Source of the DNA: Microbacterium sp. Root166
Lineage (GTDB): Bacteria; Actinomycetota; Actinomycetes; Actinomycetales; Microbacteriaceae
Reading direction: 5' to 3'
DNA length: 64,000 nucleotides
Assembly: GCF_001427145.1 (NCBI RefSeq)
Contig: NZ_LMGL01000002.1
Location: 577,442 to 641,441 of the forward strand
The translations under genes were made by a program, and so were the position numbers. Below, one piece after another: positions 1 to 64,000 of the stretch; within the stretch, counting starts at the first letter, position 1; each line of letters starts with the position of its first letter. The notes beneath the pieces are model-generated. The model was not told the DNA's origin and searched no databases. It worked only from the letters and a program-made list of their open reading frames with translations.

Positions 1-394
1 CGAGCGCTGCAGCGCCCGCCGCGACCTCGCTCATGACGCCGGCAAGACCCGGCCACGCCGGCGGGCTCGCCTGCTGGAGGTCGATCGTCCCCTCTGCGGC
101 CGCGGCACGACCCGGGTCGTGGCGTGCGAGGGCGAGGGTCACGCTGCCCGACCCCCGCAGGCTCGCGATGTGCCCGCTCTCTCGCAGGCTTCGGTAGGCC
201 GCGGCAACGGTGCTGCGGCTCAGCTGCAGCGAGGCCGCCAGTTCGCGCTCGGCCGGCAGGGTGGTGCGCGGCGCGAGCCGATTGTCCAGGCAGAGCAGGC
301 GGATGCCGTCGGCCAGCGCCTCGTAGGCGGGTTCGCGCGTGCGCCACCCGCCGAGGGAGGAGGCAAGCGCGCGTGCTGAGATCCGGGAGTCCAC
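1..394 (-). CDS. GntR/MocR-type transcriptional regulator, C-terminally cut by the window edge
   Basis: The first 131 residues of a reverse-strand protein that runs off the left edge. Residues about 20-85 form a GntR winged helix-turn-helix, with EALADGIRLLCLDNRLAPRT, LPAERELAASLQLSRSTVAA and SLRESGHIASLRGSGS blocks. The linker that follows (ASPPAWPGLAGVM) is what MocR regulators have ahead of a PLP aminotransferase-like domain; that domain is outside the window, so the MocR assignment is inferred. The GTG start at 394 is chosen because it opens the wHTH frame; a TACGGT hexamer at 401-406 ends 6 nt before it, suggesting a leaderless transcript. It is divergent from a YczE gene, a pairing often seen for MocR regulators. 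Confidence 0.8.
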   Translation of the reverse strand, partial: MDSRISARALASSLGGWRTREPAYEALADGIRLLCLDNRLAPRTTLPAERELAASLQLSRSTVAAAYRSLRESGHIASLRGSGSVTLALARHDPGRAAAAEGTIDLQQASPPAWPGLAGVMSEVAAGAAAL

Positions 395-456
395 GGTGCC
401 ACCGTATCGCGATTGGACTGGCGCATCGATGCCAATTTTGAGATTGGATAGAGCCC
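395..456. promoter_or_regulatory. Divergent mocR/yczE control region with GATTGGA repeats
   Basis: A 62-bp intergenic region between divergent genes. It holds two direct copies of GATTGGA (411-417 and 442-448, 31 bp apart, about three helical turns) and an inverted CCAAT at 432-436 facing ATTGG at 412-416. MocR/GntR regulators commonly bind direct or inverted repeats between themselves and their divergent target, so this is a plausible operator. No binding evidence exists beyond the repeat pattern. Confidence 0.5.
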
Positions 457-1113
457 ATGACTCGTCGCGTGATCCAACTGCTGGTCGGACTGTTCCTCTA
501 CGGTTTCGGCTGCGCGATGACGATCGAGGCCGGACTCGGCGTCGACCCCTGGACGGTCCTGGCCGAGGGCATCTCCCTTCGCACCGGAATCGGGATCGGC
601 TGGGTCACGAACATCCTCGGCTTCTTCGTCCTGCTGCTGTGGATCCCGCTGCGCCAGAAGCCCGGCGTCGGCACCATCGCGAACATCGCCCTCGTGGGCA
701 CCAGCATGCAGTTCGCCCTCTGGGTCCTGCCGACCGCCGTGGGGCCGGTCGCGCAGTTCGCCGAGCTCCTGGGCGGGATCGTCGTCGTGGCGATCGCATC
801 CGGCCTCTACATCGGAGCGCACTTCGGGCCCGGACCGCGCGATGGGCTCATGACGGGCATGCACGCCCGCCTGGGCTGGCCGATCTGGACGTGCCGCGCG
901 CTCGTCGAGCTCTCGGTCCTCGGCATCGGCTGGCTTCTCGGGGGCACGGTCGGCATCGGGACGGTGCTGTTCGCGTTCCTCATCGGCCCGCTGGTGCACG
1001 TGGCGCTGCCGTTGCTCGACACACGCCGCCCCCGCACCGCCGCAGTCGCGCCGGATCAGCCGGCCGGTCACGACCGGAAGGAGCCGGCGCCGGGCGACGC
1101 CGCCCGGCGCTGA
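457..1113 (+). CDS. yczE: YczE/YitT-like integral membrane protein
   Basis: A 218-aa protein with about five hydrophobic segments. The N-terminal block (LLVGLFLYGFGCAMTIEAGL then GVDPWTVLAEGI) and the central GPGPRDGLMTG motif are typical of the YczE family, whose molecular function is not known. The last about 35 residues are polar and Pro/Arg-rich, probably cytoplasmic. ATG at 457 is the first start in frame after the repeat region; the Shine-Dalgarno is weak. The divergent MocR-type regulator suggests that it controls this gene, possibly in response to a vitamin B6 or amino-compound ligand; that is inference from the family pairing. Confidence 0.8.
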   Translation: MTRRVIQLLVGLFLYGFGCAMTIEAGLGVDPWTVLAEGISLRTGIGIGWVTNILGFFVLLLWIPLRQKPGVGTIANIALVGTSMQFALWVLPTAVGPVAQFAELLGGIVVVAIASGLYIGAHFGPGPRDGLMTGMHARLGWPIWTCRALVELSVLGIGWLLGGTVGIGTVLFAFLIGPLVHVALPLLDTRRPRTAAVAPDQPAGHDRKEPAPGDAARR

Positions 1114-1132
1114 CCCGGACCGCAGCCTGGCG

Positions 1133-1345
1133 TCAGTGCTCGCGGAACTGCGGCCAATCGCTGCCGGGGGTCATCCGCGAATGCAGTGCGCTCTTGGCCA
1201 CTTCCATCGTCGGATACGTTCCGGCCGTGGTGTCGGCACCGGCCATCGTGACCGTGTAGCCGTCCTCGTCCTTGCGTATGCTCCCGACGACCCCCGAGGG
1301 CCCGTAGGCCACCCACAGGGTGTGATGCGTCTCCGTGGTGCTCAT
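1133..1345 (-). CDS. Small conserved actinobacterial protein of unknown function (70 aa)
   Basis: A 70-aa acidic/polar protein beginning MSTTETHHTLWVAYGPSG with no signal peptide, membrane segment or cysteine. The C-terminal half (GTYPTMEVAKSALHSRMTPG then SDWPQFREH) reads like a short domain found in single-copy small proteins of Microbacteriaceae. The frame is open for 34 further codons upstream, but ATG at 1345 is chosen because a strong GAAAGGAG Shine-Dalgarno (plus positions 1353-1360) sits at proper spacing. It converges with yczE, 19 bp apart. I do not recognise a function. Confidence 0.7.
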   Translation of the reverse strand: MSTTETHHTLWVAYGPSGVVGSIRKDEDGYTVTMAGADTTAGTYPTMEVAKSALHSRMTPGSDWPQFREH

Positions 1346-1408
1346 GGAAGAACTCCTTTCGATGCGTCTCGGGCCGACGCTACGCCGTGACGGTGCGATG
1401 CGCCACCG

Positions 1409-1437
1409 TTCGACCTGGCGTGGCGGGAACCGATACT
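1409..1437 (+). promoter_or_regulatory. Candidate promoter of tRNA-Arg(TCT)
   Basis: TTCGAC at 1409-1414 and GATACT at 1432-1437 are separated by exactly 17 bp and end 14 bp before the mature tRNA. This fits a housekeeping sigma promoter for the tRNA. It is a pattern match only. Confidence 0.5.
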
Positions 1438-1451
1438 CTGGCATCACCTTT

Positions 1452-1524
1452 CCCTCCGTAGCTCAGGGGACAGAGCGAGCGGTTTCTACCCGCAAGGTCG
1501 GGGGTTCGAATCCTCCCGGAGGGG
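1452..1524 (+). tRNA. tRNA-Arg (anticodon TCT)
   Basis: A 73-nt cloverleaf: acceptor stem CCCTCCG/CGGAGGG, D-stem GCTC/GAGC, anticodon loop TTTCTAC (U33, anticodon TCT, A37), TTCGAAT T-loop and discriminator G. CCA is not encoded. Position 27:43 is an A-A mismatch at the top of the anticodon stem; the other four pairs are Watson-Crick. It reads the rare AGA codon in this GC-rich genome. Confidence 0.95.
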
Positions 1525-1588
1525 CTGTTCGTGCTCGCCTTCACGGCGCTGGGCGCTGGGCGTCGGGGCCTGTCAATAGGATGGAGCC

Positions 1589-2215
1589 ATGGTGGGGGCT
1601 ATGGAGAACGACCGGCTTGTCTGGATCGACTGCGAGATGACGGGGCTCGACCTCGCCGTCGACGAACTCGTCGAGATCGCCATCGTCGTGACCGATTTCG
1701 ATCTGAGACCGCTTCACCCGGGCTTCCAGGTGGTCATCAAGCCGGACGCCTCGGCGCTGGCGAACATGAGCGAGTTCGTCACCAAGATGCACGAGAAGTC
1801 GGGTCTGATCGATGAGATCCCCCACGGCGTGAGCCTGGCGGATGCCGAGTTCCAGTCGCTCGAGTACATCCAGCGTTTCGTCCCCCTCGAGGGCAAGGCC
1901 CCACTGGCGGGGAACACCATCGGCACCGACCGTATGTTCCTGGCCAAGTACATGCCGCGGGTGGACCACTGGCTCCACTACCGCAACGTCGACGTGTCGA
2001 GCATCAAGGAGCTCTCCCGGCGCTGGTACCCGCGTGCCTACATCCATGCGCCCGCGAAGGACGGCGGCCACCGGGCGCTGGCCGACATCCTCGAATCGAT
2101 CCGCGAACTGGCCTACTACCGCCAGGCCGTCTTCGTACCCGAGCCGGGTCCGACCAGTGACGGAGCACGCGCGGCGGCGGCCTCGGCGGTGTCGCAGTTC
2201 GCCCCAGAGATGTGA
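1589..2215 (+). CDS. orn: Oligoribonuclease, DEDDh 3'-5' exoribonuclease
   Basis: A 208-aa cytoplasmic enzyme that degrades short oligoribonucleotides (and pGpG in organisms that use cyclic di-GMP) to mononucleotides. DEDD motifs are in order: VWIDCEMTGLD near residues 11-21 (first Asp and Glu), GNTIGTDRMFL near 108-118, and HRALADILESI near 160-170 giving the catalytic His and last Asp. It is slightly longer than the usual about 180 aa because of an Ala-rich tail. ATG at 1589 follows GGAGCC, which could be a Shine-Dalgarno, and TAGGAT at 1577-1582, a -10-like hexamer 6 nt from the start; a second ATG at 1601 is possible. It lies between two tRNA genes. Confidence 0.95.
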   Translation: MVGAMENDRLVWIDCEMTGLDLAVDELVEIAIVVTDFDLRPLHPGFQVVIKPDASALANMSEFVTKMHEKSGLIDEIPHGVSLADAEFQSLEYIQRFVPLEGKAPLAGNTIGTDRMFLAKYMPRVDHWLHYRNVDVSSIKELSRRWYPRAYIHAPAKDGGHRALADILESIRELAYYRQAVFVPEPGPTSDGARAAAASAVSQFAPEM

Positions 2216-2251
2216 GAGAATCTTCTGGTTGCCCGCTCAGGCGGGAGACAT

Positions 2252-2328
2252 GGTGGGTATAGCTCAGTTGGTAGAGCGCGGCCTTGTGGTGGCCGATGTC
2301 GCGGGTTCGAGCCCCGTTACTCACCCCA
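2252..2328 (+). tRNA. tRNA-His (anticodon GTG)
   Basis: The cloverleaf has the histidine identity pair G-1 (2252) and C73 (2325), acceptor stem GTGGGTA/TACTCAC with one G-T wobble, D-stem GCTC, anticodon loop with GTG and the GGTTCGAGC T-arm. CCA is encoded at 2326-2328, unlike the tRNA-Arg upstream. Confidence 0.95.
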
Positions 2329-2389
2329 AGCACAGCGCCCCGCATTCGCGGGGACGCGGGCATCGCACGCAGGCGTCGATCGAGGCATC

Positions 2390-2740
2390 ATGATGGAGAT
2401 GGATGCCGAGACGTTCGAGCAGCTCGTCATCGACGAGCTCGATCTCCTCCCCGACGACATGGTCGACGGGCTCGACAACATCGTGTTCGTCGTCGAGGAC
2501 CGGCCCGAGGACGGCAGCCTTGACCTGCTCGGCCTCTACGACGGCTGGGCTCTGACCGAACGGGATCGCTACGGGGTCGGAGAGCTTCCCGACCGCATCA
2601 TCGTCTACCGCGAGTCGCACCTGGCGGTATGCGAGAGCCTCGACGAGCTCAGGGACGAGCTCCACACGACGCTCGTCCACGAGATCGCACACTTCTACGG
2701 CATCGACGACGACCGCCTCCACGAGCTGGGGTGGGCATGA
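2390..2740 (+). CDS. Zincin-like metallopeptidase family protein
   Basis: A 116-aa acidic protein of a minigluzincin-like family common in actinobacteria. The signature is HEIAHFYGIDDDRLHELGW near residues 96-114, giving HExxH plus a downstream Asp/Glu for metal binding. No signal peptide is present, so it acts in the cytoplasm; substrates are unknown. Two adjacent ATG codons at 2390 and 2393 are possible starts. It overlaps clpS by 4 nt (ATGA) and begins a three-gene operon with clpS and DUF2017. Confidence 0.85.
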   Translation: MMEMDAETFEQLVIDELDLLPDDMVDGLDNIVFVVEDRPEDGSLDLLGLYDGWALTERDRYGVGELPDRIIVYRESHLAVCESLDELRDELHTTLVHEIAHFYGIDDDRLHELGWA

Positions 2741-3036
2741 TGGTGGTCGCCCTGCCCGATCTGGACCAAGACGTCGAGCTCCGCGAGGGAGCCGATCCGG
2801 ACCTTCCCTGGCAGACGGTGGTGTGGGACGACCCGGTCAACCTCATGAGCTACGTCACCCACGTCTTCCGCGAGTACTTCGGATTTCCGCGGGAGCGCGC
2901 GGAGGCGCTGATGCTGGCCGTCCACCACGAGGGCCACGCCGTCGTCGCGGAGGGCGCCCGGGAGCAGATGGAGCTCCACACCCGCGCGATGCACGACTAC
3001 GGGCTCTGGGCGACGGTGCGACGGGCGCCGACATGA
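2737..3036 (+). CDS. clpS: ATP-dependent Clp protease adaptor ClpS
   Basis: A 99-aa adaptor that delivers N-degron substrates to ClpC/ClpA. The core WDDPVNLMSYVTHVFREYFG (residues about 30-49), RERAEALMLAVHHEGHAVV and C-terminal MELHTRAMHDYGLWAT match ClpS, including the N-terminal extension that contacts the Clp ATPase. The start is the ATG overlapping the previous stop (ATGA), indicating translational coupling; a second ATG follows directly. It is followed by DUF2017 with another ATGA overlap, a conserved actinobacterial arrangement. Confidence 0.95.
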   Translation: MMVVALPDLDQDVELREGADPDLPWQTVVWDDPVNLMSYVTHVFREYFGFPRERAEALMLAVHHEGHAVVAEGAREQMELHTRAMHDYGLWATVRRAPT

Positions 3037-3518
3037 ACCGCGAGGTCGTCCTCGAGATCACGCGCCTCGAGGCTGCGCATCTCGCGGGGCTCGCCGGGCA
3101 GTTCGCCGAGCTCGTCGACGATGCCGCGTCCGGCGATGACCCGGCGATCGACCGTCTCGTGCCCGCCGCGTACGAGGACTCCGACGCCGCGCAGGAGTTC
3201 CGCGACCTGACCGAGCGCGAGCTCCTCGGACGCCGTGCCGACGACGCGGCCCTCGTCCTCGCCTCGCTCGAACCCGCCGCACGGCTCCCCGACGATCCGG
3301 AGGAGTCGTTGCTCCTCGAAAAGGTCGAGCTGCGCCTGGACGCGGACGTCGCTCAGGCGTGGCTGCGCACGCTCGCGGCAGTCCGCCTGGTCCTCGCCAC
3401 ACGCCTCGGGATCACCGAGACCGACGACCACGATCCCGCGGACGCCCGTTTCGGGATCTACGACTGGCTGGGCTACCGGCTCGACGGACTGGTCTCGGCA
3501 CTCGACACCGACGACTGA
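3033..3518 (+). CDS. DUF2017 family protein
   Basis: A 161-aa soluble, acidic, mostly helical protein without signal peptide or membrane segment. It begins MNREVVLEITRLEAAHLAGL and ends in GIYDWLGYRLDGLVSALDTD, matching the DUF2017 family encoded next to clpS in many actinobacteria. The start overlaps the clpS stop (ATGA). Function is unknown; the conserved linkage suggests a role with ClpS-dependent proteolysis, which is inference only. Confidence 0.85.
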   Translation: MNREVVLEITRLEAAHLAGLAGQFAELVDDAASGDDPAIDRLVPAAYEDSDAAQEFRDLTERELLGRRADDAALVLASLEPAARLPDDPEESLLLEKVELRLDADVAQAWLRTLAAVRLVLATRLGITETDDHDPADARFGIYDWLGYRLDGLVSALDTDD

Positions 3519-3525
3519 GGCGCGC

Positions 3526-4119
3526 TCAGGGAACCACGAACGCGTGGGTGGCCTGGAGGACGGGCTGGTCTCGGGCGACGTGCTGGTCCTCCTGTCGTGC
3601 CCAGCGATCCCAATGCGGCCGGTACGTCTCGCCGTCACGGGCGAGCGCACGCTGCCGGCGCGATGCGGCGGGCGAGTCGAGCCAGACCCGTACATCTCCG
3701 AGGCCCTGCGTCGCCGGGGTCAGCAGTCCCGACCCTTCCACCACCAGGGGAAGCGACGGATCCACCGCATGAGCCTCCGCCGGCGCCGACTCCTCCCAGT
3801 CCCAGCGCTGCCACACCCCCATCAGGCCCCGGGCGTGCGGGACGAGGATCTGCTCACGCGCGAGTCCGACGCCGCCGTCCAGGCCGTCCCACCCGGGATA
3901 CAGCGAGTCGAGCGCAACAAGCTGCACCCGGCCGGCGAGCGGCCAGCGTGCGATCAGCATGCGAGCGAGGGAGGACTTTCCCGCACCGCTGCGGCCGTCG
4001 ATGAGAACGACCGGATTCACCGCTCCGAGGTCCGTGATCGCACCGATGACTCTCGACGCAGCGGCGTCGAGAGCGAGTGCGACCGGATCGGAGCTACTTC
4101 TTGAGCGCTCGGATGACAC
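3526..4119 (-). CDS. P-loop NTPase, uridine kinase-like
   Basis: A 197-aa P-loop protein. Walker A is GRSGAGKS (residues 42-49) after a VVLIDG strand; a hydrophobic strand LPLVVEGSGLL gives a Walker-B-like element; the tail carries an Arg-rich lid (SRRQRALARDGETYRPHWD). This resembles the uridine/phosphoribulokinase-like fold, but the substrate cannot be assigned. The GTG at 4119 is the only sensible start near the fold and overlaps the upstream gene by 26 bp; no clear Shine-Dalgarno is seen, so translation is probably coupled. It converges with DUF2017 7 bp away. Confidence 0.7.
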   Translation of the reverse strand: MSSERSRSSSDPVALALDAAASRVIGAITDLGAVNPVVLIDGRSGAGKSSLARMLIARWPLAGRVQLVALDSLYPGWDGLDGGVGLAREQILVPHARGLMGVWQRWDWEESAPAEAHAVDPSLPLVVEGSGLLTPATQGLGDVRVWLDSPAASRRQRALARDGETYRPHWDRWARQEDQHVARDQPVLQATHAFVVP

Positions 4120-4414
4120 GGCTGAGCGCGCGACCGGCGAAGAAGACGAAGGGGATCGCGACGGCGACGAGAGAGACCAGGTTCGGCTCGAACCGGAGGT
4201 CGTCGCCCTTGCGGATGTACGCGCCGAGCGGCACCGTCCAGCCGCCGCCTCCACCGCCGCCATTCCCGGCCTCATCGGAGCCGCCGCCGAAGCCGGACCA
4301 CGTGATCGCGACGGGGATCAGGCGGACGCCGTCGACATCCTGCTGCTCACCGTAGGCGCTCGTCACGCCGAAGGATGCGGACTGCTTGCCGAGCTCGAGT
4401 GCGATGTTGGGCAT
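4094..4414 (-). CDS. GerW/YtfJ-like small membrane-anchored protein
   Basis: A 106-aa protein. The N-terminal half (FGVTSAYGEQQDVDGVRLIP then VAITWSGFGGGSDE) and a Gly-rich run, followed by VPLGAYIRKGDDLRFEPN, resemble the GerW/YtfJ domain. The C-terminal 25 residues form one hydrophobic helix ending in basic residues (RALSRVIRALKK), a likely tail anchor. The function of the family outside sporulating bacteria is unknown. TAGCGT at 4421-4426 ends 6 nt before the ATG, so the transcript may be leaderless, although GGAG also precedes the start. Overlaps the P-loop gene downstream. Confidence 0.7.
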   Translation of the reverse strand: MPNIALELGKQSASFGVTSAYGEQQDVDGVRLIPVAITWSGFGGGSDEAGNGGGGGGGWTVPLGAYIRKGDDLRFEPNLVSLVAVAIPFVFFAGRALSRVIRALKK

Positions 4415-4446
4415 GGCTCCACGCTACCCGCCATGCGCGCCCGCTG

Positions 4447-5712
4447 TCAGCCCTGATCGAGCTTGGGTGGCGGCGGGCTCGACGGGATCGACCCGCCACC
4501 TCGCGAACGGCCGAGCAGCGTCGCGCGCGTCACCGCGCCGCGACCGAACTTGGCGGCCGCTCCGTCGAGGGCGTCCTCGATGCGGCGCCACTCCCGGTCG
4601 TCGTCCCACAGTGCCAGCGGCGCAGAGCCGGTCTCACGCAGCTTCTCGGCGCGCACGCCGATCAGCCGGACCGGAAGCCGGCGCTCGAGCGAGGCGAACA
4701 GCTCGTGCGCGGCATCCCCGATCCGCTGTCCGACCGCGGTGGGCTCGGGAAGCGTCTGCGACCGTGAGACGGTGGTGAAGTCGGCGAATCGCACCTTGAT
4801 CGCGATGGTGGTGGCCTCCCACCCGCCCGCGCGAAGGCGCGCGCCGACGCGGTCCGCGAGACGCCGCAGCTCCGAACGCAGGATCGCAGGGTCAGTGATG
4901 TCCTCGTGGAACGTCTCTTCGTGGCCGACGCTCTTCTCGACCCGGTGGGTGTCGACCTGTCGGGGATCCACCCCGCGCGCGAGATGCCAGACACGCTCCC
5001 CCATCGCCGGCCCGAGCGCACGGTCGAGCACCTCGCGCGGGATGTCGAGAACGTCGGCGACGGTGTGGATGCCGCGTCCCTCGAGTGCCTCGGACGCCTT
5101 GGGCCCGACGCCCCAGAGCGCGCGGACCGACCGTGGAGCCAGGAAGGCGGCGGTGTCGGCCTCGGCGACGATCAGCAGCCCGTCAGGCTTGCTGATGGTC
5201 GACGCCATCTTCGCGACGTGCTTCGTCGCGGCGACGCCGATGCTGCACGGCAGCCCGGTCTCGGCCAGGACGCGCGCTCGCAGATCACGGGCGATGACAC
5301 CGGGACTCCCCCACAGCCGCCGCACCCCGCGCACATCGAGGAAGGCCTCGTCGATCGACAGCGGCTCGACCAGCGGGGTGACGTCACGGAAGATGCGCAT
5401 CACCTGCCCGGAGAGCTCGAGGTAGCGGTCGAAGTGCGGCAGCACGACGATGGCGGCCGGGCACAGCCTCAGCGCCTGCCCGACCGGCATGGCCGAGCGC
5501 ACGCCGAACCGGCGAGCCTCGTACGACGCGCTCGAGACGACCGACCTGCTCTCGGGCGCGCCGATGATGATCGGCTTCCCGCGAAGCGACGGATCATCGA
5601 GCTGCTCGACCGACGCGTAGAACGCGTCCATGTCGACATGCAGGATGCCGGCGCCGGTGTCGTCCGCGCCGTCGGCGGAGACGATGCGTCCCGTGCCGTC
5701 GCCGCGTCCCAT
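4447..5712 (-). CDS. dinB: DNA polymerase IV (Y-family translesion polymerase)
   Basis: A 421-aa Y-family polymerase. Palm residues are D27 in HVDMDAFYASVEQ and D121/E122 in SIDEAFLDV; the thumb helix-hairpin-helix is WGVGPKASEALEGRGIHTVA, and the little-finger domain follows (EETFHEDITDP through VRFADFTTVSR). It lacks an obvious C-terminal beta-clamp pentapeptide, ending in a Pro-rich tail. It performs error-prone bypass and extension at stalled forks. CAGAAT at 5719-5724 ends 6 nt before the ATG and no Shine-Dalgarno is present, so a leaderless mRNA is likely. It sits 41 bp downstream of gatB. Confidence 0.95.
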   Translation of the reverse strand: MGRGDGTGRIVSADGADDTGAGILHVDMDAFYASVEQLDDPSLRGKPIIIGAPESRSVVSSASYEARRFGVRSAMPVGQALRLCPAAIVVLPHFDRYLELSGQVMRIFRDVTPLVEPLSIDEAFLDVRGVRRLWGSPGVIARDLRARVLAETGLPCSIGVAATKHVAKMASTISKPDGLLIVAEADTAAFLAPRSVRALWGVGPKASEALEGRGIHTVADVLDIPREVLDRALGPAMGERVWHLARGVDPRQVDTHRVEKSVGHEETFHEDITDPAILRSELRRLADRVGARLRAGGWEATTIAIKVRFADFTTVSRSQTLPEPTAVGQRIGDAAHELFASLERRLPVRLIGVRAEKLRETGSAPLALWDDDREWRRIEDALDGAAAKFGRGAVTRATLLGRSRGGGSIPSSPPPPKLDQG

Positions 5713-5753
5713 GATCCGATTCTGCCTGCAGCCTCCGACGTCGGCGGGTCGGG

Positions 5754-7271
5754 TCAGGACGCCGAGGCGCGCTCCAGCACGAGCTCGCGCACGCGTGCCG
5801 CGTCGGCCTGGCCCTTCATGGCCTTCATGACGGCGCCGATGACGGCGCCGGCGGCCTGCACCTTGCCGTCGCGGATCTTGGCGAGGACGTCCGGCTGCGA
5901 AGCGAGCGCCTCGTCGATCGCGGCGATCAGGGCACCGTCATCCGAGACGACGGCCAGTCCGCGGGCGTCCACGACCTGCTGCGGCGTTCCTTCGCCCGCG
6001 ACGACTCCCTCGAGCACCTGGCGCGCGAGCTTGTCGTTGAGCGCACCGGAGTCGACGAGACCCTGCAGCGCGGCGACGTCCGCCGGGGTCGCGAGGTCGG
6101 ACGCCTCACGGCCCTGCACATTCGCGATGCGGGTCAGCTCGCCCGTCCACCACTTGCGTGCGGCCGCGGGTGCGGCGCCGGCGGCCACGGTCGCCTCGAC
6201 CTCGGCGAGGAGGCCGCCGTTGACGACGTCCTGGAACTCGAGGTCGGTGAACCCCCAGCCGGCCTTGAGCCGCCGACGGCGTTCCGCCGGGGGCTCCGGA
6301 AGGGCGGCGCGCAGCTCTTCGATGAGGTCGAGAGCAGGCGCGACGGGCAGGAGGTCGGGCTCGGGGAAGTAGCGGTAGTCGTCGGCATCGGACTTCGGAC
6401 GGCCCGGCGACGTGGTGCCGGTGTCCTCGTGCCAGTGACGGGTCTCCTGGATGATCGTGCCGCCGGCAGCGAGGATGGCCGCCTGACGCTGGATCTCGTA
6501 GCGCACCGCGCGCTCGACCGACCGCATCGAGTTCACGTTCTTCGTCTCGGTGCGCGTGCCGAGCTTCTCCTGGCCGCGCGGGCGCAGCGAGACGTTCGCA
6601 TCGCAGCGGAGGTTGCCCCGCTCCATGCGCGCTTCGGAGATGCCGAGCGAGAGCACGATGTCGCGGATCGTCTGCACGTACGCCTTGGCGATCTCGGGCG
6701 CACGGTGCTCGGCGCCGAAGATGGGCTTCGTCACGATCTCCACCAGCGGCACGCCGGCGCGGTTGTAGTCGACGAGCGAGTACTCGGCGCCCTGGATGCG
6801 ACCGGTCGAGCCGCCGACGTGCGTCAGCTTGCCTGCATCCTCTTCCATGTGGGCCCGCTCGATCGGCACCGTAACGATCGATCCGTCCGAGAGCTCCACG
6901 TCGACGGAACCCTCGAAGGCGATCGGCTCGTCGTACTGCGAGATCTGGTAGTTCTTCCCGAGGTCCGGGTAGAAGTAGTTCTTCCGGGCGAACCGGCTGG
7001 AGGGCGCGATCGAGCAGCCGAGGGCGAGCCCGAGGCTGATCGAGAACTTCACGGCTTCGGCGTTGACCGTCGGAAGCGAGCCCGGCAGTCCCATGTCGAC
7101 CGGGGCGACCAGTGTGTTCGGCGCGGCGTCGTGGTTGTCCGAGTGCGCCGGGTTTGCGGCGCCGGAGAACATCTTCGTCTTGGTGTTGAGCTCGACGTGG
7201 ACCTCGAATCCGAGCACCGGCTCGAACTGCTCGAGTGCCTTGTCGAAGTCCATCAGCTTGTCCTTGGCCAT
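5754..7271 (-). CDS. gatB: Asp-tRNA(Asn)/Glu-tRNA(Gln) amidotransferase subunit B
   Basis: A 505-aa subunit of GatCAB. GatB activates the misacylated Glu- or Asp-tRNA by phosphorylation before amidation. The kinase-like cradle domain begins [43 protein letters not shown] and [12 protein letters not shown] are family blocks, and the helical plus YqeY-like tail domains follow ([25 protein letters not shown]). The frame is open upstream, but ATG at 7271 overlaps the gatA stop by one base (TGATG) and fits the family start. Confidence 0.96.
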
Positions 7272-8782
7272 CAGCGTGCCCCTCCGAGGATCGGAGCGCG
7301 CTCGAGCAGCGGCGCACCCCACGAGTCGACCAGCACGGCTTCCAGCGCGGCGCCCACCCGGTACAGCCGAGCGTCCTGACGTGCGGGCGCGAGGAACTGG
7401 ATGCCGACCGGCAGACCGTCCTCTTCGGCAAGACCCGACGGGATCGAGATGCCGGGCACTCCCGCGAGGTTCGCGGGGATCGTCGTGACGTCGTTGAGAT
7501 ACATCTGCATCGGATCGTCGATCTTCTCCCCCAGCTTGAACGCCGTGGTCGGCGCGGAGGGGGTCGCGATGACGTCGACGGAACCGAACGCGGTGTCGAA
7601 GTCCTGCTGGATGAGCGTGCGCACCTTCTGTGCCGAGCCGTAATAGGCGTCGTAGTAGCCGGCGGACAGCGCGTACGTGCCGAGGATGATGCGGCGCTTG
7701 ACCTCGTCGCCGAAGCCCTGGTCGCGCGTCTTGGCCATCACGTCCTCGACGGTCCCGCCGGGCACGTCGACGCGCAGGCCGAAGCGCACCGAGTCGAACT
7801 TCGCAAGATTGCTGGATGCCTCGGCCGGGAGGATCAGGTAGTACGCGGCCACACCGTACTCGAAGTGGGGGGCGCTGACCTCGACGATCTCGGCGCCCTG
7901 CGCCTCCATCGCGGCCAGAGCCGCGCGGAACGACGAGGACACGCCCGGCTGGAAGCCGGCGTCCGGGAGCTCCTTGATGATGCCGACGCGAAGGCCCTTG
8001 AGCACATCGCCGCGGGCGCCCTCACGGGCGGCATCGGCGAAGGACGGCCACGCGTCCTGCAGCGACGTCGAGTCGTGCGGGTCGTGGCCGCCGATCACGT
8101 CGTGCAGCAGGCCGGCATCGAGCACCGTACGAGTGACCGGACCGACCTGGTCGAGGCTCGAGGCCAGCGCGATCGCGCCGTAGCGGCTGACGCCGCCGTA
8201 CGTCGGCTTGAGGCCGACCGTCCCGGTGACGTGCGCCGGCTGGCGGATCGAGCCGCCGGTGTCGGAGCCCAGCGCCAGCGGCGCCTCGAAGGAGGCCACC
8301 GCGGCAGCCGAGCCGCCGCCGGAGCCGCCGGGGATCCGGTCGAGGTCCCACGGGTTGCGGGTCGGGCCGTAGGCCGAGTGCTCGGTGGAGGAGCCCATCG
8401 CGAACTCGTCCATGTTCGTCTTGCCCAGCGGCACCAGGCCGGCGGCACGGGAGCGCGCCACCACGGTGGCGTCGTAGGGCGACACGTACCCCTCGAGGAT
8501 CTTCGATCCGCTCGTGGACGGCATGTCGGTGGTGACCAGGACGTCCTTGATCGCCAGCGGCACACCGGCGAGCGGGCCGAGCCGGTCGCCGGCCGCGCGG
8601 CGGCGGTCGATCTCGGCGGCGACGTCGAGGGCGTGATCGCTCACGTGAAGGAACGCGTGGACGTCGCCGTCGACGGCGGCGATGCGGTCCAGGTGGGCCT
8701 GCGTGGCCTCGACGCTGGAGACCTCGCCGGCGGTGAGCTTGTCTGCGAGCGCGGCGGCGCTCAGCTTCGTGAGATCGGTCAC
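7271..8782 (-). CDS. gatA: Asp-tRNA(Asn)/Glu-tRNA(Gln) amidotransferase subunit A
   Basis: A 503-aa amidase-signature enzyme that releases ammonia from glutamine for tRNA-dependent amidation. The catalytic Lys lies in [12 protein letters not shown], and the cis-Ser and nucleophile Ser in [13 protein letters not shown] and [14 protein letters not shown]. The C-terminal region [20 protein letters not shown] is also characteristic. It is the second gene of gatC-gatA-gatB, starting 8 nt after gatC. Confidence 0.97.
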
Positions 8783-8790
8783 GGGGGTCC

Positions 8791-9090
8791 TTACTGCTCT
8801 TCGCCGAGGATGGCGGTCACTCGGAAGCGGCCGTCTGCGGTATCCGGCGCGTTCTGCAGCACCTGGGCGGGCGTCAGCTGATCGCCCACGACGTCGGGGC
8901 GGAAGATGTTCTCGAGCGGGATGGGGTGGCTCGTCGCCGTGACCTCGGGGGTGGCGACCTCCGACACCTTCGCGATGTTGTCGACGATCGCATCGAGCTG
9001 TCCCGTGAGGCGCTGCACCTCCTCGTCGCTCAGCTGGATGCGGGCGAGCACACCGAGGTGGCGCACGAGATCGGGGGTGATTTCAGACAC
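8791..9090 (-). CDS. gatC: Asp-tRNA(Asn)/Glu-tRNA(Gln) amidotransferase subunit C
   Basis: A 99-aa subunit that wraps around GatA and stabilises the GatA-GatB interface. It has the usual [20 protein letters not shown] opening and the [10 protein letters not shown] segment. The start is GTG at 9090; TAAACT (plus 9097-9102) ends 6 nt upstream and no Shine-Dalgarno is visible, so this is probably a leaderless promoter for the gat operon. Confidence 0.95.
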
Positions 9091-9158
9091 CCGGACAGTT
9101 TAGTCGTACGCTTTTCGCCCGCCCGTGCCGGTGCGGATCACGGGCGTAGGCTGAACGC

Positions 9159-10859
9159 GTGACGACGTATGACCCGCCTCGCCCGTGGATCGCCAGCTAC
9201 GCCGAGGGGGTGCCCGACGACCTCGAGCCCGTGAGCGGCTCGCTCATCGACATCGTCGCGGCCTCCGCCGCGGACTATCCGGACGCCCCGGCCCTGCAGT
9301 TCTTCGGCCGGACCACGTCGTACCGCGATCTGCAGGAGCAGATCGAGCGTGCGGCGGCCGGGCTGCGCGCACAGGGCGTCAAGGCCGGCGACCCCGTCGC
9401 GATCGTGCTTCCCAACTGCCCGCAGCACATCGTGGCGTTCTACGCGATCCTGCGCCTGGGCGCCGTGGTCATCGAGCACAACCCGCTCTACACCCCGCGT
9501 GAGCTCCGCAAGCAGTTCGAGGATCACGGCGCGAAGCACGCCATCGTGTGGTCGAAAGTCGTCGGCACCGTGCAGGAGTTCCCCGCAGACCTCGCGGTGA
9601 CCTCGCTGGTGTCGGTCGACATCACGACGGCCATGCCGCTGCGGACCCGGCTCGCCCTGAGGCTGCCGATCAAGAAGGCCCGTGAGTCGCGTGCCGCGCT
9701 GACCGAGCGCGTGAGCGGCGCCATCTCGTGGAGCGACATCGTCCGCTTCGAACCTCTGCCCGCGACCCACCCAAGGCCGGCGACGGACGACCTGGCGCTC
9801 ATCCAGTACACCAGCGGCACGACGGGGACGCCCAAGGGCGCGTCGCTCACGCATCGCAATCTCCTCTCCAACGCGGCCCAGGCCCGGGCGTGGGTGCCGT
9901 CGATCGTGCGCGGCGACGGCTGCGTCGTGTACGCCGTGCTCCCGATGTTCCATGCCTACGGGCTCACCCTGTGCCTGACCTTCGCGATGTCGATGGGCGC
10001 GCGCCTGGTGCTGTTCCCCCGGTTCGACCCGGACATGGTGCTCGAGGTCACCAAGAAGCACCCGGCGACCTTCCTCCCGCTGGTCCCCCCGATCGCGGAC
10101 CGGCTGCTCAAGGCAGCGAGCGAGAAGGGCGTGTCGCTTGCCGGCACCCAGGTCGCGATCTCCGGCGCCATGGCGCTCCCGCACGAGCTCGTGGTGCCCT
10201 TCGAAGCGGCCTCGGGTGGTTTCCTCGTCGAGGGGTACGGCCTGAGCGAGTGCTCTCCGGTGCTGATGGCCAATCCGGTCGCCACAAGCCGCGTGCCGGG
10301 CACGGTGGGCCTCCCGCTGCCTGGGACCGAGTGCCGCGTCGTCGACCCCGACGAACCCACGCGGGACGTCCCGGCCGGCGAGAGGGGCGAACTCATCGTC
10401 CGCGGACCGCAGGTCTTCAGCGGGTACTACGGCAAGCCCGAGGAGACGGAGGCGGTCTTCACCGAGGGCTGGTACCGCACGGGCGACATCGTCACGATCG
10501 ACGAGGCGGGCTTCGTGCGCATCGTCGACCGCATCAAGGAGCTCATCATCACGGGCGGCTTCAACGTCGCGCCGACCGAGGTCGAGAACGCTCTGCGCCA
10601 GCACCCGCTCGTCGAGGACGCCGCGGTGGTGGGCCTGCCGAGCGAGCACTCGGGTGAGGAGGTCGCGGCGGCCATCGTCGTCGCACCGGAATCCGACGTC
10701 GACGTCGAGGCGATCCGCGACTACGTGCGCGGCGTCCTCACGCCGTACAAGGTGCCCCGGAGCATCTTCATCGTCGACGAACTGCCGAAGTCCCTCATCG
10801 GGAAGGTGCTGCGCCGGCAGGTGCGCGACAGGCTGCTGGCGCTCACCTCGGGCGGGTGA
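9159..10859 (+). CDS. Long-chain fatty acid--CoA ligase (AMP-binding)
   Basis: A 566-aa adenylate-forming enzyme that converts fatty acids to acyl-CoA with ATP. Motifs in order: P-loop YTSGTTGTPKGASLTHRN (about residues 215-232), GYGLSECSPV (A5), GWYRTGDIV (A7), RIVDRIKELIITGGFN (A8) and the C-terminal catalytic Lys in PKSLIGKVLRRQVRD (A10). Overall sequence resembles FadD-type ligases; chain-length preference cannot be read. Start is GTG at 9159; TAGGCT at 9147-9152 ends 6 nt before it, a likely leaderless promoter. Its 3' end overlaps the convergent SDR gene by 17 bp. Confidence 0.93.
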   Translation: MTTYDPPRPWIASYAEGVPDDLEPVSGSLIDIVAASAADYPDAPALQFFGRTTSYRDLQEQIERAAAGLRAQGVKAGDPVAIVLPNCPQHIVAFYAILRLGAVVIEHNPLYTPRELRKQFEDHGAKHAIVWSKVVGTVQEFPADLAVTSLVSVDITTAMPLRTRLALRLPIKKARESRAALTERVSGAISWSDIVRFEPLPATHPRPATDDLALIQYTSGTTGTPKGASLTHRNLLSNAAQARAWVPSIVRGDGCVVYAVLPMFHAYGLTLCLTFAMSMGARLVLFPRFDPDMVLEVTKKHPATFLPLVPPIADRLLKAASEKGVSLAGTQVAISGAMALPHELVVPFEAASGGFLVEGYGLSECSPVLMANPVATSRVPGTVGLPLPGTECRVVDPDEPTRDVPAGERGELIVRGPQVFSGYYGKPEETEAVFTEGWYRTGDIVTIDEAGFVRIVDRIKELIITGGFNVAPTEVENALRQHPLVEDAAVVGLPSEHSGEEVAAAIVVAPESDVDVEAIRDYVRGVLTPYKVPRSIFIVDELPKSLIGKVLRRQVRDRLLALTSGG

Positions 10860-11643
10860 GCGAGCCAGGGTCTCTCGTACGCTCCTCGGGATCGCCGCCG
10901 TGCGCGGCCCGCCCACCGTCCACGGGCACGACGGCACCGGTGACGAACGAAGCGCCGTCCGAGAGCAGGAACGACACGACCTTCGCGATCTCGGCCGCCT
11001 CGCCCACGCGTCCCAGGGGCTGGAGCGCGGCGATGGAGGCCTCGAACGCGCCGCGCTCGGCATCCGTGAGGTTCTGCAGGTGCTGGTCGTACCGCGGGGT
11101 GCGCACCGACCCCAGTGCGACGGCGTTGACGCGGATGCCGTGACCGCCGTAGTCGACGGCCAGCGACCGCGTGAGTCCTTCCAGTGCCGCCTTGGCGGTG
11201 GCATAGGCGAGGCTCCCGCGGACCGGTCTCAGCCCCTGGTGCGAGCTGACGTTGACGATCGCACCCGGCGTCCTCATCCGGAGGAACTCGTTCACCGCCG
11301 CCGCTGACCCGGCCACCGCGGGTTGGAGGTTGTGCGCGATCGCAGCGCTCGTGAGAGCACCGCCGGCCCGGTCCAGCCAGAGATCCTCGAAGACGGCGGA
11401 GTTGTTGACCCACCCCGCGAGAACGCCCAGCCGCCGCGCCGCCCGGACCGCGGCGTCGGCGACCTCCTCTTCTGCGGCGTCGCCCAGCACCTCGGCGAAC
11501 GTGGCCGATTCGAGGCGCCCCGCGGTGCGGAGGTCCACCGCGACCACCGCCTCCTCACGCGAGAGCAGCTCGTCGACGATGGCTTCGCCGATTCCGCCGG
11601 CCGCGCCGGTGACGACCGTCACACGCCGCGGCGACGGAGTCAT
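10843..11643 (-). CDS. SDR family NAD(P)-dependent oxidoreductase
   Basis: A 266-aa classical short-chain dehydrogenase. TGAAGGIGEAI near residues 12-22 is the cofactor Gly motif; the active site is Ser in VNVSSHQG and YATAK (Tyr-x3-Lys); the C-terminal VVPVDGGRA is typical. The acidic VDLRT after the second strand suggests NAD(H) preference. The substrate is not predictable. The start overlaps the upstream YciI stop (ATGA), and the 3' end overlaps the acyl-CoA ligase on the other strand. Confidence 0.88.
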   Translation of the reverse strand: MTPSPRRVTVVTGAAGGIGEAIVDELLSREEAVVAVDLRTAGRLESATFAEVLGDAAEEEVADAAVRAARRLGVLAGWVNNSAVFEDLWLDRAGGALTSAAIAHNLQPAVAGSAAAVNEFLRMRTPGAIVNVSSHQGLRPVRGSLAYATAKAALEGLTRSLAVDYGGHGIRVNAVALGSVRTPRYDQHLQNLTDAERGAFEASIAALQPLGRVGEAAEIAKVVSFLLSDGASFVTGAVVPVDGGRAAHGGDPEERTRDPGSLTRPR

Positions 11644-11951
11644 GCGCCGGCCAATCCGTCGCGAGCCACCGCCACCGCGTACGGGTGCAGCGACGCCGTG
11701 AACACGCCGGCGGCGACCGCCGGGTCGCCGGCCATCACCTCGTGCGCTGCCTCGGCGTCCGAGGCCTCGAAGATCGTGATCCCGAACGTGCCGACGTCTT
11801 CCTGCGTGCGGCCGGCGAGGATCAGGATGCCGCGTTCCTTCAGACCCAGCAGATAGGCGAAGTGCTCCCCGACGATGCGCTGCTCATCGGCGGTGGGATC
11901 GGCGACCATCCCGGGCCGCGCCGGCACGATCCGGTAGAGCCAGTGCGACAT
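11640..11951 (-). CDS. YciI family protein
   Basis: A 103-aa ferredoxin-like alpha/beta protein. It carries the YciI features: an early RPGMVADPTADEQRIVGEHF segment with the His-containing motif, GRTQEDVGTFGITIFEA and EAAHEVMAGDPAVAAGVF. The family has a putative His/Asp active site, but a general reaction is not established. It begins 6 nt after the ligA stop and is coupled to the SDR gene downstream (ATGA). Confidence 0.85.
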   Translation of the reverse strand: MSHWLYRIVPARPGMVADPTADEQRIVGEHFAYLLGLKERGILILAGRTQEDVGTFGITIFEASDAEAAHEVMAGDPAVAAGVFTASLHPYAVAVARDGLAGA

Positions 11952-11957
11952 CGCAGT

Positions 11958-14273
<2,316 letters not shown>

Positions 14274-14301
14274 CTAGGGACGGCCGCCGACGTCCGCGGG
14301 G

Positions 14302-15399
14302 TCAGGCGGAGACGGGGACGGCCGACACGGTGCGGTCGATCGTGAACTGCCCGATCACCCGCGTGCCGTCGTAGAGCACCGCGGTCTGTCCGGGTGCGAC
14401 GCCGTCGAAGGGAACGTCGGGGACGACCGTGATGCGGCCCTGCGCGAGGGTGGCCCGTGCCGGCACCGGCTCGGCATGTGCACGGATCTGCACGTGACAC
14501 CCGAAGTCTCCCTCGGCCTGCGGGCGACCGGCCCACGAGTGCCGCTCCCCCGCGATCTCGGCGGTCGCCAGTGCCTCCTTGGGACCCACGACGACGGTGT
14601 TGCTCACCGGCCGCACCTCGAGCACGAACCGCGGCTTGCCGTCGGGCGCGGGCACCCCGAGCGAGAGTCCGCGACGCTGCCCCACCGTGAAGGCGTGCGC
14701 CCCCTCGTGGCTGCCCACGACCGCGCCGGTGCGGTCGACGACGTCGCCGTGAGCGGTGCCGACCTTCTCGGCCAGCCAGCCCCGGGTGTCGCCGTCCGGG
14801 ATGAAGCAGATGTCGTGGCTGTCGGGCTTCTGGGCGACGGTCAGCCCGCGCTCTGCGGCCTCCGCTCGCACGACGGCCTTGGACGGCGTCGACCCGAGCG
14901 GGAAGTAGGTGTGGGCGAGCTGCTCGGCGTTGAGCACCCCGAGCACGTACGACTGGTCCTTGGCGGCATCCGATGCCCTGTGGAGTTCTCGGCCGTCGGG
15001 GCCGTCCACGAGCGTCGCGTAGTGGCCGGTGCACACCGCGTCGAAGCCGAGCTCGATCGCGCGCTCGAGCAGCGCGGCGAACTTGATCTTCTCGTTGCAG
15101 CGCATGCAGGGGTTCGGGGTACGGCCCGCCTGGTACTCGGCAATGAAGTCGTCGATGACGTCGTCGCGGAAGCGCTCCGAGAAGTCCCACACATAGAACG
15201 GGATGCCGAGACGGTCGGCGGCCCGCCGGGCGTCCATCGCGTCCTCGATCGTGCAGCAGCCGCGACTGCCCGTCCGCAGCGTTCCCCCGGCGCGGGAGAG
15301 CGCCAGATGGACGCCGACGACCTCGTGCCCCGCCTCGACGGCCCGCGCGGCCGCCACGGCGGAGTCGACGCCACCGCTCATGGCCGCAAGGATCCGCAT
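14302..15399 (-). CDS. mnmA: tRNA 2-thiouridine(34) synthase
   Basis: A 365-aa enzyme that thiolates U34 of tRNA-Lys, -Glu and -Gln. The PP-loop is [12 protein letters not shown] at the N-terminus; the nucleophilic Cys is in [15 protein letters not shown] (C98, C101) and the persulfide Cys in [13 protein letters not shown]. The adjacent cysteine desulfurase, upstream in the same direction, is the probable sulfur donor. TAGACT (plus 15406-15411) ends 6 nt before the ATG; its TAG is the stop codon of the cysteine desulfurase gene. Independent leaderless transcription is therefore possible within the operon. Confidence 0.96.
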
Positions 15400-15408
15400 G
15401 GGTCCAGT

Positions 15409-16596
15409 CTACGAGCGGGCGCCTGAGGGAGTCCCGGATGCCGCACGTGCGCGCGCCACGGCCCCCGGGAGCGCCGCGAGCACGGTGTCGATGTCGGCGG
15501 AGGTCGTGGTGCGCCCCAGGCTGAACCGCAGCACCTGGCGGGCCTCGGCATCCGTCCTGCCCATCGCCTGCACGACGTGCGACGGCTCGGGAATGCCCGC
15601 CTGGCACGCCGACCCGGTCGAGACGGCGATGCCTGCCTGATCGAGCAGGAACAGCAGCGTCTCGCCCGACGCACCGGAAAAGAGCACGTGCGCGTTGCCG
15701 GGCAGGCGATGCACCGGATCGCCGAGCAGCTCGGCATCGACGACAGTGCTCAGGATGCCGCGCACCAGCGCCGTGCGCAGAGCCTCCAGCCGTGCGGCCT
15801 CCGACTCCCGCTCGGCCTCGGACAGTTCGGCGGCCACGGCGAAAGCCACGGCACCCGCGACATCCGGCGTCCCGGCGCGAAGACCCCGCTGCTGACCGCC
15901 GCCGTGCAGGAGCGGCGCGAGCCGGGCGTGCCGCGACACCACCAGCGCTCCGACGCCCGCCGGCCCGCCCACCTTGTGCGCGGAGATGCTGAGGGCGCTG
16001 AGGCCGCCGGTCGACGTCGACCCGCCGCGCCACGTGCGGAACGAGACGGGGATATGACCGAAGGCCGACACCGCGTCCAGGTGCAGGGGCACCGCCTCCG
16101 CTGCGGCGGAAGCCGCGAGAGCGGCGGCGTCGTTGAGCGTGCCGACCTCATTGGCGGCCACCAGCGCGGTCGCGAACGCGGCACCGGGAAGGGCATCGGC
16201 GAACCGGTCCGGGGCGATGCGCCCGAGTCCGTCGAGCGCGACCGCCCGCACCTCGGCGCCTGCTGACGCATGGAGCCAGCCGACGGCGTCGAGGGTGGCG
16301 TGATGCTCCCCGTCGGGCAGCACGATCGCCTCGCGACCTGCCTCGCGCGCCGACCACAGGCCCTTCACGGCGAGGTTGATCGACTCGGTCCCGCCCGAGG
16401 TGAACACGACCTCCGGGGGGTCGCAGTCGATGATCGCGGCGAGTCTCTCGCGCGCTTCTTCGAGCAGCCGCCGGGCGGCCTGGCCGAAGGTGTGGATCGA
16501 CGACGCGTTGCCCAACTCGTCACCGGCGCTCGCCCACGCGTCCCGGGATTCCGGGCGAAGCGGGGTCGTGGCGGCATGATCCAGGTAGATCGCCAT
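15409..16596 (-). CDS. Cysteine desulfurase (NifS/IscS family)
   Basis: A 395-aa PLP enzyme that produces alanine and a protein-bound persulfide. It opens MAIYLDHAATTPLRPES; EHHATLDA gives the PLP-stacking His, SISAHKVGGPAG the Schiff-base Lys (K208) and VSTGSACQAGIPEPSH the persulfide Cys (C331). The compact SACQAG loop resembles class II enzymes dedicated to tRNA thiolation, consistent with mnmA 9 nt downstream. GAGGAGACGAGG precedes the ATG as a good Shine-Dalgarno. A role in general Fe-S assembly cannot be excluded. Confidence 0.93.
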   Translation of the reverse strand: MAIYLDHAATTPLRPESRDAWASAGDELGNASSIHTFGQAARRLLEEARERLAAIIDCDPPEVVFTSGGTESINLAVKGLWSAREAGREAIVLPDGEHHATLDAVGWLHASAGAEVRAVALDGLGRIAPDRFADALPGAAFATALVAANEVGTLNDAAALAASAAAEAVPLHLDAVSAFGHIPVSFRTWRGGSTSTGGLSALSISAHKVGGPAGVGALVVSRHARLAPLLHGGGQQRGLRAGTPDVAGAVAFAVAAELSEAERESEAARLEALRTALVRGILSTVVDAELLGDPVHRLPGNAHVLFSGASGETLLFLLDQAGIAVSTGSACQAGIPEPSHVVQAMGRTDAEARQVLRFSLGRTTTSADIDTVLAALPGAVARARAASGTPSGARS

Positions 16597-16709
16597 CCTC
16601 GTCTCCTCATGCTTCGCGGGCTGCCGACAAGTCGTGCGCCCGAGTTCCGCACCCCTCGGGACTCGGTTCCGTAACGCCGCCGACTCCTGGCATAACTACT
16701 GTAGAGCGC

Positions 16710-18785
16710 ATGCTCTCGCCGCAGCTCGCCCTATCGCCGGGTCTCCTCCGCGCCGATCTCGATCGGCTCGGGGTCACCGTCGGGCATGAATCTTCCACCC
16801 TGCGCGTGTGGTCCGGCGCCGCTGATGCGATGGAACTGGTCGTGTTCGACGACTCCGACCTCGACTGGGCGACCGACAGCGCCGCGCTCGCACCGGTCGG
16901 CGGCGGGGTCTGGGAGATCACCACGCCGCTGCTGCGTCCCGGCACGCGGTACGCCATCCGCGTGGACGGCCCCCACGGGCCGGGGAACACCTTCAACCGC
17001 AACACGCTGCTGATCGACCCCTACGCGCGCGGGCTCGACCGCGACGGCTTCGACGACTGGCGATCGGTCGTGGTCGACGGGTCGTTCGACTGGGGCGGCG
17101 TGGGCAAGCCGGCGGTGCCGATGGACCGCACGGTCATCTACGAGGGACACCTGAAGGGCCTGTCCAAACGGCATCCCGACGTCCCGCCCGCCCTGCACGG
17201 CACGTACGCCGGGCTGGCGCATCCGGCGATGATCGAGCATTTCCTGTCGCTCGGCGTCACCAGCATCGAACTGCTGCCCGTCCACGCCTTCGCGACCGAG
17301 CCGCGGCTGCTGCAGCACGGCCTCTCGAACTACTGGGGCTACAACACCCTCAACTTCTTCTCCCCGCACGCGCCGTATGCCACCGAGCAGGCCCGCCGCG
17401 AGGGGCCGGAGGCGGTACTCCGCGAGTTCAAGGGCATGGTGCGGCTGCTGCACGAGGCGGGGCTCGAGGTCATCCTCGACGTCGTCTACAACCACACGGC
17501 GGAGGAGGGCATCGGCGGCCCGCGATCGAGCCTGCGGGGCATCGACAACGCCGCGTACTACCGGCAGCAGGAGGACGGCGCCTACATCGACGTCACGGGC
17601 TGCGGCAACGCGGTGAACACGTCGACGGATGCCGCGGCCCGCCTGGTTCTGGACTCGCTGCGCTACTGGGCGAACGACGTGCAGATCGACGGCTTCCGCC
17701 TCGATCTCGCCGCGACGCTCGGTCGTGACGAGTCCCACGCGTTCACGCCCGATCATCCGCTGCTGCGGGCGATCATCGACGATCCCCAGCTGGCCGGCGT
17801 CAAGAAGATCGCCGAGCCGTGGGATGTCGGCATGGGCGGGTGGCAGACCGGCAACTTCGGCGACGGCTGGAGCGAGTGGAACGACCGCTACCGCGACCGC
17901 GTGCGCAACTTCTGGCTGAGCGACGTGGACTACGCGCGACGCGCCTCGACCGCGCCCGTCGGGATCGGCGGCCTCGCCACACGTCTGGCGGGTTCGTCGA
18001 ACACCTTCAGCGCGGAACGCGGGCCGCTCGCGAGTGTCAACTTCGTCACGGCGCACGACGGCTTCACCCTGCGCGATCTCGTCTCCTACGACGTCAAGCA
18101 CAACCTCGGCAACGGCGAGCAGAACCGTGACGGCGCCGACACCAATCGGTCGTTCAACCACGGCGCCGAGGGGCCCACCGACGATCTCGGCGTCCTCGCG
18201 ACGCGGCGCCGGGCCATGCGCAATCTGCTCGGGACGCTCCTCCTCTCGGCGGGCATCCCCATGATCGCGGCGGGCGACGAGTACGGCCGATCGCAGCGCG
18301 GCAACAACAACGCCTACTGCCACGACTCGCCGCTGACATGGCTCTCCTGGCAGCACGCCGACTGGCAGCGCGACCTGTTCGCCCACGTGCAGCGACTGCT
18401 CGCCCTGCGCCGCGAGAACCCCGCGCTCCGACCGGTGCGCTTCGCGCGGCTGGGTGAGCACACGCCGTCGGCCTCGGTCATGGACTGGTACGACGAGCGC
18501 GGCGAGACGGTGACGAGCGACCGATGGGCCAATCCCGACCACCGCACGCTCCAGTACGTCGCGGCCTCGACCCCCGAGAACGAGGCCTTCAACCGGATCC
18601 TCCTCATCATCCACGGGGTGGAAGCGCCCACAGACGTCGTGCTGCCGACCATCGACGGAGTGTCGAGCTACGTGTCGCTGTGGTCGAGCGCCGACGAGAA
18701 GCCCGATGCCTCGCGGCCGCCCCTCCCGCCGGGGGCTGTCGTACCGGTGGCGGGAACGTCGATGCACCTGTTCCGGGCCGAGTGA
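16710..18785 (+). CDS. glgX: Glycogen debranching enzyme GlgX (first copy)
   Basis: A 691-aa GH13 isoamylase-type enzyme. The N-terminal CBM48-like domain (STLRVWSGAADAMELVVFDD) is followed by the barrel. Catalytic residues are D332 in DGFRLDLAAT and E369 in KIAEPWDVGMGG; NFVTAHDGFTLRDLVSY is the family block with the transition-state Asp. It removes alpha-1,6 branches from glycogen. TACTGT at 16697-16702 lies 7 nt before the ATG with no Shine-Dalgarno, so the mRNA may be leaderless. It heads glgX-glgE-glgB, with 59 bp before glgE. A second GlgX is encoded at 42820-45030. Confidence 0.93.
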   Translation: MLSPQLALSPGLLRADLDRLGVTVGHESSTLRVWSGAADAMELVVFDDSDLDWATDSAALAPVGGGVWEITTPLLRPGTRYAIRVDGPHGPGNTFNRNTLLIDPYARGLDRDGFDDWRSVVVDGSFDWGGVGKPAVPMDRTVIYEGHLKGLSKRHPDVPPALHGTYAGLAHPAMIEHFLSLGVTSIELLPVHAFATEPRLLQHGLSNYWGYNTLNFFSPHAPYATEQARREGPEAVLREFKGMVRLLHEAGLEVILDVVYNHTAEEGIGGPRSSLRGIDNAAYYRQQEDGAYIDVTGCGNAVNTSTDAAARLVLDSLRYWANDVQIDGFRLDLAATLGRDESHAFTPDHPLLRAIIDDPQLAGVKKIAEPWDVGMGGWQTGNFGDGWSEWNDRYRDRVRNFWLSDVDYARRASTAPVGIGGLATRLAGSSNTFSAERGPLASVNFVTAHDGFTLRDLVSYDVKHNLGNGEQNRDGADTNRSFNHGAEGPTDDLGVLATRRRAMRNLLGTLLLSAGIPMIAAGDEYGRSQRGNNNAYCHDSPLTWLSWQHADWQRDLFAHVQRLLALRRENPALRPVRFARLGEHTPSASVMDWYDERGETVTSDRWANPDHRTLQYVAASTPENEAFNRILLIIHGVEAPTDVVLPTIDGVSSYVSLWSSADEKPDASRPPLPPGAVVPVAGTSMHLFRAE

Positions 18786-18844
18786 GAGCGGAACAGGCCG
18801 TGCGGCGCCTGTCGCGCCCCCGGGCGTCGGGGTAGGTTCGAGAC

Positions 18845-20929
18845 GTGGTCACGTCATCGCGCACCGCGCGCCCCCGCCCCTGGCGGAGCGCCTCCGCCAT
18901 CCCTGTCCGAGACGCGCGAGAGTGGCAGCCCGAGCGGCTGACGGTCTCCCGCCGGATTCCGCTGGCCAAGCCCGGGCCCTCCGTCCCCTGGGGCGACTTC
19001 CAGCCCAAGGCGTACGCCGGCGAGGTCGTCCCTTTCCGCGTGACGTCGTTCCGCGAGGGACATGACCGGATCGGCGTCCAGGTGCGCCTCACCTCGCCGT
19101 CGGGCGATGTGTCGCTGCACCGGCTGCGCGCTCTCGAGGACGGCTTCGACACCTGGCGCACCGAGGTCGTCCTTCTCGAGGAGGGCGTGTGGACGTTCCG
19201 CTTCGAGTCGTTCGCGGACGAGTTCGCCACGTGGGAGCACGCCGCTGACCTGAAGATCGCCGCGGGGGTGGATGCCGCGGTGATGCGCGAACTGGGTGCG
19301 CTCCTGTTCGAGCGCTCGGCCACCGAGAAGTCCCGGCCCGCCGCGGAGCGGAAGGGACTCACGACGGCCGCGGCGACGCTCATGGATCCGTCCGTGAGCG
19401 ACGCCGAGGCGCTCGTCGTCGTGCGCGATCCCGCGATCGCCGCGTACTTCCACGCTCGGCCGGCCATGGCGCTGACGACCGTGGGCGATGAGCTCGAGCT
19501 GCTCGTCGAGCGCGAGCGCGCCGGCTCCGGCGCCTGGTACGAGTTCTTCCCGCGGTCCGAAGGTGCGCGCCGCCTCAAGGACGGCCGGATCAAGAGCGGC
19601 AGCTTCCGCACTGCGGCCCGGCGGCTCCCCGCCGTCGCGGCGATGGGCTTCGACGTGCTGTACCTGCCGCCGATCCATCCGATCGGCCGGATCAACCGCA
19701 AGGGACGAAACAACACCCTCGATCCGGGCCCGGCCGACCCCGGCTCACCCTGGGCGATCGGCGCCGCCGAGGGCGGTCACGACGCCGTCCACCCGGATCT
19801 CGGCAGTCTCGCCGACTTCCGCGCCTTCGTCCGTGCCGCTCGCGCCGAGGGGATCGAAGTGGCCCTGGACTTCGCCCTGCAGGCGGCTCCCGACCACCCC
19901 TGGGTCGCCGAGCACCCGGAGTGGTTCACGACGCTGCCCGACGGGACCATCGCGTACGCCGAGAACCCGCCCAAGAAGTACCAGGACATCTATCCGATCA
20001 ACTTCGACAACGATCCTGCAGGCATCTACGCCGAGGCGCTGCGCGTCGTCCGCCACTGGATCGCCCAGGGCGTCAGGATCTTCCGCGTCGACAACCCCCA
20101 CACCAAGCCGCTGCAGTTCTGGGAGTGGCTGATCGCAGCAGTGAACGCCGAGCATCCGGACGTGGTGTTCCTCGCCGAGGCGTTCACGCGTCCGGCACCG
20201 CTGCAGAGCCTCGCCGGCGCCGGCTTCCAACAGAGCTACACGTACTTCACCTGGCGCAACACCAAGCTCGAGCTGGAGGAGTTCCTGACCGGTCTCGCCA
20301 CCGAGACCGATGACTTCGTGCGCCCGAACCTCTTCGTCAACACTCCCGACATCCTCACCGAGTACCTCCAGTTCGGCGGAAGGCCGGCCTACGTCATCCG
20401 GGCGGCGATCGCCGCGACGGCGGCGCCGGTGTACGGCGTCTACGCGGGGTACGAGCTGTTCGAGAACGTGGCCCGCCCCGGGTCCGAGGAGAACATCGAC
20501 AACGAGAAGTACGAGTACAAGGTGCGGGACTGGGAGGGCGCCGAGGCGCGGGGCGACTCCCTCGCACCGTTCCTGACCCGCCTCAACGAGATCCGCCGTG
20601 CCCACCCGGCGCTCGGTCAGCTGCGCAACCTGAGCATCCACTGGAGCGACGACGACGCCATTCTCGTCTACGTGAAGCACCTGGATGCCGCGCTGTCGCC
20701 GACCGGGCGCTCCGACACGATCATCGTGGTCGTCAACACGGATCCGCACTCGGTGCGCCAGACGATGGTGCACCTCGACACGCGACTGTGGGGCGTCGAG
20801 CCCGGCGATCCGTATGACGTCGAAGACCTGGTGACCGGGGCGCAGTGGACGTGGTCGGATCACAACTTCGTGATGCTGGACGCGTTCACCGAACCCGTCC
20901 ACATCCTGCACGTGAAGGAGTCACGATGA
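18845..20929 (+). CDS. glgE: Alpha-1,4-glucan:maltose-1-phosphate maltosyltransferase
   Basis: A 694-aa GH13_3 enzyme that adds maltose units from maltose-1-phosphate to alpha-glucan. An N-terminal domain (GRIPVTSFREGHDRIGVQV-like region) precedes the barrel. The nucleophile is D416 in FRVDNPHTKPLQFWEW and the acid/base E445 in VVFLAEAFTRP; YLPPIHPIGR and KKYQDIYPINFDND are GlgE-specific blocks. GTG start at 18845; TAGGTT at 18833-18838 ends 6 nt upstream, suggesting a leaderless start independent of glgX. It is coupled to glgB (ATGA). No maltokinase (pep2) or trehalose synthase (treS), the usual source of maltose-1-phosphate, is in the window. Confidence 0.95.
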   Translation: MVTSSRTARPRPWRSASAIPVRDAREWQPERLTVSRRIPLAKPGPSVPWGDFQPKAYAGEVVPFRVTSFREGHDRIGVQVRLTSPSGDVSLHRLRALEDGFDTWRTEVVLLEEGVWTFRFESFADEFATWEHAADLKIAAGVDAAVMRELGALLFERSATEKSRPAAERKGLTTAAATLMDPSVSDAEALVVVRDPAIAAYFHARPAMALTTVGDELELLVERERAGSGAWYEFFPRSEGARRLKDGRIKSGSFRTAARRLPAVAAMGFDVLYLPPIHPIGRINRKGRNNTLDPGPADPGSPWAIGAAEGGHDAVHPDLGSLADFRAFVRAARAEGIEVALDFALQAAPDHPWVAEHPEWFTTLPDGTIAYAENPPKKYQDIYPINFDNDPAGIYAEALRVVRHWIAQGVRIFRVDNPHTKPLQFWEWLIAAVNAEHPDVVFLAEAFTRPAPLQSLAGAGFQQSYTYFTWRNTKLELEEFLTGLATETDDFVRPNLFVNTPDILTEYLQFGGRPAYVIRAAIAATAAPVYGVYAGYELFENVARPGSEENIDNEKYEYKVRDWEGAEARGDSLAPFLTRLNEIRRAHPALGQLRNLSIHWSDDDAILVYVKHLDAALSPTGRSDTIIVVVNTDPHSVRQTMVHLDTRLWGVEPGDPYDVEDLVTGAQWTWSDHNFVMLDAFTEPVHILHVKESR

Positions 20930-23103
20930 CGATCACGGACCAGGTTCTCGACGCCGTCGCGGCGGGCGCCCACCATGACCCGCACAGCGTGCTCGGCATC
21001 CATCCGTCCGCCGACGCGGAGGGCGGCACGGAGTGGACGATCCGTGCACGCCGGCCACTGGCCCGCAGCGTCACGGCCGTCTTCGTGGACGGCACCCGCG
21101 TTCCTCTCGAGCACGTGCGGGCCGGCGTGTGGGAGGGCACGCGCTCGGGCGCGCTCCGCGCCTACGAGCTGCACACGACCTACCCGGACGCCCCCGACTT
21201 CGTCGCCGACGATCCCTACCGGTTCGCACCGACGATCGGCGAGCTCGACCTGCACCTGATCGGCGAGGGCCGCCATGAGGAGCTGTGGCGCGTCCTCGGC
21301 GCGCACGTGCGCGAGATCGACGGCGCGCTCGGCACCGCCTTCACCGTCTGGGCCCCGAACGCACGCGCCGCGCGCGTGGTCGGCGAGTTCAACGGCTGGG
21401 ACGGCCTCGGCCACTCCATGCGCTCGATGGGCGGCACCGGAGTGTGGGAGCTGTTCGTTCCGGGCGTCGGCGCGGGAGCGACCTACAAGTTCGAGCTGCT
21501 CAGCCGTCGCGGCGACTGGGTCGTCAAAGCGGATCCGATGGCGCGCTACGCCGAGGTGCCGCCGGCGACCGCCTCGGTGGTGGTGCAGTCCGCCTATCGC
21601 TGGCAGGACGACGAGTGGATGTCGCACCGCGCCCGCACCGCCGCACTGTCGCAGCCGATGTCGGTGTACGAGCTGCACTTCGGGTCCTGGCGCCCGGGGC
21701 TGTCGTATCGCGACGGCGCGGACCAGCTCATCGACTACGTCAGCGCGCAGGGATTCACGCACGTGGAGTTCCTGCCGCTCGCCGAGCACCCCTTCGGAGG
21801 ATCGTGGGGCTACCAGGTCACCGGGTACTACTCCCCCACCAGCCGCTTCGGCCACCCGGACGATCTGCGGTATCTGATCGACCGCCTGCACCAGGCCGGC
21901 ATCGGCGTGATCATGGACTGGGTTCCCGGCCACTTCCCGAAGGATGCCTTCGCCCTGGCACGCTTCGACGGCGAGGCGCTGTACGAGCACCCGGATCCGC
22001 GGCGCGGCGAGCACCGTGACTGGGGCACGTACATCTTCGACTACGGCCGCAACGAGGTGCGCAACTTCCTCGTCGCGAACGCGCTGTACTGGTTCGAGGA
22101 GTTCCACGTGGACGGCCTGCGCGTGGACGCCGTCGCGTCGATGCTGTACCTCGACTACTCGCGCGAGGACGGCGAGTGGGTCCCGAACGTCCACGGCGGT
22201 CGCGAGAACCTCGAGGCCATCCGCTTCCTGCAGGAGGTCAACGCGACGGCGTACAAGCGCTACCCCGGCATCGCGATGATCGCCGAGGAGTCCACCAGCT
22301 TCCCCGGCGTCACAGCCCCCACCGGCCACGCGGGCCTCGGCTTCGGCTTCAAGTGGAACATGGGCTGGATGAACGACTCGCTGCAGTACATCCAGCGGGA
22401 CCCGATGTACCGCGCCCACCACGAGGGTGAGCTGTCCTTCTCGTTCGTCTACGCGTTCAGCGAGAACTACCTGCTTCCGATCAGTCACGACGAGGTCGTC
22501 CACGGCAAGGGCAGCCTGTTCGGCCGCATGCCGGGCGACCACTGGCAGAAGCTCGCCAACATGCGCGCGTTCCTGGCGTACATGTGGGGGCATCCCGGCA
22601 AGAAGCTGCTCTTCATGGGCCAGGAGTTCGGACAGCTCTCGGAGTGGTCCGAGGGACGCGCGCTGGACTGGTGGCTGCTCGATCAGCCCTCGCACGCGCA
22701 GCTCGGCGGCTTCGTCTCCAGCCTCAACGCCCTCTACCGCGAGCACTCCGCACTCTGGGCGCGTGACTCCGACGGGGCAGCGTTCACGCGGCTGGGCGCC
22801 CCGCAGTGGAACCCCAACGTGATCGCGTTCGCACGCCGTGACTGGCACGGCAACTCCGTCGCCGTCATCTGCAACTTCTCGGGCGTGCCCTTGACCTCGT
22901 TCGAGCTCGATCTGCCCGAGACAGGGGTCTGGCATGAGGTGCTCAACACCGACGCCGAGATCTACGGCGGGTCGGGCGTGGGCAATCTCGGCATGGTGCA
23001 CGCCGGAGAGGGCGGGCGGGCGCACATGGTGCTTCCGCCGCTCGGCGTGCTGTGGCTGCGCCACGACCCCGAGGCCCACATCCCCTCGCCCACGAAGGGC
23101 TGA
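20926..23103 (+). CDS. glgB: 1,4-alpha-glucan branching enzyme
   Basis: A 725-aa GH13_9 enzyme that creates alpha-1,6 branches. Domains: an N-terminal N1 module (HDPHSVLGIHPSAD), CBM48 (FTVWAPNARAARVVGEFNGW), barrel with D401 in DGLRVDAVASML and E454 in AMIAEESTSFPG, then a C-terminal beta domain. LPLAEHPFGGSWGYQVTGYY is highly characteristic. The start is the ATG overlapping the glgE stop; a longer in-frame ORF upstream lies within glgE. With GlgE it forms the elongation/branching pair of the GlgE alpha-glucan pathway. Confidence 0.96.
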   Translation: MTITDQVLDAVAAGAHHDPHSVLGIHPSADAEGGTEWTIRARRPLARSVTAVFVDGTRVPLEHVRAGVWEGTRSGALRAYELHTTYPDAPDFVADDPYRFAPTIGELDLHLIGEGRHEELWRVLGAHVREIDGALGTAFTVWAPNARAARVVGEFNGWDGLGHSMRSMGGTGVWELFVPGVGAGATYKFELLSRRGDWVVKADPMARYAEVPPATASVVVQSAYRWQDDEWMSHRARTAALSQPMSVYELHFGSWRPGLSYRDGADQLIDYVSAQGFTHVEFLPLAEHPFGGSWGYQVTGYYSPTSRFGHPDDLRYLIDRLHQAGIGVIMDWVPGHFPKDAFALARFDGEALYEHPDPRRGEHRDWGTYIFDYGRNEVRNFLVANALYWFEEFHVDGLRVDAVASMLYLDYSREDGEWVPNVHGGRENLEAIRFLQEVNATAYKRYPGIAMIAEESTSFPGVTAPTGHAGLGFGFKWNMGWMNDSLQYIQRDPMYRAHHEGELSFSFVYAFSENYLLPISHDEVVHGKGSLFGRMPGDHWQKLANMRAFLAYMWGHPGKKLLFMGQEFGQLSEWSEGRALDWWLLDQPSHAQLGGFVSSLNALYREHSALWARDSDGAAFTRLGAPQWNPNVIAFARRDWHGNSVAVICNFSGVPLTSFELDLPETGVWHEVLNTDAEIYGGSGVGNLGMVHAGEGGRAHMVLPPLGVLWLRHDPEAHIPSPTKG

Positions 23104-23107
23104 GGGG

Positions 23108-23129
23108 CGGCGGGCGGATCAGCCCGCCG
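23108..23129. terminator. Hairpin between convergent glgB and thioredoxin genes
   Basis: An 8-bp perfect GC-rich stem (CGGCGGGC/GCCCGCCG) with a 6-nt loop lies in the 29-bp gap between convergent genes. No T-tract follows on either strand, so termination strength is uncertain. Confidence 0.45.
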
Positions 23130-23132
23130 AGA

Positions 23133-24071
23133 TCAGAACAGCAGCGACGCGAGGCGTCCGCGCGCCTGCAGCACGCGCGGGTCGGCGTCGCCGACGAGCC
23201 CGAACAGCTCCAGGAGGCGCTCGCGCACGGGTGCGCGCTCATCGGCGGGAAGTGCGGCGAAGAGATCCAGCAGTCGCGCGAACGCGTCGTCGACGTGGCC
23301 GCCCGCGACGTCGAGGTCCGCCACGGCGAACTGCGCGGCGACATCGGTCGGCCCGGCCGCCGCGGCGGCACGGGCCTCCTGGAGGTCGAGGCCCTGAACG
23401 CGATCCAGCAGACGCACCTGTCCGAGCCCGGCCCGGGCATCCGCGTCGCGCGGGTTCTCGGCGATCGCGCGCTCGTAGGCGCGGATGGCCCGCGGATAGT
23501 CGCCGGCTTCGATGGCGTCGTACGCCTCGGCGTGCAGCGGGGGCAGCGGCGGCTCGGCGGGCGCTTCGGCGGGGAGGTCTCCGGCCACCGAGACGGTGCC
23601 CGTCACGCCGTTCTGCGCCGCGAGCTGCAGCAGCTGGGCGAAGACGTCGCGCACCTGCTGCTCGGGCACGGCGCCGGTGAACAGCGGCACCGGCTGTCCG
23701 GCGACGAGCGCGAGAACCATCGGGATCGACTGCGCCCGGAAGGCCTGCGCAAGCTGCGGGTTCGCGTCGACATCGACCTTCGCGAGGACGAGCCGGCCGC
23801 CGAGCTCCGTCACCACGGACTCGAGCACCGGGGTGAGCTGCTTGCACGGACCGCACCACTCGGCCCAGAGGTCGATGACGACCGGCACCGTGCGCGATAG
23901 CTCGAGGACCTCGGGGAAGGTCTCGTCGGTGACGTCCATCACGAGAGAGGGCACGACGCCGTTCGCGGCCGGCGCGTCGGCACCACCGGCGGGAGCCGCC
24001 GCGGGCCGGTTGCGCAGCGACGAGAGGTCGACGGCGCCGCGCAGGGCTGCGCCGGAGACGGAATCGGTCAC
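23133..24071 (-). CDS. Thioredoxin-TPR protein (CnoX/YbbN-like)
   Basis: A 312-aa cytoplasmic protein. A variable, Ala/Pro-rich N-terminus (about 40 residues) precedes a thioredoxin domain (about 45-155) with the complete active site WCGPC at residues 72-76, and a C-terminal TPR-like helical region (about 180-312; AYDAIEAGDYPRAIRAYERA and similar). This domain order is that of YbbN/CnoX co-chaperones, which hold oxidised unfolded clients; unlike E. coli YbbN, both Cys residues are kept, so it may be redox active. ATG overlaps the stop of the upstream membrane-protein gene (ATGA), indicating coupling. Confidence 0.88.
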   Translation of the reverse strand: MTDSVSGAALRGAVDLSSLRNRPAAAPAGGADAPAANGVVPSLVMDVTDETFPEVLELSRTVPVVIDLWAEWCGPCKQLTPVLESVVTELGGRLVLAKVDVDANPQLAQAFRAQSIPMVLALVAGQPVPLFTGAVPEQQVRDVFAQLLQLAAQNGVTGTVSVAGDLPAEAPAEPPLPPLHAEAYDAIEAGDYPRAIRAYERAIAENPRDADARAGLGQVRLLDRVQGLDLQEARAAAAAGPTDVAAQFAVADLDVAGGHVDDAFARLLDLFAALPADERAPVRERLLELFGLVGDADPRVLQARGRLASLLF

Positions 24072-25927
24072 GAGATCACCTTCGCGTCGAGGATGTCGGA
24101 GGAGTAGCCGAGGAGGCGGATCTTCTCCGTCGAGCCCTGCCCGGGAACGTAGAAGAAGACCTGATCGGTGAACGTCGTCGAGAAGCCCTTCGCGGACTGA
24201 TCGGCCCCGGCGAGGGTCTTCACGGTCGGGTTGTTCTCGACCTTGATGACGGCGTCGGCGTTCGTCGGGGTGACGGTGTCGGTCTCGGTGATGTTGACCG
24301 CGACGATGGCGCCGCTCTCGACGGTCGCCAGAGCGAAGGGCGCATGCGTGCCGGCAGCGGACGAGAACGTCAGGGTGCCGGTCGAGGACGCGGTCTGGTT
24401 GAACTCGGCGAGCCGGCGCTCGCGGTCCGCGGCGATGCTCTCCCGCAGCTGGTCGCCTTCGGCCTCGAACAGTGCGTAGAACTCGCTCTCCGCACCCTTG
24501 TTGATGACGTCAGAGTAGGCGGCGGCGAGCTCTTCGGGAGCCATGATGAGGAACGGCGAGTCCGGCGCGACCTGGATCGCGCCGATGTAGACCGGCGCCA
24601 GGTCGGGCATCGGGGTGGAGGCCTCGAGGCTGGCAACATACGAGAGCTTGTACTGGGACCACGGGTCCTTCTGGGTCAGCACCATGATGCTGGAGGTCTT
24701 CGTGTCCTCGTCGTCGACCACGGCCATCACCGAGCGCGGCCAGGAGTCGTTCGCCTGGGGCAGCACGATCTTCAGCGGCTTGGTGTTGATGACCGGCGGC
24801 ACGGCGTAGTCGGCGATCGCGCCGCGCAGCGTGTAGTTGGTCGAGCGCGCGGCCAGCGCGGCGCCGTCGAGGCGCGTTGCCGCGAGGTCCTTGTCCAGCG
24901 CCTCATCGGCATCGGCGACGGTGCCGGCGATGCGGGAGAGGATGCGCTCGGCCTGCGGCTTGGTGACGGCCGGCGCCTGCTGCCCCTCCGGGACGATGAC
25001 GGTCGCGGAAGGAGTCGGGGTCGGGGTCGGACCGAAGTCCGGCCAGGCATCGGGCGTGCACCCGGTGAACAGGAGTGCCGAGACGGCCACGACGGGAAGG
25101 ATGGCGAAGGCGCGACGCCCTCCGGTCACCGCTCGCCGGGTCGGAGTGGCGCTGATCACGCCTTTGTCGCCGCCGTCGACGGCGACATCGATCGGCTGGG
25201 TGGCTGTCAGGGGTAGGCCCTTGCGGCGCGGACCGCGCGAACGACGCGCGTGACGGATGCCGAGGATGTACAGGAACACGCCCACGGCGAGGATGATGCC
25301 CCCGCCCACCATGAGCGGACCCGCCCACGGGGTGGCGTTGATGATGGGCCACGAGAGCGAGACGTTCTGCGGTGCCGGCTCGGTGCCGTCGCTGGCCACG
25401 AGCACGCTCATCTCGGCGGGAAGCTGGAGCGGCGCGATGAGGATGTCGCTCTGCTGGAACTCGTCGAGCCACAGGTCGGACCCGACCGGAGAGCGGCCCG
25501 GAGCGGTCTCCTCAGCGTCCGCCGGGGCGTCGTCCGCCGGCGCGGCGGGGTCGGCCGCGGCGTCATCGGCGGCCGCGTCATCCGCGGGCTCCTCGGCGAC
25601 GACCTCGGCCTCGACCAGCTCGGTCACGATCTCGCCCTCGCCGTTCAGGGTCGCCACGTTGTACTCGGAGTCGGCCAGCCACGCCTCGATGTCGGCCGTG
25701 CGGCCGTACGCGGCGAAGACGTCGCCTTCACCCTGCGCGCGCAGCGTCTGCGCACCCGGGTACTCGTTCAGCACGGCGCCCTCGATGAGGAGGTACGGAG
25801 CCTCCTGCTCGGCCGAGATCGCCGCCGTCTGCGTCTCGGGTCCCTGGAAGATCGTCCGCTGGGAGATGCCCGCGCCGATCATCACGGCGGCGAGCACGAA
25901 AGCCGCCACGGCCCACACGAAACGCAC
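24068..25927 (-). CDS. Large actinobacterial membrane/secreted protein of unknown function
   Basis: A 619-aa protein. An N-terminal membrane helix (AVAAFVLAAVMIGAGI) is followed by an about 180-residue extracytoplasmic part with an Asp/Ala-rich linker; a second helix (MVGGGIILAVGVFLYILGI) and basic cytoplasmic segment come next; then a third hydrophobic segment ending ALLFTGC, which looks like a lipobox in mid-protein; then a Pro/Thr linker and an about 300-residue extracellular domain. GTG at 25927 is chosen because AAAGG sits 8 nt upstream; an in-frame GTG at 25936 has no space for a ribosome site. It is translationally coupled to the thioredoxin-TPR gene. I do not recognise its function. 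Confidence 0.75.
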   Translation of the reverse strand: MRFVWAVAAFVLAAVMIGAGISQRTIFQGPETQTAAISAEQEAPYLLIEGAVLNEYPGAQTLRAQGEGDVFAAYGRTADIEAWLADSEYNVATLNGEGEIVTELVEAEVVAEEPADDAAADDAAADPAAPADDAPADAEETAPGRSPVGSDLWLDEFQQSDILIAPLQLPAEMSVLVASDGTEPAPQNVSLSWPIINATPWAGPLMVGGGIILAVGVFLYILGIRHARRSRGPRRKGLPLTATQPIDVAVDGGDKGVISATPTRRAVTGGRRAFAILPVVAVSALLFTGCTPDAWPDFGPTPTPTPSATVIVPEGQQAPAVTKPQAERILSRIAGTVADADEALDKDLAATRLDGAALAARSTNYTLRGAIADYAVPPVINTKPLKIVLPQANDSWPRSVMAVVDDEDTKTSSIMVLTQKDPWSQYKLSYVASLEASTPMPDLAPVYIGAIQVAPDSPFLIMAPEELAAAYSDVINKGAESEFYALFEAEGDQLRESIAADRERRLAEFNQTASSTGTLTFSSAAGTHAPFALATVESGAIVAVNITETDTVTPTNADAVIKVENNPTVKTLAGADQSAKGFSTTFTDQVFFYVPGQGSTEKIRLLGYSSDILDAKVIS

Positions 25928-26105
25928 GGAATACACCTTTCACAGGCCCGACCGGATGGCCGGAGCCCTCTTCTCGACATTTCAGACTAGCGAAAGTGAC
26001 CTGAAAGGCGCCCGGGAGGGCGTGATCACCGGCCTGGGCGTCCGCTATGCGTATCCTGACGGAACAGAGTTCGGCCGTCGGGCCGGTGAAGGTCGGGGAG
26101 GCCGC

Positions 26106-27173
26106 ATGAAGGTGCACAATCCGTTCCGGGTGGCGTTCCTCGCCACTCTGGGCGTCGGCCTCGGGCTCGTGCTCATCAACAGCGTGCAGACTCTGTCGAC
26201 GATCCTGCTCTACGTGGGGACGGCGCTGTTCCTCTCGCTCGGCCTGGACCCGATCGTGGCCTGGCTCGAGCGACGGAAGCTCCCCCGGTGGGCGGCAGTC
26301 CTCATCACGATCCTGGCGGTCCTCGCCGCCTTCGCCGGCATCATCCTTATGGTGATCCCGATCATCGTCCAGCAGATCGGACAGCTGGTCGTGGCGATCG
26401 AGGAGATCGTGAGCAGCGGCGCCTTCGACGATCCGGTCGGCGAGATCCAGAAGTGGCTGGGCGACGTCTTCCCCGCGCTCGACGTCGATGCGCTGTGGGG
26501 CTACATCGAGGACTGGTACGCGGGCCTCGACGTCGGCGCGATCGGCGGCGAGATCGGCAGCAGCATCATCGCAATCGGCGGCGCCATCCTCGCCGGGCTT
26601 GCGGGCGCCTTCATCGTGCTGATCCTGACGATCTACTTCACGGCGTCCACCCCGAGCCTCAAGCGCGCCGTCTACCAGCTCGTTCCGGCCTCGAAGCGCG
26701 CCCGGTTCATCGACCTGGGCGAGCAGATCACCGACTCGGTCGGCTACTACGTCATCGGGCAGCTCAGCCTCGGCGTGATCAACGGCGTACTCAGTGCGAT
26801 CTTCCTCACGTTCATCCAGGCGCCGTTCCCCGCCGTGCTCGCCGTCATCGCGTTCTTCTTCTCGCTGATCCCGCTGGTCGGCACGCTCACCGGCTCGACC
26901 ATCATCGTGCTGATCTGCCTCGGTCTGGGCTCCCCCACGACGGCGCTCGTCGCCGCGATCTACTACCTGATCTACATGCAGATCGAGGCGTACGTCATCT
27001 CGCCGCGCATCATGGGGCGCGCGGTCGCGGTGCCCGGAGCTGTCGTGGTGATCGCGGCACTCGCCGGCGGCGCGCTGCTCGGCCTGCTGGGCGCCCTGGT
27101 GGCGATCCCGGTGGCCGCCAGCATCCTGATCATCTACCGCCAGGTCGTGATCCCGCGGCAGAACGAGCGATGA
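26106..27173 (+). CDS. AI-2E family transporter (TqsA/PerM-like permease)
   Basis: A 355-aa integral membrane protein with about eight helices. Two N-terminal hydrophobic segments, the LSLGLDPIVAWLERRKLPRW loop, a periplasmic region around residues 95-150, and the C-terminal block QIEAYVISPRIMGRAVAVPG are diagnostic of the AI-2E/PerM (UPF0118) family. Members export varied solutes; AI-2 transport should not be assumed. The frame is open far upstream, but ATG at 26106 is preceded by a GGGGAGG ribosome site at good spacing and starts the first hydrophobic helix. Divergent from the membrane-protein gene with 178 bp between. Confidence 0.9.
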   Translation: MKVHNPFRVAFLATLGVGLGLVLINSVQTLSTILLYVGTALFLSLGLDPIVAWLERRKLPRWAAVLITILAVLAAFAGIILMVIPIIVQQIGQLVVAIEEIVSSGAFDDPVGEIQKWLGDVFPALDVDALWGYIEDWYAGLDVGAIGGEIGSSIIAIGGAILAGLAGAFIVLILTIYFTASTPSLKRAVYQLVPASKRARFIDLGEQITDSVGYYVIGQLSLGVINGVLSAIFLTFIQAPFPAVLAVIAFFFSLIPLVGTLTGSTIIVLICLGLGSPTTALVAAIYYLIYMQIEAYVISPRIMGRAVAVPGAVVVIAALAGGALLGLLGALVAIPVAASILIIYRQVVIPRQNER

Positions 27174-27188
27174 GCGGATGCCGCGCCG

Positions 27189-27917
27189 TCAGGCGTCGGT
27201 ACCGAGGGGGCCGTCCCACTCCAGCGGCAGCGGGAGCGCGTCCGGATTGACCGCCGCGACGATCTCCGTCAGCACGCGACGGGTCTGCGTCTCCCCCACC
27301 CACAGGTGCTTGCCACCCTCGACCGGGATCAGCACGGCGTCGGGAACGCTCGCGAAGCCCTGGGCCGCGGCATCCGGTCGCAGATAATCGTCGTACTCGG
27401 GGACGATGACCACCAGCCGGCGCGGGTCCCCGGCCCAGGCCGCCACCTCGTCGGGCGTCGCGCGGTGCAGCGGCGGGGAGAGCAGCACGGCCCCCTCGAC
27501 GGCGTGATCCCGGCCGTACTTGAGCGCGAGCTCGGTGCCGAAGGACCAGCCGACCAGCCAGGGTCGCGGAAGGGCGCGCTCACGGACCAGGTCCATCGCG
27601 GCCGCGACGTCGAACGCCTCTGCACGACCGCCGTCGAAGGTCCCCTCGCTGGTGCCGCGCGGTGAGGTGGTGCCGCGCGTGTTGAAGCGCAGCACGGCGA
27701 GGTCGGCCAGCGCGGGCAGGCGCCCGGCGGCCTTGCGCAGGATGTGCGAGTCCATGAAGCCGCCGGCCGTCGGCAGCGGGTGCAATGTGACGAGGGTCGC
27801 CACGGGATCCCGGTCGGCGGGGAGGGCGAGTTCGCCCACGAGCGTGAGGCCGTCCAGCGTCTCGAGCTCGATCTGCTCCCGCCGCGCGGGCAGCAGCATC
27901 GGTCCGCGGATCTCCAT
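27189..27917 (-). CDS. Alpha/beta hydrolase (COG2945-like)
   Basis: A 242-aa serine hydrolase. LVTLHPLPTAGGFMDSHILR holds the oxyanion region, GWSFGTELALKYG the nucleophile Ser, VPEYDDYLRPD the acid and GGKHLWVGET the His. It resembles the dienelactone hydrolase-like family without a known substrate. The start is uncertain: ATG 27917 has GGAAGGA upstream and opens the family's usual sequence (MEIRGPMLLPARRE); ATG 27944 overlaps the upstream stop (TGATG) and would add nine residues. Converges with the AI-2E permease 15 bp away. Confidence 0.82.
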   Translation of the reverse strand: MEIRGPMLLPARREQIELETLDGLTLVGELALPADRDPVATLVTLHPLPTAGGFMDSHILRKAAGRLPALADLAVLRFNTRGTTSPRGTSEGTFDGGRAEAFDVAAAMDLVRERALPRPWLVGWSFGTELALKYGRDHAVEGAVLLSPPLHRATPDEVAAWAGDPRRLVVIVPEYDDYLRPDAAAQGFASVPDAVLIPVEGGKHLWVGETQTRRVLTEIVAAVNPDALPLPLEWDGPLGTDA

Positions 27918-27943
27918 GCCGACGACGTCCTTCCCTGCCGCCA

Positions 27944-28228
27944 TCAGGCGACTTTCCAACAGTGCTGGTGCCAGTGACGGCGCGCCTCGAGGTCGGCGCG
28001 ATCGCCGAGCACGCCGTCGGCGCGCCACGCCACGAGGTGGGCTGTTCCCTCGGCGATCGTGCGACCGCAACCGGGACAGATGTAGCTCTTGACCGCCTGC
28101 ACGGCCGACACCGGCTGAACGGTCCACTCGACCCCGCGTCGCAGCTCGGTCCGCTTCCACCCGACCATGAGCTGCTCGAACGAGTCGTCGCCGCCGGATT
28201 CGGGGCGACGGCGGTTCGACCGCGGCAT
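27944..28228 (-). CDS. Small zinc-ribbon protein, actinobacterial
   Basis: A 94-aa basic protein. CPGCGRTI and a distal HWHQHCW (about residues 88-94) give Cys/His ligands for one zinc, an HNH-like or treble-clef arrangement, separated by AHLVAWRADGVLGDRADLEA. The N-terminus is Arg/Ser/Gly-rich. Proteins like this are sometimes annotated as ATP/GTP-binding, but no P-loop is present. The ATG at 28228 is 5 nt after the stop of the transglycosylase gene, so the two are cotranscribed. Confidence 0.75.
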   Translation of the reverse strand: MPRSNRRRPESGGDDSFEQLMVGWKRTELRRGVEWTVQPVSAVQAVKSYICPGCGRTIAEGTAHLVAWRADGVLGDRADLEARRHWHQHCWKVA

Positions 28229-28233
28229 CGTCG

Positions 28234-28968
28234 TCAGTACCAGCCGACGCGCTGGGAGTGACCCCACGCGCCGCAGGGCGTGCCGTAGCGGCCCGAGATG
28301 TAGCCGAGGCCCCACGTGATCTGCGTGGCGGCGCTGGTCTCCCAGTCGGCGCCCGCGGTGGCCATCTTGCTTCCCGGGAGGGCCTGCGGGATGCCGTAGG
28401 CACCGCTGGAGCGGTTCAGCGCATTCACGCGCCAGCCCGACTCCTTGTTCCAGAGCGCGACAAGGCAAGCGAACTGGTCGTCGCCCCATCCGCGCGCGAG
28501 CACCATCTGGTACGCGATCGCCTGTGCGCTGCCCGGATCGGGCGTGACGAACGGCGGCTGCCAGCCCGACGAGCCGGTCGGCTTGGCCGTGACCGGCGGC
28601 GGGGGCGGGGGCTTCGGCTTCACGTAGACGGTGTAACCGCCGCGGTCCAGTGCCGGCGCCTCGGCGTCTTCCTCAGCCTCGGTCGCCGGAAGAGTCTGGA
28701 TGTCGTCCACCGAGCTCGCGTAGAGCGAGATGGAGGTCGGCTCCTCGGCGTTCGCCTCCGTGAGGGCGATGCCGGCGGGGCCGACATACGCGGCCACGAA
28801 GCCCACGGCGGCGAAGGCCGCGAACACGCCCAGCACCCCGCGCCGGCGCGACCAGCGCACCGTGGCTGCGGGGGGATGACGGCGGGCGGAGACCGGTGCA
28901 TCCGCGAGGGTCGACACGTCCTCGCGGCGCGCGCGCCGGGTCGGGATCAGCTCGTTTCCGGAAGTCAC
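28234..28968 (-). CDS. Transglycosylase-like cell-wall protein with N-terminal membrane anchor
   Basis: A 244-aa protein. A basic cytoplasmic N-terminus (about 45 residues), a single membrane helix (VLGVFAAFAAVGFVAAYVGP), a low-complexity linker with a Pro run, and a C-terminal SLT-like domain with FACLVALWNKESGWRVNALN: the Glu in NKESGW is the expected catalytic acid. GAYGIPQALPGSKMA and TQITWGLGYISGRYGTPC complete the fold. It likely cleaves peptidoglycan at the cell surface. GTG start at 28968; TAGACT is 9 nt upstream. Confidence 0.85.
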   Translation of the reverse strand: MTSGNELIPTRRARREDVSTLADAPVSARRHPPAATVRWSRRRGVLGVFAAFAAVGFVAAYVGPAGIALTEANAEEPTSISLYASSVDDIQTLPATEAEEDAEAPALDRGGYTVYVKPKPPPPPPVTAKPTGSSGWQPPFVTPDPGSAQAIAYQMVLARGWGDDQFACLVALWNKESGWRVNALNRSSGAYGIPQALPGSKMATAGADWETSAATQITWGLGYISGRYGTPCGAWGHSQRVGWY

Positions 28969-29026
28969 AGTGCCCCGAGTCTACCGATCGGTAGCTGGAC
29001 GTGCCATCCGAGGCCGCGATCGCGGG

Positions 29027-29590
29027 TCAGGAAACGGCCAGCATGACCTCGACGACGGCGTCGAGGACGGCATCCACCTGCACTTCTCGGTAACCGCCGC
29101 GCTGCATGCGGAACGCGACAGAGCGCACCTGCTCGATGCTCACGGACTCCCCCGTCTCGAGGAAGCGGGAGAGCTTGTCGGCGACCAGATCGACCTCGTC
29201 GATGCGGTACCCGTACCGGAGCGACGAGACGCGATCGAACCGGCGCCCGCGTGGGCGCGAGAGCCGGTCGAGGATCTCCTGCGCCGTCTCGCGGGTGTGT
29301 CCCACCCACTCGCTGGCCGCTCCCCGCACGAGGGCGGCCTCGCGCTCGCGCGCGGCGAAGGCGTCCTCGATGCGGCCGAGCGCGGCATCCACCGATGCGA
29401 TGGCGTAGCCGTGCTTCACGAGTGGGAACGCGGCGCGGCGCACATCGGCGGCGGTCAGCGGCTCTCCGCCGGCTTCGAACGCCGTGCGGGCACGTCGGAG
29501 GAACTCGTCGACCGCCGGCTTGGCGTAGCCCTTCTCACGGCCGCGAGCCTCGGGGAACGCCGGCGCGGCCTGCGCGGACTCTGTCGTCAT
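29027..29590 (-). CDS. DivIVA-repeat protein
   Basis: A 187-aa soluble protein built from four related segments, each matching aromatic-x-GY-x-VD-x-L: ARGREKGYAKPAVDEFL, LVKHGYAIASVDAALG, LRYGYRIDEVDLVADKL and QRGGYREVQVDAVLDAV. The motif is that of the DivIVA N-terminal lipid/curvature-sensing domain, but the long coiled coil of true DivIVA/Wag31 is absent, so polar targeting is plausible and scaffolding less so. The start overlaps the cdsA stop (ATGA), tying it to the last step of CDP-diacylglycerol synthesis. Confidence 0.82.
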   Translation of the reverse strand: MTTESAQAAPAFPEARGREKGYAKPAVDEFLRRARTAFEAGGEPLTAADVRRAAFPLVKHGYAIASVDAALGRIEDAFAAREREAALVRGAASEWVGHTRETAQEILDRLSRPRGRRFDRVSSLRYGYRIDEVDLVADKLSRFLETGESVSIEQVRSVAFRMQRGGYREVQVDAVLDAVVEVMLAVS

Positions 29591-30636
29591 GATGCCACCA
29601 GGGGGGTGAAGAGGTAGAACAGCGCGAGGGCAGCGGCGGTCGACGGGAGGATCGAGTCGAGCCGGTCGAGCACCCCGCCGTGACCGGGAAGCCACGAGCT
29701 CATGTCCTTTATGCCGAGGTCGCGCTTGATCATGGATTCGCCGAGGTCGCCGGCGGTCGCCGTCCCCAGGATCACCAGGCCGAAGACGGCGCCCATCCAC
29801 CAATCAAGGCCGAGCAGGAACAGCGCGAGGAGCACGCCGACGATCACGGCGGCCAGCACCGCGCCGCCGAAGCCCTCCCAGGTCTTCTTGGGGCTGATAC
29901 GAGGCGCCATCGGGTGGCGGCCGAACGCGACGCCCGCGGCATATGCCCCGGTGTCGGACGCGACGGCCACGGCGATGAAGGCCAGCACCCACCACTCACC
30001 GCCCTCCTGCACCAGCAGCACGACGCACAGGCTCGCCAGGAACGGCACGTAGAGCTGGATGAAGCCGGTGATGAGCACGTCGCCGAGGACCGCGCCGTAG
30101 GTGCGCCCGTCACGAGAGGCCATCTGCGCGACCAGGCGCCACACGACGACGAAGGCGATCGCGACGAAGACCACGACCCAGTGCAGCCACAGGTCGAAGA
30201 AGTAGGCCGAGACCACGATCACGGCTCCCGAGATGAGCTGCGGGACGAGGTCGATGCGCCGTCCGGATGCCGTGAGCGCGCGGGAGAACTCGAACACTCC
30301 CATGCCCACCGCCGCCAGCGCGAAGACGAGGAACAGCCACTTGAAGAAGATCAGCGACGCGATGAGGATCGCTCCCGCGGCGAGCCCGATGAGGGTGGCG
30401 ACGATCAGGTCGCGACCGGTCCGCGCCTTGATGCGCTCGTTGGCCTCCTCGAACTCCGCTCGCGCGTGAGCGACCTGGCTCTCGAACTCGGAGCGGGCGG
30501 CCCTGATGTGCGACTGGAGCGCAGGCGACTCGGCGGGGACGGGTGCGCGTCGCGCGTCCGCGGCATCGCGCCGCGTCAAAGGGACCTCGGGGACGGGCTG
30601 CCCGTCCCCGGGCGGTTCGCCGGATGCGTCGGTCAT
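29587..30636 (-). CDS. cdsA: Phosphatidate cytidylyltransferase
   Basis: A 349-aa membrane enzyme that makes CDP-diacylglycerol from phosphatidate and CTP. About eight hydrophobic helices follow a long hydrophilic, charged N-terminus (about 75 residues, partly helical; QSHIRAARSEFESQVAHARA). The CDP-alcohol synthase signature is SMIKRDLGIKDMSSWLPGHG (about residues 302-321) with GVLDR following; DTGAYAAGVAFGRHPMAPRI and SPKKTWEG are also conserved. It lies 6 nt after frr and overlaps the DivIVA-repeat gene. Confidence 0.94.
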   Translation of the reverse strand: MTDASGEPPGDGQPVPEVPLTRRDAADARRAPVPAESPALQSHIRAARSEFESQVAHARAEFEEANERIKARTGRDLIVATLIGLAAGAILIASLIFFKWLFLVFALAAVGMGVFEFSRALTASGRRIDLVPQLISGAVIVVSAYFFDLWLHWVVVFVAIAFVVVWRLVAQMASRDGRTYGAVLGDVLITGFIQLYVPFLASLCVVLLVQEGGEWWVLAFIAVAVASDTGAYAAGVAFGRHPMAPRISPKKTWEGFGGAVLAAVIVGVLLALFLLGLDWWMGAVFGLVILGTATAGDLGESMIKRDLGIKDMSSWLPGHGGVLDRLDSILPSTAAALALFYLFTPLVAS

Positions 30637-30642
30637 GTGACC

Positions 30643-31197
30643 TCAGACCTCGAGCAGCTCTGCCTCTTTGCGCTTGAGCGCCTCGTCGATCGCATCGACG
30701 TGCGCGCGCGTGAGGGCATCGAGCTCCTTCTCGGCACGGTTGAGCTCGTCCTCGCCGATGTCGCTCTTGAGCGCGTCGAGATCGTCCTTCGTCTTGCGAC
30801 GGATGCCGCGCAGGTGCACCTTGTGGTCCTCGCCCTTGGAGCGCACGAGCTTGACGTACTCCTTGCGGCGCTCCTCGGTGAGCTCGGGCATCGTGATGCG
30901 CACGAGGTTGCCGTCGTTGGTGGGGTTCACGCCGAGGTTCGGGATGTCGCGGATCGCCTGCTCGATGGCCTTCAGCGCCGACTTGTCGTACGGCGTGATG
31001 ATGAGCGACCGGGCCTCCGGGTTGTTGATGGAGGCGAGCTGCGCGAGAGGCGTCGGCGTGCCGTAGTAGTCCACCAGCACCTTCTGGAACAGCTGCGGGT
31101 TGGCACGCCCGGTGCGAACCGTCGCGAAGTCCTCCTTCGCAGCCTCGACGGCGCGGTCCATTCGCGCTCCGGCATCGGCCAAGACGTCCGCGATCAC
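30643..31197 (-). CDS. frr: Ribosome recycling factor
   Basis: A 184-aa factor that, with EF-G, splits the post-termination ribosome. The tRNA-mimic helices carry [16 protein letters not shown] near the N-terminus and the C-terminal [20 protein letters not shown] and [12 protein letters not shown] blocks. GTG start with GGAG at proper spacing. It is 50 bp downstream of pyrH, in the standard rpsB-tsf-pyrH-frr-cdsA order. Confidence 0.97.
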
Positions 31198-31247
31198 AGT
31201 GTCTCCTTCATCGGGATGGGCCTGCTCAGTCTACTCAGCGCGAGGGT

Positions 31248-31967
31248 TCAGGCCGTGACCAGCGTGCCGATGGATTCGCCGAGGAGAGCCCGCGTGACGT
31301 TGCCCGCCGGCTCCATGCCGAACACGCGCATGTCCATCTTGTTGTCCATGCACAGGCTGAACGCCGTCGAGTCGACGACCTTCAGACCCCGCTGGAGGGC
31401 GTCGAGGTAGGTGATCCGGTCGATCTTCGTCGCCGAGGCGTCCTTCTTCGGATCGGCGGTGTACACGCCGTCGACGCCGTTCTTGGCGACGAGCACCTCC
31501 TGCGCGTCGATCTCGAGGGCGCGCTGGGCGGCCACGGTGTCGGTGGAGAAGTAGGGCAGTCCTGCCCCGGCGCCGAAGATCACGACGCGCCCCTTCTCCA
31601 TGTGCCGCTCGGCGCGGCGGGGAATGTACGGCTCGGCGACCTGGGTCATCGAGATGGCCGACTGCACACGGGTGGCGGCCCCGGCCTGCTCGAGGAAGTC
31701 CTGGAGGGCCAGCGCGTTCATGACGGTGCCGAGCATGCCCATGTAGTCGGCGCGACCGCGGTCCATCCCGCGCTGGCTCAGCTCGGCGCCGCGGAAGAAG
31801 TTGCCTCCTCCGACGACGACGGCGATCTCGACGCGGTCGACCGCCGCGGCGATCTCTCGGGCCATCTGGCTCACGACGTCGGGGTTGACGCCGAGCTGGC
31901 CCCCGCCGAACGCTTCGCCCGACAGCTTCAGGAGGACGCGGCGGCGCCCGGTGGTCTCAGTGATCAC
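31248..31967 (-). CDS. pyrH: UMP kinase
   Basis: A 239-aa amino-acid-kinase-fold enzyme phosphorylating UMP to UDP; a hexamer in characterised bacteria. [50 protein letters not shown] and [15 protein letters not shown] are present. GTG start with AGAGGA upstream. A terminator lies between it and tsf, and TAGTTT in the same gap could be its own -10. Confidence 0.96.
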
Positions 31968-32009
31968 GACGATCCTCTCGTTGACGACAAACTATCGAAG
32001 GGCAGAGAA

Positions 32010-32041
32010 AAGGCCCGCATCGGATGTCCGATGCGGGCCTT
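32010..32041 (-). terminator. Rho-independent terminator after tsf
   Basis: A 15-bp perfect stem (32010-32024 with 32027-32041; reverse-strand arm AAGGCCCGCATCGGA) with a 2-nt loop. On the reverse strand it is followed by TTTTCTCT, a fair U-tract. It lies 9 bp after tsf and ahead of pyrH, so it should end or attenuate the rpsB-tsf transcript. Confidence 0.85.
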
Positions 32042-32050
32042 CTCGAGCTG

Positions 32051-32878
32051 CTACGCGCCGACCTTGAAGCGGGCGAAGCCCGTGAGGGTCAGACCCGCGT
32101 CCTTGGCGACCTGCGCCACGGACAGCTTGTTGTCCTTGGCGTAGTCCTGGTCGAGCAGGGAGACCTGCTTGAAGAACGCGTTCACGCGGCCCTCGACGAT
32201 CTTCGGCAGGGCGGCCTCGGGCTTGCCCTCGTTGCGCGAGATCTCGGTGACGATCTCGCGCTCCTTGTCGACGTCGGCCTCGGGGACCTCGTCGCGCGAC
32301 AGGTAGGAGGGGTTCGCGAACGAGATGTGCTGCGCAAGGCTGCGAGCGGTCTCGGCGTCCTCGCCCGAGTAGGCCAGGACCACGCCGACCTGCGGGGGCA
32401 GATCCTTGCTGGTCTTGTGCAGGTAGATCTCGAAGTGGTCGCCCGAGAGGGTGCGCACGCGGCGGAGTTCGACCTTCTCGCCGATGATCGCGGCCTCGTC
32501 GTCGATCAGCTCGGCGACGGTCTGCGAGCCGGCGGGCGCCGCGAGGGCGGCCTCGACCGAGTCTGCGGCGACAGCGGCCGCGGCATCCGCGACCTTGTCG
32601 GCCAGCGCGATGAAGCGGTCGTTCTTGGCGACGAAGTCGGTCTCGCACGCGAGCTCGATCAGCGTGACCTTGCCGGCTTCCTCGCGAGCGGCCACGAGGC
32701 CCTCGCTGGTGGAACGGTCGGCGCGCTTGGCGTTGCCCTTCGCGCCCTTCAGGCGCAGGATCTCGACGGCCTTCTCGACGTCGCCGTCGGCCTCTTCGAG
32801 AGCCTTCTTCGTGTCGACCATGCCGGTGCCGAGCTGGTCGCGCAGCGCCTTGATGTCGGCGATCGTGAAGTTTGCCAT
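32051..32878 (-). CDS. tsf: Elongation factor Ts
   Basis: A 275-aa guanine-nucleotide exchange factor for EF-Tu. The N-terminal UBA-like domain (DIKALRDQLGTGMVDTKKAL), the TDFVAKND exchange motif near residue 77 and the coiled-coil/core region (VVLAYSGEDAETARSLAQH, IVEGRVNAFFKQVSLLDQ) are complete. It lies downstream of rpsB with a 108-bp gap containing a strong hairpin, and is followed by a terminator. Confidence 0.97.
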   Translation of the reverse strand: MANFTIADIKALRDQLGTGMVDTKKALEEADGDVEKAVEILRLKGAKGNAKRADRSTSEGLVAAREEAGKVTLIELACETDFVAKNDRFIALADKVADAAAAVAADSVEAALAAPAGSQTVAELIDDEAAIIGEKVELRRVRTLSGDHFEIYLHKTSKDLPPQVGVVLAYSGEDAETARSLAQHISFANPSYLSRDEVPEADVDKEREIVTEISRNEGKPEAALPKIVEGRVNAFFKQVSLLDQDYAKDNKLSVAQVAKDAGLTLTGFARFKVGA

Positions 32879-32912
32879 GTGTGGCGGCTCCTTGATTGTG
32901 GTGAGGTGGGAT

Positions 32913-32964
32913 GCCTCGGCGGGACCGCTCCGAGCGCTCAGGCTCGGTGCGATCCCGCCGAGGC
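32913..32964 (-). other. Strong intercistronic hairpin between rpsB and tsf
   Basis: 12-bp perfect arms (32913-32924, GCCTCGGCGGGA, with 32953-32964) enclose 28 nt with an inner CCGAG/CTCGG stem. On the reverse strand it is followed by ATCCCACC, not a U-tract, so it is not a standard terminator. It could set the rpsB:tsf ratio by attenuation or RNA processing. Confidence 0.7.
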
Positions 32965-32986
32965 GGAGTTCAAACGGACGGAGCCG

Positions 32987-33895
32987 TTACTTGGCTTCTG
33001 CCTCGACTGCGGCCGCTGCGGCAGCGGCCTCTTCGGCGACGGGCGCCTCCTCGGCGGCAGCCTCGTCGGCGACGACCTCGGCCTCGGCGGCGGGCTCGGC
33101 GACGACCTCGGCCTCAGCGGCGGCCTCGGCCGGAGCGCCCTGCTCGAGAAGCTCGCGCTCCCAGTCCGCGAGGGGCTCGGCGTCGGCCGACTCCTCGGTG
33201 GGCTGGTGGCGCTGGATGAGGCCCTCGGCGGCGGCGTCGGCGATGATGCGCGTGAGCAGGCTCACGGAGCGGATCGCGTCGTCGTTGCCGGGGATCGGGT
33301 ACTGGAACTCGTCCGGGTCGGCGTTCGTGTCGAGGATGCCGATGACCGGGATGCCGAGCTTCGTCGCCTCGTTGACCGCGAGGTGCTCGCGCTTGGCGTC
33401 GATGACCCAGATGGCCGACGGGGTCTTCTGCAGGTTGCGGATACCACCGAGCGACTTGTGGAGCTTGTCCAGCTCGCGCTTCTTGATCAGCAGTTCCTTC
33501 TTGGTGAAGCCGCTGTTCGCAGGCGTCTCGTAGTCGAGCTCTTCGAGCTCCTTCATACGGGCGAGACGCTTCGAGATCGTCTGGAAGTTGGTGAGGAGGC
33601 CACCGAGCCAGCGCTGGTTCACGTAGGGCTGGCCGACGCGGGTCGCCTGCTCGGCGACGATCTCCTGGGCCTGCTTCTTGGTGCCGACGAAGAGGATGGT
33701 GCCGCCGTGGGCGACGGTCTCCTTGACGAACTCGTACGCCTTGTCGATGTACGTCAGCGACTGCTGCAGGTCGATGATGTGGATGCCCGAGCGCTCGGTG
33801 AGGATGAAGCGCTTGACTTTCGGGTTCCACCGGCGGGTCTGGTGCCCGAAGTGCACGCCGCTGTCGAGCAGCTGGCGAATGGTGACGACGGCCAT
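32987..33895 (-). CDS. rpsB: 30S ribosomal protein S2 with extended acidic tail
   Basis: A 302-aa S2. The conserved body contains [75 protein letters not shown] and [15 protein letters not shown]. The last about 60 residues are an Ala/Glu-rich tail with a 10-residue repeat ([20 protein letters not shown]), making it longer than the usual about 240-260 aa; such tails occur in related actinobacteria. First gene of rpsB-tsf, preceded by a structured 5' region. Confidence 0.97.
33068..33121. repeat. 30-bp tandem repeat within rpsB
   Basis: Two copies beginning at 33068 and 33098 share GGCGACGACCTCGGCCTC and encode a 10-aa repeat in the S2 acidic tail. Copies differ by one base in the first 23. 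In-frame length change by slippage would be tolerated. Confidence 0.7.
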
Positions 33896-34200
33896 GGCCG
33901 TTCTCCTGTTCTGGCGCTTGCGCGCCTCTTGCGGTTGTGTTTACGCCGGTGAAGTCCGGCGAGCCTGGTGCCCGGCACACGCCCGCTCGCAGATCATCTG
34001 CAAGACCGTTGGGAGTGGATGCCGCATCGCGAAGTCCGAAGACCTTCGCAGTGCTCTGGGCACGCGGAGTCACCCCGACGAGCGGGGTGCGGATCCAGTG
34101 TATCAGCAGCGCCTTCTCCCCTGCGCTTCCCGCCGGCCTCTCGTCCACCGATGCCGGGTCACCCGGCAGGTCGGGCCGCAGACCCTGCGAGCGTCGATGC
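33896..34200 (-). promoter_or_regulatory. Structured rpsB 5' region (no gene, 305 bp)
   Basis: No convincing ORF lies here. On the reverse strand TACACT (plus 34097-34102), preceded by TG at the extended -10 position, is a candidate promoter giving a leader of about 195 nt. The leader can form several hairpins: 33945-33949/33956-33960 (GCCGG/CCGGC), 33959-33964/33985-33990 (GCGAGC/GCTCGC) around a GTGCC/GGCAC stem, and a GCGAAG/CTTCGC stem near 34030-34050. S2 represses its own leader in other bacteria; whether this one does is unknown. Confidence 0.5.
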
Positions 34201-34749
34201 ATGCAGACGAACCCTGGCGCCGCCGTGCGTCGGTCCGGGGCTCCCGTCGCCCTGCTCGCGATCCTGCTGGTGAGCGCCGTGCTCGCCCCCGACGACCGTG
34301 CGCAGGGGGCCGGTGACCCGGACGCTCCGCCGCCCGCCGCCACCGCCTGGGCATGGCCGGTCGATTCAGCCCGCATCGTGCAGGCGTACGAGGCGCCCGC
34401 GCACCGCTACGGCCCGGGCCACCGCGGGATCGACCTCAGGTCTGGGACGGGCGACCTGCGCGTGTCGGCGCCCGCAGACGGCACGGTGGCGTTCGCCGGC
34501 GCGGTCGCCGGACGGGGCGTCCTCACCATCGACCACGGGGACGGCCTCGTGACGACGCTGGAGCCGGTCGACACCGCACTCGTGCCCGGCGCGGCCGTGG
34601 CGAAGGGGGCGGAGGTCGGCACCGTCGCGATCGGCGGGCACACCGCGATGGGAGCGCTGCACTTCGGGGTGCGGCGGCACGGCGAGTACATCAATCCGCT
34701 GCTGCTGGTGGGCGAGGTGCCGCGGGCAGTCTTGCTGCCCTGCTGCTGA
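34201..34749 (+). CDS. Secreted M23 (LytM-like) protein, probably lacking one catalytic His
   Basis: A 182-aa exported protein. Signal peptide-like N-terminus (basic residues, then VALLAILLVSAVLAPDD). The LytM domain has the first metal pair in HRGIDLRSG (His, Asp), the core strands VSAPADGTVAFAGAVAGRGV and LTIDHGDGLVTTLEPV, and the final ALHFGVRRHGEYINP. The usual HxH is ALH here: the first His is Ala, so hydrolase activity is doubtful and it may act as a degenerate LytM regulator or binder. The frame is open upstream to 33937, but ATG 34201 opens the signal peptide. Converges with xerC, 4 bp apart. Confidence 0.8.
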   Translation: MQTNPGAAVRRSGAPVALLAILLVSAVLAPDDRAQGAGDPDAPPPAATAWAWPVDSARIVQAYEAPAHRYGPGHRGIDLRSGTGDLRVSAPADGTVAFAGAVAGRGVLTIDHGDGLVTTLEPVDTALVPGAAVAKGAEVGTVAIGGHTAMGALHFGVRRHGEYINPLLLVGEVPRAVLLPCC

Positions 34750-34753
34750 ACCG

Positions 34754-35665
34754 CTACGCCCGCGGGTGCGCGAGCCGGTAGCTGGCCGCGAGCCGCTCGC
34801 TCGACACATGGGTGTAGATCTGGGTGGTTCCGAGACTGGCGTGCCCGAGGATCTCCTGCACCGCCCGCAGGTCCGCACCGCCGTCGAGGAGGTGCGTGGC
34901 CGCCGAGTGCCGCAGCGCATGCGGACCGACGGACGCTCCGAGCTCGCTGCCGAGAGCCCGCGACACCACGTCGTACACCGCCCGGGATCCGAGCCGACCG
35001 CCGCGCGCGCCGAGGAACACCGCGGTCGTTCCACCGGTGCCCTCGTCGCTCCGCCGTGCCACGAGCGCGGGGCGGCCCCGGACCAGGTACGCGTCGAGCG
35101 CGCGGCCTGCGGCTCCGCCGAAGGGGACGGTCCGCTCCTTCGATCCCTTGCCCCACACCCGCGCAGTCCGGCGGTCACGGTCGAGGTCGCCGAGATCGAG
35201 ACCGCACAGTTCGGACACGCGAACGGCCGCGCCGTAAAGGAACTCGAGCAGAGAATGGTCGCGGAGTGCGACCGGGTCTCCCGTCGCTGCCGCCGCGGCG
35301 TATTGGTCCAGAACCCCCGTGAGCGCGTCGGCGGTGGCCACCTTCGGAAGCGTCGTGCCCCGCTTAGGAGACACCATGCGCAGACTGGGATCCTGCTCGA
35401 TCAGCCCCCGCTCCAGCGCCCAGGCGAAGAATCCGCGGGCAGACGAGGTGCGCCGGGCGATCGTCGACCGCGCATCGCCGCGCTGCGTCGCCTGCCACAG
35501 CCACTCGCGCAGGAGCTCGAGATCGACCTCGACGAGCGCGACGTCGCCGACCGACTCCGCAAGATCGGCCAGGTCCGCGCGATAGGCCCGAACCGTCGCC
35601 GGCGAGAGCCTGCGCACCTGCGCAAGATGCGTCGCATACGCCGCCGCGGCCTCGCCGATCCTCAT
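34754..35665 (-). CDS. xerC: Tyrosine recombinase XerC
   Basis: A 303-aa tyrosine recombinase. N-terminal SAM-like core-binding domain ([20 protein letters not shown]) and catalytic domain with Arg in [12 protein letters not shown], Lys in [30 protein letters not shown] (HxxR), His in [13 protein letters not shown] and nucleophile Tyr in QIYTHVS. The chromosomal setting beside yraN-yifB-dprA and rpsB, with no attachment site or phage gene, supports XerC for dimer resolution rather than an integrase. The frame is open upstream but ATG 35665 matches the family start. Confidence 0.9.
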
Positions 35666-35824
35666 GGGAACAGCTTGCCCCTCCTCGAACCGGTCGCTCC
35701 TGCGACGCTCCGCCGCGGGTCCACGGAGCACACCCCTTCCTCCCCAGCGACGTGATCGGGGCATCGGTGAACGGATGTCGTGTCCTGCGTCCGCGGCACG
35801 TCGCGACGGAGCCACGATTCCCCT

Positions 35825-36193
35825 ATGGCAGAGAAGGACGCGCTCGGGCGCGACGGCGAGTCACGGGCCGCACGCTACTTCGAGGAGAACGGATTCGCCG
35901 TCCTCGCACGCAACTGGCGCTGCCGCAGCGGCGAGATCGACCTGGTCGTCGCGAGTGGCGACCACATCGTCGTCGTCGAGGTCAAGACGCGCCACGGCGA
36001 AGGGTTCGGGCATCCGTTCGAAGCCATCGATGCGCGCAAGCGCGCTCGCCTGTGGCGGCTCGCCGTCGCGTGGACGGCCGAGAACCGCGACGCGGTGCAG
36101 GGCCGGCGACTGCGCATCGACGCCATCGGCCTGACCGGGCCGGATCCGCGGACGGCGCGGCTCGAGCACATCGTCGATGTGGAGGTTCCATGA
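35825..36193 (+). CDS. YraN family endonuclease-like protein
   Basis: A 122-aa protein of the UPF0102/YraN family with a PD-(D/E)xK-like fold: GEIDLVV gives the Asp and VVVEVKTR the ExK. The N-terminal [20 protein letters not shown] block is typical. Cellular role is not established; linkage to yifB and dprA suggests DNA processing. ATG 35825 opens the family sequence; the longer ORF start at 35780 has no support. The 3' end overlaps yifB (ATGA). Confidence 0.9.
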
Positions 36194-37716
36194 GCATCGC
36201 GCGCACGTGGGCCGTCGCGCTGGTCGGCGCCGAAGGCGAGCGCGTCGAGGTCGAGGCGGATCTGTCCAATCAGACGCCGGACTTCAAGATCATCGGGCTG
36301 CCCGACAAGGCGCTCGGCGAGGCCGTCCAGCGTGTCCACAACGCGTGCGCGAACAGCGGGATCCCGCTCCCGCGGCGACGGCTGACGGTGAATCTGTCGC
36401 CGGCGAGCCTGCCGAAGCAGGGCTCGGGATTCGACGTGGCGATCGCGATCGCCGCGCTCGCCACGGAACTGCCGATGGACGCCGCCTCCGTCGCGGCGAC
36501 GGTGCACCTCGGGGAACTCGGGCTCGACGGTCGGCTCCGGCCGATCCCCGGCATCCTGCCCGCCGTCGTCGCAGCGGCCCGCGCCGGCCACACCCGGGTG
36601 GTCGTGCCCTGGGCGAACCAGGCCGAGGCTGCTCTCGTGGAAGGCATCGACGTGATCGGCGCCGTGAACCTCGCGCAGGTCGCCGCCGGGCACGGTGCGG
36701 ATGTCGAGGTGCGCGACGAAGACCCCGTCGCCCTCCCCGCGGACGATTCGACTCCGCCGACGCCGCCCGATCTGGCGGACGTCATCGGTCAGCGCGAGGC
36801 CGTCGACGCCCTCATCGTCGCCGCCGCCGGCGGTCACCATCTGCTGATGTGCGGTCCGCCCGGCGCCGGCAAGACGATGCTGGCGCGCCGGCTGCCCGGC
36901 ATCCTTCCCGACCTCGACCCCTCGGCTGCCCTCGCCAGCGCATCGATCCGCAGTCTGTCGGGCGCGCGCGTGACCGAGCTGTCGCTCATCCCTCCCTTCG
37001 AAGCTCCGCACCACAGCGCGAGCGTGGCGGCCCTGGTCGGCGGCGGGTCGCGCACGGTCCGGCCCGGCGCCATCGCACGAGCGACCGAGGGCGTGCTGTT
37101 CCTCGACGAGGCCGGCGAGTTCCAGGCGAGTGCCCTCGACGCGCTGCGTCAGCCGCTCGAGAACGGGTCGATCACCATCCATCGCTCGGGGGCGAGCGCC
37201 CAGTTCCCTGCCCGCTTCCAGCTGGTCCTCGCGACGAACCCCTGCCCGTGCGGTGACTACGGCATCCGCGGCGGAAAGTGCGCCTGTCCCCCGGCGGCGA
37301 TCCGCCGTTACCTCGGGCGGCTCTCGGGGCCGCTCCTCGACCGCATCGACATCGAGCTGACGCTGGCCCGCGTCTCGGTGGCCCAGCGCGAGCTCGGGAG
37401 CGCGGCCACCACGACGGCGCAGGCGAGGGAGCGCGTGGCCGAGGCCCGCGCCCGCACCATGCGCCGACTCGCCGATACGCCCTGGCAGCTCAACGCGCAG
37501 GTGCCGGGCAGCTGGCTGCGCGAGGGTCCGAACGCGCCACCGCCCTCCGTGCGACGTCCTCTCGATGCAGCCCTCCATCGCGGGGCCCTCACTCTGCGCG
37601 GCTACGACCGGGTGCTGCGCGTGGCCTGGTCCCTCGCAGATCTCGGGGGTCATCCCCAGCTCAGCACAGACCACGTCGGCCGAGCCCTCTATCTCAAGAA
37701 GGGAATCGCGCTATGA
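36190..37716 (+). CDS. YifB/ComM family Mg-chelatase-like AAA+ ATPase
   Basis: A 508-aa AAA+ ATPase. An N-terminal Lon-substrate-like/ChlI domain (LPDKALGEAVQRVHNACANS, VNLSPASLPKQGSGFDVAIA), Walker A CGPPGAGKTM (222-229), Walker B VLFLDEAGEF, sensor ATNPCPCGDYG with a small Cys cluster (NPCPCG and KCACP), and a C-terminal domain. ComM promotes branch migration during transformation in Vibrio; the role in actinobacteria is unproven. Translationally coupled to yraN and dprA by ATGA overlaps on both sides. Confidence 0.93.
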   Translation: MSIARTWAVALVGAEGERVEVEADLSNQTPDFKIIGLPDKALGEAVQRVHNACANSGIPLPRRRLTVNLSPASLPKQGSGFDVAIAIAALATELPMDAASVAATVHLGELGLDGRLRPIPGILPAVVAAARAGHTRVVVPWANQAEAALVEGIDVIGAVNLAQVAAGHGADVEVRDEDPVALPADDSTPPTPPDLADVIGQREAVDALIVAAAGGHHLLMCGPPGAGKTMLARRLPGILPDLDPSAALASASIRSLSGARVTELSLIPPFEAPHHSASVAALVGGGSRTVRPGAIARATEGVLFLDEAGEFQASALDALRQPLENGSITIHRSGASAQFPARFQLVLATNPCPCGDYGIRGGKCACPPAAIRRYLGRLSGPLLDRIDIELTLARVSVAQRELGSAATTTAQARERVAEARARTMRRLADTPWQLNAQVPGSWLREGPNAPPPSVRRPLDAALHRGALTLRGYDRVLRVAWSLADLGGHPQLSTDHVGRALYLKKGIAL

Positions 37717-38903
37717 CGCGCATCGACCTCTCCGTTACAGCCGCCCGACGCGCCCTCGGATCACTGGTGAGCATGGACGAATCCGATGACGCGATCGTCG
37801 CGCGATACGCGAGTGCGGTGTGGTCCCACCTGGTGGAACCCGGCGACTCGGCCGCGGGGCGGCTGGTGGCCGGTCTCGGCGCCGTGCAGGCCCTGCGCGT
37901 GATCGCCGAGGCCGCGTGGACCGACGCCGTCGACCCCCGGGACATCGTCGAGGGTTGCAAGAGATGGCTGCCGCGCCTCGACCAGGAGGCGATCGCACTG
38001 GGTCTTCAACGAGCCGACCGAGCCGGGGTCGCCTTGATCACGCGAGCTGATCCCGCCTGGCCGCGCCAGCTCGACGATCTCGACGCACACGCGCCGCTCT
38101 GCCTCTGGGTGCGGGGCGATCCCGCGGTACTGCGCCGGCTGCAGCCGTCGGTCGCGATCGTCGGAGCCCGAGCCGCCACGTCCTACGGGGAGCACGTCGC
38201 CCTCGAACTGGCCGCCGACCTGGCGGGCGGCGGGATCCCGATCGTCTCCGGCGGCGCGTACGGGATCGACGGCGCCGCCCATCGCGCGACATTGCGGGCG
38301 GGTGGCGTGACCGTGGCGCTGTCGGCAGGCGGCGTGGACCGCGCGTATCCGGCCGGCAATGCCGACCTCCTCGATCGGGTCGCGGCCACCGGCGCCATCG
38401 TGAGCGAGGTGCCCTGCGGGTCGGCGCCGACGAAGTGGCGCTTCCTTCAGCGCAATCGACTGATCGCCGCGCTGTCCACGGCGACGGTCGTCGTCGAAGC
38501 CGGATGGCGCAGCGGTTCGCTCAACACGGCGGGGCACGCGGCGGCGCTGTCGCGACCCCTCGGCGCGGTTCCCGGTCCGATCACGTCCGCGGCCTCGGCG
38601 GGTACGCATCGGCTGCTGCGCGAGTACGGCGCGCAGTGCATCACGAGCGCGGCGGACATCCGGGATCTGCTCGGCCTGTCCGCCGGACCGGCGCTGGTCG
38701 CCGACACCTTCAACCCGCAGACGGACGACTCGACCCGCGTGCGGGATGCGCTCAGCGTGCGCGCCTGGAGATCATCGCCCGATATCGCCCGGCGCGCGGG
38801 AATGGCGACGGAGGACGTCGAGGCGATCCTCGGCCTGCTCGACCTCGACGGTGCGGTGACGCGCGGCGCGGCCGGCTGGCGCCTGGCCCCGAGTGCAAAA
38901 TGA
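37713..38903 (+). CDS. dprA: DNA-processing protein DprA
   Basis: A 396-aa protein that binds incoming single-stranded DNA and loads RecA. SAM-like N-terminal helices, the extended Rossmann core (VAIVGARAATSYGEHVALEL, VSGGAYGIDGAAHRATL, GGVDRAYPAGN, PTKWRFLQRNRLIAALS) and a C-terminal winged helix (ARRAGMATEDVEAILGLLDL) are complete. Last of the yraN-yifB-dprA operon, with ATGA overlap. Confidence 0.95.
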   Translation: MTRIDLSVTAARRALGSLVSMDESDDAIVARYASAVWSHLVEPGDSAAGRLVAGLGAVQALRVIAEAAWTDAVDPRDIVEGCKRWLPRLDQEAIALGLQRADRAGVALITRADPAWPRQLDDLDAHAPLCLWVRGDPAVLRRLQPSVAIVGARAATSYGEHVALELAADLAGGGIPIVSGGAYGIDGAAHRATLRAGGVTVALSAGGVDRAYPAGNADLLDRVAATGAIVSEVPCGSAPTKWRFLQRNRLIAALSTATVVVEAGWRSGSLNTAGHAAALSRPLGAVPGPITSAASAGTHRLLREYGAQCITSAADIRDLLGLSAGPALVADTFNPQTDDSTRVRDALSVRAWRSSPDIARRAGMATEDVEAILGLLDLDGAVTRGAAGWRLAPSAK

Positions 38904-38922
38904 GCCGCCGCCGCGGGAGCGC

Positions 38923-39246
38923 TCAGGTGTCGAGTGACAGCTCTTCGGGCAGGTGGAAGTCCCGCCGCTGCAGCTCTTCGACGTTGACGTCCTTGAACGT
39001 CAGCACACGGACGGCCTTCACGAACCGGTCGGCGCGGTAGATGTCCCACACCCAGACGTCGGTCATCGAGATCTCGAAGTAGAAGTCGTGCTCGGTGTCC
39101 TTGCGCACGACGTTCACCTCGTTCGCGAGGTAGAACCGCCGCTCGGTCTCGATCACGTACTGGAACTGCGAAACGACGTCGCGGTACTCGCGGTACAGCG
39201 CGAGCTCGAGCTCACGGTCGTAGTCTTCGAAGACTTCGTCATCCAT
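38923..39246 (-). CDS. DUF2469 family protein
   Basis: A 107-aa acidic protein, MDDEVFEDYDRELELALYRE to the end, highly conserved in actinobacteria. It has no signal or membrane segment. The family has no assigned function; the tight linkage to rnhB, lepB and rplS is conserved. TAGGAT lies 9 nt upstream of the ATG. Converges with dprA. Confidence 0.9.
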   Translation of the reverse strand: MDDEVFEDYDRELELALYREYRDVVSQFQYVIETERRFYLANEVNVVRKDTEHDFYFEISMTDVWVWDIYRADRFVKAVRVLTFKDVNVEELQRRDFHLPEELSLDT

Positions 39247-39308
39247 GGTGAGTCCATCCTATGGGCGCGAGGCGGCGCCGCGGTTCCCGGCTGACGGGAT
39301 CGCGAGGT

Positions 39309-39968
39309 TCAGAAGAGGGTGGGCGCGTCCGCGATCGACCACGAGGCGCGGTGATGCGAGCTGATCCCGTGGGTGCGGATCGCTTCGCGGTGATCCGGGC
39401 TGGCGTAGCCCTTGTTGCGCGCCCAGTTGTAGGCGGGCAGCTCGTCGTGCAGCTCGGTCATGAGCGCGTCGCGCGCCACCTTGGCGATGACGGATGCCGC
39501 GGCCGCCGACGCGCAGTCGCGGTCGGCCTTGATGACCGGCGTCACCCGCAGCCCGGCCGCCCCGGCCGCGGAGATGTAGTCGTAATTCCCGTCGAGGATC
39601 ACGATGGCGTCCTCGGGGACCACGCCGTGCGCCCGCAGATCGGCCAGGGCGCGGATGGCCGCGAGGCCGAGCGCGCGCATGATGCCGATCTCGTCGATCT
39701 CGACGGAGCTCGCCCAGCCGACCGCGCTGGCCGAGACCCAGGAGGAGGCCCGCGCTGCGACGCCCGCACGGTGATGCTCGGGCACGAGCTTGGAATCGCG
39801 CAGCCCCTGCGGGATGCGCCGCCGCGACCCCTTCGCGTCGATCACCGCGGCCCCGACGGCCACCGGGCCGGCCAGCGCGCCGCGGCCCACCTCGTCGCAG
39901 GCGATGACGATGGCATGCTCACGCAGGAGCCGGCGCTCGAGCGTCAGGCGGGGCTCCACCACGGTCAT
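39309..39968 (-). CDS. rnhB: Ribonuclease HII
   Basis: A 219-aa enzyme cutting RNA in RNA-DNA hybrids and single ribonucleotides in DNA. Catalytic D25/E26 in ACDEVGRGALAGPVAVGA, Asp in VILDGNYDYI and KADRDCASAAAASVIAKVAR are conserved. It overlaps lepB by 4 nt (ATGA). Confidence 0.96.
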   Translation of the reverse strand: MTVVEPRLTLERRLLREHAIVIACDEVGRGALAGPVAVGAAVIDAKGSRRRIPQGLRDSKLVPEHHRAGVAARASSWVSASAVGWASSVEIDEIGIMRALGLAAIRALADLRAHGVVPEDAIVILDGNYDYISAAGAAGLRVTPVIKADRDCASAAAASVIAKVARDALMTELHDELPAYNWARNKGYASPDHREAIRTHGISSHHRASWSIADAPTLF

Positions 39969-40747
39969 GGCGCGGGCTGCTCCTGCTCGACGTCGGGCAC
40001 GCCCGAGAACACGTCGTGATGGAAGTCGAGCGCTCCGAACCGGTCGAACGGCCAGGTCACGAGGAAGGCCCGCCCGACGACGTTCTCGATCGGCACGAAG
40101 CCCTTGCCGGGCTGGTCGACGTTGTACCGCGAGTCCTTCGAGCGGTAGCGGTTGTCGCCGAGCACCCAGAGGCTGTCCTCCGGAACGACGACGTCGAAGG
40201 GATCGCCGGAGGCCGCCGACTCGCCGGTGGGGACCTTGATGTAGTCGGTCTCGTCTATCGGGACGCCGTTGACGGTGATCTGCCCGATCGCGTTGCAGCA
40301 GACCACGTGGTCGCCGGGCACGCCGATGATGCGCTTGACGAGGTGGTCGTCGCTGTCGGGAGCGGACAGCCCGACGAGGGCGAGAACCCAGTCGATCGCC
40401 TCGACCACGGGCGGACGCGCGGGCTCCGTGCTGGGCGGGAGCCAGCCGCCCGGGTCCTGGAAGACGACGATGTCGCCGCGGTCATACCCGCCGAAGTCCG
40501 GGGTGATCTCGTCGACGAGGATGCGGTCGTTGATGTGGAGGGTGTCCTCCATCGACCCGGAGGGGATGTAGAACGACCGCACCAGGAAGGTCTTCACCAG
40601 GAACGACACGAGCACCGCGATCAGGATGATCACGACGACGTCGCGGAGGAACGAGACCCACCCGCGCTGACGACGGCGGACCGTCGCGGCTGCGCCCGAC
40701 CCCGAAGCGGGCGCCGGTTCGGCGGGGGCCGTCTTCTCGGTCGTCAT
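39965..40747 (-). CDS. lepB: Signal peptidase I
   Basis: A 260-aa type I signal peptidase with one N-terminal membrane helix (VVVIILIAVLVSFLVKTFLV, residues 37-56) after a cytoplasmic basic tail. Catalytic Ser65 in IPSGSMEDTL and Lys138 in HLVKRIIGVPGD; GDNRYRSKDSR is box E. It cleaves Sec/Tat signal peptides on the outer face of the membrane. GGATCC precedes the ATG. Second gene after rplS. Confidence 0.96.
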   Translation of the reverse strand: MTTEKTAPAEPAPASGSGAAATVRRRQRGWVSFLRDVVVIILIAVLVSFLVKTFLVRSFYIPSGSMEDTLHINDRILVDEITPDFGGYDRGDIVVFQDPGGWLPPSTEPARPPVVEAIDWVLALVGLSAPDSDDHLVKRIIGVPGDHVVCCNAIGQITVNGVPIDETDYIKVPTGESAASGDPFDVVVPEDSLWVLGDNRYRSKDSRYNVDQPGKGFVPIENVVGRAFLVTWPFDRFGALDFHHDVFSGVPDVEQEQPAP

Positions 40748-40860
40748 GAGGATCCTTCACCGGCGCACCGCGAGTCGGAGGGCCTCAGTCAAGGTTCGCA
40801 CATTCCGGCGGCGACGACGCGCCGCGACGGAAGATCCGCGCGTACTCCCGGTGGTGAACG

Positions 40861-40894
40861 ACGAAGCCCCGGACCGCGAGGTCCGGGGCTTCGT
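40861..40894 (-). terminator. Hairpin between rplS and lepB
   Basis: A 15-bp perfect stem (40861-40875/40880-40894, arm ACGAAGCCCCGGACC) with a GCGA tetraloop, 13 bp after rplS. On the reverse strand it is followed by CGTTCACC rather than a U-run. It may partially terminate and so set rplS above lepB-rnhB. Confidence 0.65.
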
Positions 40895-40906
40895 GAAGAG
40901 GAGAAC

Positions 40907-41254
40907 TCAGTTCTCGCGCTTCTCCTTGATCTTGGCCTTCTTGCCACGGAGGTTGCGCAGGTAGTAGAGCTTCGCGCGACGCACGTCACCGCGGGTGACG
41001 ACCTCGATGTGGTCGATCACTGGGCTGTGCACGGGGAAGGTGCGCTCGACGCCCACCTGGAAGCTGATCTTGCGGACGCAGAACGTCTCGCGCACGCCGT
41101 CACCCTGGCGGCCGATGACGACGCCCTGGAACACCTGGATACGGGAGCGGTTGCCTTCGGTGATGTTCACGTGCACCTTGACGGTGTCGCCGGGGCCGAA
41201 GACGGGAATGTCGGAGCGCAGCGATGCTGCGTCGACGGAGTCGAGGATCTGCAT
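40907..41254 (-). CDS. rplS: 50S ribosomal protein L19
   Basis: A 115-aa L19 with [40 protein letters not shown] and [20 protein letters not shown]; the basic tail [12 protein letters not shown] is complete. Normally cotranscribed with trmD, but here trmD is about 9.4 kb away, and rplS has its own promoter candidate. Confidence 0.97.
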
Positions 41255-41391
41255 GATCTTTTCTCTCTGCGGCCGCCACAGGTCGACCGCGGGAAGTAAT
41301 GGAAAGGATGGTGTGTGCCCGAGGCCGGCGACGAGAAGCCGTCCGGCTGATTCCCCTGAGGCAGAACCTGGTCAGGGCACAAAGATCCATT

Positions 41392-41420
41392 CTGCCATGG
41401 ATGCCGTGCCCGGCCAAAAC
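41392..41420 (-). promoter_or_regulatory. Candidate rplS promoter
   Basis: On the reverse strand TTGGCC, a 17-bp spacer and CAGAAT form a -35/-10 pair, giving an rplS leader of about 130 nt. The same TGGCAGAAT-n-GA string occurs upstream of rpsP, and CAGAAT also precedes dinB. Confidence 0.5.
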
Positions 41421-41423
41421 GAA

Positions 41424-41918
41424 TCAGGACGCGGTCGGCCGCTGATTCTCGCTGACGATGATCACCGGCTGCTCGGTCGCCCGGGGGCGTTCCTCGGCCG
41501 CAGGGATGTACGCCAGGCCTTCGGTCGTGTGCAGCACCAGTCGCGAAGGCTTGGCCTCGCTCCACAGCTCCCACAGCGCGAGCCAGAACATGCCGAGTCC
41601 GGCGATGACGGCGACCACGAGTGTCGGCACCCACCACGTCGGATTGAAGAAGCCGAGCGCGATCACGAGCCCGTGCCACAGCGTGAAGCCCGCGACATCC
41701 CACCACGACACCGCACGGTGTGCACGCACGGTCCCCCGCGCGCGGACCAGCAGCGTGAGCAGCAGCTGCCACAGGAAGACGCCCGGGATCGCGATGAAGA
41801 GGACCCAGAGGAACGCCCACCCGCCGGCGCCCGTCACGGCCCAGCCGACCAGGAGCCAGAGCGGCAGGAGGAACGCGGCCGGAATCATCCAGCCGAAGAA
41901 TCCCCGTCGAAGCCACAT
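41424..41918 (-). CDS. Small integral membrane protein
   Basis: A 164-aa protein with four hydrophobic segments: MIPAAFLLPLWLLVGWAV, AFLWVLFIAIPGVFLWQLLL, a third around GFTLWHGLVIALGFF and VPTLVVAVIAGLGMFWLALW, then a polar C-terminus of about 45 residues. It does not have the twelve helices of an MFS carrier, although small homologues are sometimes labelled so. TACCAT at 41926-41931 ends 7 nt before the ATG, consistent with a leaderless start. Divergent from map. Function unknown. Confidence 0.7.
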   Translation of the reverse strand: MWLRRGFFGWMIPAAFLLPLWLLVGWAVTGAGGWAFLWVLFIAIPGVFLWQLLLTLLVRARGTVRAHRAVSWWDVAGFTLWHGLVIALGFFNPTWWVPTLVVAVIAGLGMFWLALWELWSEAKPSRLVLHTTEGLAYIPAAEERPRATEQPVIIVSENQRPTAS

Positions 41919-42034
41919 GTCTTGAATGGTACGCCGGTGTGGGGCGCATGTGACCCCTGGTACATCGCCACGGGGCATCCTCACAGCCGCGAGGCCGGAC
42001 GTCGGCCACAATGGAGAGGACGAGAGGAAGACGG

Positions 42035-42817
42035 ATGATCGAGCTGCGCACACCGGCCGAGATCGAGGCGATGCGCCCGGCGGGGCGATTCGTCGCCGAG
42101 ACGCTGGCGACGCTGCGCGACGAGACGAAGGTGGGGACCAACCTCCTCTCGATCGACCGGCGCGCACACGACCTGATCCGCCGGGCCGGAGCCGAGTCCT
42201 GCTACATCGACTACCACCCGTCGTTCGGCGCGAGCCCGTTCGGCAAGGTCATCTGCACCTCGGTCAACGACGCCGTCCTGCACGGGCTCCCGTTCGACTA
42301 CGCGCTGCGCGATGGCGACCTCGTGTCGCTCGACTTCGCGGTCTCGGTCGACGGCTGGGTCGCCGACTCGGCGGTCTCGTTCGTCGTGGGCACGCCGCGC
42401 GACGAGGATCTCGCGATCATCGACACCACGCAGCGGGCATTGGATGCCGCGATCGCGGCCGCCTCGGTCGGAAATCGCATCGGCGACATCTCCGCCGCCA
42501 TCGCAGCGGTCTCGCACGGCGACGGCTACGCGATCAACACCGACTTCGGAGGCCACGGCGTCGGTCGCATCATGCACGGCGACCCTCACATCCCCAACGA
42601 CGGCAAGCCGGGACGCGGCTATCCGCTGCGTGCGGGGCTCGTCGTCGCCCTCGAGCCCTGGCTCCTCCAGACGACCGACCAGCTGGTCACCGACCCCGAC
42701 GGGTGGACCCTGCGGTCAGCGGACGGGTCACGCGGTGCGCACTCCGAGCACACGGTCGCCATCACCGCGGACGGTCCGGTCGTGCTGACCGATCGCTCCT
42801 GGCTGGGCGTGGACTGA
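42035..42817 (+). CDS. map: Methionine aminopeptidase, type I
   Basis: A 260-aa enzyme removing the initiator Met. Five metal ligands are present: Asp in LVSLDFAVSVDG, Asp in GWVADSAVSF, His in GGHGVGRIMHGDPH, Glu in VVALEPWLL and Glu in AHSEHTVAIT. ATG 42035 is preceded by AGAGGAAG. It converges with the second glgX, 2 bp apart. Another map elsewhere in the genome is likely, since actinobacteria often carry two. Confidence 0.93.
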   Translation: MIELRTPAEIEAMRPAGRFVAETLATLRDETKVGTNLLSIDRRAHDLIRRAGAESCYIDYHPSFGASPFGKVICTSVNDAVLHGLPFDYALRDGDLVSLDFAVSVDGWVADSAVSFVVGTPRDEDLAIIDTTQRALDAAIAAASVGNRIGDISAAIAAVSHGDGYAINTDFGGHGVGRIMHGDPHIPNDGKPGRGYPLRAGLVVALEPWLLQTTDQLVTDPDGWTLRSADGSRGAHSEHTVAITADGPVVLTDRSWLGVD

Positions 42818-42819
42818 CC

Positions 42820-45030
42820 TCAGCGCGTCATCTCCGCCTGCGGAGCATGTCCTGTCCGGCGCGCGCCGGCGAGAGTCGACAGCGAGGCCGCCACCGAGTG
42901 GTCGGTGGGCTCCGGCGCGTCGGCGTGCTCCCGCAGCACCACGAGCGCCTTGGCCTCCAGCCGCACGACGGACCCCGGTGCGAACACGTGGCTGTCGGCC
43001 CACACGCCTGCCGTGTCGATCACGACGTCCCAGTCGGGGCTGTGCTCAACCACGGGGATGTGGAAGTCGATGATGTCGTCACCGGCGTTGAAGAGCACGA
43101 TGAAGTGACTGTCGCGGATCGGTTCGCCGCGGCGATCGCGCTCCTGGATGCCCGCGCCGTTGAGGAACACGCCGACAGCGCGTCCGAAGCCCGAGTCCCA
43201 GTCATCCGGCCGCATGAGGGTGCCGTCCGGCCGCAGCCAGGCGATGTCGGCCAGCGGCGCGCCCGCCTCCCGCGCGACCGGTCGCCCCTCGAAGAACCGG
43301 CGGCGGCGGAACGTCGGGTGCTCCCGGCGCAGCCGTGAGAGGGCGGCGGTGAATTCCAGGAGCGGACGGTCCGCGGCATCCCAATCCACCCACGTGGTCT
43401 CGTTGTCCTGGGCGTAGCCGTTGTTGTTGCCGCCCTGCGTGCGGCCGATCTCGTCGCCGTGGAGCAGCATCGGGACGCCCTGCGACAGCAGCAGCGTCGC
43501 GATGAAGTTGCGCTGCTGCCGCGCGCGCAGCGTCAGCACGGCCGGATCGTCGGTCGGTCCCTCGACCCCGAAGTTCGAGGACCGGTTGTCGTCGGCTCCG
43601 TCGCGCCCCTCCTCGCCGTTGGCCTCGTTGTGCTTCTCGGCGTACGAGACCAGGTCGCGCAGCGTGAAGCCGTCATGGGCGGTGACGAAGTTGACCGAGG
43701 CGACCGGCCGGCGTCCGGAGTGCTCGTACAGATCGGCCGAGCCCGTCAGGCGCGACGCGAACTCGCCAAGCGCCTGCGGCTCGCCGCGCCAGAAGTCCCG
43801 GACCGTGTCGCGGTACTTCCCGTTCCACTCCGTCCACTGCGGGGGGAAGTTGCCGACCTGATACCCGCCGGGCCCGACGTCCCACGGCTCGGCGATGAGC
43901 TTGACCTGCGAGACCACGGGGTCCTGCTGGACGAGATCGAAGAACGTCGCCAGACGGTCGACCTCGTAGAACTCGCGCGCCAGCGCCGAGGCGAGGTCGA
44001 AGCGGAAGCCGTCGACGTGCATCTCGAGGATCCAGTACCGCAGCGAGTCCATGATCAGCTGCAGAGAGTGCGGGTTGCGCACGTTCAGGCTGTTGCCGGT
44101 CCCGGTGTAGTCGGTGTACCGCCGCGGGTCGTCCTCGTCGAGCTTGTAGTACGCGGCGTTGTCGATCCCCCGCATCGAGAGCGTGGGACCGAGATCGTTG
44201 CCTTCCGCGGTGTGGTTGTAGACGACGTCGAGGATCACCTCGATGCCGGCGGCGTGCAGGGAGCGCACCATCCCCTTGAACTCCTGCACCTGCTCGCCGC
44301 GCCTGCCGGTCGCCGCATATGCGCTGTGCGGTGCGAAGAACGAGATGGTGTTGTAGCCCCAGTAGTTGGACAGCCCCTTCTCCTGGAGCACCGCGTCGTC
44401 GACGAACTGGTGCACCGGCATGAGTTCGATCGCGGTCACGCCGAGCTTCGACAGGTGCTCGATGATCGCCGGATGCGCGAGGGCGCTGTAGGTGCCGCGC
44501 ATCTCGGGTGGGATCTCGGGATGCCGCTGCGTGAGCCCCCGCACGTGCGCCTCGTAGATCACGGTCTCCGAGTACGGGGTCCGCAGCCTGCGGTCGCCGG
44601 ACCAGTCGAAGAACGGATTCACCACGACGCCCTTGACCATGTCGGCGGCCGAGTCGTCGTCGTTGCGGGAGTCCGGGTCGCCGAAGGTGTAGCCGTACAC
44701 CGACTGTCCCCACGTGATCTCGCCGTCGACGGCCTTCGCGTACGGGTCGAGGAGGAGCTTGCTCGGATTGAAGCGGTGGCCGGAGGCAGGGTCCTGCGGG
44801 CCGTGCACGCGATAGCCGTAGCGCTGCCCGGGCTGGATGTTGGGCACGTAGGCGTGCCACACGTAGCCGTCGACCTCGTCGAGGTCCAGGCGCGTCTCGG
44901 TGCCGCGATCGTCGAAGAAGCAGAGCTCCACGCGGTCCGCCGCCTCGCTGAACAGCGCGAAGTTCGTGCCGCTGCCGTCGAAGGTCGCACCGAGCGGGTA
45001 GGCCGATCCGGGCCAGGAGTGAAGGGCCAT
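42820..45030 (-). CDS. glgX: Glycogen debranching enzyme GlgX (second copy)
   Basis: A 736-aa GH13_11 enzyme, 45 residues longer than the copy at 16710 and clearly paralogous: N-terminal CBM48 (YPLGATFDGSGTNFALFSEA), LSNYWGYNTISFFAPHSAYA, catalytic Asp in DGFRFDLASALA, acid/base Glu in KLIAEPWDVGPGGYQVGNFP and NFVTAHDGFTLRDLVSY. This form, which has the longer PFDWSGD-like loop (NPFFDWSGDRRLRTPYSETV), is closer to classical GlgX/TreX. TACGAT at 45037-45042 ends 6 nt before the ATG, a likely leaderless start. It is divergent from nirB; whether it shares nitrogen control is unknown. Confidence 0.93.
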   Translation of the reverse strand: MALHSWPGSAYPLGATFDGSGTNFALFSEAADRVELCFFDDRGTETRLDLDEVDGYVWHAYVPNIQPGQRYGYRVHGPQDPASGHRFNPSKLLLDPYAKAVDGEITWGQSVYGYTFGDPDSRNDDDSAADMVKGVVVNPFFDWSGDRRLRTPYSETVIYEAHVRGLTQRHPEIPPEMRGTYSALAHPAIIEHLSKLGVTAIELMPVHQFVDDAVLQEKGLSNYWGYNTISFFAPHSAYAATGRRGEQVQEFKGMVRSLHAAGIEVILDVVYNHTAEGNDLGPTLSMRGIDNAAYYKLDEDDPRRYTDYTGTGNSLNVRNPHSLQLIMDSLRYWILEMHVDGFRFDLASALAREFYEVDRLATFFDLVQQDPVVSQVKLIAEPWDVGPGGYQVGNFPPQWTEWNGKYRDTVRDFWRGEPQALGEFASRLTGSADLYEHSGRRPVASVNFVTAHDGFTLRDLVSYAEKHNEANGEEGRDGADDNRSSNFGVEGPTDDPAVLTLRARQQRNFIATLLLSQGVPMLLHGDEIGRTQGGNNNGYAQDNETTWVDWDAADRPLLEFTAALSRLRREHPTFRRRRFFEGRPVAREAGAPLADIAWLRPDGTLMRPDDWDSGFGRAVGVFLNGAGIQERDRRGEPIRDSHFIVLFNAGDDIIDFHIPVVEHSPDWDVVIDTAGVWADSHVFAPGSVVRLEAKALVVLREHADAPEPTDHSVAASLSTLAGARRTGHAPQAEMTR

Positions 45031-45093
45031 CAAAGAATCGTATCGACCGCGCGGCGGCGCGGTCCGCGATCTCACATCGATCCCGGCCGTGCT

Positions 45094-45143
45094 GTGAGCG
45101 AAACGTTCGCCGGAGGTAACCGATCCCCGCCGCGCGGTGAAAC
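45094..45143 (+). promoter_or_regulatory. nirB operator: 11-bp-phased GTnnn array plus GAAAC
   Basis: GTGAG (45094), GTTCG (45105) and GTAAC (45116) start at exact 11-bp steps; GAAAC starts at 45139, 23 bp after GTAAC, as it does upstream of narK. The array begins 105 bp before the GTG start of nirB. The layout resembles GlnR boxes (GTnAC-n6-GaAAC) of actinobacteria; NnaR, encoded in this operon, is an alternative binder. Confidence 0.6.
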
Positions 45144-45198
45144 ACCGCGCTCCTAACGTGACGGGCACCGACAGTTCATCCGTCGATCAGGAGACGCC

Positions 45199-47886
45199 GT
45201 GACCGAGGCAGAACCCCGCAATCCCGCCACCGACCGCACTGCGGCCGTCAAGAACCGGAAACATGGCGCTGACTCGCCCGCAACATCTGCGGCGTACCGT
45301 GACGCCATGAGCACCACCCCGTCGCCCGGCACGCACGTCGTGGTCGTGGGTGCCGGCATGGTGGCGCACCGCTTCGTGGAGAGCCTGCTCAGTCGTGGTG
45401 ACGAAGAGTGGCGCATCACCCTCATCGGCGACGAGAACCGCCATCCGTACGATCGCGTCGGGCTCACCGGCTTCTTCGGCGGCTCCACGCCCGACGATCT
45501 CACGCTCGAGCGGTCCGTCGTCGACGACGAGCGCGTGCGCTTCGTCCGGGGCGATGCGGTGGCCCGCATCGATCGCACGGCGCGACGCGTCACCACCCGC
45601 AGCGGGCTCAGCGTCGCCTACGACACGCTGGTGCTCGCCACCGGCTCGTACGCGGCACGCCTGTCCGTCGACGGGTTCGGGCTCGACGGCTGCTTCGTGT
45701 ACCGCACCCTCGACGACGTGGAGAAGCTGCGCGCCTTCGTCGAGCAGCGCAGCCGCGAGCTCGGCCGCCCGCTCACCGGCACGGTGATCGGCGGAGGCCT
45801 GCTGGGGCTGGAAGCGGCCGGCGCCCTGCAGGGACTCGACGTCTCGTGCACGGTCGTGCAGTCCTCCGACCGCCTGATGTCGGCGCAGCTGGATCTGTCC
45901 GGCGGCAACGCGCTGCGGCGACTCATCGAGTCGCGCGGCATCCGGGTGCGCACGGGCACCAGCACCACCCGCCTCGACCCCGATCGCACCGGTCAGGTCA
46001 CCGGCCTCGAGTTCCGCGACGGCAGCTATGAGCGCACCGACGTCGTGGTCTTCACCGTCGGCGTCCGGCCACGGGACGAGCTCGCGCGGGGCGCCGATCT
46101 GGCCGTCCACGAGCGTGGCGGCGTGCTCATCGACGACGGCTGCCAGACCTCGGACCCCCGGATCCTCGCCATCGGCGAGGTGGCGAACTTCGACGGCGCG
46201 TGCGTCGGCCTGGTCGCTCCCGGCTACGCCATGGCCGAGGTCGCGGCGACGCGGCTGCTCGGCGGAGAAGCCTCGTTCCCCGGATACGACCTGTCCACGA
46301 AGCTCAAGCTCTCCGGCGTGGACGTCGCGAGCTTCGGCGACGCGTTCGCCGAGACGCCCGGCGCGCTCGACGTCGTATACGCCGACCCGGTGGCCGGCGT
46401 CTACAAGAAGCTGGTGCTCTCGGACGATGCGAAGACGCTGCTCGGCGGCATCCTGGTGGGCGACGCCTCCGCCTACGGATCGCTCCGGCCGCTCGTCGGC
46501 GGGGCGCTGGGCGCCGACCCGGCCGCGTACCTGATGCCGGAGGGCGGCGTCGCCGCCCCGACCGGAGACCTGCCCGACGAGGCCCTGGTGTGCTCGTGCA
46601 ACAGCGTGACGGCGGGCACGATCCGCAACGCCGTGCACGAAGAGGGCTGCGCCGACGTGACCGCGATCAAGTCGTGCACGAAGGCGGGCGCCGCCTGCGG
46701 CTCGTGCGTGATGATGATCAAGAAGATCGTCGGCACCGAGCTCGCCAAGTCCGGCGCGGCGCTCAGCAACGCGCTGTGCGAGCACTTCGACATGTCGCGC
46801 CGCCAGCTCTTCGACGCGGTGCGGGTATCGGGCCTCACCACCTTCAGCAGCGTCATCGAGCGATTCGGCTCCGGCCGCGGCTGCGACATCTGCAAGCCCG
46901 CCCTGGCCAGCATCCTGTCGACGCTCGTGGGCGCGCACGTGCTCGAGGGTGAGAACGCCACGCTGCAGGACACCAACGACCACGTCATGGCCAACCTCCA
47001 GAAGGACGGCAGCTACTCGGTCGTGCCGCGCATCCCCGGCGGCGAGATCACTCCTGAGGGACTCGTCGTCATCGGTCAGGTCGCCCAGGACTTCGGCCTG
47101 TACACCAAGATCACCGGCGGGCAGCGCATCGACATGTTCGGCGCCCGCCTCGAGCAGCTGCCCGACATCTGGAAGCGACTCGTGGATGCCGGATTCGAAT
47201 CCGGCCACGCGTATGGCAAATCGCTGCGCACGGTGAAGTCGTGCGTCGGGTCGACGTGGTGCCGCTACGGCGTGCAGGACTCCGTGGGCATGGCCGTCCA
47301 GCTCGAGCTGCGCTACCGAGGGCTGCGCTCGCCGCACAAGATCAAGCTCGGCGTCTCGGGCTGCGCTCGGGAGTGCGCCGAGGCCCGCGGTAAGGACGTC
47401 GGCGTCATCGCGACCGAGGCCGGCTGGAACATGTACGTCGGCGGCAACGGCGGCTTCACTCCCCGCCACGCCGTGCTGCTGGCCGAAGGGCTCAGCGACG
47501 AGGAGCTGCTCACGGCGATCGACCGCTTCCTGATGTACTACATCTTCACGGCCGACCGGCTGCAGCGAACCGCCCCCTGGTTCGAGGACCTCGAGGGCGG
47601 GATCGACGGACTCCGGTCCGTGATCTTCGACGACAGCCTCGGCATCTGCGCCGACCTCGACGCCGCCATCGCCACCCACGTCGGCTCGTACGAGGACGAG
47701 TGGAAGGCCACCATCGAGGACCCCGAGAAGGTTCGCCGTTTCGCGTCGTTCGTGAACGCTCCGACCACGCCGGACCCGTCGCTGGCCTACACCGAGGAGC
47801 GCGGTCAGGCGCGTCCCGCCACCGACGCCGAGCGCCAGAGCGGCGGCGTCCTCATCGCCGGAACCATCCTGGAGGTGCGCCGATGA
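45199..47886 (+). CDS. nirB: Assimilatory nitrite reductase large subunit
   Basis: An 895-aa flavo-iron-sulfur sirohaem enzyme that reduces nitrite to ammonium with NAD(P)H. FAD/NAD oxidoreductase domain (HVVVVGAGMVAHRFVESLLS, VIGGGLLGLEAAGAL), a [2Fe-2S] BFD domain with C465, C467, C500 and C503, a second BFD-like segment (GSGRGCDICKPALASI), and the sirohaem/[4Fe-4S] ligands C682, C688 (CVGSTWC), C722 and C726 (CAREC). GTG 45199 is chosen because CAGGAG lies just upstream; ATG 45307 would be a shorter alternative. Overlaps nirD by 4 nt and heads a four-gene coupled operon. Confidence 0.95.
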   Translation: MTEAEPRNPATDRTAAVKNRKHGADSPATSAAYRDAMSTTPSPGTHVVVVGAGMVAHRFVESLLSRGDEEWRITLIGDENRHPYDRVGLTGFFGGSTPDDLTLERSVVDDERVRFVRGDAVARIDRTARRVTTRSGLSVAYDTLVLATGSYAARLSVDGFGLDGCFVYRTLDDVEKLRAFVEQRSRELGRPLTGTVIGGGLLGLEAAGALQGLDVSCTVVQSSDRLMSAQLDLSGGNALRRLIESRGIRVRTGTSTTRLDPDRTGQVTGLEFRDGSYERTDVVVFTVGVRPRDELARGADLAVHERGGVLIDDGCQTSDPRILAIGEVANFDGACVGLVAPGYAMAEVAATRLLGGEASFPGYDLSTKLKLSGVDVASFGDAFAETPGALDVVYADPVAGVYKKLVLSDDAKTLLGGILVGDASAYGSLRPLVGGALGADPAAYLMPEGGVAAPTGDLPDEALVCSCNSVTAGTIRNAVHEEGCADVTAIKSCTKAGAACGSCVMMIKKIVGTELAKSGAALSNALCEHFDMSRRQLFDAVRVSGLTTFSSVIERFGSGRGCDICKPALASILSTLVGAHVLEGENATLQDTNDHVMANLQKDGSYSVVPRIPGGEITPEGLVVIGQVAQDFGLYTKITGGQRIDMFGARLEQLPDIWKRLVDAGFESGHAYGKSLRTVKSCVGSTWCRYGVQDSVGMAVQLELRYRGLRSPHKIKLGVSGCARECAEARGKDVGVIATEAGWNMYVGGNGGFTPRHAVLLAEGLSDEELLTAIDRFLMYYIFTADRLQRTAPWFEDLEGGIDGLRSVIFDDSLGICADLDAAIATHVGSYEDEWKATIEDPEKVRRFASFVNAPTTPDPSLAYTEERGQARPATDAERQSGGVLIAGTILEVRR

Positions 47887-48284
47887 CCCTCGTCGACCCG
47901 CAGACCATCGACAGCGCCGCCATCCCGGACGGATGGGTGCGCGTGTGCGCCGTGAGCGACCTCGAGGTCGAGCGCGGGCGCGCCGCGCTGCTCGGCGACA
48001 CCCAGATCGCCCTGTTCCTGCTGCACAGCCCCGATGGCAAGACGGGCCGGGTGCACGCCGTGTCCAACTACGACCCCTACAGCCACGCGAACGTGATCTC
48101 GCGGGGAATCGTCGGGACGAAGCAGGATGCCCCGACGGTGGCCTCGCCCATGTACAAGCAGGTGTTCGACCTGCGCACCGGCGCCTGCCTGGACACGCAG
48201 GGCAAGGAGCCCGAGACGCTGACGGTCTGGCCGGTCGCGGTGAGCGACGGCGACGTGCTCGTCCGCTGGGAGGCGCCGCGATGA
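47883..48284 (+). CDS. nirD: Nitrite reductase small subunit
   Basis: A 133-aa Rieske-fold subunit of NirBD. IALFLLHSPDGKTGRVHAVS, NYDPYSHANVISRGIVGTK and MYKQVFDLRTGACLD are typical. It lacks the Cys-x-His pairs of true Rieske proteins, as expected for NirD, so it carries no [2Fe-2S] cluster. Starts in the nirB stop (ATGA) and overlaps the siroheme synthase gene likewise. Confidence 0.95.
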   Translation: MTLVDPQTIDSAAIPDGWVRVCAVSDLEVERGRAALLGDTQIALFLLHSPDGKTGRVHAVSNYDPYSHANVISRGIVGTKQDAPTVASPMYKQVFDLRTGACLDTQGKEPETLTVWPVAVSDGDVLVRWEAPR

Positions 48285-49513
48285 CCACGGTGATGGGGAT
48301 CTCGCTCGCAGGCCGATCCGTCGTCATGGTCGGCGGCGGCAGCGTCACGGCCCGGCGCCTCGAGCGCTTCCTCGCCGACGGCGCGGACGTCACCGTCATC
48401 GCGCCCGAGGTGTGCGCGGCCGTGCGCGATCTCGTGGACCGCCACGGGCTGACCTGGCTGGAGCGCCGCGTGCGCTCGAGCGACGTCGCCGGAGCCTGGC
48501 TGGTGCACACGGCGGCGGGAGATGCGCGCGTCGACGCCGATGTCGCCGCGGCGTGCGAACGCCGCCGCGTGCTGTGCGTCAATGCGTCCGACGGCGCTCA
48601 CGGATCGGCACGGCTGGCGGCCGAGACACGATCCGGCGACGTGGTCGTCGGCGTCGTCTCGGACGCGAGCGTCGATCCGGGACGAGCGGCACGACTGAGG
48701 GATGCCGTGGCCTCGCTCCTGCGGTCGGGATCACTGCCGCTGCGGCGGCGACGCGCCACCAGCCAGGGCCGGGTCGACCTCGTCGGCGGGGGCCCCGGGC
48801 CTGCCGACCTCATGACCGTCCGCGGCCGGCGACTGCTCGCCGAGGCCGACGTCGTCGTCGCCGACCGGCTCGGCCCGACCGACGTGCTGCGCGAACTCGA
48901 TCCCGATGTCGAGATCATCGACGTCGGGAAGCAGCCCGGCCATCACCCCGTGCCGCAGGAGGAGATCAACCGGCTCCTCGTCGAGCACGCCCGCGCCGGC
49001 CGCCGCGTCGTACGGCTGAAGGGCGGCGACCCGTTCGTCTACGGCCGCGGCGGCGAAGAGGTCGCCGCCTGCCTCACCGCCGGCGTCGCGGTGGAGGTCG
49101 TGCCGGGCCTCACGAGTGTCGTGTCCGTTCCGCAGGCGGCCGGGATCCCGGTCACCCACCGTGGCACGGCGGCATCACTGCACGTCGTCAACGGCCAGGC
49201 GGAGACGTCGCCGGCCACCCGTGCCGCGCTCGCGGACGACTCGGTGACCACGGTCGTGCTCATGGGAGTGGCGGCACTTCCCCGCCTGGTCGCCGCAGCT
49301 CTCGAGGCCGGCGCACCAGCCGACCGGCCGATGGCGATCATCGAGCGGGGCCACACCCCCGAGCAGCGCACCACCCGCACGACGCTCGAGCGGGCCGTCG
49401 CCGACGCTGCGACGGCCGACGTGCGGAACCCCGCCGTGATCGTCGTCGGTGACGTCGCCCGCGCCGGCCTGCTGCTCCCCGATCACGCCCTGGCGGGTGA
49501 CGTCGCCCGGTGA
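48281..49513 (+). CDS. Siroheme synthase: precorrin-2 dehydrogenase-like domain fused to uroporphyrinogen-III C-methyltransferase
   Basis: A 410-aa CysG-like fusion. Residues about 1-150 form a Rossmann domain with VMVGGGSVTARRLERFLADG and NASDG, which oxidises precorrin-2 to sirohydrochlorin; the CysG/Met8 dimerisation part is missing or very short, so the iron-chelation step may need another protein. Residues about 164-410 form the SUMT domain: VGGGPGPADLMTVRG, VVRLKGGDPFVYGRGGEE, PGLTSVVSVPQAAGIPVTHR and VVLMGVA. It supplies sirohaem for NirB. Starts in the nirD stop (ATGA) and overlaps the next gene by GTGA. Confidence 0.92.
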   Translation: MTTVMGISLAGRSVVMVGGGSVTARRLERFLADGADVTVIAPEVCAAVRDLVDRHGLTWLERRVRSSDVAGAWLVHTAAGDARVDADVAAACERRRVLCVNASDGAHGSARLAAETRSGDVVVGVVSDASVDPGRAARLRDAVASLLRSGSLPLRRRRATSQGRVDLVGGGPGPADLMTVRGRRLLAEADVVVADRLGPTDVLRELDPDVEIIDVGKQPGHHPVPQEEINRLLVEHARAGRRVVRLKGGDPFVYGRGGEEVAACLTAGVAVEVVPGLTSVVSVPQAAGIPVTHRGTAASLHVVNGQAETSPATRAALADDSVTTVVLMGVAALPRLVAAALEAGAPADRPMAIIERGHTPEQRTTRTTLERAVADAATADVRNPAVIVVGDVARAGLLLPDHALAGDVAR

Positions 49514-50658
49514 CCGCTCCACCCCGCCCCACCCTCTCCGCCGCGCTCGACGGATGCGTCATCGTCATCGCGGTGGATCGCCGCTCGCTCGAGCTCGCCG
49601 CCGCACTCGAGCGGCACGGCGCGACGGTGCGCCACGCGCCGGCGCTCACGATCGTCCCGCACATCGATGACGATGCCCTGATCGACAGCACGCGTCAGCT
49701 GATCGCGCACGCACCCGAGATCGTCGTCGTCACGACGGGCGTCGGCTTCCGCGGCTGGATGGAGGCGGCCGACGAAGCGGGCCTGCAGGACGAGCTCCAC
49801 GCCGCGCTCGCGGCCGCTCAGATCGTCGCCCGCGGCCCCAAGGCGCGGGGCGCGATCCAGCAGGCGGGCCTCACCGCCGACTGGGTGGCGGAATCCGAGA
49901 CGTCTGCCGAGCTCGGCGAGTTCCTGCTGGCCGAGGGCGTCAAAGGACGCCGGATCGCCGTCCAGCACCACGGATCGGGCGCCGACGGACTCGACGAGCT
50001 GTTCGAGTCCGCGGGCGCGGACGTCGTCAGCCTCACGGTGTACCGCTGGGGCCCGCCTCCGGACCCGGCGGCCGTGACCCGCTCGGTGACGGCGACGGCG
50101 CAGGGTGAGGTCGATGCGGTGCTGTTCACCTCGGCGCCCGGAGCGGCGGAGTGGCTGGCCGCCGCCGACCGCGAAGGCGTCCTCGACGACATCGTGGGAC
50201 GCGCGCGCTCCGGACGGGTGCTGATGGCATCGGTCGGCCCGATCACGGCGGGGCCGCTGGTCGCCGTCGGCATCGAGCCGCTGATCGCCGAGCGGGGCCG
50301 ACTGGGCTCGCTGGTGCGCTCCGTGGTGACCCACTTCGGCGGAGGCCACGCCGCGTCGCTCCAGACCACGGCAGGACGCCTCGAGCTGCGCAGCACCGGC
50401 GCCGTGCTCGACGGCGCGCACGTCCCGCTCTCCCGCACGGGCACCGACATCCTGGCCGCGCTCTTCGAAGCGGGCGGCGGAGTGGTCTCCCGGCAGCGGC
50501 TGCAGGGCGCGCTCCCCCGCTCCGGCGAGAACACCCATGCGGTGGAGATGGCCGTGGCCCGGGTGCGCGAGGCGATCGGCGTGCCCGACCTCGTCAAGAC
50601 CGTGGTCAAGCGCGGCTACCGGCTCAACGTGCTCGATCCGGCCGAAGCGGCCGTCTGA
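49510..50658 (+). CDS. nnaR: Uroporphyrinogen-III synthase (HemD) fused to an OmpR-type winged helix, NnaR-like
   Basis: A 382-aa protein. Residues about 10-265 are a HemD-like domain (LAAALERHGATVRHAPAL, VAVGIEPLIAERGRLGSLV). Residues about 285-375 form an OmpR/PhoB winged helix: VPLSRTGTDILAALFEAGGG, VVSRQRLQGALP and EMAVARVREAIGVPDLVKTV with KRGYRL at the wing. This architecture is that of NnaR of Streptomyces and mycobacteria, which activates nirB and related genes with GlnR. Regulation of the neighbouring operators is inferred. GTG start overlaps the previous stop (GTGA). It ends 1 bp from the convergent trmD stop. Enzyme activity is uncertain. Confidence 0.88.
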   Translation: MTAPPRPTLSAALDGCVIVIAVDRRSLELAAALERHGATVRHAPALTIVPHIDDDALIDSTRQLIAHAPEIVVVTTGVGFRGWMEAADEAGLQDELHAALAAAQIVARGPKARGAIQQAGLTADWVAESETSAELGEFLLAEGVKGRRIAVQHHGSGADGLDELFESAGADVVSLTVYRWGPPPDPAAVTRSVTATAQGEVDAVLFTSAPGAAEWLAAADREGVLDDIVGRARSGRVLMASVGPITAGPLVAVGIEPLIAERGRLGSLVRSVVTHFGGGHAASLQTTAGRLELRSTGAVLDGAHVPLSRTGTDILAALFEAGGGVVSRQRLQGALPRSGENTHAVEMAVARVREAIGVPDLVKTVVKRGYRLNVLDPAEAAV

Positions 50659-50659
50659 G

Positions 50660-51337
50660 TCAGGCCAGCAGATCCGGCCGGTGTGCGCGCGTGCGCTCCA
50701 GGCTCTGCTCGCGACGCCAGGCCGCGATGGCGCCGTGATTCCCGCTGAGCAGGACGGGCGGCACCTCGTGGCCGCGCCAGGTGGCGGGCTTGGTGTAGCT
50801 GGGGTACTCCAGCAGGCCGTCCTCGTGCGACTCCTCGACCAGGCTCTCCGGATTGCCGACGACCCCCGGCACGAGCCGCGAGACCGCCTCGACCACGGCC
50901 ATCGCGGCGACCTCGCCGCCGTTGAGGACGTAGTCGCCGAGGCTCACGAGCCGCACACGTCCGCGTGCGCCGTAGTGATCGACCACTCTCTGGTCGATGC
51001 CCTCGTACCGGCCGCACGCGAAGATCAGGTGCTTCTCCTCGGCGAGCTCGCGGGCCATCCGCTGCGAGAACACCTCGCCGGCGGGCGACGGGACGAGCAG
51101 CACGGGGTCGTCGCTGATCAGCTCGTCCAGCGCCTCGCCCCAGGGTTCCGGCTTCATGACCATTCCGGCGCCGCCGCCGTACGGGGTGTCGTCCACCGTG
51201 CGGTGACGGTCGTGCGTCCAGGCACGCAGATCGTGGACGTGCATGTCGAGCAGGCCGCGGTCCCGGGCCTTGCCGATGAGCGAGACGTCGAGCACGTCGA
51301 AGAACGCCGGGAAGATCGTGACGATGTCGACGCGCAT
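50660..51337 (-). CDS. trmD: tRNA (guanine(37)-N1)-methyltransferase
   Basis: A 225-aa SPOUT enzyme methylating G37 of tRNAs reading CNN codons. [73 protein letters not shown] and the trefoil-knot/linker [20 protein letters not shown] are complete. The frame is open upstream, but ATG 51337 fits the family start; TAGACT at plus 51345-51350 ends 7 nt before it, suggesting an own leaderless promoter now that it is detached from rimM (6 kb upstream) and rplS. Confidence 0.95.
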
Positions 51338-51410
51338 GAGTTCGAGTCTAGGCATCCGATCCCGTGTTTCCGGCGTGTGACCACAGACCCACCGGCCGCC
51401 CGGCGGTGCA

Positions 51411-51460
51411 GTGACGCAGATGTGACGGAGAAGTAACTCCGCTGGACCCGGCGCGGAAAC
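51411..51460 (+). promoter_or_regulatory. narK operator: three GTnAC at exact 11-bp steps plus GAAAC
   Basis: GTGAC (51411), GTGAC (51422) and GTAAC (51433), each separated by 6 bp, with GAAAC at 51456, 23 bp after the start of GTAAC. This is the best match of the three sites to the GlnR-box pattern (AC-n9-AC-n9-AC). The array ends about 45-70 bp before narK, a position suited to activation. A further GTGAC lies at 51377. Confidence 0.7.
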
Positions 51461-51504
51461 ACCCGCTTCATACGGTGAAGGCACACTCGAACCAAGGAGG
51501 CGTC

Positions 51505-52926
51505 ATGACCACGACCGCAGGTCCGTCCACGACCGATGTCGCAGCTCCGCCCCCGGCGCTCGCGCCGGTCGTCCTGTCCCACCGACCCGGCCGTTGGATC
51601 GACGGCTGGAACCCCGAGGACGGCGCCTTCTGGCAGTCCTCGGGGCGCTCCATCGCCCGCCGCAACCTGGGCTGGTCGATCTTCGCCGAGTTCCTCGGCT
51701 TCATCATCTGGCAGCTGTGGAGCATCATCGTCGTGATGCTGCCGGGGGCCGGCTTCACCCTGACCAGCTCCGAGCTGTTCTGGCTCATCTCACTCCCGAG
51801 CCTCGTGGGTGCCACGCTCCGCTTCCCGTACACCTTCATGGTGGCGATCGTCGGCGGCCGCAACTGGACCATCATCTCCGCCGCGCTGCTGCTCATCCCC
51901 GCCGTGCTGATCGGCGTCGTCGTCTCCAATCCCGAGACGCCGTTCGGCGTGCTCCTGCTCGTCGCGGCCCTCGGCGGCGTCGGCGGCGGCAACTTCGCCA
52001 GCTCGATGGCGAACATCACCTACTTCTTCCCGCAGAAGGAGAAGGGCTGGGCCCTCGGGCTCAACGCCGCGGGCGGCAACCTCGGCACCTCCGTGGCCCA
52101 GTTCGCGGTGCCGATCGTCGTGACCATTGGTGCCGGCGCGACCCTGAACATCGCCCTGGCCGGATGGATGTGGATCCCGTTCATCCTGCTCGCGATGTGG
52201 GGCGCGTGGCGCTACATGGACAACCTGTCCTCGGCGAAGGCCGACTTCTCGGGCTCCGCGGCGGCGCTGCGCGAACCGCACCTGTGGATCATGGCGCTCC
52301 TGTACATCGGGACGTTCGGCTCGTTCATCGGGTTCGCGAGCGTGTTCCCCAAGCTCATCGCCGACCAGTTCCCGATGTTCTCCACGTTCCAGGTGGGCCA
52401 GGCCGCTGTCTCGCTGGCGTTCCTGGGAGCCCTCGTCGGCTCGCTCGCACGTCCGTACGGCGGCCGGCTCGCTGACCGCTTCGGCGGAGCGCGCGTCACC
52501 GTCGGCGCCTTCTCGGTCATGGCGCTGGGCGCGCTGTCGCTCATCTGGACGCTGCCGATGCAGAACTTCTGGGTGTTCCTCGGATGCTTCCTGGTCCTCT
52601 TCGCAGCGACCGGCATGGGCAACGGCTCGACCTACCGCATGATCCCCAGCATCTTCGCGGGGCGCGCGGTCGCGACCGGAGCACTTCCCGGCACTCCCGC
52701 CGGGATCAAGATGCAGCGCAAGTCCGCGGCGGCGCTCGGCCTGATCTCCGCCATCGGCGCCTACGGCGGCTTCATGGTCCCTCAGGTGCTCAACGTGTCG
52801 CAGCAGGCGACCGGGGGCTACGTCGCCGCGTTCTACGGCTTCGTCGCGGCCTACCTCGGGCTGATGGTGCTGACCGTTCTCGTCTACGTCATCCCGCGGA
52901 AGTCGCTGGCCGGCTACCGCATCTGA
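51505..52926 (+). CDS. narK: MFS nitrate/nitrite transporter (NarK family)
   Basis: A 473-aa transporter with twelve hydrophobic helices. The nitrate signature appears twice in the family; here GGNFASSMANITYFFPQKEK with GWALGLNAAGGNLG (helix 5 region) and the second ATGMGNGSTYRMIPSIFAGR are seen. RPYGGRLADRFGGARVTVGA is the MFS loop. Expected to import nitrate and possibly export nitrite. ATG 51505 is preceded by a strong AAGGAGG (51494-51500). Convergent with the nitrate reductase gene; a terminator follows. Confidence 0.95.
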   Translation: MTTTAGPSTTDVAAPPPALAPVVLSHRPGRWIDGWNPEDGAFWQSSGRSIARRNLGWSIFAEFLGFIIWQLWSIIVVMLPGAGFTLTSSELFWLISLPSLVGATLRFPYTFMVAIVGGRNWTIISAALLLIPAVLIGVVVSNPETPFGVLLLVAALGGVGGGNFASSMANITYFFPQKEKGWALGLNAAGGNLGTSVAQFAVPIVVTIGAGATLNIALAGWMWIPFILLAMWGAWRYMDNLSSAKADFSGSAAALREPHLWIMALLYIGTFGSFIGFASVFPKLIADQFPMFSTFQVGQAAVSLAFLGALVGSLARPYGGRLADRFGGARVTVGAFSVMALGALSLIWTLPMQNFWVFLGCFLVLFAATGMGNGSTYRMIPSIFAGRAVATGALPGTPAGIKMQRKSAAALGLISAIGAYGGFMVPQVLNVSQQATGGYVAAFYGFVAAYLGLMVLTVLVYVIPRKSLAGYRI

Positions 52927-52938
52927 GCGATCCCCCCG

Positions 52939-52970
52939 AACGGGCCGCATCCGAGAGGATGCGGCCCGTT
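52939..52970 (+). terminator. Terminator after narK
   Basis: A 14-bp perfect stem (AACGGGCCGCATCC, 52939-52952, with 52957-52970) and GAGA tetraloop, 13 bp after the narK stop and followed by TCTCG. The run of A and T at the stem ends makes it workable in both directions. Confidence 0.8.
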
Positions 52971-53039
52971 TCTCGTGCGGATGCCGCGATCCCGGGGTCC
53001 TCCGCGGCGCCGGCGCGCGGCATCCGCAACCCGTCGAAA

Positions 53040-53086
53040 GTGCGCGAACGACCGGACTGCGTGCGACGTGAGCGTCATTCGCGCAC
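53040..53086. repeat. Intergenic inverted repeat downstream of nasA
   Basis: 9-bp arms GTGCGCGAA (53040-53048) and TTCGCGCAC (53078-53086) flank 29 bp that can pair further (ACG/CGT). It lies in the 214-bp gap between convergent narK and the nitrate reductase, which has no gene. It could be a processing or termination element for the nitrate reductase mRNA or one copy of a dispersed palindromic repeat. Confidence 0.5.
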
Positions 53087-53140
53087 TCACGGCCACATCG
53101 CGAGGACCCTGAGGTCCGCTGCTGCGTCGACGTGTGCGCG

Positions 53141-56100
53141 TCAGTAGACGTCGCGGACGTAGCGTGCCTGCGCGACGAGGCTCTTCCGGTACTCCACGGC
53201 CGCCTCTTCCGACAGTCCGCCGTGGCGCTGGGCGATCGTCACCAGCGTGTCGTCGACGTCCTTGGCCATGCGGCTGGCATCACCGCACACGTACAGATGC
53301 GCGCCGTCCTGCAGCCAGCGCCACAGCTCGAGGCCGTGCTCGACCATGCGGTCCTGCACGTAGACCTTCTGACGCTGGTCGCGCGAGAACGCGAGGTCGA
53401 GTCGCGTGAGGAACCGATCGTCCCGCATCTGCTCGAGCTCATCGCGATAGTAGAAGTCGGTCGCCTCGTGCTGCTCGCCGAAGAACAGCCAGTTGCGCCC
53501 GGTATGCCCGTCGGCGCGGCGATCGTGCAGGAAAGCCCGGAACGGCGCGATCCCGGTGCCCGGACCGATCATGATCATCGGCGCGTCCGGTGCCGCCGGC
53601 GCGCGGAAGTGGGCCGAGCGCTGGAGGAAGATGGGCGCCGGCCGGTCCCCGGCGACATCGGCGAGGAAGGTGGACGCCACCCCGCCGCGACGATGGCCGG
53701 CCTCGGTCTCGAACCGCACGACCGAGACGGTCAGCTGCACCTCGTCGGGGCTGGTCTTCGGGCTCGACGAGATCGAGTACTGGCGGGGCTGCAGGCGCTT
53801 GAGCACCGACACCCACTCCTCGGGGTCGGCCTGCACCGGGAAGGCCCGGAGCAGGTCGACGGCGTGCATGCTCCACAGGTACTGCTCGAGCCTGCCCTTG
53901 TTCTCGCGCCGCAGCAGCGTCGCCAGCGCGGGGTCAGGGTTGCGCTCGGCCACGAAGGCCAGCAGATCGGGCGTGATGCGCGTGATGTCGAGCTGGGTGC
54001 GGAGCGCGTCCTCGAAGAACCGCTCGTCGCCGTCCCACGCGACGATCGCATGCGCGGGCAGGCCGGTCGTCTGGAGCCACTCCTCGACCATTCCGGGCGC
54101 GTTCTCGCACACGACGCCGAGCGAGTCGCCCGCTTCGTAGGTCACGCCGGCGTGGGAGATGTCGAAGCCGAACTGCCGCACCTCCTTGGCAGAGCCGGCG
54201 CCGCTCAGCAGCGTGTTGGTCACCAGGGCAGCACGCACCGGATTGCCGCGCGTGAACATGCGTCGGGCAGGAGCGGCGGTCGGGACATCACCGGAGGCGA
54301 CGGATGCCGCGGCACCCGGCGCGAGCCGGGTGAGGACCTGCTCCAGCCAGGCCGCCGCCGGTTCGGCGTAGTCCGGCTCACAGTCCACGCGCGGCACCAG
54401 CGCGGTCGCCCCGAGCGCGGCCAGGCGTTCGTCGATGCTCCGGCCGTGCCCGCAGAAGTCGTCGTAGCTCGAGTCGCCGATCGCGAAGACGGCGTACGTG
54501 AGACCGGCGAGCTCGGGGGCGCCGTCGCGGTTGAGGTCGTCCCACAGGTCCGCGGCGTTGTCGGGCGGGCCGCCGTCTCCGAACGTCGAGGTGACCACCA
54601 GCAGCGTGGCCACCGAGGGAAGGTCCGACACCGCCATGTCGACCATGCTCACGGTGCGCACCGGGATGCCACGGGCGCTCAGGGTCGCGGCGCAGGCGGC
54701 GGCGACCTCCTCGGCGTTTCCGGTCTGCGACCCCCACAGCACCGTCACCTCGCCGTGGGCGGCATCCTCTCCCCCGGTCGTCAACGGCGCGCGGGAGTAC
54801 AGGCCCGCCAGCACACCGTCGAACCAGGCCCGCGAGAGGGCGCTCAGCGGCGACGCGGACGGCAGCACCGGGACCACGTCGGTCGCGACCGGTGCGGCCT
54901 CAAGCGCGGAAAGGAACCCCGAGACGTACGCTCCCTCGGCCTCGGTCAGCGCCGGTGCGGCGGCGGGACCCAGGCCCGCGCCCGCCAGGACGGCGCGCGC
55001 CGCGTCGCGGTCGAGCCGGGCGGTCGTCAGCTCGGGAGCAGCGGCGACGGCACGCGGTCCGATCCGCCGCAGCGCGACGGCGGCGAACTTGAACTCGGGC
55101 TGCAGCGACGCCGAATCGACCGCGTCGCTGGTGACCGCGTTCACCGCCAGGTGCTCGCCGTGCTCGTCGTTCCAGTGGAACGGCGTGAAGCAGCATCCCG
55201 GCTGGACCCGGTCGGTGATCAGCGCAGGAAGAACGGCGCGACCGCGGCGGGACGAGATCTCGACCTCATCGCCCTCGTCGATGCCGAGGCGCTCGGCGTC
55301 GGCGGGGTGGATCTCGACGAACGGCTCAGCGTTCAGCCGCATCAGCTTGTCGACCTTGCCCGTCTTGGTCATCGTGTGCCACTGGTGCTGGAGCCGGCCG
55401 GTGTTGAGGATCCAGGGGTAGTCGTCGTCGGGAAGCTCCGCCGGACCCAGGTGAGGACGTGCGAAGAACTGCGCGCGACGCGACGCCGTGGCGAACGCCA
55501 GGCGCGGAACCGTGCCGTCCGCCTCGCGGTGCAGGCTCTGGCTGACACCGTCGTTCACATACCGGATCGGATGCCGATCCTCGGGGTCGCTCGGCGGCGC
55601 CGGCCACTGGACCGGGCCGCTGCGCAGGCGCTCGTAGTCGACACCGCGGATGTCCCAGCCCGTCTGCGGGTTCCAGAACCGGCGGATCTCGTCGAAGACC
55701 TCTTCGCTCGAAGTGAACGCGAAACCCTCGTCGAAGCCCATGGCCTGCGCAACGCGGCAGATCATGAGCCAGTCCGGCTGGGCATCGCCGGGGGCCTCGG
55801 CCGCCCGCTGCACGAGGGTCATGGTGCGCTCGCTGTTGACCATCACCCCCTCCGCCTCGACCCAGAGGGTGGCCGGCAGCAGGATGTCGGCGTAGGCGTT
55901 GGTCGCCGTCTCGGTGAAGACGTCCTGCACGATCACCAGCTCGGCCGCTTCGAGGCCCTCGATGACCGTCTTGCGGTTCGCCACCGAGGCTACCGGGTTG
56001 GTGCAGATGATCCAGGCCGCCTTGATGTCGCCGGCCGCCATCGAGCGGTACAGGTCGATCGTGCCCGTGCCCGCCTCGGCGCGGATCGCTCCGGGCTCGA

Positions 56101-57262
56101 TGCCCCACACCTCCTCCACGAACGCGCGGTCGGCCGGACTGAACACGGCGCGCTGACCGGGCAACCCCGGGCCCATGTAGCCCATCTCGCGGCCGCCCAT
56201 CGCGTTGGGCTGGCCGGTGAGCGAGAACGGGCCGCTGCCGGGACGGCAGATCGCGCCTGTCGCGAGGTGGAGATTGCAGATCGCGTTGGTGTGCCACGTG
56301 CCCTGCGTCGACTGGTTCAGGCCCATCGTCCACAGCGTCATCCACTCGCCGGCCTCGCCGATCCAGCGCGCCGCCGTGCGGATGTCATCCTCCGCCAGTC
56401 CGGTGACGGCGGCGACACGCGCGGGCGTGTACTCCGCGAGGAACTCGGGCATGCCGTCCCAGCCGTCGGTGTGGGCGGCGATGAACTCGCGATCGATGAG
56501 GCCGTCGGCGACGAGCAGGTGCAGCAGACCGTTGAGCAGGGCCAGATCGGTGCCGGGTTTGATGGGCAGGTAGAGGTCCGCGCGGTCGGCGGTCGCCGTG
56601 CGGCGCGGGTCGACCACGATGAGCCGCGCCCCCCGCTTGAGCCGGTCGGCCATCCGGAGGAACAGGATCGGATGACAGTCGGCCATGTTGGATCCGATGA
56701 CGAAGAACAGGTCCGCCTGATCGATGTCCTCGTACGACCCGGGAGGGCCGTCGGCGCCGAGAGACTGCTTGTAGCCCGTGCCGGCCGAGGCCATGCACAG
56801 CCGGGAGTTGGACTCGATGTGCAGCCCGCGGAGGTACCCCTTCACGAGCTTGTTCGACAGATACTGCGCCTCGATCGACATCTGTCCCGAGACGTACAGA
56901 GCGACGGCGTCGGGACCGTGCTCGTCGACGATGGCCCGCAGCCGCGTGCCCGCCTCGGCGATCGCGGTGTCCATCGGCACGGGCACCGTCTCCTCGCCGC
57001 TGGCGGGGCGGAGGTGCGCCGTGGTCATCCGCCCGGGAGCGTGCATGAGGTCGACGTGCGTCGCCCCCTTGGTGCACAGGCGCCCGGCGTTGGCCGGATG
57101 CGCCTTGTCGCCGACGGCCTTGCCGAGGACCAGCCGGCCGGCCGCGTCGGTGTCCGTCGACACGGTGATGCCGCAGCCGACCCCGCAGTACGAGCACACC
57201 GATCGCACCTCGGTCGCGGGCGCGCGGAGGCCCGCGTGCGACGAGTGCGCGATCGTGGCCAT
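53141..57262 (-). CDS. Assimilatory nitrate reductase fused to CysJ-type diflavin reductase
   Basis: A 1,373-aa fusion. Residues about 15-735 are a molybdopterin Nas/NapA-type catalytic unit: [4Fe-4S] ligands C23, C26, C30 (CSYCGVGC) and C63, the Mo ligand probably C156 in [11 protein letters not shown], and a C-terminal pterin-dinucleotide domain. After an Ala-rich linker, residues from about 839 are a flavodoxin domain ([15 protein letters not shown]), then FAD- and NADPH-binding parts ([39 protein letters not shown]) ending YVRDVY like CysJ. It can pass electrons from NADPH through FAD/FMN to the Mo site within one chain. The ATG start is 44 bp from the operator. No membrane segment or Tat signal: cytoplasmic. 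Confidence 0.95.
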
Positions 57263-57306
57263 GAGCCGATGATCCCGGAGCGATGTTCCACGCCGTCGTG
57301 CGTGGT

Positions 57307-57333
57307 GTTACCGGCGGATCACATCAGGCTCAC
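57307..57333 (-). promoter_or_regulatory. Nitrate reductase operator: GTGAG-n6-GTGAT-n6-GTAAC
   Basis: On the reverse strand GTGAG, GTGAT and GTAAC are spaced by exactly 6 bp (11-bp steps), as upstream of narK and nirB. The array lies 45-71 bp before the nasA start, in the 117-bp gap after rimM. A GGAACATCGC follows at about the place where narK and nirB have GAAACACC. Confidence 0.65.
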
Positions 57334-57379
57334 GGCGCGTCGTACGGCGCTGTGACCGGATGCCGCGGCCTGCGCCGCG

Positions 57380-58030
57380 TCAGTCCTCGGCGGGTTCTGC
57401 CGGCTCCGGCTCGGAGTCGTCGCCGGCGGGAAGGTCCTCGAACAATCCGGGCGGCGGAGTGACGATGAGGCGCCCCGCGTCGATGTCGACATCGGGGACG
57501 ATCGCCTTGACGAAGGGGACCAGCACCTCGCGGTCGCCGTCGAGTCGCACGATCAGCAGGTCCTGGGCGGGCATGTGATCCACGCGGATCACACGGCCGA
57601 CGACGGCGTCCTCGCGCACGACGTCGAGGCCGACGAGCTGGTGGTCGAACCACGCATCGTCCTCGGTCGAGGGCGCGTGCGTGTCCTGGTCGATCCAGAG
57701 GATCGCGCGGATGAGCTCTTCTGCGGCTTCGCGATCGTCCACGCCGTCGAAGAAGGCGACGGGGTGGGTGTTCATCCAGCGGAACTCACGCACCGTGAGC
57801 TGCTTGCCGTGCCACGGAGAGGACTCCGGAACCTGCAGCGTGAAGACGGAGCCGGGAGCGAAGCGGCCCTCGGGGTCGTCGGTGTACAGCTCGAGCTTGA
57901 TGGCGCCCTTGAGGCCGTGCGCCTTGACCAGGCGACCGACCCGCAGCTGCGTCTTGCCCGCACCGGAGGGTGCCGGGACTTTGGAGGAGGACTCGGGGCT
58001 CGTGCCCGCGTCCTCGTTCTCGCCTGCCAC
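57380..58030 (-). CDS. rimM: 16S rRNA processing protein RimM
   Basis: A 216-aa ribosome maturation factor for the 30S head. RVGRLVKAHGLKGAIKLELY opens the N-terminal domain; the PRC-barrel region holds FDHQLVGLDVVREDAVVGRV and VPFVKAIVPDVDIDAGRLIV. It has an N-terminal extension of about 28 residues and an acidic C-tail (DDSEPEPAEPAED) beyond the usual about 170 aa. Third gene of rpsP-khpA-rimM; trmD, its normal neighbour, is about 6 kb downstream. Confidence 0.95.
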   Translation of the reverse strand: MAGENEDAGTSPESSSKVPAPSGAGKTQLRVGRLVKAHGLKGAIKLELYTDDPEGRFAPGSVFTLQVPESSPWHGKQLTVREFRWMNTHPVAFFDGVDDREAAEELIRAILWIDQDTHAPSTEDDAWFDHQLVGLDVVREDAVVGRVIRVDHMPAQDLLIVRLDGDREVLVPFVKAIVPDVDIDAGRLIVTPPPGLFEDLPAGDDSEPEPAEPAED

Positions 58031-58031
58031 C

Positions 58032-58262
58032 TCAGTCGTCCGCGACGTCGACGCGGACGCGCCTGCCGTCGGCGAGGGCGCTGATGAGAGTGCGCAGGGC
58101 TTTGGCCGTACGGCCGCCGCGCCCGATCACGCGACCCCGGTCATCGGGGTGGACGTGCACCTCGAGCACGTCGCCGCGGGGCGACGTGGACGAGTCGATG
58201 CGCACGGCGTCCGGGTGATCGACGATCCCCTTGACGACGTGCTCGAGCGCGGCAGCCAGCAA
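58032..58262 (-). CDS. khpA: KH domain RNA-binding protein KhpA
   Basis: A 76-aa single KH-domain protein. The GxxG loop is VIGRGGRTAKALRTL, flanked by VLEVHVHPDDRG and RRVRVDVADD. KhpA/KhpB bind RNA in several Gram-positive bacteria. The start is TTG at 58262, 4 nt after the rpsP stop: it opens the canonical LLAAALEHVVKGIVDHP; no ATG or GTG fits and the ORF upstream overlaps rpsP. The rimM start follows 1 bp after its stop. Confidence 0.85.
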   Translation of the reverse strand: MLAAALEHVVKGIVDHPDAVRIDSSTSPRGDVLEVHVHPDDRGRVIGRGGRTAKALRTLISALADGRRVRVDVADD

Positions 58263-58266
58263 CGGA

Positions 58267-58698
58267 CTACGCTTCGGTCGACTCGGCGGCCTCGTCGGCA
58301 GCCTCGTTCGCGTCAGCGGCGGTCTCGGCCGGAGCCTCGACCTTCTTCTCAGCCTTGGGCTTGACGACCGACTTCTTGGAGGAGTCGATCTCGAAAGGAG
58401 CCTTGGGCTCGGCGGTGCGGACGGTCGAGACGGCGTTCGCGTCGCCCTTGAACTTGCCCCAGTCACCGGTGAGCTTCAGCAGCGCGGCGACCTGCTCGGT
58501 CGGCTGCGCGCCGACACTGAGCCAGTACTGCGCACGCTCGGAGTCGACCTCGATGAACGAGGGCTCCTCGGTGGGGTGGTACTTGCCGATCTCCTCGATG
58601 ACACGACCATCGCGCTTGGTGCGCGAGTCGGCCACGACGATGCGGTAGTAGGGCGCACGGATCTTGCCGAGGCGCTTGAGACGGATCTTGACAGCCAC
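58267..58698 (-). CDS. rpsP: 30S ribosomal protein S16 with extended C-tail
   Basis: A 143-aa S16. The body [20 protein letters not shown] then [20 protein letters not shown] is canonical; the last about 55 residues are Ala/Glu/Lys-rich ([20 protein letters not shown]), against about 80-90 aa in most bacteria. GTG start at 58698 with AGGAGA upstream. First gene of the rpsP-khpA-rimM operon. Confidence 0.96.
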
Positions 58699-58793
58699 GA
58701 TTCTCCTGAATGTGTGGAAAGTGAACGAACCGATCGCCTGGAGAGTGGGGTGCACACCCGGCGGAAGCTCTGAAGAGAGGACCGCCGCTCTGG

Positions 58794-58826
58794 ATAGAGG
58801 GTCGAGAGGGTGGTCCGACCCTCTAT
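58794..58826 (-). other. Inverted repeat in the rpsP leader with competing stems
   Basis: 11-bp arms ATAGAGGGTCG (58794-58804) and CGACCCTCTAT (58816-58826) enclose an 11-nt loop that starts with a second AGAGGGT (58805-58811). That second copy can pair with ACCCTCT at 58818-58824 instead, so two copies compete for one partner. The TGGCAGAAT promoter-like string overlaps its upstream edge. It could be an attenuator or an operator for rpsP. Confidence 0.5.
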
Positions 58827-58892
58827 TCTGCCAGATGACGGCACGTGCCGCGAACCACCCGGCTCAGCCGGAGCCCATGCCAGACTGAGCGA

Positions 58893-60056
58893 ATGACGGT
58901 GCCCTTCGCGACATCCGCCCGCTCTTCGGTGGGACTGGAGTGGGAGCTCATGCTCGCCGACGGCCGCAGCGGCGATCTCTCGCCCCGCGCGCCCGAGATC
59001 CTCGAGCATCTCGAAGAGCACACCGCGCTCGAGCGCTACACGGTCACCGGCGAGCTGCTCACCAACACCGTCGAGGTCACCAGCGGCGTCGGCGACACCG
59101 TGGCAGCCGCCGTCGACGACATCGCCGATGCGATCGCCGCCGTGCGCGCCGAGACCGCCCCGCGGGAGATCGAGCTGCTCTGCGCCGGCAGCCACCCGTT
59201 CGCCCAGTGGTTCGACCAGCAGGTGACCGACAAGACCCGCTACAACAAGCTGATCCAGCGCACCCAGTGGTGGGGGCGCAACATGATGATCTGGGGCATC
59301 CACGTGCACGTCGGCGTGGAAGACGTGAACAAGGTGTTCCCCATCATCAACGCGCTGGCCGTGTACCTCCCCCATCTGCAGGCGCTGTCGGCCTCGAGCC
59401 CGTTCTGGGCGGGCGAGCGCACCGGCTACGCCTCCAACCGATCGCTCGTGTTCCAGCAGCTCCCCACCGCCGGCCTGCCGTGGCCGCTCGAGACCTGGGC
59501 GCAGTTCGAGGGGTACATCGACGATCTCGTCGGCACCGGCGTGCTCGAGGATGCGACCGAGGTGCGCTGGGACATCCGGCCCGCTCCGCGCTGGGGCACC
59601 ATCGAGGTCCGCGCGTGCGACGGCATGTCGACGCTGCCGGAGCTCGCCGCCGTCGCGGCGCTCGTGCAGGTGCTCGTCGAGCACTTCTCCCGCATGATCG
59701 ACGAGGGCCGGGAGCTCCCAGTGCTCCAGCCATGGTTCGTCCGCGAGAACAAATGGCGTGCGGCGCGCTACGGCATGGACGCGCGCGTGGTCGTCGACGG
59801 TTCCGGTACGCAGCGGCTGGTGACGGAGCATCTGCGCGAGACGCTCGCAGAGCTCGAAGACATCGCCGTGGAGCTCAAGTGCACGCGCGAACTCTCCGGC
59901 ATCCAGACCATCCTCGATCAGGGGGCCAGCTACGAGCGCCAGCTCGCCGTGGCCGACGCCGCCGACGGCGACCTCCGCGAGGTCGTCCATCACCTCATCC
60001 GGGAGTTCCGCAACGGCCCGACCCTGCGCGAGCACCTGGCAGAGCTCGGCCGCTGA
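58893..60056 (+). CDS. Carboxylate-amine ligase, YbdK/glutamate-cysteine ligase type 2 family
   Basis: A 387-aa GCS2-family enzyme. GLEWELMLADGRSGDLSPRA, ELLTNTVEVTSGVGDTVAAA, HPFAQWFDQQVTDKTRYNKL, WGIHVHVGVED and WDIRPAPRWGTIEVRACDGM are characteristic of the YbdK family. It joins a carboxylate to an amine with ATP; E. coli YbdK has weak glutamate-cysteine ligase activity, but the natural substrate here is not known. Since many actinobacteria use mycothiol rather than glutathione, a glutathione role should not be assumed. CAGACT ends 6 nt before the ATG. Divergent from rpsP. Confidence 0.85.
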   Translation: MTVPFATSARSSVGLEWELMLADGRSGDLSPRAPEILEHLEEHTALERYTVTGELLTNTVEVTSGVGDTVAAAVDDIADAIAAVRAETAPREIELLCAGSHPFAQWFDQQVTDKTRYNKLIQRTQWWGRNMMIWGIHVHVGVEDVNKVFPIINALAVYLPHLQALSASSPFWAGERTGYASNRSLVFQQLPTAGLPWPLETWAQFEGYIDDLVGTGVLEDATEVRWDIRPAPRWGTIEVRACDGMSTLPELAAVAALVQVLVEHFSRMIDEGRELPVLQPWFVRENKWRAARYGMDARVVVDGSGTQRLVTEHLRETLAELEDIAVELKCTRELSGIQTILDQGASYERQLAVADAADGDLREVVHHLIREFRNGPTLREHLAELGR

Positions 60057-60080
60057 GGCCTGCGTCGCCACCGGAGTCGC

Positions 60081-61775
60081 TCAGGCGACGGGTGTGTCCG
60101 ATCGGCCGAGCGGCGCCGGGTCGGTGGCTCCTTCGACGGTGAAGTGCGACATGCCGTGCTCGGTCTTCTGCCAGTAATGCGGCTTGGTGATCAGCTGCCA
60201 CAGCGCCTTGTAGGAGGCGATCGAGTGCAGCAGCCAGTACACCGGGTTCAGAATCGCCCATCCCACCAGCCAGAATGCTCCGCGCTTGTAAGGACCCATC
60301 ATGTTGAGGTAGACCATCAGCGCGTTGCCGACGAGGAAGTTCAGCAGACAGAGCCACAGGACCACCGGCGGGAAGGCGACGGAGACATCTGCCCACGGGA
60401 TGAAGAACGAAACGAGGGTGAGCGCGGTGAACGGGATCACGCCGAGGAACGTCAGCGGCGTGCCTGCGATGAGCAGAGTGAATGCCGCGAATCTCCGCAG
60501 TCCGATCTTTCGGATGAGCGACATCGGCTCACGAGCATGGACGAGCGCCGTCTGCATGTAGCCCTTGATCCATCGGCTGCGCTGGCCGATGAAGATCCCC
60601 ATGCGTGACGTCGCCTCCTCCATCGTCGTGGAGTCCACGACACCCACGCGATACCCGAGGGCGCTCGCCCGGATGCCGAGGTCGGCGTCCTCGGTGACGT
60701 TGTACGGGTCCCATCCGCCGAGCTCGCGCAGCGCTGCCGTACGGAAGTGGTTCGACGTACCGCCCAGCGGGATCGGAAGGTCGCGCACATCCAGGCCGGT
60801 GAGCATGTAGTCGAACCAGTAGCTGTACTCGAGCGAGAACATCCGGGTGATGATGTTCTCCCGCGCGTTGAAGTAGTTGAGGGCCGCCTGCATCACGACG
60901 ACGGACGCGTGGGCCCGTGAGAATGCGATCACCGTCTTCTTGAGCTGGTCGGGCTCCGGAGCGTCCTCGGCGTCATAGATGACGAGGAACTCGCCCCGGG
61001 CGACGTCCAGTCCGACGTTGCAGGCCCGCGGCTTGGTCTGAGGCGAACCCTTGGGCACCGTCACGACGATGAAGTGCTCCGGCGGATCCGAGACCGCGAT
61101 GGCGTCGCGGGTCTCCGTGTCCTCCTCCTCGACGAGGATGATGACCTCGAGCTTCTCGGTCGGGTAATCGAGCCGGCCGAGGTTCTCCACGAGACGGCCG
61201 ACGATCCGTGCTTCGCGGAACACCGGCACCAGAACGGTGTACATCGGCAGCTCGTGGTCCCGCAGGGCCTCGATCTCCTCCGGCCGAACGCGCGCGACCA
61301 GGTCGTATCGAGATCCGCGCAGCGCGACGAAGAACTTGAACAGCGTGCTCGCGAGAAAGACCACGCTCGCTGTGCCGATCAATCCGATCACGGTCGCGAG
61401 GGGCCAGAGCACCGCGGACACCAGCACGAGCACGACCAGGCAGATCGCTCCGATCTTCTGCGGGCGCGACAGGACGTGCCTCGCCGAGAGGACGGGGTTG
61501 GCCCGATACAGCCCGTCAGCGGCCTGGTCGGCGTACTCCGCGCTCAGCCGCTGGGTCAGGGTTGCGATGATCGTGGCCTGCGAGACGATGCGCTCGCGGA
61601 CGGGTGCTCCGACGATGGCTTCGATGCGGGCACGAGCGCGGTGAGAGAGTGGAGCGGCGGTGACGATCTCGACGCCTTCCGCCGTGCGCGCGACGGGAAT
61701 CCAACCCTCTTTCGCATACGTCGTCCGCAGGACGGGGTCGAGGATTCCGGGCGCGACGTCGATGGGCTCGATCAT
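60081..61775 (-). CDS. Processive family 2 glycosyltransferase with membrane helices
   Basis: A 564-aa GT2 enzyme. A cytoplasmic N-terminal region of about 110 residues (partly like the MshEN/GSPII_E N-domain: GWIPVARTAEGVEIVTAAPL) precedes two helices, the GT core with TVLVPVFREARIVGRLVENL, YDAEDAP (D-x-x-D), TEDADLGIRASALGYRV and QRSRWIKGY (QxxRW), then four or more C-terminal helices. The D-D-D-QxxRW set marks a processive enzyme of the cellulose/hyaluronan-synthase type, so it probably makes and exports a glycan. ATG 61775 overlaps the upstream stop (ATGA) and has GGGAG upstream. Confidence 0.85.
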   Translation of the reverse strand: MIEPIDVAPGILDPVLRTTYAKEGWIPVARTAEGVEIVTAAPLSHRARARIEAIVGAPVRERIVSQATIIATLTQRLSAEYADQAADGLYRANPVLSARHVLSRPQKIGAICLVVLVLVSAVLWPLATVIGLIGTASVVFLASTLFKFFVALRGSRYDLVARVRPEEIEALRDHELPMYTVLVPVFREARIVGRLVENLGRLDYPTEKLEVIILVEEEDTETRDAIAVSDPPEHFIVVTVPKGSPQTKPRACNVGLDVARGEFLVIYDAEDAPEPDQLKKTVIAFSRAHASVVVMQAALNYFNARENIITRMFSLEYSYWFDYMLTGLDVRDLPIPLGGTSNHFRTAALRELGGWDPYNVTEDADLGIRASALGYRVGVVDSTTMEEATSRMGIFIGQRSRWIKGYMQTALVHAREPMSLIRKIGLRRFAAFTLLIAGTPLTFLGVIPFTALTLVSFFIPWADVSVAFPPVVLWLCLLNFLVGNALMVYLNMMGPYKRGAFWLVGWAILNPVYWLLHSIASYKALWQLITKPHYWQKTEHGMSHFTVEGATDPAPLGRSDTPVA

Positions 61776-62932
61776 GCGACGCTCCCTACCAGGGTGCTCA
61801 GCCATGTGCCGACGGCATCATTGTCGAACGCCTGCGCCCAGCCGATGAGCCACAGCAGCACCGATGTCGTGCAGACGATCAGGACCATGGGCCCGGCAGT
61901 CGGACGCGGAACGACCGCGACGGCGAGCAGGAGCATCAGGACATAGTTGATGCCGGCCACACCCGGCGGCGTGAGCCCCACGATGTAGGCGACCAGGATC
62001 ATGCCGGTCATCACGGGTGCGACAAGCCCGACGCCGGGATACCGCAGCGCGATCGCCGTCAGGATGACGACGATCGTCGGGGCGAGGTAGAGGAGACCGG
62101 ACGGACTGAGAAGGATGCCGACAACGGCGTCGGCGCGCACAGGATCCCACTGGAGGTCTCCGCGGATCATCGCGAGCGGCCCGACCCGGAAGGCGACGCC
62201 GAGCAGCATCAGCGACGCCATGAGGGCCAGAGTCGGGAAGACGACGACGATGACGTTGGCCAGGCGCGATTCCGCCCGCGAGCGGACGATGAACGACGCT
62301 GCGACTGCGGCGGCGATGGCGACGAACAGTCCTGTCGAGTCCGACACCGCGGAGCAGGCGAAGAGCAGCCCGGCGCGGAATCCCGCCTGCGTATTGGCAT
62401 ACGTCACGAAACGAACGAGGTCGATCATGCCGAGCCCGAAAAAGGCGAGTCCCAGCACCGACTCGAAGCTCGTCGTGACGATGTACGCGAACATGGGCGT
62501 GAGAGCGAGCGTCAGGATGAAGACGACGCGGACCGGCAGCGGGAACTGCTTGCGCTGCATCGACTGGGTCACCAGCTGCAGGAGGATCCCGGCGACCAGC
62601 GCACCCGCGATCCCCAGTCCGAGCGGCCCACCGGGAATGAGCACCGCAAGCAGGCTGGTGATGACCGGATACAGCTCCGCTAGGGCGACGACATCCGTCG
62701 AGCCCCACGGCAGATCGGCGACCCGCGCAGCAAGCGCTCCGTTGGCGGTACCGGACCAGTCACCGCCGGATGTGACCTCGAACCATACGGCGAGAGCGAC
62801 GAACGGCGAAGCGGCGAGCAGGCGCACCGCCCATCGCAGCCAGGGATTGCGGGGATAGCGGTCGATGCGCCCGGATTCGCTCTCGAGGAAGAGCGGGGCA
62901 TCCCTTGCGAAGACCCCTTCAGCCGTTGTCAC
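61772..62932 (-). CDS. Polytopic membrane protein partnered with the glycosyltransferase
   Basis: A 386-aa protein with about ten hydrophobic helices from residue 33 on (WAVRLLAASPFVALAVWFEV at the start, MVLIVCTTSVLLWLIGWAQA at the end) and a short hydrophilic N-terminus. No family is recognised; there is no ABC or MFS signature. The GTG start follows GGAG. Coupled to the glycosyltransferase (ATGA), which suggests one complex, perhaps for polymer synthesis or transfer across the membrane. Not a normal neighbour of ffh. Confidence 0.75.
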   Translation of the reverse strand: MTTAEGVFARDAPLFLESESGRIDRYPRNPWLRWAVRLLAASPFVALAVWFEVTSGGDWSGTANGALAARVADLPWGSTDVVALAELYPVITSLLAVLIPGGPLGLGIAGALVAGILLQLVTQSMQRKQFPLPVRVVFILTLALTPMFAYIVTTSFESVLGLAFFGLGMIDLVRFVTYANTQAGFRAGLLFACSAVSDSTGLFVAIAAAVAASFIVRSRAESRLANVIVVVFPTLALMASLMLLGVAFRVGPLAMIRGDLQWDPVRADAVVGILLSPSGLLYLAPTIVVILTAIALRYPGVGLVAPVMTGMILVAYIVGLTPPGVAGINYVLMLLLAVAVVPRPTAGPMVLIVCTTSVLLWLIGWAQAFDNDAVGTWLSTLVGSVA

Positions 62933-63037
62933 CCATCTCCACCGATCCCCCCAGATCTGATCCGGACTCGAGTCTTCCGCTGTCCGGGTGAGTTCACGCT
63001 ACCAACCCGGATCGCGGAGCGAGGGTGGCGCGCGGCG

Positions 63038-64000
<963 letters not shown>

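Follow-up and report, generated by a model that had tools for sequence, protein, structure and literature searches.

The locus between ffh and ybdK in Microbacterium sp. Root166 combines a glycosyltransferase family 2 (GT2) gene with the gene of a polytopic membrane protein (the partner), and it raises the question of whether the two form one glycan-synthesis unit, what the second protein is, whether the synthase answers to a cyclic nucleotide, and how the pair came to stand there. We addressed this question in a window of 64,000 nucleotides (the whole stretch of DNA that was analysed), in which the relevant features are as follows.

63038 to 64000, minus strand: 3' part of ffh (SRP54) inside the window, the upstream flank (Pfam).
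61772 to 62932, minus strand: partner, first gene of the pair, a small polytopic protein of 386 aa, predicted to be GT-C-derived (ORF list, profile comparison).
62666 to 62770, minus strand: first outer loop of the partner, aa 55-89 (partner alignment).
61772 to 61775, minus strand: ATGA overlap of the partner stop and the likely GT2 start (sequence).
60081 to 61775, minus strand: GT2, a QxxRW glycosyltransferase family 2 synthase of 564 aa if read from the ATGA overlap; the longest ORF, of 574 aa, begins at 61805.
61545 to 61766, minus strand: MshEN_C half-domain, aa 14-87 of the 574-aa frame (Pfam).
60561 to 61247, minus strand: GT2 catalytic domain, aa 187-415 of the 574-aa frame (Pfam).
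60570 to 60584, minus strand: QRSRW motif, aa 408-412 of the 574-aa frame (GT2 alignment).
58845 to 60056, plus strand: ybdK/GCS2-family carboxylate-amine ligase, the convergent downstream flank (Pfam).

Both reading frames stand where the first-pass annotation had placed them, with 574 aa at 60081-61805 and 386 aa at 61772-62932, both on the minus strand of the ORF list. For GT2, the second ATG (61775) is a more likely start than 61805 because it overlaps the TGA of the partner gene as ATGA and lies behind GGGAG, and on our reading the orthologues seem to have possible starts at a similar position. From this overlap, we infer translational coupling of the two genes. The GT2 stop lies 24 bp from the end of ybdK, and the gene order reads ffh, the pair, ybdK on the opposite strand, rpsP, KH and rimM, where ffh and ybdK were named by Pfam while rpsP, KH and rimM, like trmD and the nitrate genes, were named by reading without a search. 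Scanning the locus for promoters and terminators returned no promoter and one terminator-like site, the same as in shuffled sequences.

The proposal of a coupled two-gene glycan unit is supported by two properties of the pair beyond this window. Of 19 fetched loci, 18 have the genes side by side, in either order (the contig of the remaining one ends first), and the divergences of GT2 and partner are correlated across 24 loci (Mantel r 0.717), a value reached by none of 5000 permutations. Moreover, partner and GT2 occur in an identical set of 8 Microbacterium genomes, with three weak matches of the GT2 N-terminus (E 1e-4 to 1e-3) set aside as membrane-segment matches.

The assignment of the first protein as a D-D-D-QxxRW synthase was confirmed by a Pfam Glyco_tranf_2_3 match (3.9e-26) and by the invariance of the catalytic acids of VEEED, DAED and TED and of the Q, R and W of QxxRW in all 24 aligned sequences including that of the window (alignment A3, from which locus L045 was omitted). 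Two membrane segments precede the catalytic domain and two follow it, as judged by simple hydropathy, which underlies all membrane-helix counts given here. NCBIfam matches to CelA and PgaC were far below cut-off, and Pfam returned no PilZ match in GT2. The structure model of GT2 was poor (pLDDT 47) and served solely for the secondary structure of the N-domain and as weak support; with it, Foldseek listed 33 matches at E <= 0.001, including GtrB, ArnC, BcsA and HAS.

The partner, by comparison, had been described as an unrecognised protein, and the profile search proposed for it gave a divided answer. On its own, the window partner matches no Pfam or NCBIfam family at cut-off, none of the 27 partner proteins is matched on its own by the GT-C Pfam models, and PDB sequence profile searches yielded no more than chance matches with the partner family (E >= 0.29) and nothing with the GT-C proteins that take its place beside related GT2 genes in distant actinobacteria. 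Profile-to-profile comparison, on the other hand, ties the family to these GT-C partners: hhalign gave 98.0% with E 2.2e-13 over 295 columns, and 95.5-98.1% against three GT-C partner sets compared with 0.1-0.8% against three unrelated polytopic sets. Likewise, the partner-family HMM, run on 1624 open frames of 35 distant loci, matched at E < 0.1 in 8 loci (best 1e-8), in all of which the matched frame was the one also matched by the GT-C profile. Among six scanned GT-C partners, PF13231 (PMT_2) lay above cut-off in one and just below it in another. On these profile comparisons, we conclude that the partner descends from GT-C glycosyltransferases and is tied to PMT_2-type GT-C proteins. The underlying alignment of 27 rows kept L061, which lacks MshEN, and L053, in which the contig ends before GT2; it shows 8-12 hydropathy segments per row and 11 in the window partner.

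A weak structure model of the partner (pLDDT 57, pTM 0.64) agrees with this ancestry: VIA-align placed GT-C enzymes, or complexes that include one by title, in rows 1-35 with Z 12.2-6.8, ahead of an unrelated row at Z 5.9, although a Z under about 13 can reflect a common arrangement for helical proteins, and Foldseek gave no match at E <= 0.001. A very improbable alternative is that the partner is an unrelated, transporter-like protein whose likeness to GT-C enzymes reflects a general effect of membrane helices. It draws on the weak model and on the failure of the partner alone to match any family. Against it, the three control membrane families stay at 0.1-0.8% where the GT-C sets reach 95.5-98.1%, and the HMM matches land on frames adjoining the same GT2.

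The N-terminus of GT2 had been read as an MshEN-like segment that could bind a cyclic nucleotide. The first part of this claim holds in that Pfam MshEN matches with 26.9 bits against a cut-off of 23.1, but the match spans only the C-terminal half of the domain (MshEN_C), which belongs to an N-domain modelled as alpha/beta (pLDDT 57-83). MshEN_N, described in the consulted part of the source as the four-helix, c-di-GMP-binding half (PMC5013675), is absent from the window protein, as are its two 24-residue RLG...Q motifs. The best motif-like stretch, located in and just behind MshEN_C, agrees at 16/22 positions and 5/12 key residues, compared with 21/22 and 10/12 for the motif of NfrB used as a control and 14 and 5 for a part of NfrB outside MshEN. 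The 11 Microbacteriaceae rows read as keeping the four-helix half have only 2-4 of the 12 key motif residues.

Gating by c-di-GMP in this organism was rejected on the motif, and cyclic-nucleotide binding by this protein is not supported. That the domain would still bind c-di-GMP or another nucleotide and gate the synthase is most unlikely: the MshEN match above cut-off, the intact motifs of distant relatives and a single GGDEF match in the host genome speak for it, but the ligand-binding half is missing, the best stretch has as many key residues as a part of NfrB outside MshEN, and a GGDEF search at E <= 0.001 drew a blank in 11 of the 25 genomes that carry the pair.

Those relatives belong to a wider actinobacterial GT2/GT-C gene pair, for which the listings of literature searches showed no description. 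Ten of them have both c-di-GMP motifs intact by a threshold that we set at >= 19/22 positions and >= 8/12 key residues. Among 35 distant loci, an intact motif occurs together with a GT-C partner in 4 (L082, L085, L091 and L092, with 21-22/22 motif positions) and without a recognised partner in 6, while in 23 a GT-C partner is present but the motif is not intact, and 2 have neither. Because the partner occurs without the motif in 23/35 loci and the motif without the partner in 6/35, gate and partner are not tightly linked in these sequences, and the 4 loci with both rule out strict mutual exclusion. Each of the 10 genomes whose motifs are intact has 4-53 GGDEF matches, and the 4 f33 genomes with degraded motifs have none; GGDEF matches were also found in 17 of 23 searched genomes without an intact motif. 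An exosortase link of the 8-helix gene beside GT2 in L087-L089 had no NCBIfam or Pfam support.

GT-C enzymes use an acidic residue of the first outer loop for catalysis, and this residue appears to distinguish the two groups of partners. D or E stands there in 26/26 GT-C partners with a residue at this position and in 0/27 Microbacteriaceae rows, an absence that rests on the alignment of a variable, hard-to-align loop; Asn64 is found in this loop in 26 of the 27 rows, with an LYP motif at the loop end. A displaced catalytic acid is possible because in 24/27 Microbacteriaceae rows at least one D/E lies no more than a few columns from the aligned position and position 80 (Asp80 in the window) is D in 20 rows and E in one.

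With such a displacement, the locus could encode a donor-and-user pair like ArnC/ArnT or GtrB/GtrC, with GT2 making a polyprenyl-phosphate sugar and an active GT-C partner using it outside by means of Asp80. The use of polyprenyl-phosphate sugars by many GT-C enzymes, the conserved acid of the other actinobacterial partners, the prevalence of Asp80 and the matches of the poor GT2 model to GtrB and ArnC are all in keeping with this reading. However, we consider it unlikely, given that the invariant QxxRW and the segments on both sides of the catalytic domain suit processive synthases better, and that no partner acid is invariant among the 27 rows, with neither D nor E at position 80 in six of them.

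We instead consider it rather likely that the pair is a two-gene glycan-synthesis unit, a variant derived from a GT2/GT-C system apparently gated by c-di-GMP, and that it probably makes a surface sugar polymer. In this two-gene unit, GT2 would use a nucleotide sugar at the inner side to build a sugar chain, which it would pass through its own membrane part. The partner would be an obligate subunit in the membrane, one that keeps hold of either a lipid-linked sugar or the chain as it emerges without being a normal GT-C catalyst. The MshEN_C remnant would serve as a docking surface, so that in this organism c-di-GMP would not gate the synthase. In actinobacteria, the ancestral form may have combined an intact c-di-GMP motif with the same GT2 and a full-length, acid-bearing GT-C partner, as the 4 loci with both still do. 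More tentatively, Microbacteriaceae could have derived an ungated synthase with a non-catalytic ex-GT-C subunit from an Actinobacteria-wide c-di-GMP-gated system, with the switch half of MshEN lost stepwise and GT2 catalysis kept.

Gain by transfer had been suggested from an interrupted gene block and slightly lower GC3 than in neighbouring genes. The GC3 of the pair (0.839 and 0.868) is indeed lower than that of the ffh part (0.950) and ybdK (0.923), but the same as that of rpsP (0.870) and trmD (0.869), and the two genes rank at percentiles 22 and 27 among 45 frames of the window that were chosen by a rule itself favouring high GC3; they are no outliers. Codon use as a sign of horizontal gain was therefore rejected. 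Presence of the pair is nevertheless patchy: it was found in 8 of 99 sampled Microbacterium genomes and 18 of 199 family genomes, so that it does not occupy this site throughout the family, and its site varies between ffh-ybdK, a place upstream of thrS, and other positions. Carriers include M. aoyamense DSM 19461 (L011). Of 17 loci fetched from other genera, 11 have the pair next to a gene cluster whose scanned member is thrS. A partner-profile search of a class sample of 296 genomes, with at most 6 candidates scored per genome, found only the window's own genome; it missed the distant GT-C partners, later reached via GT2 with at most 4 candidates scored per genome.

A recent horizontal gain, which concerns origin and is compatible with any functional reading, would agree with this patchiness, with differing carriage among close relatives by ffh identity, with the ffh-ybdK gap being a variable spot (whose cargo genes were named by reading, without a search), and with the location of the pair away from ffh in 2 of 8 carriers. 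Yet the other 6 genus carriers have it beside ffh although they are scattered by ffh identity, identity to the window (GT2 about 82-72%, partner 80-57%) falls roughly in step with that of the flanks, and GC3 is unremarkable. We therefore regard recent gain as doubtful; old presence with losses, or exchange via the flanks, fits as well.

Taken together, these comparisons assign an orphan membrane protein to GT-C ancestry and join it to a widespread actinobacterial gene pair. The natural series from an intact c-di-GMP motif with a full GT-C partner to a half domain with a GT-C relative lacking the acid lets one ask by what route the switch of a GT2 synthase is lost and whether the GT-C fold can be a non-catalytic synthase subunit in bacteria.

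Among known systems, the synthase resembles NfrB of the Escherichia coli NfrBA-YbcH exopolysaccharide system, described in the consulted part of PMC8669469 as a GT2 with DxD, TED and QxxRW fused to MshEN and with an overlapping partner gene. In NfrB, however, MshEN is C-terminal with both c-di-GMP motifs (21/22), whereas here it is N-terminal and halved, and the NfrB partners are outer-membrane NfrA and YbcH rather than a putatively GT-C-derived polytopic membrane protein; the NfrB-type layout of GT2, C-terminal MshEN and NfrA partner is not found at the window locus. BcsA, PgaC and hyaluronan synthase share D, D, D, QxxRW and hydrophobic segments around the GT2 domain, but the window GT2 differs from them by lacking a PilZ match and by its N-terminal MshEN_C and GT-C-like partner, and from BcsA and PgaC also by its neighbours ffh and ybdK, without a recognised BcsB- or PgaD-like partner. 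PMT_2-type GT-C proteins share profile homology over about 295 columns and the same GT2 as gene neighbour, yet the six that were scanned have 552-591 aa and a C-terminal outer part, while the window partner has 386 aa and lacks both this part and the first-loop D/E. The GPI transamidase subunit PIG-U, which has a GT-C fold, is eukaryotic, belongs to another complex and gave no sequence match to the partner here, but the weak partner model resembles it over a similar length (VIA-align Z 11.5 and 11.1). Stated to be enzymatically inactive in PMC7801869, it can serve as a model of how a GT-C relative binds a lipid-linked sugar without being a catalyst.

The two genes under study overlap on the minus strand of the window, between ffh and ybdK/rpsP, and are read as follows:

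60081-61805, minus strand, longest open reading frame of the family 2 glycosyltransferase (GT2)
60081-61775, minus strand, likely GT2 gene of 564 aa, starting at the second ATG of that frame
61772-62932, minus strand, open reading frame of the partner, a 386-aa membrane protein

The partner's stop codon overlaps the second GT2 ATG as ATGA, and we therefore consider 60081-61775 the likely GT2 gene. Its product matched the Pfam models Glyco_tranf_2_3 (3.9e-26) and, at aa 14-87, MshEN, a c-di-GMP-receptor domain (26.9 bits; cut-off 23.1), and the catalytic residues of the VEEED, DAED, TED, and QxxRW motifs were aligned without change in 24 of 24 GT2 sequences. The partner has about 11 hydropathy segments and, taken alone, matched no family model at cut-off.

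Within Microbacterium, the partner was found in 8 of 99 sampled genomes, and a search with the GT2 N-terminus matched 11 of 98, including the same 8 carriers and 3 weak cases (E 1e-4 to 1e-3). Across the Microbacteriaceae, 18 of 199 genomes, from 14 of 85 genera, carry it; in the class sample, only the window's own genome does (1/296; best 6 candidates per genome scored at most). The two genes were adjacent at 18 of 19 loci, in either order, and the contig ends at the remaining one. Pairwise identities of the two proteins are correlated across 24 loci (Mantel r 0.717, reached by 0 of 5000 permutations), and their means (0.69 for GT2, 0.40 for the partner) suggest that the partner evolves faster. 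One Microbacteriaceae genome carries the pair duplicated in tandem (L049:5337-11248), with a second GT2 54% identical to that of the window; in a 77%-complete draft genome (L045:5590-7273), the GT2 frame is broken near its end into two tblastn pieces in different frames, reflecting either faulty sequencing or gene disruption.

The first-pass annotation called the partner an unrecognised polytopic protein, which holds for single-sequence searches but not for profile comparison, where it is tied to the GT-C glycosyltransferase superfamily. Distant relatives were sought with a GT2 alignment (E <= 1e-70; at most 4 candidates scored per genome). Counting the window's own genome each time, the phylum sample yielded 16 of 296 genomes with a relative and the class sample 25 of 296. 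A GT-C profile built from the partners at 7 phylum loci matched within about 2 kb of GT2 at all 20 class loci newly fetched and at 7 of 15 phylum loci, these being its 7 sources; the PMT_2 cut-off was passed by 1 of 6 such GT-C partners scanned and just missed by another. Comparison of the window's partner family with the 7 GT-C partners by hhalign gave 98.0%, and a second run gave 95.5-98.1% against three GT-C sets and 0.1-0.8% against three unrelated polytopic sets. The partner-family HMM matched at 8 of 35 loci (E < 0.1), always on frames that the GT-C profile also matches and at best with 1e-8, in family f33 of the distant loci. The structure comparison leans the same way, and sequence comparison is the firmer support: With a weak AlphaFold2 model from 6 sequences (pLDDT 57, pTM 0.64), Foldseek returned no match at E <= 0.001 (best rows AftD, ALG12, and AftB), and among the 50 VIA-align matches listed for this model, rows 1-35 are GT-C enzymes or complexes containing one by title (Z 12.2 to 6.8; Pmt4, ALG12, PIG-U, ArnT, AftA/B/D, PimE, PglB, and Emb), followed by unrelated chains from Z 5.9. 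At three distant loci (L087:7469-9244, L088:7467-8885, and L089:7446-8969), the gene immediately upstream of those for GT2 and the GT-C protein completes a three-gene set; its product has about 8 hydropathy segments and matched nothing in Pfam or NCBIfam at cut-off.

The likeliest reading is that GT2 synthesizes a glycan, either surface or secreted, and that the GT-C-derived protein serves it as a membrane subunit. Of the two-gene surface polysaccharide system proposed earlier, the GT2 class and the gene coupling are supported by sequence, as is GT-C ancestry; the polymer, its sugar, its passage across the membrane, and the partner's role as a subunit are what we infer from them. In a literature search of titles and abstract openings, we noticed no account of this actinobacterial pair.

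According to a part of PMC5013675, MshEN binds c-di-GMP mainly through two 24-residue motifs in its four-helix N half, and a part of PMC8669469 presents NfrB of E. coli as an MshEN-controlled GT2. The Pfam model (PF05157) covers mainly the C half; at locus L047, its match (aa 55-140) comes after most of the four-helix part. The idea that the N-domain binds a cyclic nucleotide is not supported for the window GT2, which has only the C half of MshEN and whose best stretch, in and just behind MshEN_C, keeps 16 of 22 motif positions and 5 of 12 key residues, compared to 21/22 and 10/12 for NfrB as control. Eleven Microbacteriaceae rows in which the four helices are judged to be retained score 15-17 positions and 2-4 key residues, one of them (L056) matched out of register, as is L062, also with a longer N-terminus (13 and 5). 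By a threshold that we set, ten distant GT2s have intact motifs (19-22/22 positions, 8-12 key residues; shuffles, 20 per row, reached at most 17 and 6), four of them beside a GT-C partner. Their genomes have 4-53 matches each to GGDEF, the diguanylate cyclase domain, and four f33 genomes with degraded motifs have none; GGDEF was also found in 17 of 23 other genomes searched, and in 14 of 25 pair-bearing Microbacteriaceae versus 4 of 15 pair-lacking Microbacterium. Motif state and GGDEF counts in the relatives, set against the window, make it probable that c-di-GMP gated the ancestral unit and does not gate the window unit. At one locus with both motifs intact, some 1.4 kb separate GT2 from a PAS-GGDEF diguanylate cyclase gene (L079:3041-4237 and 5671-7629).

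Six of the 8 genus carriers have the pair adjoining ffh, as do all 5 named-record loci (three from the same genomes), with ybdK after the pair in all 5 longer stretches, once behind another frame; two genus carriers (G057 and G089) have it at other sites. In other genera, 11 of 17 fetched loci show it beside one cluster of related proteins, whose scanned member (L047) is a threonyl-tRNA synthetase followed by HIT, pdxS, pdxT, yebC, and ruvCAB. Sixteen further ffh regions come from genus genomes that lack the pair here (L095-L110); ffh, ybdK, and rpsP stay together in 13 of them, and rpsP falls outside the stretch in the other 3. The distance from ffh to rpsP is 1.33-1.42 kb in 7, leaving room for little but ybdK, and 2.2-2.7 kb or 5.9-6.6 kb in 3 each, with other frames in the gap (by reading, SGNH-hydrolase-like, glycerol-3-phosphate dehydrogenase, and regulator-like). 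The ffh-ybdK gap (60057-63037 in the window) is thus a variable cargo spot in Microbacterium.

These varying gap contents are compatible with the transfer suggested earlier, as is the scatter of carriers across the genus by ffh identity: The ffh-closest relative (95%) lacks the pair, another 95% relative has it, and two carriers at the ffh site share only 89%. However, pair and flank identities fall roughly in step, and by calculation the GC3 of the pair, earlier taken as a sign of transfer, is no outlier. Old presence with losses, or exchange via the flanks, therefore fits no worse than recent gain.

Nitrate genes lie between rimM and trmD nearby (50660-57262), listed here with trmD and a nirB-like gene farther along; names are by reading:

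45199-47886, nirB-like gene
50660-51484, trmD
51475-52926, plus strand, NarK-like MFS transporter (Pfam MFS_1)
53141-57262, 1373-aa fused molybdopterin oxidoreductase/flavoprotein reductase

Of 16 other ffh regions inspected, 7 have this fused gene next after rimM, and one more has it farther off.

Scanned GT-C partners are 552-591 aa long and include a C-terminal outer part, which the 386-aa window partner lacks. In GT-C enzymes, an acid in the first outer loop is the catalytic residue, and all 26 GT-C partner rows with a residue at this position have D or E; the same column in 27 Microbacteriaceae rows holds T, S, or H, in a loop that is hard to align. The Glu of the NGMSE motif is present in 22 of 27 GT-C partners and missing from 27 of 27 Microbacteriaceae rows. 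Judging from the alignment, Asp80 of the partner (D in 20 of 27 rows, E in 1, neither in 6) could replace the first-loop acid. PMC7801869 describes one GT-C relative, PIG-U, as lacking enzymatic activity.
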